A stretch of 38,379 bases of DNA, from positions 1-38,379 of the forward strand of contig NZ_OEZH01000178.1 in the NCBI RefSeq assembly GCF_900243075.1, written 5' to 3'. Below, piece by piece: positions 1 to 38,379 of this stretch (within the stretch, counting starts at the first letter, position 1; each line of letters begins with the position of its first letter). The DNA comes from Clostridioides difficile (GTDB lineage: Bacteria > Bacillota > Clostridia > Peptostreptococcales > Peptostreptococcaceae). The position numbers were made by a program, and so were the translations under genes. Under the pieces are notes generated by a model. That model was not told where the DNA came from. It made no database searches and saw only the letters and a program-made list of their open reading frames with translations.

Positions 1-62
1 CGAAGGTGTAAGTGCAGCAATGTATTTAGCTTATCGATACTAATAGGTCGAGGACTTGACCA
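1..62 (+). rRNA. rrl: 23S ribosomal RNA, 3' end (partial)
   Basis: The first ~62 bases are the conserved 3' terminus of bacterial 23S rRNA: the stretch with TATCGATACTAATAGGTCGA followed by GGACTTGACC. The gene is cut by the left window edge. An rRNA operon therefore reads into this window on the plus strand. A 5S gene does not follow; the next RNA is a tRNA. Confidence 0.95.
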
Positions 63-158
63 ATATTTATTTGATGTTCATTCATTAAGATATATGTGCA
101 GTTTTTAGAGTGTTAACTCTAATAAATTAGTTTTATTAATTTATAATAAAATAAGTAT
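63..158 (+). other. 23S-tRNA spacer without 5S rRNA
   Basis: 96 bases of AT-rich spacer lie between the 23S 3' end and the tRNA. It holds a small hairpin (AGAGT/ACTCT around 107-120) that may be a processing signal. It is shorter than a 5S gene (~117 nt) and I see no 5S-like sequence in it. Confidence 0.6.
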
Positions 159-233
159 GCTGGTGTGGCTCAACGGTAGAGCAGCTGACTTGTAATCAGC
201 AGGTTGTAGGTTCGATTCCTATCACCAGCTCCA
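159..233 (+). tRNA. tRNA-Thr (anticodon TGT)
   Basis: A full cloverleaf can be drawn. The acceptor GCTGGTG (159-165) pairs with CACCAGC (223-229), followed by U and an encoded CCA (231-233). The D arm contains GGCTCAACGGTAGAGC. The anticodon stem GCTGA/TCAGC encloses the loop CTTGTAA, giving anticodon TGT, which reads Thr ACA. The T arm contains GGTTCGATTCC. It is probably co-transcribed with the rRNA operon. Confidence 0.95.
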
Positions 234-236
234 GTA

Positions 237-268
237 AAGACTATGTTTTTTAGCATAGTCTTTTTTTA
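237..268 (+). terminator. Rho-independent terminator of the rRNA/tRNA unit
   Basis: The stem AAGACTATG (237-245) / CATAGTCTT (254-262) is followed by a run of seven Ts. It ends the rRNA-tRNA transcript. Confidence 0.9.
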
Positions 269-331
269 TTGTTTAATTTGCTTATTATTTTATATTATAT
301 ACTTTTAGCAGTATAATTTATAAGTTATAGG

Positions 332-375
332 CATAAAAAATGACACAGTTTAAAGTTATTGTTTTAAACTGTGTC
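332..375 (-). terminator. Terminator of srtB
   Basis: A 13-bp perfect stem, GACACAGTTTAAA (342-354) with TTTAAACTGTGTC (363-375), is followed on the minus strand by a T run (the A run at about 335-340). It lies just after the srtB stop codon. Confidence 0.85.
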
Positions 376-383
376 TGTAAGTC

Positions 384-1061
384 TTAAACTAATCTACCAT
401 GAATCACCATTCTTGCGTCATCAAATTCATAAGTACATGTAGAAAGTGTAACTATTTTATCGCTACTATTTACCTTAATAGGTGATTTGTATAATGATTT
501 AGAAGTAATATCATTTATATAATTTTGATAATCTAATTCATTGTTAAAATTTGTTTTTAGATAATCGTAATCTGATTCTACAATATAAGCAGAAAAAACA
601 TCATATAAAAATTCTTTTCCATTCAATGTTATTTTTATTTGATTATTTTCTTTAAAGAAGTTATTATCTTTAAACTTATTTAGGTTATTGAACATAGTTT
701 TATTTTTCATATTATGTCCATATATTATGACATTTTGGTCGTCAAGAGATTTGTTTCTATAATCCATAAACAATGTACCTGAAATAGAATCTTTTTTATA
801 AAAATCTTTGTTAAGGTAGTAAGAGTTATCCTTAGATTGTACAACTGGATAGTTTATATTTGTATTCTCAACAGAAAGCCAAAATTTAAAATCACTGTTA
901 ATTTTTGATAAGTCCTCTTTTTTGTCTTCTTTTTCTTGAAGTTCTGAGGATGTTTTAGTGTCATGATTGTATTTGGTAAGTTTTGAGTATATATTAAATC
1001 CACTGTAAAGTATTACTAATATTAGCATAATGTTAATTATTGGTCTATATAATTTTTTCAA
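384..1061 (-). CDS. srtB: Class B sortase (SrtB)
   Basis: This is a 225-aa membrane-anchored transpeptidase that joins surface proteins to peptidoglycan after cleaving a C-terminal sorting motif. One N-terminal membrane segment (about residues 8-25) follows a short basic tail, so the catalytic domain is outside the cell. The triad is visible: His116 in IIYGHNMKN, Cys209 in TLSTC, and Arg217 in DDARMVIHGR. The length and the 'YPVVQSKDN...YYLNKDF' segment are typical of class B enzymes. The start is TTG at 1061-1059, with GAGGTGA a few bases upstream. In C. difficile the single sortase is of this class and recognises (S/P)PXTG motifs (family knowledge). It is a single-gene unit with its own terminator, transcribed away from rnpB. 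Confidence 0.95.
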   Translation of the reverse strand: MKKLYRPIINIMLILVILYSGFNIYSKLTKYNHDTKTSSELQEKEDKKEDLSKINSDFKFWLSVENTNINYPVVQSKDNSYYLNKDFYKKDSISGTLFMDYRNKSLDDQNVIIYGHNMKNKTMFNNLNKFKDNNFFKENNQIKITLNGKEFLYDVFSAYIVESDYDYLKTNFNNELDYQNYINDITSKSLYKSPIKVNSSDKIVTLSTCTYEFDDARMVIHGRLV

Positions 1062-1144
1062 TATTTCACCTCAATTTAAAAATAGTTTATATACCTATAT
1101 TACACTATTTTTGAAGAAATTTAAATTTTTAGTATAATATTACT

Positions 1145-1173
1145 TTGACATATTAAAGAATTTATGTTAACAT
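1145..1173 (+). promoter_or_regulatory. Sigma-A promoter of rnpB
   Basis: A perfect -35 TTGACA (1145-1150) is followed by a 17-nt spacer and a -10-like TAACAT (1168-1173). This predicts a start near 1180, just before the RNase P RNA core. Confidence 0.7.
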
Positions 1174-1189
1174 AACTAAGTAAAATAAA

Positions 1190-1526
1190 TATTAAGTAAG
1201 CCAGATAATCGCATGTAGTCTTACATGAGGAAAGTCGGAGCTCCATAGAGCAGGGTGCTAGGTAACGCCTAGTGGGAGCGATCCTAAGGATAGTGCAACA
1301 GAAATAAACCGCCACTTATGTGGTAAGGATGGAAAGGCGAGGTAAGAGCTCACCAGCAGCTAGGTGACTAGTTGGCTATGTAAACCCCACCTGGAGCAAG
1401 ACCAAGATAGGAATGAAGAGTGCTGCTCGTACTCTCCGGTAGGTAGGTCGCTTGAGCTTATTGGTGACAATAGGCCTAGAAAGATGATTATCTAATACAG
1501 AACTCCGCTTATAGACTTGCTTAATT
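1190..1526 (+). ncRNA. rnpB: RNase P RNA (class B)
   Basis: This is the catalytic RNA of RNase P, which matures tRNA 5' ends. Diagnostic conserved segments are present: GAGGAAAGTCGGAGCTCC near 1229, the AGGGTGCTAGGTAACGCCTA block, ACAGAAATAAACCGCC near 1300, GGTAAGGATGGAAAGG near 1321, and AGAAAGATGATTATCTAATACAGAACTCCGC near the end (given in parts here). The 5' TTAAGTAAG pairs with 3' CTTGCTTAA to close helix P1. The small reading frame on the opposite strand across this gene is not a real gene. Confidence 0.95.
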
Positions 1527-1538
1527 CTTTTGATAGTC

Positions 1539-1568
1539 AAAACATCAGTTTAAACTGATGTTTTTTTA
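1539..1568 (+). terminator. rnpB terminator
   Basis: A perfect palindrome (1539-1564, arms AAAACATCAGTTT) is followed by a T run. It lies directly after the RNase P RNA. Confidence 0.9.
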
Positions 1569-1642
1569 TTTGCAAATTTGTCTAATCTACTTTTAAAATT
1601 TTGAGGAATATTGTAATATAAGTTAGTACAGATATTAAAAAT

Positions 1643-1650
1643 GGTATAAT
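1643..1650 (+). promoter_or_regulatory. Extended -10 promoter for the SPOR-protein gene
   Basis: TGGTATAAT (TGnTATAAT, about 1642-1650) is a good extended -10 with no strong -35. It would give a leader of about 155 nt before the TTG start at 1813. I see no riboswitch fold in the leader. Confidence 0.5.
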
Positions 1651-1812
1651 ATAAGAGAGATATAAAAAGAAAAAGTAAAATGATGTAAATAATATGATAT
1701 GATATAAGATGTAGCAAATTTAGTAAATAATTATTTAAATATCATAATCAAATTAGCAATTTTGCACAATGTAAATATTACAATAAAATAATTGATTTAA
1801 GGAGTGAAGGTT

Positions 1813-4338
1813 TTGAGTGAAAATAATATAATAAGAAACACTGTTTTAAATGTCACAGCAAGTTTTTTAAAACAAGAGTCTAAAATAAATGAAAAATTAG
1901 ATGGTGTTTTGGAAAAGAAATTTGAAAAAGTAGAATTTAATGAAGCAAAATATGCTGAGCTTTTAAAATTTAATATATTGTTTTATAAGACGTTAGCAAG
2001 AAATACAGAACCACTTATTGGCAAATGGATAGTAGATAAGTACATACCTGAAATAGATGAGTTAGAAAAGGATTTAGAATTAACTACAGCAAAATGTAGA
2101 AAGTATGTAAATAAGGCAATGAAAGAAGGATTAGACTCTCTAAAAGCCAATGATTTAAATAGTTTCTTAGCCTACGATAAAATGGAACTATCAGAGAAAA
2201 GAAGACGTTTAGAAAAGGATTATAAGGTTTTAAACCTATATAAAGACCTTCTTAACATATCACTTAGAAAAATAAGTTTAGAAAAGAAAGAATGTGGAAA
2301 TTTATTTCTTAAAAATCAAGCAGATGCTAAAAGAGAATTAAAAAGAGAAATCATATTCTGTGTAAATAAAATATTAGCTAGTAACAAAGATGTAGTACCT
2401 AAGAGTGTGGAAGAAAATAATGAACAAGACAGAGTAGAAATAAAAGCAACAGAAATTGAAGATTTACAATTAGGTAAGGATAATTCAGAAAATGATGTGT
2501 TATTAAGTGAGGTTAAAAATTCAAAAGTAGAACAAGAATCAAAAACAAATGATATAGAATCCAAGTTTATGGATAAGTTAAATAGCTTAAATAATGAAAT
2601 TATATCTCAAACAATACACAATGAATATAAAAAGTTGTGTGGATTAGAAGAACTTCATTCTGTTGAAGGATATGGTTTTGGTAAAGAGGTTATTAAGGAT
2701 TTTGCTTGCGCAACAGTTGCATTAGAATTTTTAAAGAGAAGAAATAGAGACCTTATAGAAGGTGCAATGAGGCTAACTATAATTGGAGAATTTGGTGCTG
2801 AAAATTTTAAGGAATTTGTAGACTATGTAATTAAAAATAAAACAGAAATTAGCGAAGATACTTGGAATGAAGCACATAATCTAATAAAAGATAACTATAA
2901 TGAGTTAGAAAATCATGAGATTGCATCAAAAAGAACTAGAAGAAACAAAGATATAGATATTGAAGAATATATTTATATGATAAAAAATGCAGATAAAGAT
3001 ATTTGTTTTAGAAGTAGTATTTCTATAGAAGATGATGTCGAAGAAGAGACTAACAAAGAAACTACTAGTCATAATGAAAATATAGGTGATGTTGTAGAAG
3101 ATAAAGACAATACAGACAAAGAGTATAATATCAATAAAGAAGATATAATTGAATCAGAAAATAAAAAGAGTAAAAAGAAAGCTAAGTTATTTGGATTTAT
3201 TAAAAAAGATAATTTAGAAGAAGAAATTGAACAAGAAGAAAATAATTTAAATAACATTTCTTCTGATGTAATTTTAGATAAAACTATTGAAAATAATCAA
3301 GAAGAATTAGAAGAAATAAAGCAAGAAGAAGTAAAAGAAGTAAATCAAAAGATAGAGGAAGAACGCAGTGTAAAAATAGAAAAACCAATAAATAACGATT
3401 TAGATGAAAAAGTATTTTTAGATAGTGAACTTAAGCCTGAAAAAGAAAGTAAGAACTTAAAAGAGGAAATAGTAAAAGAAACAAAAGAAGAAAAATTAGA
3501 AAATGAAAAATCAGTAGTAATACCTATTAATAAGAAAGAAAAAGGTAATAAAAAATCTAAACATTCTTCTAAAGACAAGTCTAAAGAACGTAAGACAGAA
3601 ATGAAAAATTATGTATCAGATAAAGATGATTATATAGATGATGAAGAAGTTGTTTCTAAGAAGAGTAGATTGAAAGAAACTATTATAGCAGTAGTTATAG
3701 TAGCGATTGTTGGTGTGGGATACTTTATAACAGTAGGTAATAATAAGAAAAATGATAAAGATGTTGTTCCAAAAACATCAACTCAGCAACAAGCTAACAA
3801 TAAACTAACTGAAGAAGAGAAAAAAGCAAAAGCTGAAAAAGAGAAAAAAGAAGCAGAAGAAAAGGCAAAAGCTGAAAAAGAGGCTCAAGAAAAAGAAAAA
3901 GCTGAAAAGAAGGCAAAGGAAATGGAAGCATATAAAGATGGTAAAGGTGTATATTATACTGTTTATGCAGGTTCACTTAAAGTTGAAAAAACAGCAAAAG
4001 AAACAGCAAAAGAATATGAGGCTAAAGGTATTTCTTCAACAATAATTCAAGAAAATGGGTACTATAAGATAAAGATAGGTGATTATTCTCAATATGGAGA
4101 AGCACAAGAAAAATGTAACGAGCTAGCTAAGAAATCTATTGATACATATATAGCAATGTATGATAAGTACTATGATTATAAATTAGAAGAATTGAAAGAA
4201 TCATCTTCTTCGTTGAGTGCTGAAGAACTTAAACAAAAATATGAAGATTTAAGAAGTGAGTTAAAGAATAAATCTGGATATCGTGAATATGTTAGACATT
4301 TAGATAAACTTTATGAAGAAATAGTTGAAGGTGCTTAG
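1813..4338 (+). CDS. Large bitopic membrane protein with extracytoplasmic SPOR domain
   Basis: The protein has about 841 residues. I prefer TTG at 1813, because AAGGAG (1799-1804) sits 8 bases upstream; a GTG in the same frame at 1804 is inside that ribosome site. The N-terminal half is helical. The region to about residue 620 is extremely Lys/Glu-rich and probably disordered or coiled. One membrane segment lies at about 624-642 (IIAVVIVAIVGVGYFI). A Lys/Glu/Ala coiled stretch follows (about 667-706), then a SPOR-like domain (about 711-785, GVYYTVYAGSL...YYKIKIGDYSQYGEAQ) outside the cell. SPOR domains bind denuded septal peptidoglycan, so a cell-wall or division role is inferred. The very long cytoplasmic region is unusual for SPOR proteins. 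The next two genes, also unrecognised, may be functionally linked. Confidence 0.85.
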   Translation: MSENNIIRNTVLNVTASFLKQESKINEKLDGVLEKKFEKVEFNEAKYAELLKFNILFYKTLARNTEPLIGKWIVDKYIPEIDELEKDLELTTAKCRKYVNKAMKEGLDSLKANDLNSFLAYDKMELSEKRRRLEKDYKVLNLYKDLLNISLRKISLEKKECGNLFLKNQADAKRELKREIIFCVNKILASNKDVVPKSVEENNEQDRVEIKATEIEDLQLGKDNSENDVLLSEVKNSKVEQESKTNDIESKFMDKLNSLNNEIISQTIHNEYKKLCGLEELHSVEGYGFGKEVIKDFACATVALEFLKRRNRDLIEGAMRLTIIGEFGAENFKEFVDYVIKNKTEISEDTWNEAHNLIKDNYNELENHEIASKRTRRNKDIDIEEYIYMIKNADKDICFRSSISIEDDVEEETNKETTSHNENIGDVVEDKDNTDKEYNINKEDIIESENKKSKKKAKLFGFIKKDNLEEEIEQEENNLNNISSDVILDKTIENNQEELEEIKQEEVKEVNQKIEEERSVKIEKPINNDLDEKVFLDSELKPEKESKNLKEEIVKETKEEKLENEKSVVIPINKKEKGNKKSKHSSKDKSKERKTEMKNYVSDKDDYIDDEEVVSKKSRLKETIIAVVIVAIVGVGYFITVGNNKKNDKDVVPKTSTQQQANNKLTEEEKKAKAEKEKKEAEEKAKAEKEAQEKEKAEKKAKEMEAYKDGKGVYYTVYAGSLKVEKTAKETAKEYEAKGISSTIIQENGYYKIKIGDYSQYGEAQEKCNELAKKSIDTYIAMYDKYYDYKLEELKESSSSLSAEELKQKYEDLRSELKNKSGYREYVRHLDKLYEEIVEGA

Positions 4339-4364
4339 GGTATTGTAAAAAATAAGGAGAAATT

Positions 4365-4417
4365 ATGTCTCAGAATAAAGAGTATTGAAAGATATTATTT
4401 ATTTTGAGGCATTTTGT
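4365..4417 (+). repeat. Intercistronic inverted repeat with TGTCTCA-AAT-like arms
   Basis: The arms ATGTCTCAGAATAAA (4365-4379) and TTTATTTTGAGGCAT (4398-4412) pair with two G.T wobbles. A short T4 run follows, so it could be a weak terminator between the SPOR gene and the next gene. The arm resembles the ends of the element at 12106-12222 and the insertion-sequence end at 38279. Confidence 0.6.
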
Positions 4418-4461
4418 TCACCTTTAGAAAATACTTATAATTCTGTTTAGGTGGTGAAGGT

Positions 4462-6453
4462 ATGTTGAAATTAGGAGAAAAAATTATATATGAGCTTTCA
4501 GATGGATTTGAGCTTAGTGGTATCAGTAGATACTCAAAAGAATATAAAAAACTTCATATAACAAATTTAGGTAATATAATAATTAGCAAATCAGATGAAG
4601 TTAATAGTGATACAGGAGTAAAATATATATATAGTTTTTCAGATAATAAAGAAAAGTTAGAAGCAGTTTTAGAAGGTTCTCAAATAATTATCTATGGAAA
4701 TAACTTGCCTTTTTACATAAAAAGTGAAAATTCAAGTAAGAATATCACAGCAAATTTAACCATGAAAATAACTTTGGATGAATATGATTTAATCTGCAAA
4801 AACCAAAGAGAATTTATATTTTGTATAAAAGATAATATGACTATATTAAGTTTAGATGACAATAAGTTTTATATGGGTGGAATCAATAAGGATAATGAGA
4901 AGTTCATATTTATCAGTGGGAAAAATAGATTTGAAATAAACTTTGATGATATAGAAAGATATATTTTAGAAGATAAAAGAGTCTCTTTAAAGGGATATTT
5001 TCATATGGAAAGAGAAGGGATTATAGTAAGGTCTGTGTCTATATTTAATAACAATATAGAGAATGTAGTTCCATCTGATTTAAATGAGAGGGTTAAAGAT
5101 AATAAAAAAATAGGAAACCTTCCTAAAGATTGTGATATAGTGTTCTGTAAGATATCAGGAAATATAGATGGATTTGATTATAAAAATACAAACATGCTTT
5201 TAGTAAAATATCAAGACCAATTAATTTTTATAAACAAGAAATCTAAGAAGACTATTGTAAGGTCAGAAAAAGATAATTGTTCAAAGTTAAATTTGGGAGA
5301 AGATATTATATTATATGATAATAAAAATGTATTTAACCTACATATAAATGATAAAAATAGAGAAATTATGCAAATAGATGATTTGAAAGACATAGAAAAT
5401 GAAGTAGTAGGATATACATTAAAACATGCTCCATTTTTTATTCAAGAAGATTTCTATAGTCTGACTATTCTAAAGTCTTTTCAAAAAGAAATCATATCTA
5501 TAAAAAATAGTGATGTAAAAGATATTGTAATTAATAAAGAACTTGAAAACGAAAATTCTAAATTTGTAGAAACAGAAATAAAATTTAATAATCAAAAAAT
5601 AGTTTTAAATCTAAGTAAAAATATGGTTCAAAAACTTATGCAAGATGTCTTTATATATGCAAAACAACCTCTACTTAAAGAGAATTCTATTGAAGTGATA
5701 TATAAGAATTGGTCTAAAGCCATGAATGATATGATAATATTTAATTTCTTTGGAAATATTTATTATATGAAATCTGAATTTGATAAGGTTCTAGAAAAAG
5801 AATTAAATGATGAAATAAGAATTGAAGTTATAAATTCACTTTATAAGCAAGTACAAGAACAAAGAAATAATTTAGATTTATTATCAGCATATATGCCAAG
5901 AATATTAGAAAATCAAGACATAGATTTGTTTGAAAAGTATAATGTTAAACTTGATGTACAAGTATTTAAGCAGATTAAAAATTTAATGTCTGATTTATCT
6001 TATAATATAAGTAGTTATTTAAATGAAGTTGAAAAAAGTCTAGATAATATCATATTTGTAATTTCAGGGGAAGATAAGAAGAAATACAATTATAGAATGT
6101 TAAAGGAAAGTGAAAGTGCAAGTCTTGATGTATTTTTAAAACAAGCTATATCGAGATTAAACCATTTAGTAGAAAATATGTATCCTTATTATGTAGATGA
6201 AACTAGTAGAGAAATGTTTAAGTTATTTGAGCTATTATGGAAAAACTATAAAAATATTGATGATGATAGTATAAAAGATATATTATTCGAAAGAATAACA
6301 AATACATATGTATTTAAACAATTGACATTAAATAATAGTACAAATGAAAGAAGAAAAGACATAATTGAAAAAATATATAATTCTGTTGATTATGGAACCA
6401 ATAAACTAGATGAAAATATGTTTTTCACAGGAGGAATAAAGTATGTCAAGTAA
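4462..6453 (+). CDS. Hypothetical protein, 663 aa
   Basis: I do not recognise a family. The ATG at 4462 follows GGTGGTGAAGG. There is no signal peptide and no membrane segment, so it should be cytoplasmic. The first ~370 residues look like repeated beta-rich units with alternating Lys/Ile/Phe strands, for example KLHITNLGNIIISKS and EFIFCIKDNMTILSLDDNKF. The last ~290 residues are helical and charged. It overlaps the next gene by 11 bases, so the two are translationally coupled. Its position right after the SPOR-domain membrane protein suggests a shared envelope-related role, but that is inference only. Confidence 0.8.
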   Translation: MLKLGEKIIYELSDGFELSGISRYSKEYKKLHITNLGNIIISKSDEVNSDTGVKYIYSFSDNKEKLEAVLEGSQIIIYGNNLPFYIKSENSSKNITANLTMKITLDEYDLICKNQREFIFCIKDNMTILSLDDNKFYMGGINKDNEKFIFISGKNRFEINFDDIERYILEDKRVSLKGYFHMEREGIIVRSVSIFNNNIENVVPSDLNERVKDNKKIGNLPKDCDIVFCKISGNIDGFDYKNTNMLLVKYQDQLIFINKKSKKTIVRSEKDNCSKLNLGEDIILYDNKNVFNLHINDKNREIMQIDDLKDIENEVVGYTLKHAPFFIQEDFYSLTILKSFQKEIISIKNSDVKDIVINKELENENSKFVETEIKFNNQKIVLNLSKNMVQKLMQDVFIYAKQPLLKENSIEVIYKNWSKAMNDMIIFNFFGNIYYMKSEFDKVLEKELNDEIRIEVINSLYKQVQEQRNNLDLLSAYMPRILENQDIDLFEKYNVKLDVQVFKQIKNLMSDLSYNISSYLNEVEKSLDNIIFVISGEDKKKYNYRMLKESESASLDVFLKQAISRLNHLVENMYPYYVDETSREMFKLFELLWKNYKNIDDDSIKDILFERITNTYVFKQLTLNNSTNERRKDIIEKIYNSVDYGTNKLDENMFFTGGIKYVK

Positions 6454-6763
6454 ATACAATATTTGGAACTTCAACTATGAGTTTTTAGGATTAAACTCAG
6501 GAGATGAAAAAAACAATGAAGTTTATTATGAGATTGATTTAGATGAAATTTTAAATGAAAACTATATAGATGAAGATATAGATAGTGATTTAGATTCTGA
6601 TGGAAATAGTATTTTAGGAGAATTAATATCAGAGATGGACATAGATGAAGATGTCAGTGTTGATATGACATATCAAGAATTAGAAGTTGATTTAGAAGAT
6701 TTAGATTCTTATTTGGATGATGATATAGATAGTGATATAAAAGGCATCTTGGATGAAATTTAG
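6443..6763 (+). CDS. Small, very acidic hypothetical protein
   Basis: This 106-aa protein has roughly a third Asp plus Glu and only three Lys. Asp-rich blocks such as DEDIDSDLDSDG and LDDDIDSDIKG resemble acidic or Ca-binding-like linkers but are not a full EF-hand. The ATG at 6443 has AGGAGGAATAA upstream, inside the end of the preceding gene, and overlaps it by 11 bases. Tight coupling suggests it partners with the 663-aa protein. No known family is recognised. Confidence 0.8.
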   Translation: MSSKYNIWNFNYEFLGLNSGDEKNNEVYYEIDLDEILNENYIDEDIDSDLDSDGNSILGELISEMDIDEDVSVDMTYQELEVDLEDLDSYLDDDIDSDIKGILDEI

Positions 6764-6819
6764 TACCTATGTAAGTTTTAAATAAAATATAAACAATACA
6801 ATATTAACTTATAAAACTA

Positions 6820-6850
6820 AAGGTAGATGAAATTTCATCTACCTTAATAT
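6820..6850 (+). terminator. Strong palindromic hairpin after the acidic-protein gene
   Basis: 6820-6845 is a 26-base perfect palindrome (arm AAGGTAGATGAAA). The U tract after it is weak (TTAATATTG), so termination may be partial. Confidence 0.6.
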
Positions 6851-6886
6851 TGTCTTATGGCATTAAATATTGGGATAATATAGAGT

Positions 6887-6915
6887 TTGAAGAAAAAGTA
6901 TAAATATGGTATATT
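6887..6915 (+). promoter_or_regulatory. Promoter of galU-galE
   Basis: TTGAAG (6887-6892), a 17-nt spacer and TATATT (6910-6915) lie 40 bases before the galU ATG. The reading frame stays open upstream to a TTG at 6887, but that codon is part of the -35 box. Confidence 0.6.
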
Positions 6916-6955
6916 AATTTGGTACAATAGAAAATTTACGAAGAAGGGTGAAAAA

Positions 6956-7831
6956 ATGCAGATGACAGTTAAAAAAGCGATAATACCAGCAGCAGGGCTA
7001 GGAACTAGATTTTTACCAGCAACAAAATCACAGCCCAAAGAAATGCTTCCTATAGTAGATAAACCAACCTTACAGTATATAATAGAAGAAGCTATAGAAT
7101 CGGGAATTGAAGAAATTCTTATAATAACAGGTAGAAATAAAAAATCTATAGAAGATCATTTTGATAAATCAGTTGAATTAGAGTTAGAATTAGAGCAAAA
7201 AGGTAAAACAGAAATGTTAGAAATGGTAAGAGATATATCAAATATGGTAAATATTCATTATATAAGACAAAAAGAGCCAAAAGGTCTTGGACATGCAATT
7301 TACTGTGCAAAAAGTTTTATAGGTGATGAACCTTTTGCTGTATTATTAGGTGATGATATAGTAGACTCAGATGTTCCATGCTTAAAACAATTAATAGATA
7401 CTTATAATGAGTATAAAACAACTGTGTTAGGTGTTCAAAAGATAGCTAAAGAAGATACTAATAAATATGGTATATTGGATGTAAAACATATAGAAGATAG
7501 AGTATATAAAGTTAAAGATATGGTTGAAAAACCTGCAATTGAAGAAGCTCCATCAGATATAGCTATACTTGGAAGATATATAATAACTCCTGCAATATTT
7601 AACATATTAGAAAAACAAACACCTGGTAAAGGTGGAGAGATACAATTGACAGATGCACTGCAAACTCTTGGAAAACAAGAGGCTATTTATGCTTATAATT
7701 TTGAAGGTAGAAGATATGATGTGGGAGATAAGATTGGTTTTTTAGAGGCGACAATAGATTTTGCTTTAAAGAGAGAAAATTTAAAAGATGATTTAATGGA
7801 TTATATGAGAAAAAAAATAAGTGAAAAATAA
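6956..7831 (+). CDS. galU: UTP--glucose-1-phosphate uridylyltransferase
   Basis: Forms UDP-glucose from UTP and glucose-1-phosphate, a precursor for envelope polysaccharides and glycolipids. The nucleotide-binding signature lies at the N-terminus (AIIPAAGLGTRFLPATKSQP), followed by PKEMLPIVDKP, LGDD, EKP and GGEIQLTDAL, all typical of the GalU family. I start it at the ATG at 6956 (291 aa) because AGAAGGGTG lies just upstream and the longer frame runs into the promoter. galE starts 23 bases after it, so the two form an operon. Confidence 0.95.
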   Translation: MQMTVKKAIIPAAGLGTRFLPATKSQPKEMLPIVDKPTLQYIIEEAIESGIEEILIITGRNKKSIEDHFDKSVELELELEQKGKTEMLEMVRDISNMVNIHYIRQKEPKGLGHAIYCAKSFIGDEPFAVLLGDDIVDSDVPCLKQLIDTYNEYKTTVLGVQKIAKEDTNKYGILDVKHIEDRVYKVKDMVEKPAIEEAPSDIAILGRYIITPAIFNILEKQTPGKGGEIQLTDALQTLGKQEAIYAYNFEGRRYDVGDKIGFLEATIDFALKRENLKDDLMDYMRKKISEK

Positions 7832-7854
7832 ATATTAGAAAAGAGGTAATTACA

Positions 7855-8868
7855 ATGGCAGTTTTAGTAGCTGGAGGAGCAGGATATATAGGAAGCCATA
7901 CATCAATAGAACTTTTAGAATCAGGTTATGAAGTTGTTATAGTTGATAACCTAAGTAATAGCAATTCAATAGTGGTTGATAGAATTAAAGAATTATCTAA
8001 AAAACCAGTAAAATTTTATAATATTGATATTAGAAATAAAAATGAAATGCATATTGTATTTAAAGAAAATAATATTGAATCAATTATACATTTTGCAGCT
8101 TTAAAGGCGGTTGGCGAATCAGTAGAAAAACCAATTGAATATTATAGCAATAATCTAATAAGTACTTTAAATTTATTTGAATTAATGAGAGAACATGGTG
8201 TTAAAAAGTTTGTATTTAGTTCTTCAGCTACTGTATATGGAGACCCACATACTTGTCCTATATTAGAGAATTTTCCGCTTTCTGTAACTAATCCATATGG
8301 AAGAACTAAACTTATGATAGAGCAGATGTTAGTAGATATATCAAAAGCAGATGAGTCATTGGATATAGCTCTTTTAAGATACTTTAATCCAGTTGGTGCT
8401 CATAAAAGTGGTAGAATAGGTGAAGAGCCAAATGGAGTTCCAAGTAATTTAATGCCTTATATAACAAAAATAGCAGTAGGTAAATTAAAAGAATTAAGTG
8501 TGTATGGAAATGATTATCCAACACATGATGGAACTGGAGTTAGAGACTATATACATGTATTAGATTTAGCTGCTGGTCATGTAAAAGCATTACAAAAACT
8601 AGAAGAACATCCAGGTCTTGTTACTTATAATCTAGGAACTGGAAAGGGGTATAGTGTTCTTGATTTAGTTAAAGCATTTTCTAAAGCAAGTGGAAAAGAG
8701 ATACCATATAAGATTGTTGGAAGAAGAGCTGGAGATGTAGCTATGTGTTATGCAGATTCGTCAAAAGCAGAAAAAGAACTTGGATGGAAAGCTAAGTATG
8801 AACTTGAAGAGATGTGCCAAGATTCTTGGAGATGGCAAAGTATGAATCCAAATGGATATGAGGAATAG
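7855..8868 (+). CDS. galE: UDP-glucose 4-epimerase
   Basis: This 337-aa NAD-dependent short-chain dehydrogenase/reductase interconverts UDP-glucose and UDP-galactose. The N-terminal GGAGYIGS binds NAD. The catalytic Ser-Tyr-Lys set is visible in FSSSATVYG and in NPYGRTK (YxxxK). The C-terminus has LGTGKGYSVLDLV and the RRAGDVA motif. It follows galU directly with AAAGAGGTAA as ribosome site. Together they supply nucleotide sugars for cell-surface glycans, which fits the sortase and cell-wall protein nearby. Confidence 0.95.
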   Translation: MAVLVAGGAGYIGSHTSIELLESGYEVVIVDNLSNSNSIVVDRIKELSKKPVKFYNIDIRNKNEMHIVFKENNIESIIHFAALKAVGESVEKPIEYYSNNLISTLNLFELMREHGVKKFVFSSSATVYGDPHTCPILENFPLSVTNPYGRTKLMIEQMLVDISKADESLDIALLRYFNPVGAHKSGRIGEEPNGVPSNLMPYITKIAVGKLKELSVYGNDYPTHDGTGVRDYIHVLDLAAGHVKALQKLEEHPGLVTYNLGTGKGYSVLDLVKAFSKASGKEIPYKIVGRRAGDVAMCYADSSKAEKELGWKAKYELEEMCQDSWRWQSMNPNGYEE

Positions 8869-8928
8869 AATATATACTTATATGTATAAATGTAACAAAT
8901 TTGTAAATACAAGGTATTGGTAGTTTTA

Positions 8929-8937
8929 TGTTATAAT
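8929..8937 (+). promoter_or_regulatory. Extended -10 promoter of cwp22
   Basis: TGTTATAAT (TG at 8929-8930, TATAAT at 8932-8937) is a TGnTATAAT element without a good -35. It is about 45 bases before the GTG start. A short palindrome, ACAAATTTGT, lies upstream near 8894-8903. Confidence 0.5.
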
Positions 8938-8979
8938 TAGACACATGTAGTAATGTTTCTAAAAGAGGGGGAAGTTATA

Positions 8980-10914
8980 GTGAAAAAAAGTCTAAAAAAG
9001 TATTTAGTACTGGTATTGACTTTAGTTTTAGTATTTGCATGTGGCGTACCAGAATCAACTGCAGCTAGTAAGCATGTGATTATAGTAAACTCAAGAAAAA
9101 ACACTCTAGGATACTTTGTAAATAGTAAGCTTGTAAGAGAATTTAAAGTTGCGACAGGGAAAAAAGGTTCAGAAACACCAACAGGAAAAACAAGAGTGGT
9201 TAACAAGATAAAAAATAGACCATATTACAAAGGAAATATACCTGGAGGAAGCCCAAGAAATCCATTAGGAGATAGATGGATGGGATTAGCATTAAAAGGA
9301 ACTTATGGAGATACATATGGAATACATGGAAATAATAATGAAAGTTCTATAGGAAAGCATATTTCTGGTGGATGTATAAGAATGCATAATAAAGAAGTTA
9401 GATGGTTATTCGACCAAGTTCCTGTGGGTTCAGATGTAATTATAGATTATAGTAATGACAGTTATATAAAGATAGCAGCAAAATATAAGATAAATTTAAA
9501 CCAAACAGGTTGGAAGACTGAAAATGGTAAGAAGTATTATGTAAAATCTGATGGAACATACCAAAAGAATAGTTGGTTAAAAATAAATGGAAAAATGTAT
9601 TATTTTAATGCTTCAGGAGTAATGCAAACAGGATGGCAAACAATTAATAACAAAAAATACTATTTAGGAACTGATGGAGCAAGGGTATCTGGATGGAAGG
9701 AAGTAGATGGAAAGACTTATTACTTTAATTCAGATGGAGTAATGCAAACAGGATGGCAAGAAAAAAATGGAAAGAAATGCTATCTAGGAGCTGATGGTTT
9801 ATCAGTAATAGGATGGCAAGAAATAGATGGTAACAAGTATTACTTTGACAAAACAGGAGTAATGCAGACAGGATGGCAACAAATAGAAGGAAAATCTTAC
9901 TATTTAGACAAAGATGGCAAGATGTTAAATGGCACTCAAAAAATAGAGGGAAAAGATTATACTTTCAATGAAGATGGAACTATAAATCCTACATGGGACA
10001 CAATTATAGGAGCAAATAGATTTGATACAGCTAAGAAAGTAAGTTCAGTTGGAAACTGGAATGCAGATAGTTCAGATACTGTAATATTAGTAAATGGTAA
10101 TGCAATAGCAGATGGTATAACAGCAACACCTTTAGCAAGTAGTTATAATTCAACAATATTACTTACTAATACAGATAAATTACCAACTGAGACTGTTGAA
10201 GAAATGAAGCTATTAGCACCTAAAACAGTAATCTTGATAGGTGGAGAAAATGCAATAAGTTCTAAATTAGAACAAGAAATAAAGACTAATTTCAACACAG
10301 AAACAAAGAGAATAGCGGGTCAAGATAGATATCAAACTGCTATAAGAATAGCTAAAGAACTTGGAAGTAGAGAAGAAATAAAAACAGCTTATATGGTTTC
10401 TGGAAATGGAGAAGCAGATGCTCTATCTATAGCTTCTAAAGCTGGAGAAGAAAAGCAACCTATAATATTAGTTAAAAAAGATGGAATTACAGAAGAGTCT
10501 TATGCATGGCTAACAGAAAGAAAATTAGAAAATGCATATTTTATAGGTGGTCCAAGTGCAATTAGTGATTCAGCAATAGTAAAAATGAATGAGATAACTA
10601 CTGAAGATATTTCAGGAAATAGAATATATGGAGATAGTAGAGTCGATACTAATGCTAAAGTAATAGAAAAATTCTATGGAGATACTGATTTACAGGCTAT
10701 ATTAGTTAGTAAATCAGATGCTTTAGTAGATGCCTTATCAGCTGGACCATTAGCTGTAAAATTACATTCACCAATAATTTTAATGGATAATTCAGGATTA
10801 TCATCAGAGCAACAAAGAGTATTTGCAAATAAAAAAGTTGAAACTCCTTATCAAATAGGAGGAGGAGTATCTTATGTAGTTATGGATAAATTAATAGATA
10901 TTCTTGGAAAATAA
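8980..10914 (+). CDS. cwp22: Secreted L,D-transpeptidase with CWB2 cell-wall anchor (Cwp22 type)
   Basis: The protein has 644 aa from GTG 8980, preceded by AGAGGGGG; an in-frame ATG at 8953 lies upstream of that ribosome site. A signal peptide (about 1-29, ending STAAS) exports it. A YkuD L,D-transpeptidase domain follows (about 32-157), with His116 and the catalytic Cys132 in SIGKHISGGCIRM. It makes 3-3 peptidoglycan cross-links. Then come about eight GW...YYF choline-binding-like repeats (about 176-338), closely like the C. difficile toxin CROP repeats. Three CWB2 repeats (about 341-644, starting IIGANRFDTA) bind secondary wall polymer. This order matches C. difficile Cwp22, also called Ldt-Cd2. 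L,D-cross-linking bypasses penicillin-binding proteins and is dominant in this species (family knowledge). Confidence 0.95.
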   Translation: MKKSLKKYLVLVLTLVLVFACGVPESTAASKHVIIVNSRKNTLGYFVNSKLVREFKVATGKKGSETPTGKTRVVNKIKNRPYYKGNIPGGSPRNPLGDRWMGLALKGTYGDTYGIHGNNNESSIGKHISGGCIRMHNKEVRWLFDQVPVGSDVIIDYSNDSYIKIAAKYKINLNQTGWKTENGKKYYVKSDGTYQKNSWLKINGKMYYFNASGVMQTGWQTINNKKYYLGTDGARVSGWKEVDGKTYYFNSDGVMQTGWQEKNGKKCYLGADGLSVIGWQEIDGNKYYFDKTGVMQTGWQQIEGKSYYLDKDGKMLNGTQKIEGKDYTFNEDGTINPTWDTIIGANRFDTAKKVSSVGNWNADSSDTVILVNGNAIADGITATPLASSYNSTILLTNTDKLPTETVEEMKLLAPKTVILIGGENAISSKLEQEIKTNFNTETKRIAGQDRYQTAIRIAKELGSREEIKTAYMVSGNGEADALSIASKAGEEKQPIILVKKDGITEESYAWLTERKLENAYFIGGPSAISDSAIVKMNEITTEDISGNRIYGDSRVDTNAKVIEKFYGDTDLQAILVSKSDALVDALSAGPLAVKLHSPIILMDNSGLSSEQQRVFANKKVETPYQIGGGVSYVVMDKLIDILGK

Positions 10915-10942
10915 TAAAGCCATATATTGAAAAATAATTATA

Positions 10943-11000
10943 ATTGAGATGTGAAATTCAATCGCTAAAAGCTTGATTGTTTTACATCTCAATTTTTTAG
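10943..11000 (+). terminator. cwp22 terminator
   Basis: A long stem has outer arms ATTGAGATGT (about 10943-10952) and ACATCTCAAT (10984-10993), with an inner CAATC/GATTG pairing, followed by TTTTTT. Confidence 0.85.
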
Positions 11001-11031
11001 TGTAAAACTAAGTTTAAGTTATATAAAAATC

Positions 11032-11060
11032 TTGGAATATTTTTAAAACTCATATAAAAT
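11032..11060 (+). promoter_or_regulatory. Possible promoter of the DUF3800 gene
   Basis: TTGGAA (11032-11037), 17 nt and TAAAAT (11055-11060). If used, transcription starts near 11067, almost on the first possible ATG at 11069. That favours either a leaderless start or a later start codon. Confidence 0.4.
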
Positions 11061-11068
11061 GAATATAG

Positions 11069-11932
11069 ATGGTATCATCATATGTTAAGAGGGTGAGTAA
11101 GATTATAAAGAAAAAATATATAATGTTTATTGATGAAACAGGAAGAGCCGATATAAATCATGAAGACCCATTTACATTAACAGGAGTAATTTTTGAGTAT
11201 AAGTATGCAGTGAGTCAAGGAGATTATATCTGCTCTTTAAGGAAAGAAATGGATGCATTTAAAGAACACTGTTTTGGAACTAATAATATAGGAATACACT
11301 TGACAGATATATCGAGAAAATCAAGAGCATTTGAGAAGTTTGATGATTCACAAATTAAGTTATTTTATGATGAGTTGCCTTTATTTCTATCTAGACTAGA
11401 ATGTACTATAATATCAGTAACAGTAGATAAAGCTAGACTAAAGAAATATTATGCGCCTTCAAAGGAACCATATGTAGTGGCTTTTATACATGTACTTCAG
11501 AATTTTTATTCATTTGTAAATAATGAGACTGTAGAATCTGCAAGAATAGTTATCGAATCAAGGGATGATGCATCAAACTTAAAAGTGCAAAAGGCATTTT
11601 TTGATGTGTTTAATAATGGAACAATATATTTAGATATAGATGAAGAATTAAGAGATAAAGTTAAAGGTTTTATAATTGCAAAAAAAGAAGATACAGACTA
11701 TAGAGAAGGTTTGGAAATAGCAGATATTTTATGTAATCCTCTTAGCAGAGCAAGGAGAGGGTTAATAGAAGCGAATCCCAAGTGTATGCAATATGGAGAA
11801 AAAAATAAAATATTTAAATCTGTAAGAAACAAAATATATACTCCAACTAGTGTTAATGATATAAGAAATTGGGGATTTAAAGAAGTTCCTATTGTAGAAC
11901 CTGTTGGACCATGGCTTGAAAAAATGCGTTAG
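11069..11932 (+). CDS. DUF3800-family protein
   Basis: Up to 287 aa. The N-terminal motif FIDETGRADIN resembles the DUF3800 signature (IDESG), and EIADILCNPLSRARRG matches its C-terminal ADxxxxxxxR segment. The conserved Asp/Glu residues suggest an RNase-H-like metal site, but no activity is established, and members are often found in accessory or mobile DNA. The start is uncertain. ATG 11069 has no ribosome site. AAGAGGG at 11087-11093 overlaps an in-frame GTG at 11093. The first family motif begins near an in-frame ATG at 11123. It stands alone between two terminators. Confidence 0.8.
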   Translation: MVSSYVKRVSKIIKKKYIMFIDETGRADINHEDPFTLTGVIFEYKYAVSQGDYICSLRKEMDAFKEHCFGTNNIGIHLTDISRKSRAFEKFDDSQIKLFYDELPLFLSRLECTIISVTVDKARLKKYYAPSKEPYVVAFIHVLQNFYSFVNNETVESARIVIESRDDASNLKVQKAFFDVFNNGTIYLDIDEELRDKVKGFIIAKKEDTDYREGLEIADILCNPLSRARRGLIEANPKCMQYGEKNKIFKSVRNKIYTPTSVNDIRNWGFKEVPIVEPVGPWLEKMR

Positions 11933-11938
11933 ATAGGA

Positions 11939-11967
11939 TTGACAAATTTTAAAAAATTTGTTATAAT
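11939..11967 (+). promoter_or_regulatory. Perfect consensus sigma-A promoter for a small RNA
   Basis: TTGACA (11939-11944), exactly 17 nt, then TATAAT (11962-11967). It starts right after the DUF3800 stop codon and no protein gene lies downstream on this strand before the terminator at 12055. Confidence 0.85.
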
Positions 11968-11973
11968 GTAAAT

Positions 11974-12085
11974 AATCTAGTTATTCAGGAACTGGATTCA
12001 GTTGCTGTTGTATAACGATAATTACTGAGACTCGGATGCCGACTGTCAGTTAGGAATCTATACTTTTAAAAGTATAGATTTTTTT
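11974..12085 (+). ncRNA. Candidate stand-alone small RNA (~110 nt)
   Basis: The predicted transcript runs from the perfect promoter to a strong terminator and has no reading frame with a ribosome site. Hairpin 1 is CAG-AACTG (11986-11994) with CAGTT-CTG (11999-12007). Hairpin 2 is ACTGA (12024-12028) with TCAGT (12046-12050), closed by CGG/CCG (12033-12035 and 12039-12041). The terminator palindrome is at 12055-12080, followed by seven Ts. I do not recognise an RNA family: it lacks the marks of 6S, SRP RNA, tmRNA or common riboswitches. A trans-acting sRNA is the simplest guess. Confidence 0.7.
12055..12085 (+). terminator. Terminator of the small RNA
   Basis: A perfect 26-base palindrome with arms AATCTATACTTTT (12055-12067) and AAAAGTATAGATT (12068-12080), then a T7 run. 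Confidence 0.9.
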
Positions 12086-12105
12086 ATTTTATAAAAAGAA
12101 TAAAA

Positions 12106-12222
12106 GGGCTGTCTCAAAATAGAGATTGTACTGAACCCCAATTGTTGAAATGATGAAAATATATTTGATTTCATACAAAAAAGAGTGCCTCATGAACTAA
12201 AAGGTTCATTTTGATACACCCT
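12106..12222. mobile_element. Short IS-derived or MITE-like remnant
   Basis: The left arm GGCTGTCTCAAAAT (12107-12120) matches the inverted right arm ATTTTGATACACCC (12208-12221) at 12 of 14 positions. Inside the left end, TGTACTGAACCCCAATTG resembles IS3-group left ends and aligns loosely with the sequence after 38294. There is no transposase. Its right part (about 12178-12227) also forms a bulged hairpin followed by T6 on the minus strand, and so probably ends the LysR transcript. Confidence 0.55.
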
Positions 12223-12235
12223 CTTTATTAATAAA

Positions 12236-13117
12236 TTATAGTTGTGCGTTTTTAATGACGAAGTTTTTAAAGTTTTTAATTGCAGGAGGCAAATATCTAT
12301 CTTTCATAAATGCTAAGTAAAAATTTCTTTCCCAACTTGGGTAAACAATTTGAATTACTTTCACTTTTGTAAAGTTGAGCATATGCATATTTGGCACTAT
12401 AGCAATTCCGAAATTTTTTGCAACCAATCCAGCAATTACTTGGTCTTCTTCCACTTCATAAACTATGTTAGGTTGTTGATTTATTTTTTTAAACATATCA
12501 TCAATTATATATCTAAGCCCACTTCTTTGATTAAATACTATTTGAGGATAGGGTATTGTCTCTTTTAAATCTATAGTATCTTTTGCAGCTAATGGGTGAC
12601 TGTATGGTACAATTAATACTAAATCCTGTTTAGAAACAGGTATAAATTCAATTCCTTTTTCTTTTTCAAGTTTTGAGCAAAATGCAATATCGTACTTTCT
12701 TTCCTTAAGACCTTGAATAATGTCGGTAGTTACACCTGTATGAAATTTAAAATCTATTGACTTTTCAGGATTAGATTTTAAAAATTTATGTACTATATCG
12801 GGTATAAAATCAGTACCAAGTGTTCTAAGAAAAGCTAAGTCTATTTGACCTTCACCAGTACCCGTTATTTTTAATGATTTTACACTTGAATCTAAGATTT
12901 CCAGTGATTTTTCCACATCTTTTAAAAATATTTTCCCATATTTAGTAAGTACTATATTTCTACCTTCCTTTTCAAATAGAGACACTCCAAGTTCACTTTC
13001 TAACAAAGAAATAGCATGACTTAAGCTTGGCTGTGTTATAGATAAATTTTCTGCTGCTTTTGTATAGTGTTCTAAATGTGCTAATGTAACAAAATAGCGT
13101 AAGTGATATAAATTCAA
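12236..13117 (-). CDS. LysR-type transcriptional regulator (QuiR-like by context)
   Basis: 293 aa. The N-terminal winged helix-turn-helix is intact (about 1-60: LRYFVTLAHLEHYTKAAENL, then ITQPSLSHAISLLESELG). The rest is a periplasmic-binding-like effector domain (about 90-290). The start is TTG at 13117, with AAAGGATG upstream. It is divergent from the shikimate/quinate-type cluster with a 370-bp intergenic region, the classic arrangement for a LysR activator of the neighbouring operon. The likely inducer is a hydroaromatic acid such as shikimate or quinate, inferred from the neighbours and from the similar order in the Listeria qui2 locus. Confidence 0.9.
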   Translation of the reverse strand: MNLYHLRYFVTLAHLEHYTKAAENLSITQPSLSHAISLLESELGVSLFEKEGRNIVLTKYGKIFLKDVEKSLEILDSSVKSLKITGTGEGQIDLAFLRTLGTDFIPDIVHKFLKSNPEKSIDFKFHTGVTTDIIQGLKERKYDIAFCSKLEKEKGIEFIPVSKQDLVLIVPYSHPLAAKDTIDLKETIPYPQIVFNQRSGLRYIIDDMFKKINQQPNIVYEVEEDQVIAGLVAKNFGIAIVPNMHMLNFTKVKVIQIVYPSWERNFYLAFMKDRYLPPAIKNFKNFVIKNAQL

Positions 13118-13487
13118 TTTTTGTTCATCCTTTCATGGGTATCCTTATTTTTATTATATATGATTATATAGTAAGAATAAAAGCTTTTAAAAAATTTTAT
13201 CGTTTTTTGTCTTAATTATAAGATAAAAGCATTTATATGATGTATTGAAAAAATATAAAAATTTTTATATCAGTAAAATCTATAAATAAAATCTATGAAT
13301 TGATAGGAAATTATCAATTTGTTATTAACAAAGTCTCATGATACAATAAATTTATAAAATCTAGATAAAGACAAATCAAAAAATACTTTTGTTTTTAAAG
13401 TAAAATAATACTACTAGTAGGATAAATAAAATAAAAATTAAAAAATGCTATTATTTATAAAGAAAATAAAGGGGGCAAAATTAAATT
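13118..13487. promoter_or_regulatory. Divergent control region between LysR gene and the hydroaromatic operon
   Basis: A plus-strand promoter TTGTTA (13319-13324), 17 nt, TACAAT (13342-13347) gives a leader of about 135 nt. An 8-bp perfect inverted repeat AATTGATA (13298-13305) / TATCAATT (13312-13319) abuts and touches the -35, a typical LysR activation site. A second palindrome, CTACTAGTAG (13411-13420), lies in the leader. AT-rich ATAAAAGC repeats near 13180 and 13223 may be further regulator sites. Confidence 0.6.
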
Positions 13488-14336
13488 ATGAATAATCAAA
13501 AAAATCTTAATATTCCAATTACAATTAGTTCTTATACATTGGGAACAGAAGTTTCATTTCGTGATAGAGTATGTATTGCAAAAGAAGCTGGATTTGATGG
13601 TATTGGATTACGTGCTGAAAATTATGTTGATGCAAAAAAAGCTGGTGTTACAGATGAAGAGATGCTTGCAATTCTTAATGAATACGATATGAAAGTTACA
13701 GAAGTAGAATATATAACTCAATGGGGAACAGAAGAAGATAGAACTGATGCTCAAAGAGAAAAAGAGCAAAATGTTTATCATATGGCTCGTTTATTTAATG
13801 TTAAACATATAAATTGTGGATTATTAGAAATGATACCAGAAGAACAAATTATAACTGCATTGGGAGAATTATGTGACAGAGCAGGTGAGCTTATTATAGG
13901 TCTTGAGTTTATGCCATATAGTGGTGTGCCTGACTTGGCTACTGCATGGCGTGTTGTGAAAGGATGTAATCGTAAGAATGCAATGCTTATATTGGATACT
14001 TGGCACTGGGCTAGAGCAAAACAGACAGCAGAGGACCTTGCACCTGTTCCAGCAGATAAGATAGTATCAATTCAAGTGTGTGATGTTTTAGAAACTCCTT
14101 ATGAAAAACTTAGAGATGAATCACTACATGACCGTTTGGCTCCAGGTGAAGGATATGGAAACACAGAGGAATTTGTGAAAATAATAAAAGAACACAATAT
14201 ATCACCAAGAGTTATAGGAGCAGAAGTAATATCTGATTCTCTAATAGATAAAGGATTATCTACTGCTGCTGAAACTGTATTTAATGCTACCAAAAAAGTT
14301 TTAAATAGAGCATGGCCTGAAGTATCTCCAAAATAA
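13488..14336 (+). CDS. Sugar-phosphate isomerase-like TIM barrel, probable 3-dehydroshikimate dehydratase
   Basis: A 282-aa protein of the xylose-isomerase-like/AP-endonuclease-2 fold. Candidate metal ligands are Glu140 (IGLEFMPY), Asp170 (LILDTWHW), Gln196 (VSIQVCD) and Glu246 (VIGAEVIS). This Glu-Asp-Gln-Glu pattern and its spacing resemble bacterial QuiC-type dehydroshikimate dehydratases, which make protocatechuate. The general family also contains sugar epimerases, so the exact reaction is inference from the neighbouring dehydrogenase and regulator. The ATG at 13488 is preceded at somewhat long distance by AAGGGGG. It is the first gene of the operon and uses CGT for Arg repeatedly. Confidence 0.75.
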
Positions 14337-14414
14337 ACTTATATAATATTAAAATATACAAAGTATGATAATATAAAAATTTTAAATATGAAATTTGAAA
14401 GGAAGGAAAACCTT

Positions 14415-16337
14415 ATGAAGATTAGTTCTATGTTTACACCTATAAAAGTTGGTTCAATGACAGTTCCAAATCGTTTTGTAGTTCCTCCTATGGGAAACAA
14501 TTTTGCAAACACAGATGGTACTTTAAGTGAAACTTCTAAGGCTTATTATCTTGAACGTGCTTTAGGTGGTTTTGGATTGATAACTATAGAATCTAGTGTT
14601 GTAGATAAAAAAGCAAAAGGAGGACCTCGTAAGCCTTGTTTATATGATGATAGTACAATAGATAGTTTTAAAAATGTAATAGATGCTTGTCATGATGCAG
14701 GTTCGAAGGTATCTATACAATTGCAACATGCTGGTTCTGAAGGAAATGAAAAAATAGCAGGTCATCCATTGAAAGCGGCTTCTGCAATACCCGCATCAAA
14801 TGGTCGTAATACACCATTAGAAATAACAACTGAAGAAATATATGAACTTATAGAATCTTATGGTGATGCTGCATTACGTGCACAAAAAGCTGGTGCAGAT
14901 GCCGTTGAAGTTCATTGTGCTCATGGATATCTGGTTAGTAGTTTTATATCACAAAGAACAAATAAGCGTGTAGATGAGTTTGGTGGATGCTTTGAAAATA
15001 GAATGAGATTACCTCGTCTTATTATTGAAAATATACGTAAAAAAGTAGGAAATTCTCTAGCGATATTATGTCGTATAAATAGCACAGATGATGTCCTAGG
15101 AGGAATTGATGTACATGATAGTTCAGTAATAGCAGTATATCTAGAAGAGTGTGGAGTAGATGGACTTCATGTTTCACGTAGTATACATATACATGATGAA
15201 TATATGTGGGCTCCTACGGCTTTACATGCTGGATTCAGTGCAGATTTAGTTACTGAAATAAAAAAGGCTGTTAGTATACCAGTAATAACAGTTGGACGTT
15301 ACACAGAACCACAGTTTGCTGAGTTAATGGTTAGACAAGGAAGATGTGATTTAGTAGCATTTGGTAGACAAAGTTTGGCTGACCCAGAAATGCCTAATAA
15401 AGCTAAAAATGGAAAGCTAGATGAAATGATACCATGTATTGCATGCTTACAAGGATGTGTACCAAATATGTTCCAAGGTAAACCTATAGCCTGTCTTGCA
15501 AATCCTATATTAGGTCATGAAGCAGAACTTAAGCCAGCCAAAATTAGTAAAGAAGTTCTTGTTATTGGTGGAGGCGTTGGAGGTATGCTTTCAGCATGGG
15601 TGTGTGCTAAAAGAGGTCATAATGTGACTTTAGTCGAAAAATCTGAGGTTCTTGGTGGTCAAATGCGCTTAGCTGCATATCCTCCTGGTAAGGGAGATAT
15701 TACCAATTTAGTTAGAAGTTATATTTCAAAATGTAATCAATATGGTGTGAACATATGTATTAATACGGAGGCTACAGCAGAATTTATAAAAGAAAAATCA
15801 CCTGATGCAGTTATTATAGCTACTGGAGCAACTCCGCTTGTACTTCCTATACCAGGAATCAATGATTCAGGATTAATACATGCTGTAGACCTTCTTGATG
15901 GTAAAAAATCTTGTGGGAAAAAAGTGCTTGTTGTTGGTGGTGGAATGGTTGGATGTGAAGTAGCAGCTTTCCTTGGAGAACAAGAACATGAGGTTACTGT
16001 TATTGAGCTTAGAGAAGAAGTTGGTGCAGATGTAATTTCAGAACACCGCAAATTCCTTATGAATGATTTTGAAAATTATAATATACATACTGTTACTGGT
16101 GCAAAAGTTGCTAAATTTTATGATGATGGTGTAGACTATTTACTTGCAGATGGTACAGAACATGATTTAAAAGGCTTTGATTCAGTAGTACTTGCTATGG
16201 GTTCTCGTAATTACGACCCATTAAGTGAAGTTGTAAAAGAATTTGTAAAAGAAACCCATGTTGTTGGCGACGCAGTAAAAGCTCGTAGAGCACTAGATGC
16301 AACAAAAGAAGCTTTTGAAGTAGCATTAAATATATAG
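14415..16337 (+). CDS. NADH:flavin oxidoreductase, OYE/2,4-dienoyl-CoA reductase family
   Basis: About 640 aa from the ATG at 14415; GAAAGGAAGG sits just upstream, while an in-frame ATG at 14388 lacks a site. An FMN-binding TIM barrel (about 1-335) contains VHCAHGYL (167-172) and VGRYTEPQ. Four Cys at 341, 344, 348 and 360 (CxxCxxxC then C) bind a 4Fe-4S cluster. Two dinucleotide folds follow: VIGGGVGG near 383-390 and VVGGGMVG near 503. Such enzymes reduce activated C=C bonds using NAD(P)H. In this operon the substrate could be a hydroaromatic or enoate formed from shikimate. The Listeria qui2 locus has an equivalent gene. Confidence 0.85.
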   Translation: MKISSMFTPIKVGSMTVPNRFVVPPMGNNFANTDGTLSETSKAYYLERALGGFGLITIESSVVDKKAKGGPRKPCLYDDSTIDSFKNVIDACHDAGSKVSIQLQHAGSEGNEKIAGHPLKAASAIPASNGRNTPLEITTEEIYELIESYGDAALRAQKAGADAVEVHCAHGYLVSSFISQRTNKRVDEFGGCFENRMRLPRLIIENIRKKVGNSLAILCRINSTDDVLGGIDVHDSSVIAVYLEECGVDGLHVSRSIHIHDEYMWAPTALHAGFSADLVTEIKKAVSIPVITVGRYTEPQFAELMVRQGRCDLVAFGRQSLADPEMPNKAKNGKLDEMIPCIACLQGCVPNMFQGKPIACLANPILGHEAELKPAKISKEVLVIGGGVGGMLSAWVCAKRGHNVTLVEKSEVLGGQMRLAAYPPGKGDITNLVRSYISKCNQYGVNICINTEATAEFIKEKSPDAVIIATGATPLVLPIPGINDSGLIHAVDLLDGKKSCGKKVLVVGGGMVGCEVAAFLGEQEHEVTVIELREEVGADVISEHRKFLMNDFENYNIHTVTGAKVAKFYDDGVDYLLADGTEHDLKGFDSVVLAMGSRNYDPLSEVVKEFVKETHVVGDAVKARRALDATKEAFEVALNI

Positions 16338-16350
16338 ATAATAAATAAAT

Positions 16351-16391
16351 TTTTCTTTGCAAATAACCGAATAGTTTATTTGCAAAGAAAA
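16351..16391 (+). repeat. Intercistronic hairpin, 16-bp perfect stem
   Basis: TTTTCTTTGCAAATAA (16351-16366) pairs perfectly with TTATTTGCAAAGAAAA (16376-16391) across a 9-base loop. No T run follows on the plus strand, so it is more likely an mRNA-stabilising or processing element than a terminator. Confidence 0.75.
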
Positions 16392-16418
16392 TGATAATAT
16401 TGGGAGGAAATTATAGTT

Positions 16419-17282
16419 ATGGAAATTTCAGGTAGAACAGGATTATTTGCATTAATAGGTACACCAGTTGGTCACTCTAAATCACCAGTGATGTATAATT
16501 ATAGTTTTGAAAAATTAGATTTAGATTATAGATATTTAGCTTTTGATATTACAGTAGACAAAGTAAAAGAGGCACTTTCAGCAATAAAAACTTTTAATAT
16601 AAAAGGGGCCAATGTTACTATGCCATGTAAATCTGCTGTTACAGAATACATGGATGAACTTTCTCCAGCAGCTCGTATAATTGGAGCATGTAATACAATT
16701 GTAAATGACAATGGGAAATTAGTTGGTCATATAACAGATGGAGTAGGTTATGTTCGTAATTTAAAAGAAAATGGAGTAGAAGTTAAAGGCAAAAAGATTA
16801 CAATTATGGGTGCTGGTGGTGCAGCAACTGCTATACAAGTACAATGTGCATTGGATGGAGCAAGAGAAATATCTATCTTCAATACTAAGGATGATTTTTA
16901 TAAAAGAGCAGAACAAACAGTTGAGAATATAAAGAAAGAAGTACCAGAATGTATTGTTAATTTATATGATTTAGAAGATATAGACAAACTTTATGAAGAG
17001 ATAGAATCAAGTGATATATTGACAAATGCAACTCTTATTGGTATGAAACCTTATGATAATGAAACTAATATAAAAGATGTTAGCATTTTAAGAAAAGAGC
17101 TGGTAGTAACAGATGTTGTTTATAATCCAAAGAAAACAAAAATGATTGAAGATGCTGAAGCTAATGGATGTAAGGCTATTGGTGGATTGGGGATGTTATT
17201 ATACCAAGGTGCAGAAGCTTTCAATCTATATACTGGCTTAGAAATGCCTGTAGAAGAGATTAAGGAATTGTGTTTTAAATAG
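16419..17282 (+). CDS. aroE: Shikimate/quinate dehydrogenase
   Basis: 287 aa. Interconverts 3-dehydroshikimate and shikimate (or 3-dehydroquinate and quinate). Substrate residues are visible: Ser20 and Ser22 in GHSKSP, Lys71 in NVTMPCK, Asn92 and Asp107 in ITDG. The nucleotide site is GAGGAAT (131-137). The loop after beta-2 reads IFNTKDDFY, closer to the YdiB-type FNRRDEF than to the NADP-specific NRT of biosynthetic AroE. A catabolic or dual quinate/shikimate role is therefore likely. ATG 16419 follows GGGAGG. It sits between the flavin reductase and an MFS transporter, not in a biosynthetic aro operon. Confidence 0.9.
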   Translation: MEISGRTGLFALIGTPVGHSKSPVMYNYSFEKLDLDYRYLAFDITVDKVKEALSAIKTFNIKGANVTMPCKSAVTEYMDELSPAARIIGACNTIVNDNGKLVGHITDGVGYVRNLKENGVEVKGKKITIMGAGGAATAIQVQCALDGAREISIFNTKDDFYKRAEQTVENIKKEVPECIVNLYDLEDIDKLYEEIESSDILTNATLIGMKPYDNETNIKDVSILRKELVVTDVVYNPKKTKMIEDAEANGCKAIGGLGMLLYQGAEAFNLYTGLEMPVEEIKELCFK

Positions 17283-17357
17283 ATATAAAAGCTATAACTT
17301 AAGCAATGGAAAAATATACGTATTTAAATGTTTTAATAACAATTTACAAATTGTCGT

Positions 17358-17417
17358 AGTGGGTTTTGTATCATAGTCTAGTTAAATTTAAAGGTTTAAC
17401 TATACTTTAAACCCATT
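17358..17417 (+). repeat. Long hairpin in the 196-bp gap before the MFS gene
   Basis: The outer arms AGTGGGTTT (about 17359-17367) and AAACCCATT (17409-17417) enclose a second stem of AGTCTAGTTAAA (about 17375-17386) with TTTAACTATACT (17395-17406). It could be a processing site or attenuator that sets transporter expression relative to the enzymes. There is no T run. Confidence 0.6.
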
Positions 17418-17478
17418 ATGGGGATAAGTTTATTGTAGATAAAGACGTTAATAAATTAACAAGAATAGGAGAAGAATT

Positions 17479-18696
17479 ATGAACAATAAAAAATATTATC
17501 CTACTGCCATAGCGTTGTATTTTTCATATTTTTTACTTGGTATTGGAATTTCAATTTTAGGACAATATAAACCAGAGTTTTCATCAATGTGGGGAGCAAA
17601 AACACTATCAGATGGGACTTTAGATGTAAGTATTGTTTTAGCGGTTATTGCCGCGTTAGGATTAGGCAGACTTATATCGTATCCATTTGCAGGACCTATT
17701 TCAGATAAGTATGGAAGAAAGGTAAGTGGGCTTATAGGAAATTTTCTACATGCAATTTTCTTTATTGGAATTGTATTTTCACCAAATTTTTATATAGCAT
17801 ATATATTTGCAATAATTGGAGGAGCTGCAAACTCATTTTTAGATACTTGTGTAACTCCTTCTTGTATGGAGATATTTGCTGGTTTGGGAACAATAGCAAA
17901 TATGTTTACTAAATTTACAATAGCTTTAGCGCAATTTTTACTTCCTTTTATAATTGGATTTGTTGCAACAAGTTCAATATCATTTAAAGTTATTTTTATA
18001 GTAACAGCTATTCTTATTATCATAGATGCAATTTTGATAGCTGTATTACCATTTCCACCAGCTAATAATGTTATTGACAATAAAGGAAAAACTGTTAAAT
18101 CAGAAAAGATGAAATTTACACCAACAAGTATAGCTCTTGTTTGTATAGGATTTACATGTACATCTACATTTGTATTATGGTTAAACTGTAATCAGGAATT
18201 GGGTAAATTATATGGTATGGCTGACCCTACAAAAATTCAATCTTTTTACTCAATGGGAGTAATATGTGCAGTATTAATAACTTCTGTACTTATTAAAAAA
18301 TATATCAAACCAATAAGAATACTTGTTATATATCCTGTAATAGCTTTGATTATGTTATTAGTTGTATATTTTGTTCAAACTCCAACTATTTGTATGTTAG
18401 GTGGATTTGTAATAGGTTATTCAGCAGCAGGTGGTGTTCTTCAGTTAACAACATCAACAGCAAATGAAATGTTTCCAACTAATAAAGGAAAAATAACATC
18501 TATAGTTATGATTGCATCTAGTATAGCAAACTATGTTATTTTAAATATAGCAGGGATTATTACGAAGTCAGGAGGAGTGAATGGTCCAAAATATGTTGTA
18601 TTATTTAATGTGGCTATAACTTTTGTTGGAATTTTACTTGCATTGTTTGTAAACATGAGATATGGAAAAGAGAAAGTGTATGATTATAGTGTTTAA
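17479..18696 (+). CDS. MFS transporter, probable shikimate/quinate importer
   Basis: 405 aa with about 12 hydrophobic membrane segments. The signature between helices 2 and 3 is present (GPISDKYGRKVSG, after GLGRLISYPFA). The ATG at 17479 is preceded by AGGAGAAG. The family is certain. The substrate is inferred: it lies between a shikimate dehydrogenase and a shikimate kinase fusion, so hydroaromatic acid uptake is the natural guess. An export role cannot be excluded. Confidence 0.85.
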   Translation: MNNKKYYPTAIALYFSYFLLGIGISILGQYKPEFSSMWGAKTLSDGTLDVSIVLAVIAALGLGRLISYPFAGPISDKYGRKVSGLIGNFLHAIFFIGIVFSPNFYIAYIFAIIGGAANSFLDTCVTPSCMEIFAGLGTIANMFTKFTIALAQFLLPFIIGFVATSSISFKVIFIVTAILIIIDAILIAVLPFPPANNVIDNKGKTVKSEKMKFTPTSIALVCIGFTCTSTFVLWLNCNQELGKLYGMADPTKIQSFYSMGVICAVLITSVLIKKYIKPIRILVIYPVIALIMLLVVYFVQTPTICMLGGFVIGYSAAGGVLQLTTSTANEMFPTNKGKITSIVMIASSIANYVILNIAGIITKSGGVNGPKYVVLFNVAITFVGILLALFVNMRYGKEKVYDYSV

Positions 18697-18759
18697 TATT
18701 AGTATAATATAATTGTAAGGATTTTTTATTTTGTCTAGTTTGAAAGTTGAGGTGTCACT

Positions 18760-19554
18760 ATGGAAAATATAGAAAAGATAAGAGAAAAAATAGATTTATA
18801 TGATGATGAGCTTATAGGTTTACTCGAAAAAAGAATGGAATGTATAAAAGAGATTATAGATATTAAAAAAGAAAAAGGTTTAGCTATTTTACAATCAGAT
18901 TATGAAAATAAAAAAGAAGTGGCATTGATTAAGAAATTAAATGATAATAAATTTGAAAATGAAATTATAGACATTTTTAGATATGTAGTTAAAACTAGTA
19001 AGAAAATACAGGCTAAAAGTTTATTCTCTTATAATATAATGCTTGTTGGATTTATGGGTGTTGGTAAAAGTACTATATCGTCATACTTAAGCCATTTATT
19101 GGAAATGGAACGAATAGAAACAGATTCATATATAGTAAAACAACAAGGAATGAGTATCTCTGACATATTTGAAAAACTAGGAGAAGAGTATTTTAGAAAT
19201 CTTGAAAGTCAAGTAATAATAGACCTACAACAAAAGACAGGTCTTGTTGTTTCCTGTGGGGGAGGAATTGTACTTCGAGATAAAAATGTAGAGTATATGA
19301 AAAAGAGTGGAAGGATTGTTTTGTTGACAGCAAGTCCAGAAACTATTCTTCAGCGTGTTAAACACAGTGATGAAAGACCAATACTTAACAATAATATGAA
19401 TGTAGAATTTATAGCTGACCTAATGAAAAAACGAGAAGCAAAATATATGGCATCTGCGGATATTATTATCAATACAGATAATAAGACAATAAAAGAAATT
19501 TGTGAAGAAATGATTGTGAAATTAACTGAATTTGATAGAGAAGTTCAAATTTAG
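18760..19554 (+). CDS. Chorismate mutase-shikimate kinase fusion
   Basis: 264 aa. Residues 1-85 are an AroQ-type chorismate mutase: Arg8, Arg25, Lys36 and Glu49 fall at the spacing of the known active-site residues of the E. coli enzyme. Residues about 91-260 are shikimate kinase: P-loop GFMGVGKST (97-105), Asp122 in ETDSYI, Arg146, the GGG at 167-169, and DERPIL. The kinase would phosphorylate imported shikimate and pass it to aromatic amino acid synthesis; the mutase acts three steps later. The ATG at 18760 follows GAGGTG. It is the last gene before a terminator and seems part of the hydroaromatic operon. Confidence 0.9.
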   Translation: MENIEKIREKIDLYDDELIGLLEKRMECIKEIIDIKKEKGLAILQSDYENKKEVALIKKLNDNKFENEIIDIFRYVVKTSKKIQAKSLFSYNIMLVGFMGVGKSTISSYLSHLLEMERIETDSYIVKQQGMSISDIFEKLGEEYFRNLESQVIIDLQQKTGLVVSCGGGIVLRDKNVEYMKKSGRIVLLTASPETILQRVKHSDERPILNNNMNVEFIADLMKKREAKYMASADIIINTDNKTIKEICEEMIVKLTEFDREVQI

Positions 19555-19646
19555 GATAGGTTTCTATTAAAAATAATTAAAATTTAAAACTAATAAAGGT
19601 ATTATTTATTGTTAGAAGATAGGGTATTTACATAATTAATATTACT

Positions 19647-19685
19647 AATATTACTAGAATTTTAAATTCTAGTAATATTTTTTTG
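19647..19685 (+). terminator. Terminator of the hydroaromatic operon
   Basis: A near-perfect palindrome with arms AATATTACTAGAATTT (19647-19662) and AAATTCTAGTAATATT (19664-19679), then TTTTTT. Confidence 0.85.
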
Positions 19686-19758
19686 CGTAAAAATGTAAAC
19701 TTAACGAAATAAGTAGTATAATCAATATAAATTACATCATGTAAAGGAGGATAATTTA

Positions 19759-21624
19759 GTGGATAATGTCTTTAATCAATTGCAGGAAATTAAGGGTTAT
19801 GATGGATACAAAGAATCATTTGAAATGAATTACCTATGTATATATGAAAATATACCTTTAAGAGAACAAGTAGAGCTTGCAAATAATCTAGTAGATAGAA
19901 TTTTAAATATGTATAAAAATGAATCTAATGAAATTTATTTGTTTGAGAATAATAATTCTAAACCTCTAATTTGCTATTTTGAAATTTTTATGAAAAAGAT
20001 AAATACTTTAGTGAAAGAAATGATAATTGATGAGAAATGGTTATATAAATTAACTAAAGAATTAATATATAAAAGTAAAAAAGTTGAGTATGTAAAACTT
20101 GGGCTAGTCTTAAGTGAGAAATATCTAGATGTAGAAAATTTAAGAGAAGTTGTGGATACATTTTCTAAATCTGGAGAATACATATTTTATTTGAGCAATA
20201 CTATTAAAAGGCTTAAACTTTACAATACATATTTATTTAATTTATCTAAGAAGGCTACAGGTTCAATAAAAGTATTTGCTATTGTTAATATGGAAAATTT
20301 AGATTCTAAAATAAATTCTTATTTAATTGAAAATGGCTATAAAGATAGGAAATATGAACGATTATTGATGAATTACATTATTTCTATTATAGATTTGCAT
20401 AAATATCTTGAAAGAAGAGATTTAGATAAAGAAAAGATAAATAACTTAGCACATCTTATATGTAACTACTTATTAAGTGTGGAATTTAGATACATAGGAA
20501 ATAAAGTAGAATTAGTAAACCTATTTTTACCAATTGTAGTGAATTATGGGACTAACTTTGAAAGTTTATATTCGATTTTCTTAATAGCTATAAACGTCTT
20601 GAAAGATGAAAATATAGAGTGCAATAAAGTTGAGTTTGAAAAAGAAATAAATGATATATTACTTAGTGAAAAATGGAAAAGTATATATTTTAAAGCATTA
20701 AAAGAGGCTAGAGGAAAAACAGAAGATATGATACGGATGTCAGAAATTTATGATGTGAACTTATCTTTCGATGATTTGTTGCCGTATTTGAATAGAGACA
20801 TTAGAGATTTTGAGGTATATTGGCATATATCCAAAAAGGGAGTGACAAGTTCTAGGTTAAAATTATTAAATTTTTTTGAAAAGACATTTAAAATAGATGA
20901 TTTAACTGGAAAAATGGAAGATATAGAAAAAGATAAATTAACCCAAGAATATTATGATGATATGTTATTTTTTATTGTGCTTAAAGGAAGTAAATCACTA
21001 TATCCTGAAGGAAAGAATATATCTTTAAAAGGAATCTTTGGAAATATAAATGAAGTAAGAAAAGAATCCATAAATATTTTAAAAAGATATAGAGAGAAAT
21101 TATCTCTCGAAGAATTAAAAGTAGTTAAAGAAGCCTATGAAAAAGAAAAAAATATCCTATTGAAAGATGAATTGAGAAGAGTATTATATGAAAGTAATAA
21201 TTTAAAGAAAGAATTTGTAAATATTGAAAAAATAAAAGTAGATGAACATGGTAAAGATATCTATTTGACTTCAATAGCTGTTGCTGGTTCAAGGTTCAGA
21301 AATAGAGAATGTCTTGAAAAAGAATTAGAGAAGAGTAAGATATACTATCTAACTAGAGAGAAAGATAATTTATACGATGAAAATGCTATTAAAATAGTTG
21401 GAGAAACTGGATATGTAATAGGTTATGTTGCAAGAAAAGATAATTATATTTTGAGCAATTTATTAGATGGAGGAAAACTATTATATTGTAGAGTAACTGA
21501 ATATAATTTATATGAAGACTGTATCTATGCAAATGTGTATTTGAGTTATAAAGATGTAATTGAAACGGTTGAAAACTCTCTAAAGATGGTTTTAGATAAG
21601 AGCAAAATGAAACTTATAAACTAA
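19759..21624 (+). CDS. Hypothetical protein with C-terminal HIRAN domain
   Basis: 621 aa from GTG 19759, with AAAGGAGG 8 bases upstream. Residues 1 to about 490 are helical and charged with no recognised family. Residues about 494-604 look like a HIRAN domain: IAVAGSRFRNRE, REKDNLYDENAIKIV, GYVIGYVARKDNYILSNLL. HIRAN domains bind DNA ends or stalled forks and usually accompany SNF2 helicases or nucleases; here no helicase motif is present. A DNA-damage-associated role is plausible but unproven. It is a single-gene unit. Confidence 0.8.
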   Translation: MDNVFNQLQEIKGYDGYKESFEMNYLCIYENIPLREQVELANNLVDRILNMYKNESNEIYLFENNNSKPLICYFEIFMKKINTLVKEMIIDEKWLYKLTKELIYKSKKVEYVKLGLVLSEKYLDVENLREVVDTFSKSGEYIFYLSNTIKRLKLYNTYLFNLSKKATGSIKVFAIVNMENLDSKINSYLIENGYKDRKYERLLMNYIISIIDLHKYLERRDLDKEKINNLAHLICNYLLSVEFRYIGNKVELVNLFLPIVVNYGTNFESLYSIFLIAINVLKDENIECNKVEFEKEINDILLSEKWKSIYFKALKEARGKTEDMIRMSEIYDVNLSFDDLLPYLNRDIRDFEVYWHISKKGVTSSRLKLLNFFEKTFKIDDLTGKMEDIEKDKLTQEYYDDMLFFIVLKGSKSLYPEGKNISLKGIFGNINEVRKESINILKRYREKLSLEELKVVKEAYEKEKNILLKDELRRVLYESNNLKKEFVNIEKIKVDEHGKDIYLTSIAVAGSRFRNRECLEKELEKSKIYYLTREKDNLYDENAIKIVGETGYVIGYVARKDNYILSNLLDGGKLLYCRVTEYNLYEDCIYANVYLSYKDVIETVENSLKMVLDKSKMKLIN

Positions 21625-21680
21625 GAATTTTATAAATTGCTTGTAGACTAGACTATGAACAATGCTAATGGATAGAAGAT

Positions 21681-21748
21681 AAAAAAACAATTGTTTTGTA
21701 TATATGATGCATAAATATACTTATATATTCATATTTACAAAACAATTG
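21681..21748 (-). terminator. Terminator of the deaminase gene (minus strand)
   Basis: CAATTGTTTTGTA (21688-21700) pairs with TACAAAACAATTG (21736-21748). On the minus strand it is followed by T7 (A run 21681-21687). Confidence 0.85.
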
Positions 21749-21757
21749 AAATCTATA

Positions 21758-23122
21758 TTATTTTATGATTTTAAATTTAGATGGAATTTTAACTTCTGCC
21801 TTATCTTTTATTTTAGAAGCTTGTTCCTTAACTTTATTTAATAATTCAGATTCATCTACAACTAATACTTTTCTTTCCTTCATCAACCACTTACCATCAC
21901 AAATAGTAGAGTCTACGTTTTCACTAGTCATAGAATAAACTATGTTTCCAATTGGATTATGCATTGGTAAACAATGAATTGTATCTGGATTTAGAATAAT
22001 CATATCAGCTTTTTTTCCTACTTCAAGACTACCAATTTCTTTTTCTAATAAAGCACATTTTGCTCCATTTATAGTAGCCATTTCTAATACTTCTTCTGCT
22101 GGAACAACTGTTGGGTTTAAAGTTCTACCTTTATGTATTAATGAAGTTAAATACATATCCCTCATAAGGTCCATTCTATTATTTGAAGGTGCTCCATCAG
22201 TACCAATTGAAACAGGTATTCCTTTTTCTAACATTTCAGGAATTGAGGCAAATCCTAGGACCACTTTCATGGCTGCACCTGGATTATGAGAAACTTTAAC
22301 ATCGTGTAATCTAAATAAATCAATTTCTTTATGAGTAAGCCAAACTGTGTGAGCAGCTAAAAGATTTGGTCCTAATACACCTAGTTTATCAAGATATTCA
22401 ACTGTTCCAACTCCATTGTTTTGTTTTACAAATGAAATTTCATCAGCTATTTCAGCAATATGCATATGTATACCTGTATTGTATTTATCAGCTAACTGTT
22501 TAGTCCTAACAAGTAATTCTTCAGTTGTATTAAAAATAGTTCTTAATGCAAACCATATTTTAATTCTTTCATTAGATGTGTTATTAAACTTATGGAATAA
22601 GTCTAATTGAGCATTGATTTCCTCATCAGTAGTTTTTTGCCATGCTTCAGGAAGACCATCTCCTGTATCCATAACTGATTTAGCTAAACATGCTCTAAGT
22701 CCAGTTTTGTCAACAGCTTCAACCATGGCATCTACATATTGACCACCAGATTCTAAAAACGTAGTGACACCAGATTTTATTAATTCAATACAGCATGCAG
22801 TAGATGAAATCAATGAATCTTCATAGTTGAAGCTACTTTCATATGGCCAGATTCTTTCTCTAAGCCAAGTTAAAAGTACAACATCATCTGCAAGACCACG
22901 TCCTAACTGTTGAGATAAGTGAACGTGTGTATTGACTAATCCTGGCATTAGTATTTTTCCTCTAGCATCGTATATTTCAGTATCTTTATCTGCAATATTA
23001 ATATCAAACTTACCAACTTTTTTTATAATATTATTTTCAATAAGTATATTTCCAGTTTCATATACCTCTCTATCTGCATTCATAGTAATTAGATATGCAT
23101 TTTTTATAAGTAATTGTGACAT
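21758..23122 (-). CDS. Amidohydrolase of the TrzA/MtaD/SsnA deaminase family
   Basis: 454 aa. The metal site is complete: His66/His68 (NTHVH), His219/His221 with Glu224 (IHMHIAE), His258 (AAH), and Asp309 (IGTDG). The family hydrolytically deaminates purine-type rings (guanine, S-adenosylhomocysteine, methylthioadenosine, 8-oxoguanine). The gene lies downstream of a guanine-riboswitch-controlled purine permease, so it probably deaminates an imported purine. The exact substrate cannot be read from sequence. ATG 23122, ribosome site AAAGAGGTTG. Confidence 0.85.
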   Translation of the reverse strand: MSQLLIKNAYLITMNADREVYETGNILIENNIIKKVGKFDINIADKDTEIYDARGKILMPGLVNTHVHLSQQLGRGLADDVVLLTWLRERIWPYESSFNYEDSLISSTACCIELIKSGVTTFLESGGQYVDAMVEAVDKTGLRACLAKSVMDTGDGLPEAWQKTTDEEINAQLDLFHKFNNTSNERIKIWFALRTIFNTTEELLVRTKQLADKYNTGIHMHIAEIADEISFVKQNNGVGTVEYLDKLGVLGPNLLAAHTVWLTHKEIDLFRLHDVKVSHNPGAAMKVVLGFASIPEMLEKGIPVSIGTDGAPSNNRMDLMRDMYLTSLIHKGRTLNPTVVPAEEVLEMATINGAKCALLEKEIGSLEVGKKADMIILNPDTIHCLPMHNPIGNIVYSMTSENVDSTICDGKWLMKERKVLVVDESELLNKVKEQASKIKDKAEVKIPSKFKIIK

Positions 23123-23190
23123 AAATACAACCTCTTTTCTATATATTTTTATATCTATGTATTATGATAATAAATTTTCTATACAAAGTT

Positions 23191-23230
23191 AATAGCAAAA
23201 TCAATTTATATATAAATTGATTTTGCTATT
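23191..23230. repeat. 40-base perfect palindrome between permease and deaminase
   Basis: The arms AATAGCAAAATCAATTTATA (23191-23210) and its exact reverse complement (23211-23230). There is no U tract on the minus strand after it. In the permease-deaminase mRNA it would form a hairpin that could protect the permease part or reduce read-through. Confidence 0.85.
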
Positions 23231-23276
23231 TATAAATTTAAAATAAATAAGATTTTATTCTATATAATTTAAAATA

Positions 23277-24620
23277 TTAACTTAGAACTAAGTTTACAAC
23301 TGCAAGTAAGCCTATAATCCAAAGTGTAATACTGATTTTATCAGTTTCTTTAGCTACAACATGCATTATTATATATGAAATAAATCCAAAGCATAAACCA
23401 ATACTTATACTATAAGTTAAAGGCATCAATAAAACTGTAACAAAAGCAGGTACTGCTATTTTGCTATCAGCAAAATCAATCTGTTTTATACTTTCAAACA
23501 TAAATACACCAACCATTACAAGTGCAGGTGCTGCAGCGTAAGTAGGAACTATACCAAGTAATGGTGTAAATATAAGTGTAGCTAAGAATAATGCTGCTGT
23601 TACTATTGAAGCAAGTCCAGTTCTTGCACCTGCTGCGATACCAGAAGCAGATTCTCCAAATGTTGTAACAGTACTAGTTCCTAAGAATGAACCTATTAAA
23701 GTAGAAGAAACATCTGCATACAACATTTTTCCTAAATCTTTTATTTCACCATTCTCATCTTCAAGACCCATTTGTTTACAACAAGTAATAAGAAATGCTA
23801 ATGAATCAAACATGTCTATAAACATGAAAGAGAATATAGGTCCAATTAATGAGAATTTCAATGCACCTACAATATCTAATTTAAAAGCAACTGGTGCTAT
23901 ACTAGGTGGTGTTGAGATTATCGCTGTTGGTAACTCTACAAATCCAAATATAATAGATATTATTGTTGCAACTACTATGCTTATTAATATTCCACCTTTA
24001 ACTTTTTTATATTCTAGTATTGCCATTAAGATAAGAGCAAAAAGAGCTATTAAAACTGTTGGTGTAAAATCTGCAAGTGAAACTATAGTATCTGGATTTG
24101 CTATTATAACACCCATATTCTTTAAACCAACAAAAGCAAGGAAAAGTCCTATACCTGCTGAAGATGCTACTGCCAACTCTCTAGGAATTGCATCTGCAAT
24201 TGTCTTTCGAAGACCTGTTACTGCGAGTGTGAAGAATACACATCCAGATAAAAAGACTACCCCAAGACCTGTTTGCCATGGAATTCCTGCTCCTATAACC
24301 AAAGAGTATGTGAAAAATGCATTTAATCCCATACCAGGAGCTAGAGCAAATGGTGCATTTCCTAAAAGTGCAAATATAAGTGTACCAATGGCTGTAGCTA
24401 GTATAGTAACTGTTATAAGTGCGGCTTTATCCATTCCAGCTTCAGATAATATTGCTGGATTTACGAAAACTATGTATGCCATTGTTAGGAATGTAGTAAC
24501 TCCACCTATCACTTCTGTTTTAAGGTTAGAGCCACGTTCGCTAAATTTAAACATTTTGTCTAAAAAGCTTATTGATGAATTATTTCCATCTGGTTGTACA
24601 TTATTAGTGTTTGGTACCAT
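23277..24620 (-). CDS. Purine (guanine/hypoxanthine) permease, AzgA/PbuG family
   Basis: About 447 aa from ATG 24620, preceded by GGAGG; an in-frame TTG at 24632 is upstream of that site. It has 12 or more hydrophobic segments. Family marks include TFLTMAYIVFVNP, GMGLNAFFTYS near the first third, and FGESASGIAAGARTG. These NCS2-related permeases import nucleobases with protons. The mRNA leader carries a guanine-type purine aptamer and terminator, which supports guanine or hypoxanthine as cargo. Probably co-transcribed with the deaminase 155 bases downstream. Confidence 0.93.
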   Translation of the reverse strand: MVPNTNNVQPDGNNSSISFLDKMFKFSERGSNLKTEVIGGVTTFLTMAYIVFVNPAILSEAGMDKAALITVTILATAIGTLIFALLGNAPFALAPGMGLNAFFTYSLVIGAGIPWQTGLGVVFLSGCVFFTLAVTGLRKTIADAIPRELAVASSAGIGLFLAFVGLKNMGVIIANPDTIVSLADFTPTVLIALFALILMAILEYKKVKGGILISIVVATIISIIFGFVELPTAIISTPPSIAPVAFKLDIVGALKFSLIGPIFSFMFIDMFDSLAFLITCCKQMGLEDENGEIKDLGKMLYADVSSTLIGSFLGTSTVTTFGESASGIAAGARTGLASIVTAALFLATLIFTPLLGIVPTYAAAPALVMVGVFMFESIKQIDFADSKIAVPAFVTVLLMPLTYSISIGLCFGFISYIIMHVVAKETDKISITLWIIGLLAVVNLVLS

Positions 24621-24649
24621 TTTTACCTCCAAAAAACTTTAAGATATAA

Positions 24650-24692
24650 ACAAAAAAATATATATTCATATAGATAGAATAGAATATATATT
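24650..24692 (-). terminator. Riboswitch expression-platform terminator
   Basis: On the minus strand ATATATATTC (24691-24682) pairs with GAATATATAT (24667-24658), followed by T7. The competing antiterminator pairs GAATAGAAT from the 3' side of aptamer P1 (24711-24703) with ATTCTATTC (24685-24677), which overlaps the terminator's 5' arm. Confidence 0.8.
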
Positions 24693-24706
24693 CAAAGTTG
24701 ACATTC

Positions 24707-24778
24707 TATTCATAGAAAACCCATTTACGGTGGATTTGTAGAAACTACTAGACCATATTACTAATATTATATGAACAT
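24707..24778 (-). ncRNA. Purine riboswitch, guanine class
   Basis: Minus strand, upstream of the permease. All conserved parts are present: P1 TTCATA/TATGAA, the core ATAAT, P2 TATTAG/CTAGTA with the AATATGG loop, the GTTTCTAC junction, P3 AAATCC/GGGTTT with the loop ACCGTAAAT, and the closing CTATGAA. The ligand-pairing base just before TATG is C, which specifies guanine or hypoxanthine rather than adenine (family knowledge). Ligand binding would stabilise P1, free the terminator and switch transcription off. Confidence 0.93.
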
Positions 24779-24800
24779 TTTCTATTTGTTTTTCTGTTGT

Positions 24801-24829
24801 ATTATATCGTAATATTGTATTATTTACAA
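24801..24829 (-). promoter_or_regulatory. Promoter of the riboswitch-permease-deaminase unit
   Basis: Minus strand TTGTAA (24829-24824), 17-nt spacer, TATAAT (24806-24801). Transcription would start about 15 nt before the aptamer. Confidence 0.75.
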
Positions 24830-25122
24830 TAAATTTAATAAAATTATTCGTTTTTTTGTCGATTTTATAAAAATTTAAGGTTATTTATTATTAAAAATTA
24901 TTATTTTCAATAATAAAATACCTATAGGTATGATGTTTATTATATTCATATGTTTTATACTATTAATGGAAGTTTATTATAAATAAGTTTGTGATATAAT
25001 TATAAAAGTACTGAATACAAGAATATTTCGTAAAAACTTTTTAATATATCAAATATATATATTAAGTTAATATATTAAAAAAAATAATGTTAAAAAGAAT
25101 ATAATTTATAGTGGAGGGGAAA
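24830..25122. other. AT-rich divergent intergenic region
   Basis: It contains a 14-base palindrome ATACCTATAGGTAT (24918-24931) and an extended -10, TGATATAAT (24992-25000), for the pentapeptide-repeat gene. Nothing else is recognisable. Confidence 0.5.
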
Positions 25123-25776
25123 ATGACTAAGATTATTAAAGTACAAAAACCTAAATTTACAGGAGAGTTAGAAACTATTGAAAATCTTGAAGACATGCTT
25201 GAAGATATATTTAATGATGAAAAAATATTTAATAAAATTATAGAAAATGAAGTTATAAGTGATTTAGATTCTGTAAGAGTTAGTTTTGATTCTTGTATAT
25301 TTAGGAATGTATCCTTTGAGAATTGCAACTTAAAAAAGATTGATTTACTGGATGTGGTATTTGAAAACTGTAATTTATCAAATACATTTTTTGATGGAGG
25401 AAGTGCATATAGAGTTGAATTTAAAAACAGTAAATTGATAGGAGTTAGATTTGATGATTGTATACTTAAAAACGTTTTGTTCAAGGATGTTTTAGGTAAG
25501 TATTCTAACTTTTCGTTCTCTAAATTTAAGGTAGTCTCTATTTTGGATTCGAATTTTGAAAATTCTATATTTCAAGAAGTAAAGAGTGAAAATTTGGTAT
25601 TTGAGTATACAAACTTAAAGAAAGCAAACTTTAATGGAACTAAACTTTCTGGAGTAGATTTTACTACTAATAATATTGAGGGAATTGAGGTTGGGATAAA
25701 TGATGTCAGAGGAGCAATTTTTGATGTGTCACAAGCAATTGATTTAACGAAATTGATGGGAATTATCATAAAATGA
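25123..25776 (+). CDS. Pentapeptide-repeat protein (Qnr/MfpA-like)
   Basis: About 217 aa from ATG 25123, with GGAGGGG upstream (an in-frame GTG at 25111 overlaps the site). From about residue 45 onward it shows A(D/N)LXX-type repeats in register, such as CIFRNVSFENCNLKK, VVFENCNLSNTFFDG, and NLKKANFNGTKLSGVDF. These fold into a right-handed square beta-helix. Length and the short C-terminal tail resemble Qnr-type gyrase-protecting proteins, and Qnr-like homologues are known in clostridia. Quinolone protection is possible but unproven. Confidence 0.85.
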   Translation: MTKIIKVQKPKFTGELETIENLEDMLEDIFNDEKIFNKIIENEVISDLDSVRVSFDSCIFRNVSFENCNLKKIDLLDVVFENCNLSNTFFDGGSAYRVEFKNSKLIGVRFDDCILKNVLFKDVLGKYSNFSFSKFKVVSILDSNFENSIFQEVKSENLVFEYTNLKKANFNGTKLSGVDFTTNNIEGIEVGINDVRGAIFDVSQAIDLTKLMGIIIK

Positions 25777-25783
25777 AAAAAAT

Positions 25784-25828
25784 ATTCACAAAATGAATTG
25801 GGAAAACGTTAACAATGTGTGAATTTTT
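25784..25828 (+). terminator. Terminator after the pentapeptide-repeat gene
   Basis: ATTCACA (25784-25790) pairs with TGTGAAT (25818-25824), followed by a T5 run; the loop contains AACGTTAAC. Confidence 0.6.
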
Positions 25829-25834
25829 ACCAGA

Positions 25835-25884
25835 TTGACATTTTTATGAAAATAAAGTAAGATTATCTTAATATTCAAAATATT
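25835..25884 (+). promoter_or_regulatory. brnQ promoter with a possible CodY box
   Basis: TTGACA (25835-25840), 17 nt, TAAGAT (25858-25863). Just downstream, AATATTCAAAATATT (25870-25884) matches 12 of 15 positions of the CodY consensus AATTTTCWGAAAATT. That position suits road-block repression by CodY when branched-chain amino acids are plentiful. Confidence 0.5.
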
Positions 25885-25904
25885 TTCAAAGGGGGTAATT
25901 TAGT

Positions 25905-27188
25905 GTGAGTAAGCAGATGAGAGATATTTTTATAGTTGGTTTTGCTTTATTTTCTATGTTCTTTGGCGCAGGAAATCTTATGTTCCCTCCATTTTTAGGA
26001 ATGGAATCCGGCAAAGACTGGTTAATTCCTCTTATTGGATTTGTTGTTGCAGATGCAGGTATAGCAATGCTTGTTATTATAGCAACTGCAAGATGTAAGG
26101 GAAGCATGGATGATGTACTTAGGAGAGCTGGTAAAGGGTTAGCAAGAGTAATGAGTGTAGCTGCTCTAGCATGTTTAGCACTTCTTGTTATACCAAGAAC
26201 TTGTGCAACAACATATGAAATGGGTATTATACCTATATTTGGAGACCATGGACCAGTAGCTAAAGCTATATTTTCAGTAATCTTCTTTGGGCTAACTTTA
26301 GCATTTACTATTAGGTCTTCTAAGGTTATAGACATAATAGGTAAGTATTTAACTCCAGCGTTATTATTAGTATTATTTGTTTTAATAGTAAAAGGTATAA
26401 TTTCTCCAGCAGGACCTATGAGTCCTGAGCATATGATAGATAGAAATCTATTTGGTGAAGGTATATCACAAGGTTATCAGACAATGGATGCTCTGGGTGC
26501 AGCATCTATGGCTACTATAATGTTGATGTCTATAGTGAGTAAAGGATATACATCAGATAAAGACCAAATAGGAATGACTATTAAAGCAGGTTTTGTAGCT
26601 TGTGTATTTCTAGCATTAGTATATGGTGGTCTTACTTACTTAGGTGCAACAGTTTCAACAGTATATGATACTAGTATACCTCAAGCATCTTTGTTGGTTG
26701 AAATAACTAGTATATTGTTATATGGTCAAGTAGGAAAAATAATTTTAGGTGTAATTGTAGCACTTGCTTGTCTGACTACTTCTACAGGTTTAACAGCATC
26801 AATATCAACTTATTTTGAAGGAATAAGTAAGGCAACTTACAAACAACTGGTTATAGGTATATGTGTAGCTAGTATGCTTATATCAAACTTGGGCGTTGAT
26901 TCTATAATAGCTATATCAGTTCCAATCTTACAAACTATATATCCTGTTTTATTAGCAATAGTTATCATGGAATTGGCTGGTAAAAATATAAAGAATGATA
27001 ACGCATTTAAAGGTGCAGCATATGTTACATTAGTGGTTAGTCTATTATCAGCTGTAAATGGAATGACAGGAGCTGTTCCATTTATACAAAGCTTACCACT
27101 TGCAGGTTTGGGCTTTAACTGGGTAATACCAGCTATATTGGGTGGAATAGTTGGTAACTTTATAAAAAGCAACAAACAAGTAGCATAA
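25905..27188 (+). CDS. brnQ: Branched-chain amino acid transport system II carrier protein
   Basis: 427 aa integral membrane protein with about 12 segments that imports Leu, Ile and Val with Na+ or H+. The N-terminal FALFSMFFGAGNLMFPPFLG is a family hallmark, and internal ATIMLMSIVSKGY and the ACLTTSTGLTAS segment also fit. GTG 25905 has AAAGGGGG 8 bases upstream. It is a single-gene unit. Stickland-fermenting clostridia rely on such amino acid uptake. Confidence 0.95.
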   Translation: MSKQMRDIFIVGFALFSMFFGAGNLMFPPFLGMESGKDWLIPLIGFVVADAGIAMLVIIATARCKGSMDDVLRRAGKGLARVMSVAALACLALLVIPRTCATTYEMGIIPIFGDHGPVAKAIFSVIFFGLTLAFTIRSSKVIDIIGKYLTPALLLVLFVLIVKGIISPAGPMSPEHMIDRNLFGEGISQGYQTMDALGAASMATIMLMSIVSKGYTSDKDQIGMTIKAGFVACVFLALVYGGLTYLGATVSTVYDTSIPQASLLVEITSILLYGQVGKIILGVIVALACLTTSTGLTASISTYFEGISKATYKQLVIGICVASMLISNLGVDSIIAISVPILQTIYPVLLAIVIMELAGKNIKNDNAFKGAAYVTLVVSLLSAVNGMTGAVPFIQSLPLAGLGFNWVIPAILGGIVGNFIKSNKQVA

Positions 27189-27228
27189 TAATTTGTAATT
27201 AATTTAATTTTATAATATATAATTTTTT

Positions 27229-27280
27229 AGTACTATGGGTAGGTTTAATCAAAACCTAATCTACCCATAGTACTTTTTAG
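27229..27280 (+). terminator. brnQ terminator
   Basis: AGTACTATGGGTAG (27229-27242) pairs with CTACCCATAGTACT (27261-27274), with an inner GGTTT/AAACC, then T5. Confidence 0.9.
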
Positions 27281-27390
27281 ATTGGATTAGAATAGTGTGT
27301 ATATAATTTTTTTATAATATAATTTTTGTTTGAAGTATGATAAAATTAGTAATAGTGATAAGAAAGTACAAATTTAGGAGGTTTTAACTA

Positions 27391-28578
27391 ATGCTTAGAA
27401 AAATAACAGCATTTATGCTATCAATATGTTTAATCATTGGACTTACGGGCTGTAGTTTGCTTACAGGTAAGAAAGATAAAAAGGAAATTATAGATGACTT
27501 TAAAGTTGCAGTAGTAACTCAACCATTATCTGAAAATAAAGTACAATATAATACAGTAGAAGACTTGATAAAAGAATATGAGGAAGCTAATAAACTTGAT
27601 AAAGAAAAAGATGGTGAAGCTAAAGTTAAACAAACTATAAAGCATGTTGTATTGCCAGAAAACTTTACTTCTAATATAGATAGCTCTATAAATGAGATAG
27701 TAAAATTGGCTGATGATGAAGAAATTCAGGCAATCGTAGTATCTACAGAACAAGCAGGTCTTTTACCAGCTTTACAAAAGGTAAAAGAAAAGCGTCCAGA
27801 AATAATAACTATTTCTGCACCTATGGGAGATGATAAAAATCAATTAAGTCAATATGTAGACGTGAATCTGGGAATTAATGTAGAGGAAAGAGGAAAGTTA
27901 TTAGTAGAGCGTTCAAAAGAAATGGGAGCAAAAACTTTTATTCATTATGCTTCTAAGGATGATTTGAAAGATGCTAATATAGCTAAAAGGCTAGAAAAGA
28001 TTAAAGAGACTTGTAAAAATCTAGGACTGCAATTTGTACAAGTTGATACACCAAATATGAACACTGAAGAAGATAAAAATAAAGTTAAGCAATTTTTAAA
28101 TGAAGATATTGAAAAACAAGTTAAAAAATATGGAAAAGATATAAATATATTTGGTGTAAATGAGTATATGGATGAAGTTATATTGACTAAGGCTTTAGAA
28201 TTAAAGTACATAGTTGCAGAACAAAGTAATTCATCACCAATACAAACATACCCTAGTGTTATGGGACTAAAAATATCTAAAAAAGATGCTCAAAATTATG
28301 ATAAAATAAACGATATGATAAGTGAAAAGGCTAAGGCTTTTGGTATGTCAAATAGACTTGGTGGATATCCTATGCCAATGGATGCTTTCATACCATCACT
28401 AGCAACTTATCTTGCTACTGAAATGGTAAAGGGAGACTTAACACAAGAAGATGTATGTGACCCAGACTATTTAGAGGCATTTGCAGAATTAAAATTTGGA
28501 ATTGGTTCAGAATTTACACCTTTAACAGATGTACTTTATAATTATCAATTAGTAATTTTAAATCAATTAATCTACTAA
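27391..28578 (+). CDS. Lipoprotein of the DUF3798 family
   Basis: 395 aa. A lipoprotein signal peptide (1-20) ends in the lipobox LTGC with Cys21, so the mature protein is tethered outside the membrane. The rest resembles a periplasmic-binding-protein fold with alternating alpha/beta: DFKVAVVTQPLSENKVQ, IQAIVVSTEQAGLLPAL, FIHYASKDDL. I assign DUF3798 from these features. No ligand is known and there is no ABC transporter next to it. ATG 27391 follows TAGGAGG. Confidence 0.8.
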   Translation: MLRKITAFMLSICLIIGLTGCSLLTGKKDKKEIIDDFKVAVVTQPLSENKVQYNTVEDLIKEYEEANKLDKEKDGEAKVKQTIKHVVLPENFTSNIDSSINEIVKLADDEEIQAIVVSTEQAGLLPALQKVKEKRPEIITISAPMGDDKNQLSQYVDVNLGINVEERGKLLVERSKEMGAKTFIHYASKDDLKDANIAKRLEKIKETCKNLGLQFVQVDTPNMNTEEDKNKVKQFLNEDIEKQVKKYGKDINIFGVNEYMDEVILTKALELKYIVAEQSNSSPIQTYPSVMGLKISKKDAQNYDKINDMISEKAKAFGMSNRLGGYPMPMDAFIPSLATYLATEMVKGDLTQEDVCDPDYLEAFAELKFGIGSEFTPLTDVLYNYQLVILNQLIY

Positions 28579-28593
28579 TACTAAAAGATATTT

Positions 28594-28641
28594 AAAAGCT
28601 ATGAAATTTAGTAATAAAATTCTAATTTCATAGCTTTTTTA
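28594..28641 (+). terminator. Terminator after the lipoprotein gene
   Basis: AAAAGCTATGAAATTTAG (28594-28611) pairs with CTAATTTCATAGCTTTT (28622-28638) and is followed by Ts. Confidence 0.85.
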
Positions 28642-28731
28642 ATATAACTAAGTTTTGTTATTTTATAGAAAAATAAAAATATATAATTATAAATATAAAA
28701 TTTGATAAAGTAAAGATAAATTACTATATGG

Positions 28732-30759
28732 CTAAATTATATTATTTTCTATTATTTTTATACTTTTTTCAGTTATAGAAGAACCTTTTCTTCCTTTACC
28801 AGAAGTTAAGTATCCATTGAGTGTTAAATACTCTAACATGTTTCTTACTTCATATTCTGTGACATTATATTCCATAAATTTCATAAGCTTTGTTCTTCCC
28901 ATAGGTTTCATATACAATGATTTTAAGATAGAAATACATATGTTTTTGTCATATGGGCTTAAATCACTAAATAATAAGGAGGAATCACTTGATATATGAT
29001 GATTATTTAATTTTGAAGATATATTTTGTGGTAAGTCATTTATTGTAAGGTAATTAGAACCCATGTAGGCCATATATTCAATACAATTTCTCAATTCCCT
29101 AATATTACCCATCCAAGTATATGAATTTAAAGCTTCTAAAAGACTTTTATCTAGTTTAATATTTTTATAGGGAAGCTCTTTTAAAAATGATTCTAAAAGA
29201 ATAGGTATATCTTCTAATCTATGTCTAAGTGGAGGCAAATCTAAAGTGAACATGCTTATTCTGAAAAATAAATCCATCCTAAATTTATTTTCTGTAATTA
29301 ATTTTTCTAAATCTTTATTTGTGGCAGCTAATATTCTCACATCAATTGGAATGATACTTGTACCACCAATTTTTCTGATTTCTTTTTCTTGTAAGACTCT
29401 CAAAAGTTTAACCTGTAAATTATGTGGCATATCTCCTATCTCATCTAGAAATATAGTGCCAGTATGAGCCAATTCAAATAATCCTTTTTTTCCACCCTTT
29501 TTTGCACCAGTAAAGGAGCCATCTTCATATCCAAATAGTTCACTTTCAAGTAGTTCACTTGGTAGTGAAGCGCAATTTATTGCTACAAAAGGTTTATTTT
29601 TTCTATTTGAATGATTATGTATGGATTGAGTAAAGGCTTCTTTACCTGTACCTGTTTCACCTGTTATTAATATAGGATTATCTGTAAGAGCCATCTTTTT
29701 TGCTTTTTTAATACAGTCTTTTATAACAACACTATTTCCAATAATATTATTAAATTTATATTTAGCTACGTAACCTCTTTTAACAGAATCACTTCTTATT
29801 TTTTGTTCTAATATTTCTATATTGTTTACATCTTTTAATGTAATTAAGCAACCCTCTATATTTTTATAAAGATAAAACGGTTTTTTAGAAAGTATGAATT
29901 TTTTATCTATTTCATCTATGTATATAATCATATTATCTATATTTAAATTCTTTGTAATTTTATCTAAGAAACTCTTTGGTAGATATTCCATTAAGGATGG
30001 TGATTTTATAAGTTTTTCATCTAGTTCTAACATACTAAGTAAAGATTTATTTACAAAAGTAACTTTGTTAAAGGTATTGAAAAATATTAGACCATCACCT
30101 ATTTCATCAATGGTCATGTATAGTATAGTTTTTAATTTAGATATATTGTCTAAGGATGTATTCAAGAAGTCATGGCTTAATGTCTCTTTGGACAATTTGT
30201 ATAGTTTTTCTATAAATTTTTCATTTTTTAGCTTTAGTACTACTAGTAATGACATATATGTATCTAATGAAATTTTTCTCCAACCTAGGTCGACTATATT
30301 TTTTATGTATTTTGGTATGAATCTAATTTGTCCTGGTGTTATAGCTGTATCTAAGTCATATACTTCATCACAATCTGGATATGTTGGTACAAAATCTATA
30401 TGATTTATTCCAATTTTATATAGATAAGTGGCCATCTCAAATGCTGAAGTTTTATTGGTGGTCATAAGTAATGATTTTGTACCTGGAGGGAGTTGCATCA
30501 TTTTTTCATATCCAAGTTTTGAAAGTGCTTTCGTTCCGTGAATAATTTCAATGTCTTCTTTAAAATGTTTTATTAAAAAATTACTAGTTAAAGGTGACAA
30601 AGAAAGTACTACATCTCCTTCTAAATTTTCTTTTATGCCATCAAGTATATTTTGTGTTTCTATGATTATTTCATCTCCAAAAAAGCTTATTAACTCCTCT
30701 TTGTAGTGGTCACTATTCAATTTATCATATGTTATAAGGATTAATTTTTTTTTGTCCAT
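28732..30759 (-). CDS. Sigma-54-dependent enhancer-binding regulator
   Basis: 675 aa. Residues 1 to about 200 resemble the PrpR-type sensory N-terminus. A PAS-like region follows (about 215-315, GDGLIFFNTFNKVTFVNKS). The AAA+ domain (about 335-565) has Walker A GETGTGKE (367-374), GSFTGA (414-419) in place of the usual GAFTGA, and Walker B TIFLDE (435-440). The C-terminus (about 595-675) looks like a winged helix rather than a Fis-type helix-turn-helix. It should activate RNA polymerase with sigma-54 at the divergent -24/-12 promoter. ATG 30759, ribosome site GGAG. Confidence 0.93.
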   Translation of the reverse strand: MDKKKLILITYDKLNSDHYKEELISFFGDEIIIETQNILDGIKENLEGDVVLSLSPLTSNFLIKHFKEDIEIIHGTKALSKLGYEKMMQLPPGTKSLLMTTNKTSAFEMATYLYKIGINHIDFVPTYPDCDEVYDLDTAITPGQIRFIPKYIKNIVDLGWRKISLDTYMSLLVVLKLKNEKFIEKLYKLSKETLSHDFLNTSLDNISKLKTILYMTIDEIGDGLIFFNTFNKVTFVNKSLLSMLELDEKLIKSPSLMEYLPKSFLDKITKNLNIDNMIIYIDEIDKKFILSKKPFYLYKNIEGCLITLKDVNNIEILEQKIRSDSVKRGYVAKYKFNNIIGNSVVIKDCIKKAKKMALTDNPILITGETGTGKEAFTQSIHNHSNRKNKPFVAINCASLPSELLESELFGYEDGSFTGAKKGGKKGLFELAHTGTIFLDEIGDMPHNLQVKLLRVLQEKEIRKIGGTSIIPIDVRILAATNKDLEKLITENKFRMDLFFRISMFTLDLPPLRHRLEDIPILLESFLKELPYKNIKLDKSLLEALNSYTWMGNIRELRNCIEYMAYMGSNYLTINDLPQNISSKLNNHHISSDSSLLFSDLSPYDKNICISILKSLYMKPMGRTKLMKFMEYNVTEYEVRNMLEYLTLNGYLTSGKGRKGSSITEKSIKIIENNII

Positions 30760-30855
30760 TTTATTTCTCCCAACAAAGTAATATTTATTTTTAAAGTATA
30801 AGATTAGTTATATTATACAACAAATAATAGAATAAATTTAGATATTTGATTAAAT

Positions 30856-30933
30856 AATAGGTTTTTTTAGGTTTTTATCCTATAAAAACCTATTTAAAAA
30901 TGAATTTTGTTAGATAACAAAATTCATTTTTTT
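30856..30933. promoter_or_regulatory. Palindromic candidate enhancer sites (UAS) for the sigma-54 regulator
   Basis: Two palindromes lie side by side. The first is AGGTTTTTA (30869-30877) / TAAAAACCT (30883-30891), with an upstream AATAGGTTTTT copy. The second is TGAATTTTGTTA (30901-30912) / TAACAAAATTCA (30915-30926). They are about 170-240 bp before the expected start of the yjiH-like operon, a normal enhancer distance. The second, flanked by A5 and T7, could also act as a two-way terminator. Confidence 0.55.
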
Positions 30934-31072
30934 ATATTGTGAAGTTTGTTTTAAATAAGTAATAAAAAAAGAATGTATTTATAAACTTGAGAAGTTAGTA
31001 ATTATAAGCAATTTAATTATTGGAATAAATTTACAACAATAAATTAAACACAAAAACCTTATTATTAAAGTA

Positions 31073-31089
31073 TTGGCATAAGTTTTGCT
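31073..31089 (+). promoter_or_regulatory. Sigma-54 (-24/-12) promoter
   Basis: TTGGCAT (31073-31079) and TTGC (31085-31088) have GG and GC separated by exactly 10 bases, matching TGGCAC-N5-TTGC at all but one base. Transcription would start near 31100, 40 bases before the ATG at 31141. Confidence 0.85.
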
Positions 31090-31140
31090 TATTAAATAGA
31101 TATACTAATAAAATTCATTTAAACAGGAGGGAGAATTTAT

Positions 31141-31809
31141 ATGAAAAAATTGGAATCAACAACAGAAAAAGTAGAGGTAAAATGGTATGGGTATGTATCA
31201 TTGATATTGGGTGCATTATTCTTTTCAGGAATATTTAAAGATGCACCAGGAGCATTAAAAGTCTTGGACTTTAATAATGTATTGGGTTCTTTTGGAACAC
31301 TAGGAACAATCAATGATGGTGTAGGTACATTAGCTGCAAACTTTAGAGGAGATGGAGGTACTGGTCCTCGAGATGGGTGGTTATACGCATTGACACTAAT
31401 ACCATCAGTTATGTTTGCTCTTGGAATAGTTAGAGTTATAGACCATTTAGATGGAATGAAGGCAGCTCAAAAACTTCTTAGCCCACTATTAAAACCATTA
31501 TTAGGATTACCTGGATTTGCAGGGTTAACTTTAATAGCTAGCTTACAATCTACAGATGCTGCTGCATCTATGACTAAAGAACTTAAAGATGATGGATATA
31601 TAGATGAAAAACAAAAGGCAGTATTTTGTGCATTTCAATTTTCAGGTGCGTCTGCAATAACAAATTTCTTTGCTTCTGGAGCAGCACTATTTCCATTTAT
31701 AGGAGATGTACCAATATTTATACCACTTGCTTTAATCTTAATTATGAAATTTGTTGGGGCAAACTTACTTAGATTATATTTAAATAAATTTGACAAGGGG
31801 GAAGCTTAA
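31141..31809 (+). CDS. YjiH-type membrane protein (nucleoside-recognition/GATE domain)
   Basis: 222 aa with several membrane segments: about 20-40, 85-105 and more toward the C-terminus. The segment GLPGFAGLTLIASLQSTDAAAS is typical of the GATE/nucleoside-recognition family. The following gene starts one base after its stop, and the two resemble E. coli YjiH-YjiG, which neighbour a dipeptidase gene. Here they neighbour an M20 amidohydrolase, so a peptide or acyl-amino-acid transporter is likely (inference). ATG 31141 follows AGGAGGGAG. It is the first gene of the sigma-54 operon. Confidence 0.8.
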   Translation: MKKLESTTEKVEVKWYGYVSLILGALFFSGIFKDAPGALKVLDFNNVLGSFGTLGTINDGVGTLAANFRGDGGTGPRDGWLYALTLIPSVMFALGIVRVIDHLDGMKAAQKLLSPLLKPLLGLPGFAGLTLIASLQSTDAAASMTKELKDDGYIDEKQKAVFCAFQFSGASAITNFFASGAALFPFIGDVPIFIPLALILIMKFVGANLLRLYLNKFDKGEA

Positions 31810-31810
31810 T

Positions 31811-32296
31811 ATGAGTGAGGTAGCAAAAAAAGAAGAAAAAGTTAAAAAAGGAAATGTGATAGATGCATTTATTGGAGGGGCTAGAAATGGATTTCAAATA
31901 AGTACAAATTCAATGGCTCCAAATGTTATATTTGGTTTTGCTATAATTTCTGTATTCAATTTAACTGGTCTTTTGGATATAATAGGGACAATATTCACAC
32001 CTGTAATGAGTTTATTTGGACTTCCAGGTGTTGCAGCAACGGCTATAATGACAATATTTATATCAATGGGAGGAGCATCTGGGGTAATAGCAGGTTTGTT
32101 TACAGCAGGTCAGATAAGCCAAGCACATGTTGCAATTCTCTTACCAATGTTATTGCTTTCAGGAGCTCAGATACAATTTATGGGCAGACTTTTAGGAACG
32201 GCTGAATTAAAGACAAAATATTATCCACACATGTTTGTGATAGCAACGTTAAATGGTTGCATTGCAATGCTTATAATGAATTATTTCATAGTATAG
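31811..32296 (+). CDS. YjiG-type membrane protein (GATE domain), partner of the upstream gene
   Basis: 161 aa from ATG 31811; AAGGGGGAAG (31795-31804), inside the end of the previous gene, is its ribosome site. An in-frame TTG at 31790 is overlapped by this region. About four membrane segments are visible, with conserved GLPGVAATAIMTIFISMGG. Together with the preceding gene it probably forms one two-subunit transporter. Confidence 0.8.
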   Translation: MSEVAKKEEKVKKGNVIDAFIGGARNGFQISTNSMAPNVIFGFAIISVFNLTGLLDIIGTIFTPVMSLFGLPGVAATAIMTIFISMGGASGVIAGLFTAGQISQAHVAILLPMLLLSGAQIQFMGRLLGTAELKTKYYPHMFVIATLNGCIAMLIMNYFIV

Positions 32297-32356
32297 GTAA
32301 TTATAATAAAAATTTAATATAAATTGAAGGTTTAAATTTTAAGGAGGAATTATATT

Positions 32357-33478
32357 ATGCAGACTAACAAAGGTTATATTGAGTATGTACATAAAGTGTA
32401 TGATTATCTACACACTATACCAGAAAAAGGATTTGAAGAATACAAGACATCAGAATTTGTTTTAAAAGAGCTTGAAAAAATGGGATTTGAAAATATTAAT
32501 AAAGGTATTGCAGGAACTGGCATTATAGTAACTATAGATTCTAAAGAAGAAGGCCCTGTATTTGCTATAAGAGCAGATATGGATGCGCTGGAATTTATAA
32601 TAGATGGAAAAAAGAAAATGATACATGCTTGTGGTCATGATGGTCACACTTCTATGCTTTTAACAGCTGCAAAGTTAATAAAAGAGAGAAACCTAGTAAA
32701 GAGAGGAAAATTAAAAATACTTTTTCAACCAGGGGAAGAAAAGTTATATGGAGCATTAAGAGTAATTGATTCTGGGTTATTAGATGATGTAGAAGAAATG
32801 GTAGGTATGCATTTAAGACCTGGACAAGATTGTAGGCTGGGAAAGGCTATACCTGCAATGTATCATTGTGCTAGTTGTATAATGGAATTTACGATTAAAG
32901 GTACTACTTGTCATGGTTCTAAACCGCATTTAGGAGTAAATGCAGTAGATGCTGTTTGTTTAGCAGTAAATTCGATAAATGCAATAAGAGTAAATCCAGC
33001 TGTACCAAATTCTATAAAAGTAACAAATATATCCGTTAAAGGAGAAACATATAATAATATACCAGATGAAGCATTTATGGCTTTAGATATAAGAGCTGAA
33101 AGTAATGATATAATAGAAGAATTAAAAGAAAAAGCCATCCATGCTGTAAAAACTGCTGTAAGTTCTATAAATGCAGAAGCTATATTGCTTTCAAAGGATG
33201 GAGTACCAGCAGCAGAGTTTGATGAAGAGCTTGTGAAATTGGCTGAAGAAACTATAAAAGATGTATTGGGAACAGATGCGTCGATAGGTATATTTAAAAA
33301 TTCTGGAGGAGAAGATTTCCACTATTATACGCAAAAATTAAAATGTAAAACTACATATATTGGATTGGGAGCTGATGCTACACCAGGATTCCATAACCCA
33401 AATGTAACATTTGATACAAAGGCATTAGAATATGGAGTAGATATATGGTGTAGATTGGTTGAAAAGAGATTAGGATAA
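32357..33478 (+). CDS. M20-family amidohydrolase (N-acyl-amino-acid/aminoacyl hydrolase)
   Basis: 373 aa. Metal and catalytic residues of M20D enzymes are visible: Asp74 and Asp76 (RADMDAL), His90, Cys92 and His94 (HACGHDGH), Glu127/Glu128 (PGEE), and GGEDF near residue 315. It would hydrolyse an N-acyl amino acid or a similar conjugate in the cytoplasm. It is the third gene of the sigma-54 operon; ATG 32357 has AAGGAGG upstream. Substrate delivery by the membrane pair just before it is the simplest model. Confidence 0.88.
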   Translation: MQTNKGYIEYVHKVYDYLHTIPEKGFEEYKTSEFVLKELEKMGFENINKGIAGTGIIVTIDSKEEGPVFAIRADMDALEFIIDGKKKMIHACGHDGHTSMLLTAAKLIKERNLVKRGKLKILFQPGEEKLYGALRVIDSGLLDDVEEMVGMHLRPGQDCRLGKAIPAMYHCASCIMEFTIKGTTCHGSKPHLGVNAVDAVCLAVNSINAIRVNPAVPNSIKVTNISVKGETYNNIPDEAFMALDIRAESNDIIEELKEKAIHAVKTAVSSINAEAILLSKDGVPAAEFDEELVKLAEETIKDVLGTDASIGIFKNSGGEDFHYYTQKLKCKTTYIGLGADATPGFHNPNVTFDTKALEYGVDIWCRLVEKRLG

Positions 33479-33527
33479 TGTCCAAACGATTAGCTTCACA
33501 TTTAAAATTTTAGAAACTATAGAAAAA

Positions 33528-33575
33528 GATTGCCCATGTTAGTTGAAATATAATTAATATGAGCAATCTTGTTTT
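33528..33575 (+). terminator. Imperfect terminator of the sigma-54 operon
   Basis: AAGATTGC (about 33527-33534) pairs with GCAATCTT (33563-33570), followed by GTTTT. The long AT loop makes it weak. Confidence 0.5.
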
Positions 33576-33645
33576 GATATAATGAAGTTATTTTTACAAT
33601 ATTGAAAAAAACTATAACAATAAAAACAAATATATTTTAAATCTA

Positions 33646-33673
33646 TTGGACAAAAAAGTGCTATTATTATAGT
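33646..33673 (+). promoter_or_regulatory. Probable promoter of the PLP-enzyme gene
   Basis: TTGGAC (33646-33651), 16 nt, TATAGT (33668-33673); about 80 bases before the start codon. Confidence 0.4.
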
Positions 33674-33755
33674 ATGTAGAGTTGTAAAATAATACTAAAT
33701 TATACATAGCTATAGATTTAATAATTATAAAATCTATATTTTTAGGAGGGGAAAA

Positions 33756-34946
33756 ATGAGTAAATATAATTTTGACAGAGTAATAGATAGAGTGGGAACA
33801 GATTGTGTTAAATGGGATTTTAGAACTAATTGTTCACCAAAAGCACAAAAAGATGGTTTACCTTTTTGGATTGCAGATATGGATTTTGAATGTGCAGAAC
33901 CAATAATAGAAGCGTTACATAAAAAAGTTAATCACAAAATATTTGGGTATAGTTCCAATGATAGTGAGAAATACTTTGATTCAGTTTGTGGTTGGTATAA
34001 AAGGAGATTTAACTGGGAAATAAATAGAGAAGATATTGTTTTTAGTCCAGGGGTCGTACCAGCGGTGGCTATTTTAGTAAGAGTATTAACTGATTCTAAT
34101 GAAGGTGTAATAGTTCAAAAACCAGTATATTACCCATTTGAAGCTAAGATAAAAAGTAATAATAGAGAAGTTGTAAACAATCCTCTAATATATGAAAATG
34201 GGACTTATAGAATGGATTATGATGATTTGGAAGAAAAGGCTAAGTGTAGTAACAATAAAGTACTTATACTTTGTAGCCCTCACAATCCTGTTGGGAGAGT
34301 TTGGAGAGAAGAAGAATTAAAAAAGGTTGTAGAAATATGTAAAAAATACAACTTATGGATAATAGCTGATGAGATACATTCTGATTTAATTAGAAAAGGA
34401 TTTAAACATACTCCTTTGCAAGCCTTATGTCCAGAGTATAAAGATAAAATAATTACATGTATAGCCCCAAGTAAAACGTTTAATTTGGCTGGAATGCAAT
34501 TGTCTAATATAATAGTTAATAATAATGAATTAAGAAATAAATATCAAGAAGAAGTTACAGCTGTTGGAGTTGGAACCTCACCAAATCCTTTTGCTATTGT
34601 AGCTACAATAGCAGCATATAATGAGAGTGAAGATTGGCTTGATGAATTGAATGAATATTTAGATAACAACATAAAATTTATTGATGAATACTTAAAAGAA
34701 AATTTACCAAAAGTAAAACTTGTTTATCCAGAAGGAACATATCTAGCATGGTTAGATTTTACTGCTTATGGATTAAATGAAGTAGAACTTGAAGATTTAA
34801 TGTTTAAAAAAGCTAATGTATTGTTTGATGAGGGTTATATATTTGGAAAAGAAGGAATAGGATTTGAAAGAATAAATGTAGCATGTCCACAGTCTTTATT
34901 AAAAGAATGTATGGATAGATTAAAGGCTACGTTTGAAAATTTATAA
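33756..34946 (+). CDS. MalY/PatB-type aminotransferase / cystathionine beta-lyase
   Basis: 396-aa fold-type I PLP enzyme. The PLP lysine is Lys240 in APSKTFNLAGMQ, the pyridine-N Asp is Asp205 in IIADEIHSD, and SPHNPVGRVW is the family motif. The N-terminal PFWIADMDF is the MalY/PatB signature. It probably cleaves C-S bonds of cystathionine or cysteine conjugates to give pyruvate, ammonia and a thiol; a transaminase role is the alternative. ATG 33756 follows AGGAGGGG. It appears to be its own transcription unit. Confidence 0.9.
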   Translation: MSKYNFDRVIDRVGTDCVKWDFRTNCSPKAQKDGLPFWIADMDFECAEPIIEALHKKVNHKIFGYSSNDSEKYFDSVCGWYKRRFNWEINREDIVFSPGVVPAVAILVRVLTDSNEGVIVQKPVYYPFEAKIKSNNREVVNNPLIYENGTYRMDYDDLEEKAKCSNNKVLILCSPHNPVGRVWREEELKKVVEICKKYNLWIIADEIHSDLIRKGFKHTPLQALCPEYKDKIITCIAPSKTFNLAGMQLSNIIVNNNELRNKYQEEVTAVGVGTSPNPFAIVATIAAYNESEDWLDELNEYLDNNIKFIDEYLKENLPKVKLVYPEGTYLAWLDFTAYGLNEVELEDLMFKKANVLFDEGYIFGKEGIGFERINVACPQSLLKECMDRLKATFENL

Positions 34947-34994
34947 AGTATAGGTAAAAGTTCTAAAGTGTGTAAAAATAAAAAAATAATAAAC

Positions 34995-35023
34995 TTGACA
35001 AATTTTAACTAATCACTTATCAT
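34995..35023 (+). promoter_or_regulatory. Promoter of the T-box-asnA unit
   Basis: TTGACA (34995-35000), 17 nt, TATCAT (35018-35023), just upstream of the T-box leader. Confidence 0.75.
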
Positions 35024-35034
35024 ACTATTATGAA

Positions 35035-35357
35035 TAAATAGAAAACATAAGAGAGCTAAATTTTATTGAATTAAACTCTTAAAGACTTTGAAAGGAAGAG
35101 TAGTTATAGAATGTAATTAAAGCGAGTTGGTGATGGTGTGAGACCAATATGAAGTCTATAATGAAGAACATCCTGGAGTTGCTAACCGAAATTTTAAAAG
35201 AGTAGGCTTAGTCGGAACCAAACCGTTATCATATTGGGATGTATCGAGTAATATCTGTACATTATGAGCTGGGTTTGAATTTATTTCAGACTAATCAGGG
35301 TGGTACCGCGGAAAAGCAACCTTTCGTCCCTTTTATATAGGGATGAAGGGTTTTTTT
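35035..35357 (+). ncRNA. T-box riboswitch, probably Asn-specific
   Basis: The leader has the AGGGTGGTACCGCG T-box (35297-35310), which pairs with uncharged tRNA. A terminator follows: AACCTTTCGTCCC (35318-35330) with GGGATGAAGGGTT (35340-35352) and T7. Stem I covers about 35050-35200. The specifier is most likely AAC (Asn) in ATGAAGAACATCC near 35165-35172, which matches the downstream asparagine synthetase. Uncharged tRNA-Asn would favour antitermination and switch asnA on. Confidence 0.92.
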
Positions 35358-35392
35358 AATGGAAAAATATATAAATATAGGGAGTGAATAAT

Positions 35393-36394
35393 ATGAGCAC
35401 AATAATACCAAAGGATTATAAAAGTAGTTTGAATGTAATTGATACACAAATAGCTATAAAAAAATTAAAAGATTTTTTTGAAATGAGACTAAGTAATGAA
35501 TTAAATCTTATAAGAGTTTCTTCTCCGTTATTTGTATTACCAGAAACAGGTGCAAATGATAATTTAAATGGAGAAAAGGCTGTAAGTTTTGATATACCAT
35601 TTATGAATAAAAATGCAGAAATTGTTCAATCACTTGCAAAATGGAAACGATTAGCTCTTAAAAAATACGGCTTTGAAGTTGGCAGTGGTTTATATACAGA
35701 TATGAATGCAATAAGAAAAAATGAAGAATTGGATAATATACATTCCCTTTATGTAGACCAGTGGGATTGGGAATTGGTTATAGATAAAAGTAGCAGAAAT
35801 GAAAAGACTTTAAAAGATATTGTAAAAAGGCTATATGGAGTATTTAAAGATACTGAAATTTTTGTATGTAGTATGTATCAAGGTATAAAAGAAATCTTAC
35901 CAGAAGAAATAACTTTTATAACATCACAAGAGTTAGAAGATATGTATCCTGAATTATCGCCAAAGGAAAGAGAAGACAAAGTTGTAAAAGACAAGAAGGC
36001 AGTATTTATAACTCAAATAGGAAAGACACTAATATCAGGAGAAAAACATGATGGAAGAAGCCCTGATTATGATGACTGGGAATTGAATGGAGATATATTA
36101 TTTTATAATCCTGTTTTAGATTCAGCGTTAGAATTATCTTCAATGGGAATTAGAGTTGATGAAGAATCTCTTGATAGACAATTGAAACTTGCTGGATGTG
36201 AAGAGAGAAAAGAGTTTGACTATCATAAGATGCTTTTAAATGGTGAGCTTCCATATACAATTGGTGGAGGAATTGGTCAATCAAGAATATGTATGTATTT
36301 CTTGCAAAAGGCTCATATAGGAGAAGTACAGGTTGGAGTATGGCCACAAGATATGATTAAAAATTGTAGCAGTGCAGGAATTGAATTATTATAA
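35393..36394 (+). CDS. asnA: Aspartate--ammonia ligase (asparagine synthetase A)
   Basis: About 333 aa from ATG 35393, with ATAGGGAG 8 bases upstream; an in-frame GTG at 35384 overlaps that site. It makes Asn from Asp, ammonia and ATP. Class-II-synthetase-like core motifs of AsnA are visible: VSSPLFVLPETGANDNLNG, EIVQSLAKWKR, LYTDMNAIRKNEELDN, YVDQWDWE and GGGIGQSR. It is controlled by the T-box leader and is the only gene in this unit. Confidence 0.96.
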   Translation: MSTIIPKDYKSSLNVIDTQIAIKKLKDFFEMRLSNELNLIRVSSPLFVLPETGANDNLNGEKAVSFDIPFMNKNAEIVQSLAKWKRLALKKYGFEVGSGLYTDMNAIRKNEELDNIHSLYVDQWDWELVIDKSSRNEKTLKDIVKRLYGVFKDTEIFVCSMYQGIKEILPEEITFITSQELEDMYPELSPKEREDKVVKDKKAVFITQIGKTLISGEKHDGRSPDYDDWELNGDILFYNPVLDSALELSSMGIRVDEESLDRQLKLAGCEERKEFDYHKMLLNGELPYTIGGGIGQSRICMYFLQKAHIGEVQVGVWPQDMIKNCSSAGIELL

Positions 36395-36497
36395 TTTAAA
36401 TGTAAACTAATTAATAAAATTTATCTCTAATATATTCATCAAATTAATTATATCGGTTATAATGTAGAATAACCTATAATTATAAGAGGTGATAAAT

Positions 36498-36887
36498 ATG
36501 GAATTTCTAAAAAGAGTCATTAATATAATTTTAGATTTTTTAAAAAAAATTTTGGTGAGATTTAAAAATGCTAAATTTGGTTTGCTTTTTATATTTGATT
36601 TACTTAAACTACCTGATTTTATGACAGATAAACGAATCAATATAGTCGATAAAATAAAAGTAGTTTCCGTATTAATTTTTACTATATCGTACTTTGTATC
36701 TGGAGTTGATATAATACCTGAAATGATTGCTGGTGCATTTGGTTTTGTAGATGATGCTATAGTATTAATTTGGAGTATAGGTACTGTGAATGAAGAAATT
36801 AATAAGTATAGAATTATTGCAAAAAAGGATAAACATTCAAATATAATTGAAAATGTAGAATTTTCTATAAAAGATGAAGAAGAATAA
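36498..36887 (+). CDS. YkvA-like (DUF1232) small membrane protein
   Basis: 129 aa from ATG 36498 with AAGAGGTG upstream. The segment YFVSGVDIIPEMIAGAFGFV followed by DDAIVLIW resembles the DUF1232 signature (SPIDLIPD...GLLDD), with about two hydrophobic stretches. Function of the family is unknown. The stop codon lies inside the left arm of its terminator. Confidence 0.75.
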   Translation: MEFLKRVINIILDFLKKILVRFKNAKFGLLFIFDLLKLPDFMTDKRINIVDKIKVVSVLIFTISYFVSGVDIIPEMIAGAFGFVDDAIVLIWSIGTVNEEINKYRIIAKKDKHSNIIENVEFSIKDEEE

Positions 36888-36914
36888 CAATTTATATATG
36901 TTATTCTTTTTTTT
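36882..36914 (+). terminator. Terminator overlapping the stop codon of the DUF1232 gene
   Basis: GAATAAC (36882-36888) pairs with GTTATTC (36900-36906), followed by T8. The TAA stop is within the first arm. Confidence 0.85.
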
Positions 36915-36937
36915 ATTAACAAAAAATGGTTAAATTG

Positions 36938-36966
36938 TTGACGGAGAGGTAAAACTCTATTATCAT
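36938..36966 (+). promoter_or_regulatory. Promoter of the symporter gene, with a small inverted repeat in the spacer
   Basis: TTGACG (36938-36943), 17 nt, TATCAT (36961-36966). The spacer holds AGAG-GTAAAA-CTCT, a possible operator. The leader is about 75 nt. Confidence 0.55.
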
Positions 36967-37047
36967 AATAAGTGGATATCCAATATTTAGCTAAGTATTC
37001 AATGTACAAGGATGCTTAATTTAAAAAAGTTATGGAGGGTAAATGTT

Positions 37048-38256
37048 ATGAAGAAAAAAATAGGTTTAGTGCCCAAGCTAATCATCGGTATCATAGTCGG
37101 TATTTTAATCGGAAGTTATGCACCAGAAATAATTGTACAAATATTAGTAACAGTTAGTACTCTATTCTCAGCATTCCTAAAATTTGTTATACCATTTATA
37201 ATTATAGGTTTTGTAACAGCAGGTATAGCTGATTTAGCAACAGGCGCAGGAAAGTTATTGGGAATAACTACAGGAATCGCATATGGTTCTACTTTAATAG
37301 CAGGATTATTGTCATTTGTAGTATCTACATTAATCTTCCCAAATTTTATTGATGCAAGTGTTGCAAGTCAAATTGGAGACCCAGAAGCAGGAATGTTAGC
37401 TCCAATCTTCACAATTCCATTAGAGCCTATGGTAGATGTAACAGCAGCAATCGTATTTGCATTTGTAATGGGGCTTGGAATATCAGCTTTAAGAAATCAT
37501 GGTAAAGGAGAAACTTTATTTAATTTCTTCCAAGAATTCCAAGAAATCGTAACGAAAACGTTGTCAACAGTAATTATACCTTTATTACCTTTATACATAG
37601 CAGGAACTTTTGCAAATATAACTATAGCAGGGGAAGTATGGACAATATTAGGGGTATTCTGGAAAGTATATTTAGTAGTAATCCCTTTACATTTTGTATA
37701 TATGGCATGTCAATTTACAGCAGCAGGAATGTTTTCAGGAAAAAATCCAGTAAGAATGTTAAAAAATCAAGTACCTGGATATTTAACAGCTATAGGTACT
37801 CAATCTTCAGCAGCAACTATACCAGTTAATGTTGGTTGTGCAGAAAAAAACGGAGTAAGTAAGCAAATAAGAGAATTTGTTGTACCTCTTTGTGCAACAA
37901 TACATTTATCAGGTAGTATGATATCAATAACAGGATTTACAACAGCAGTTTTAATGATGAATGGTATGCCACATGGAATAGGCGTATTATTCCCTTATAT
38001 TGCAATGTTAGGTATAGCAATGGTTGCAGCACCAGGAGCACCAGGTGGAGCTATAATGAGTGCACTTCCTTTCTTACCAATGGTTGGAATACCATCAGAT
38101 GGTGGTCTTGCAAGTTTAATGATAGCTTTATACTTAACTCAAGACAGTTTTGGTACAGCATGTAATGTATCAGGAGATAATGCAATAGCAGTAGTTGTAG
38201 ATAAAATAAATGATGGAATTAGTAAAAAAGGAAACAAAGAAAAGCAAAGTGCTTAG
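37048..38256 (+). CDS. Dicarboxylate/amino acid:cation symporter (DAACS family)
   Basis: About 402 aa from ATG 37048, with GGAGGG upstream; an in-frame ATG at 37012 has no site. Eight or so membrane segments and two re-entrant loops are typical. The serine-rich loop AIGTQSSAATIPVN and the segments LSGSMISITGF and APGAPGGAIMSALPFL identify the sodium- or proton-coupled glutamate/aspartate/dicarboxylate carriers. C-terminal DSFGTACNVSGDNAIAVVVD also fits. Exact substrate is unknown; it may supply aspartate or a related amino acid. Confidence 0.92.
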   Translation: MKKKIGLVPKLIIGIIVGILIGSYAPEIIVQILVTVSTLFSAFLKFVIPFIIIGFVTAGIADLATGAGKLLGITTGIAYGSTLIAGLLSFVVSTLIFPNFIDASVASQIGDPEAGMLAPIFTIPLEPMVDVTAAIVFAFVMGLGISALRNHGKGETLFNFFQEFQEIVTKTLSTVIIPLLPLYIAGTFANITIAGEVWTILGVFWKVYLVVIPLHFVYMACQFTAAGMFSGKNPVRMLKNQVPGYLTAIGTQSSAATIPVNVGCAEKNGVSKQIREFVVPLCATIHLSGSMISITGFTTAVLMMNGMPHGIGVLFPYIAMLGIAMVAAPGAPGGAIMSALPFLPMVGIPSDGGLASLMIALYLTQDSFGTACNVSGDNAIAVVVDKINDGISKKGNKEKQSA

Positions 38257-38278
38257 TTTGTAAATAGATGAAAATGAG

Positions 38279-38379
38279 GCCGTCTCAAAATTAGTATAAT
38301 CCCCTTATAGTAGACATTTAAATAAAAGGCCATTATAATAGGTCTAAAAAGTGTATACTCTAAGGGGGTTTTTCTATGT
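38279..38379 (+). mobile_element. Left end of an insertion sequence (cut by window edge)
   Basis: GGCCGTCTCAAAAT (38279-38292) matches the terminal arm at 12107-12120 at 13 of 14 positions. It is followed by an IS-like leader and AAGGGGG with ATG at 38376, the probable first codon of a transposase that continues beyond the window. Confidence 0.55.

Follow-up and report, generated by a model that had tools for sequence, protein, structure and literature searches.

Our results point to a LysR-controlled locus for hydroaromatic compounds in Clostridioides difficile, centered on shikimate and, judged by its genes and their arrangement, an ortholog of the Listeria Lmo2234 locus. We put at roughly 60% the probability that shikimate is taken up and oxidized here to 3-dehydroshikimate, for which two routes would then compete, one a dehydration that yields protocatechuate and the other a reduction of the C=C bond. 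The locus lies in a stretch of 38,379 nucleotides (contig NZ_OEZH01000178.1, C30 in our numbering, of a 4.2-Mb genome), the whole of which is referred to as the window. As the initial annotation assumed, the open-licence literature that we covered, the only kind surveyed, did not describe a pathway of this sort for C. difficile.

The island of six genes proposed at 12236 to 19554 was confirmed, as all six open reading frames are open at these coordinates and each gives a Pfam match above the curated cutoff. The gene for the LysR-type regulator, a relative of QuiR (12236..13117, minus strand; HTH_1 and LysR_substrate), is divergent from five genes on the plus strand. These encode a xylose-isomerase-like TIM barrel protein of the Listeria Lmo2234 type (13488..14336), an OYE-type FMN/4Fe-4S/FAD reductase (14388..16337; Oxidored_FMN and Pyr_redox_2), a shikimate/quinate dehydrogenase (SDH) (16419..17282; NF009200), an MFS transporter (17479..18696; MFS_1), and a fusion of chorismate mutase and shikimate kinase (CM-SK) (18760..19554; CM_2 and SKI). 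An intrinsic terminator on the plus strand, consisting of a 16-bp A+T-rich stem and a subsequent T run, follows the CM-SK gene at about 19647..19683 and is also present in two further genomes, G004 and G010. It had been overlooked by a pattern scan, because the scan demands G-C pairs. A single transcript may cover these genes. Nine window proteins are 88 to 97% identical to their counterparts in the C. difficile records L003, L004, and L048. The gene order was found again in other Clostridioides genomes, in other Clostridia, and in Listeria, and the arrangement is therefore not due to chance.

The initial annotation had pointed to a likeness to a Listeria qui locus, and a synteny check bore this out for five genes. 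In Listeria monocytogenes (chromosome NZ_CP030101.1, found in the plasmid collection; locus L190), LysR, TIM barrel, OYE, SDH, and MFS genes are collinear with those of the window, and the identities of the encoded proteins are 64, 73, 72, 66, and 68%, respectively. The best PDB match of the window LysR is 5ted_B, Lmo0488 (E value of 4e-52), which is listed as QuiR with bound shikimate in passages of three articles (PMC11602165, PMC9973260, PMC7837296). The regulator had been likened to a shikimate-responsive Listeria protein, and this stands in that Lmo0488 is its closest relative in the PDB. However, QuiR, to which the window LysR is 49% identical, sits in another Listeria locus (L192), with OYE-B, SDH, and AroD genes; the solved QuiR piece that was compared (102 residues) is identical to the L192 LysR at 102 of 102 positions and to the L190 LysR at 51 of 101.

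The gap between the LysR and TIM barrel genes contains an inverted repeat with 8-bp arms and a 6-bp spacer (13298..13319). Its dimensions fit a LysR box, and we regard it as a candidate recognition box. The repeat is identical in six of seven Clostridioides upstream regions and has a single mismatch in the remaining one (G004), and an inverted repeat with arms of 7 to 8 bp stands at the matching place in L007, L008, L154, and L155. The exact core of the box was not detected in C. magnum, L051, L046, L148, L149, and L152, and none of the inverted repeats in the LysR-TIM gap of Listeria has the sequence of the window's box. The exact core also occurs once elsewhere in L151 and once in L076.

The SDH was expected to be a YdiB-like shikimate/quinate dehydrogenase. 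It is related to YdiB and scores 542.7 bits against NCBIfam model NF009200, above the cutoff of 432, but with 297.7 bits it falls under the cutoff of 349 of the YdiB equivalog NF009390. The Lys-Asp pair (K71 and D107) is invariant in all eight sequences aligned. At the site where the biosynthetic copy of the same genome has STRKKG, the window SDH has NTKDDF, with Asp against basic residues, and its sequence is that of an NAD-type enzyme. The following gap before the MFS gene (17283..17478, plus strand) contains a predicted RNA hairpin with a fold z score of -3.4. Its pairing is largely kept in seven Clostridioides sequences, with a two-sided change in only 1 of 41 pairs, and a search of the gap for known RNA families gave none at the gathering threshold. 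No NCBIfam model was matched above its cutoff by the MFS transporter, whose context suggests shikimate as the candidate cargo.

Four residues of the TIM barrel protein, E140, D170, Q196, and E246, do not vary among the relatives aligned (11 of 11). The E, D, and Q at the first three of these ligand positions match those of 5hmq, which we take to be QuiC1; the fourth position lies outside that alignment. At the third position the window protein and 5hmq have Q, in contrast to the His of IolI, which is a fold neighbor. The predicted model and its structural alignments show a fold that matches the dehydratase kind, at identities of 16% to 5hmq and 15% to 3dx5, and TIM barrels of this kind are also common to isomerases and epimerases. 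The initial remark on QuiC-like metal ligands holds to the extent that the four residues are conserved in this family, but the curated QuiC cutoff is not reached: the protein scores 23.7 bits against the NCBIfam QuiC equivalog, a model with a cutoff of 1200 built for a 635-residue protein. We consider the protein a candidate 3-dehydroshikimate dehydratase of the Lmo2234 type.

The OYE-type protein carries HxxHxY at 176 and CX2CX3CX11C at 350. Many of its relatives start level with residue 10, and the true start may therefore be the internal ATG at 14415. A bile-acid role, suggested by a match to BaiCD, was rejected, as the score of 535.4 bits is below the curated cutoff of 825. The substrates of BaiCD are enones, as is dehydroshikimate, and the protein is a candidate 3-dehydroshikimate (enone) reductase. 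Within the proposed pathway, this reduction is documented least of all, and it is also the part of greatest interest.

The last gene had been taken for a kinase that phosphorylates shikimate. The SKI domain (residues 99 to 255; 157.5 bits, cutoff 22.1) and the P-loop, GGG, and RP motifs of its SK part agree with this, but the fusion to a chorismate mutase domain (CM_2, residues 7 to 84; 52.5 bits, cutoff 27) had been overlooked. In the CM domain, a Tyr replaces the Arg of the DREE motif found in the other CM of the genome. This Arg is presumably one of the CM active-site residues, and the position is not Arg in any of the full-length fusions aligned. Full-length fusions were also found in I. 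bartlettii, a Eubacteriaceae MAG, E. aggregans, and three loci of uncultured Lachnospiraceae. Another contig of the same genome (C179) has a group of matches to SDH, SK, AroB, AroC, and a CM domain, and the SDH and SK of the window are therefore second copies, placed beside a LysR gene. The genome has only two SDH matches, the one in the window and the one on C179. A search for type I 3-dehydroquinate dehydratase gave a single match in the genome, on contig C7, and none within the locus. Of the two uses initially proposed, a quinate route would therefore be less direct than a shikimate route. According to a passage in PMC3931744, AroD of C. difficile is an enzyme that has been studied.

We compared 96 loci, comprising the window, 79 loci from a scan of genome contigs, and 16 others chosen by hand; near-duplicates (L143, L144, L145, and L150), L194, short loci that were fetched again, and the other contigs of the window's genome were left out. 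The set is biased, as its members were fetched by similarity to the SDH or the TIM barrel protein and seven entries are from one genus. A TIM barrel protein with at least 45% identity is present in 29 of the 96 loci. These 29 loci contain LysR in 28 cases, SDH in 28, MFS in 28, and OYE of the window type in 23, along with OYE of the QuiR-locus type in 11, AroD in 9, SDR in 5, and a FAD/FMN reductase in 2. An SK-type match is found in 14, or in 11 when L148, L149, and L153, whose matches (34 to 36%) lie beside biosynthetic genes, are set aside. Among the 36 loci of this similarity-fetched set that have both SDH and LysR (at least 35% identity), 33 harbor an OYE-family or flavin C=C-reductase-like gene; the same test found none in L045, L156, and L157. 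The idea of a widespread module was dropped, as TIM barrel proteins with more than 50% identity occur in only 12 of 71 genomes of the family, 3 of 398 of the phylum (the window's genome included), and 2 of 398 of the class. The module is scattered rather than common, judging from these samples, which had been drawn without regard to the locus. We saw no Listeria in the phylum and class samples, in which only the window's own genome gave a TIM barrel match above 60%.

Within Clostridioides, seven of eight genomes (that of the window and seven others) harbor the TIM barrel gene, and six of these seven the CM-SK gene. G004 lacks the CM-SK gene except for about 20 bases of the 3' end, which can still be recognized. 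G010 lacks the cassette from about 12098 to 19463 but retains the final 90 bases or so of the CM-SK gene. We read the locus as ancestral in Clostridioides, with two separate deletions, one of the CM-SK gene in G004 and one of the cassette in G010. We rejected a mobile island, as Pfam searches with 20 window proteins gave no integrase or transposase and the remnants in the two genomes point to loss. The trees of the individual proteins differ. The SDH tree places Clostridioides with I. bartlettii, G067, and G068 (100/99), in contrast to the TIM barrel tree, which groups Clostridioides with Listeria alone (100/100, branch length of 0.85). The OYE tree joins Listeria to C. ljungdahlii and C. magnum (94/96), whereas in the LysR tree a grouping of Clostridioides and Listeria is left without resolution. 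Because of the contrast between the TIM barrel and SDH trees, which the LysR and OYE trees do not settle, a lineage of the Listeria type is the probable source of the gene now in the TIM slot; otherwise, two old TIM types may have undergone different sorting. Both types agree at all four ligand positions.

In the model that we propose, the MFS transporter would import shikimate, and shikimate or dehydroshikimate would activate LysR at the box near 13298-13319. The NAD-type SDH would convert shikimate to 3-dehydroshikimate, from which, at a presumed branch ratio, the TIM barrel enzyme would form protocatechuate by dehydration and the OYE/Fe-S/FAD enzyme would compete by reducing the C=C bond. 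This reduction would re-oxidize NADH and so leave the pathway redox balanced for an anaerobe. The CM-SK protein would provide an optional outlet, phosphorylating shikimate toward chorismate. Collinearity with Listeria, a QuiR-type LysR, co-occurrence in TIM barrel loci, the Asp of the SDH, the E/D/Q of the TIM barrel, the further SDH among the biosynthetic matches on C179, and the terminator were counted as support. It is the C=C-reductase-like gene in 33 of the 36 LysR and SDH loci that leads us to favor import and NAD-linked oxidation with two competing fates.

The same recurrence would also be expected if the locus were mainly a reductive electron sink, in which shikimate or quinate from plant food is the acceptor, reduced cyclohexane carboxylates are formed by the OYE and a ketone reductase, and only a minor side route runs through the TIM barrel. 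Lactobacilli reduce quinate and shikimate, and such loci of Ligilactobacillus salivarius and an Aerococcus MAG have a different flavin reductase in place of the missing OYE, namely, a FAD_binding_2/FMN_bind protein (in L. salivarius matching the flavocytochrome c model below its cutoff), together with an SDR. However, no C=C reductase is present in three LysR and SDH loci, and the cassette has retained the TIM barrel, whose slot seems to have been refilled with the version of another lineage, so that this protein seems to matter. We consider a mainly reductive role a serious but doubtful alternative. A purely oxidative pathway to protocatechuate, as in the title of the Listeria QuiR paper and the passages citing it, would give the OYE an unrelated or accessory role, and the metal ligands of the TIM barrel agree with such a pathway. 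In an anaerobe, though, the NADH would have to be re-oxidized elsewhere, and the recurring reductase would be left without explanation; this reading thus appears unlikely.

It is also conceivable that the locus mainly channels outside shikimate into chorismate through CM-SK or another shikimate kinase, consistent with the SK-type matches in about half of the TIM barrel loci. The fusion is the sole full-length SK match in G013, G867, and G869 (the latter two without a completeness figure), and an unfused SK in the locus is the sole one in G067 and G068. In genome G791, listed as 100% complete, a single contig carries the module together with an SK and chorismate synthase, and there is no AroB match; it is the only genome that would fit shikimate dependence, and salvage may therefore matter there. 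As a general meaning of the locus, shikimate dependence was rejected, since 25 of the 26 genomes gave an AroB match, 24 of them above the cutoff and G867 a partial one, and 25 of the 26 a match to chorismate synthase, with none in G868. Moreover, salvage requires neither the OYE nor the TIM barrel, the Listeria locus and G004 lack CM-SK, and a normal SK is encoded elsewhere in the genome of the window, all of which makes this an improbable main function. Action on another cyclic polyol acid or cyclitol, with a mere resemblance to shikimate enzymes, draws on IolI as a fold neighbor of the TIM barrel and on an MFS cargo read from context, and it is the least probable of these readings, given that the window encodes two enzymes of the shikimate family, SDH and SK, and that 9 of the 29 TIM barrel loci have AroD.

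With this locus, the use of hydroaromatics by the C. difficile group and by several commensals can be tested on a defined set of genes; an ene-reductase is the likely reductive step, and the CM-SK fusion is tied to hydroaromatic loci. We tentatively raise the possibility that shikimate and quinate from the diet serve gut clostridia, the C. difficile group among them, as electron acceptors under anaerobic conditions. The SDH would form dehydroshikimate, and the BaiCD-like OYE would then reduce the C=C bond of the ring, with an unrelated flavin reductase taking this part in some lactic acid bacteria; the TIM barrel would be the oxidative and CM-SK the anabolic outlet of a single branch point under regulation. 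If this holds, these would be genes for the conversion of hydroaromatics to reduced cyclohexane carboxylates in the gut, and a true reductive branch would tie the redox balance of gut Firmicutes to plant-rich diets. Without such a branch, a Listeria-type protocatechuate locus in another genus remains.

Among known systems, the E. coli ydiM/ydiN-ydiB-aroD region likewise has an MFS gene adjoining that of a quinate/shikimate dehydrogenase (PMC10588857), here the YdiB to which the window SDH is related; the section describing this region mentions no TIM barrel or OYE, and the fusions it describes are of YdiM with chorismate mutase, not with a kinase (PMC10588857). The QuiC/AsbF 3-dehydroshikimate dehydratases share with the window TIM barrel the fold and, in 5hmq, three ligand residues, in contrast to the low overall identity and the score below the QuiC model cutoff. 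The locus on the L. salivarius megaplasmid pLS2102-15_1 (L191) resembles the window in LysR (41% identity), TIM barrel (53%), and SDH (48%) and differs in having AroD and, instead of the OYE, an SDR and an FMN/FAD reductase; the gene order annotated for pMP118 (L194) is the same as in L191. The Listeria QuiR locus is alike in LysR and SDH (54% identity), but its OYE is only 34% identical, it includes AroD (56% identical to AroD of the window's genome), and neither a TIM barrel nor an MFS gene adjoins it; with its SDH matches confined to the window and C179, the window's genome showed no second locus of this type. The Lmo2234-type locus L190 shares the divergent LysR gene and the order of the four genes facing it at 64 to 73% identity, and differs in that a second MFS gene (30% identical) comes next, without CM-SK, and in that the box sequence of the window was not seen there.

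The gene for a xylose-isomerase-like TIM barrel protein (13488-14336) in the qui cassette (12236-19554) clusters with Listeria in the trees, and the neighboring shikimate dehydrogenase gene clusters with the bacterial family. Because these neighbors group differently, the TIM barrel gene was likely replaced in place. Within the gap between the shikimate dehydrogenase and MFS transporter genes, a hairpin (17340-17435) is more stable than its shuffled counterparts; it is mostly preserved across the genus, with covariation near nil.

A candidate small RNA lies on the forward strand (11938-12090), between a DUF3800 gene and the LysR gene, with a promoter-like site that agrees with the consensus at all 12 positions in a pattern scan, a fold z score of -4.8, and a terminator hairpin. 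It was matched at 90 to 98% in all seven other Clostridioides genomes, including one (G010) in which it is kept although the qui cassette has been lost, and no match was found in the three other genomes of the family that were searched. Known RNA elements in the window are RNase P RNA (1193-1527, forward strand), a purine riboswitch (24693-24794, reverse strand) preceding a permease of the xanthine/uracil family, and a T-box (35079-35334, forward strand) preceding the gene at 35384. Among the remaining proteins, one (8953-10914) combines a YkuD transpeptidase domain, choline-binding repeats, and CWB2 cell-wall domains (Pfam), a 621-residue protein (19759-21624) has a C-terminal HIRAN domain as its sole domain recognized by Pfam, and two long proteins (1804-4338 and 4462-6453) have no Pfam match at 1e-10.

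Related loci occur in other genomes. In genome G791, LysR, TIM barrel, SDR, MFS, and shikimate dehydrogenase genes (locus L156, contig C41, 50000-69000) share one contig with shikimate kinase and chorismate synthase genes. AroB had no match in this genome, which is listed as 100% complete, and from its gene content G791 is a candidate shikimate auxotroph. Clostridium magnum (L005/L006) carries the module in several tandem copies on a single contig, with LysR, OYE-B (the OYE type of the Listeria QuiR locus), MFS, and shikimate dehydrogenase genes repeated. The Listeria monocytogenes record harboring the LysR-TIM-OYE-SDH-MFS locus (NZ_CP030101.1, 2.9 Mb) is chromosome-sized, yet it is entered as a plasmid in PLSDB. 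In Klebsiella pneumoniae (NZ_OP378649.1, a record filed as a plasmid), an OYE-B-like gene is clustered with shikimate dehydrogenase, MFS, AroD, and LysR genes, adjoining leu genes.
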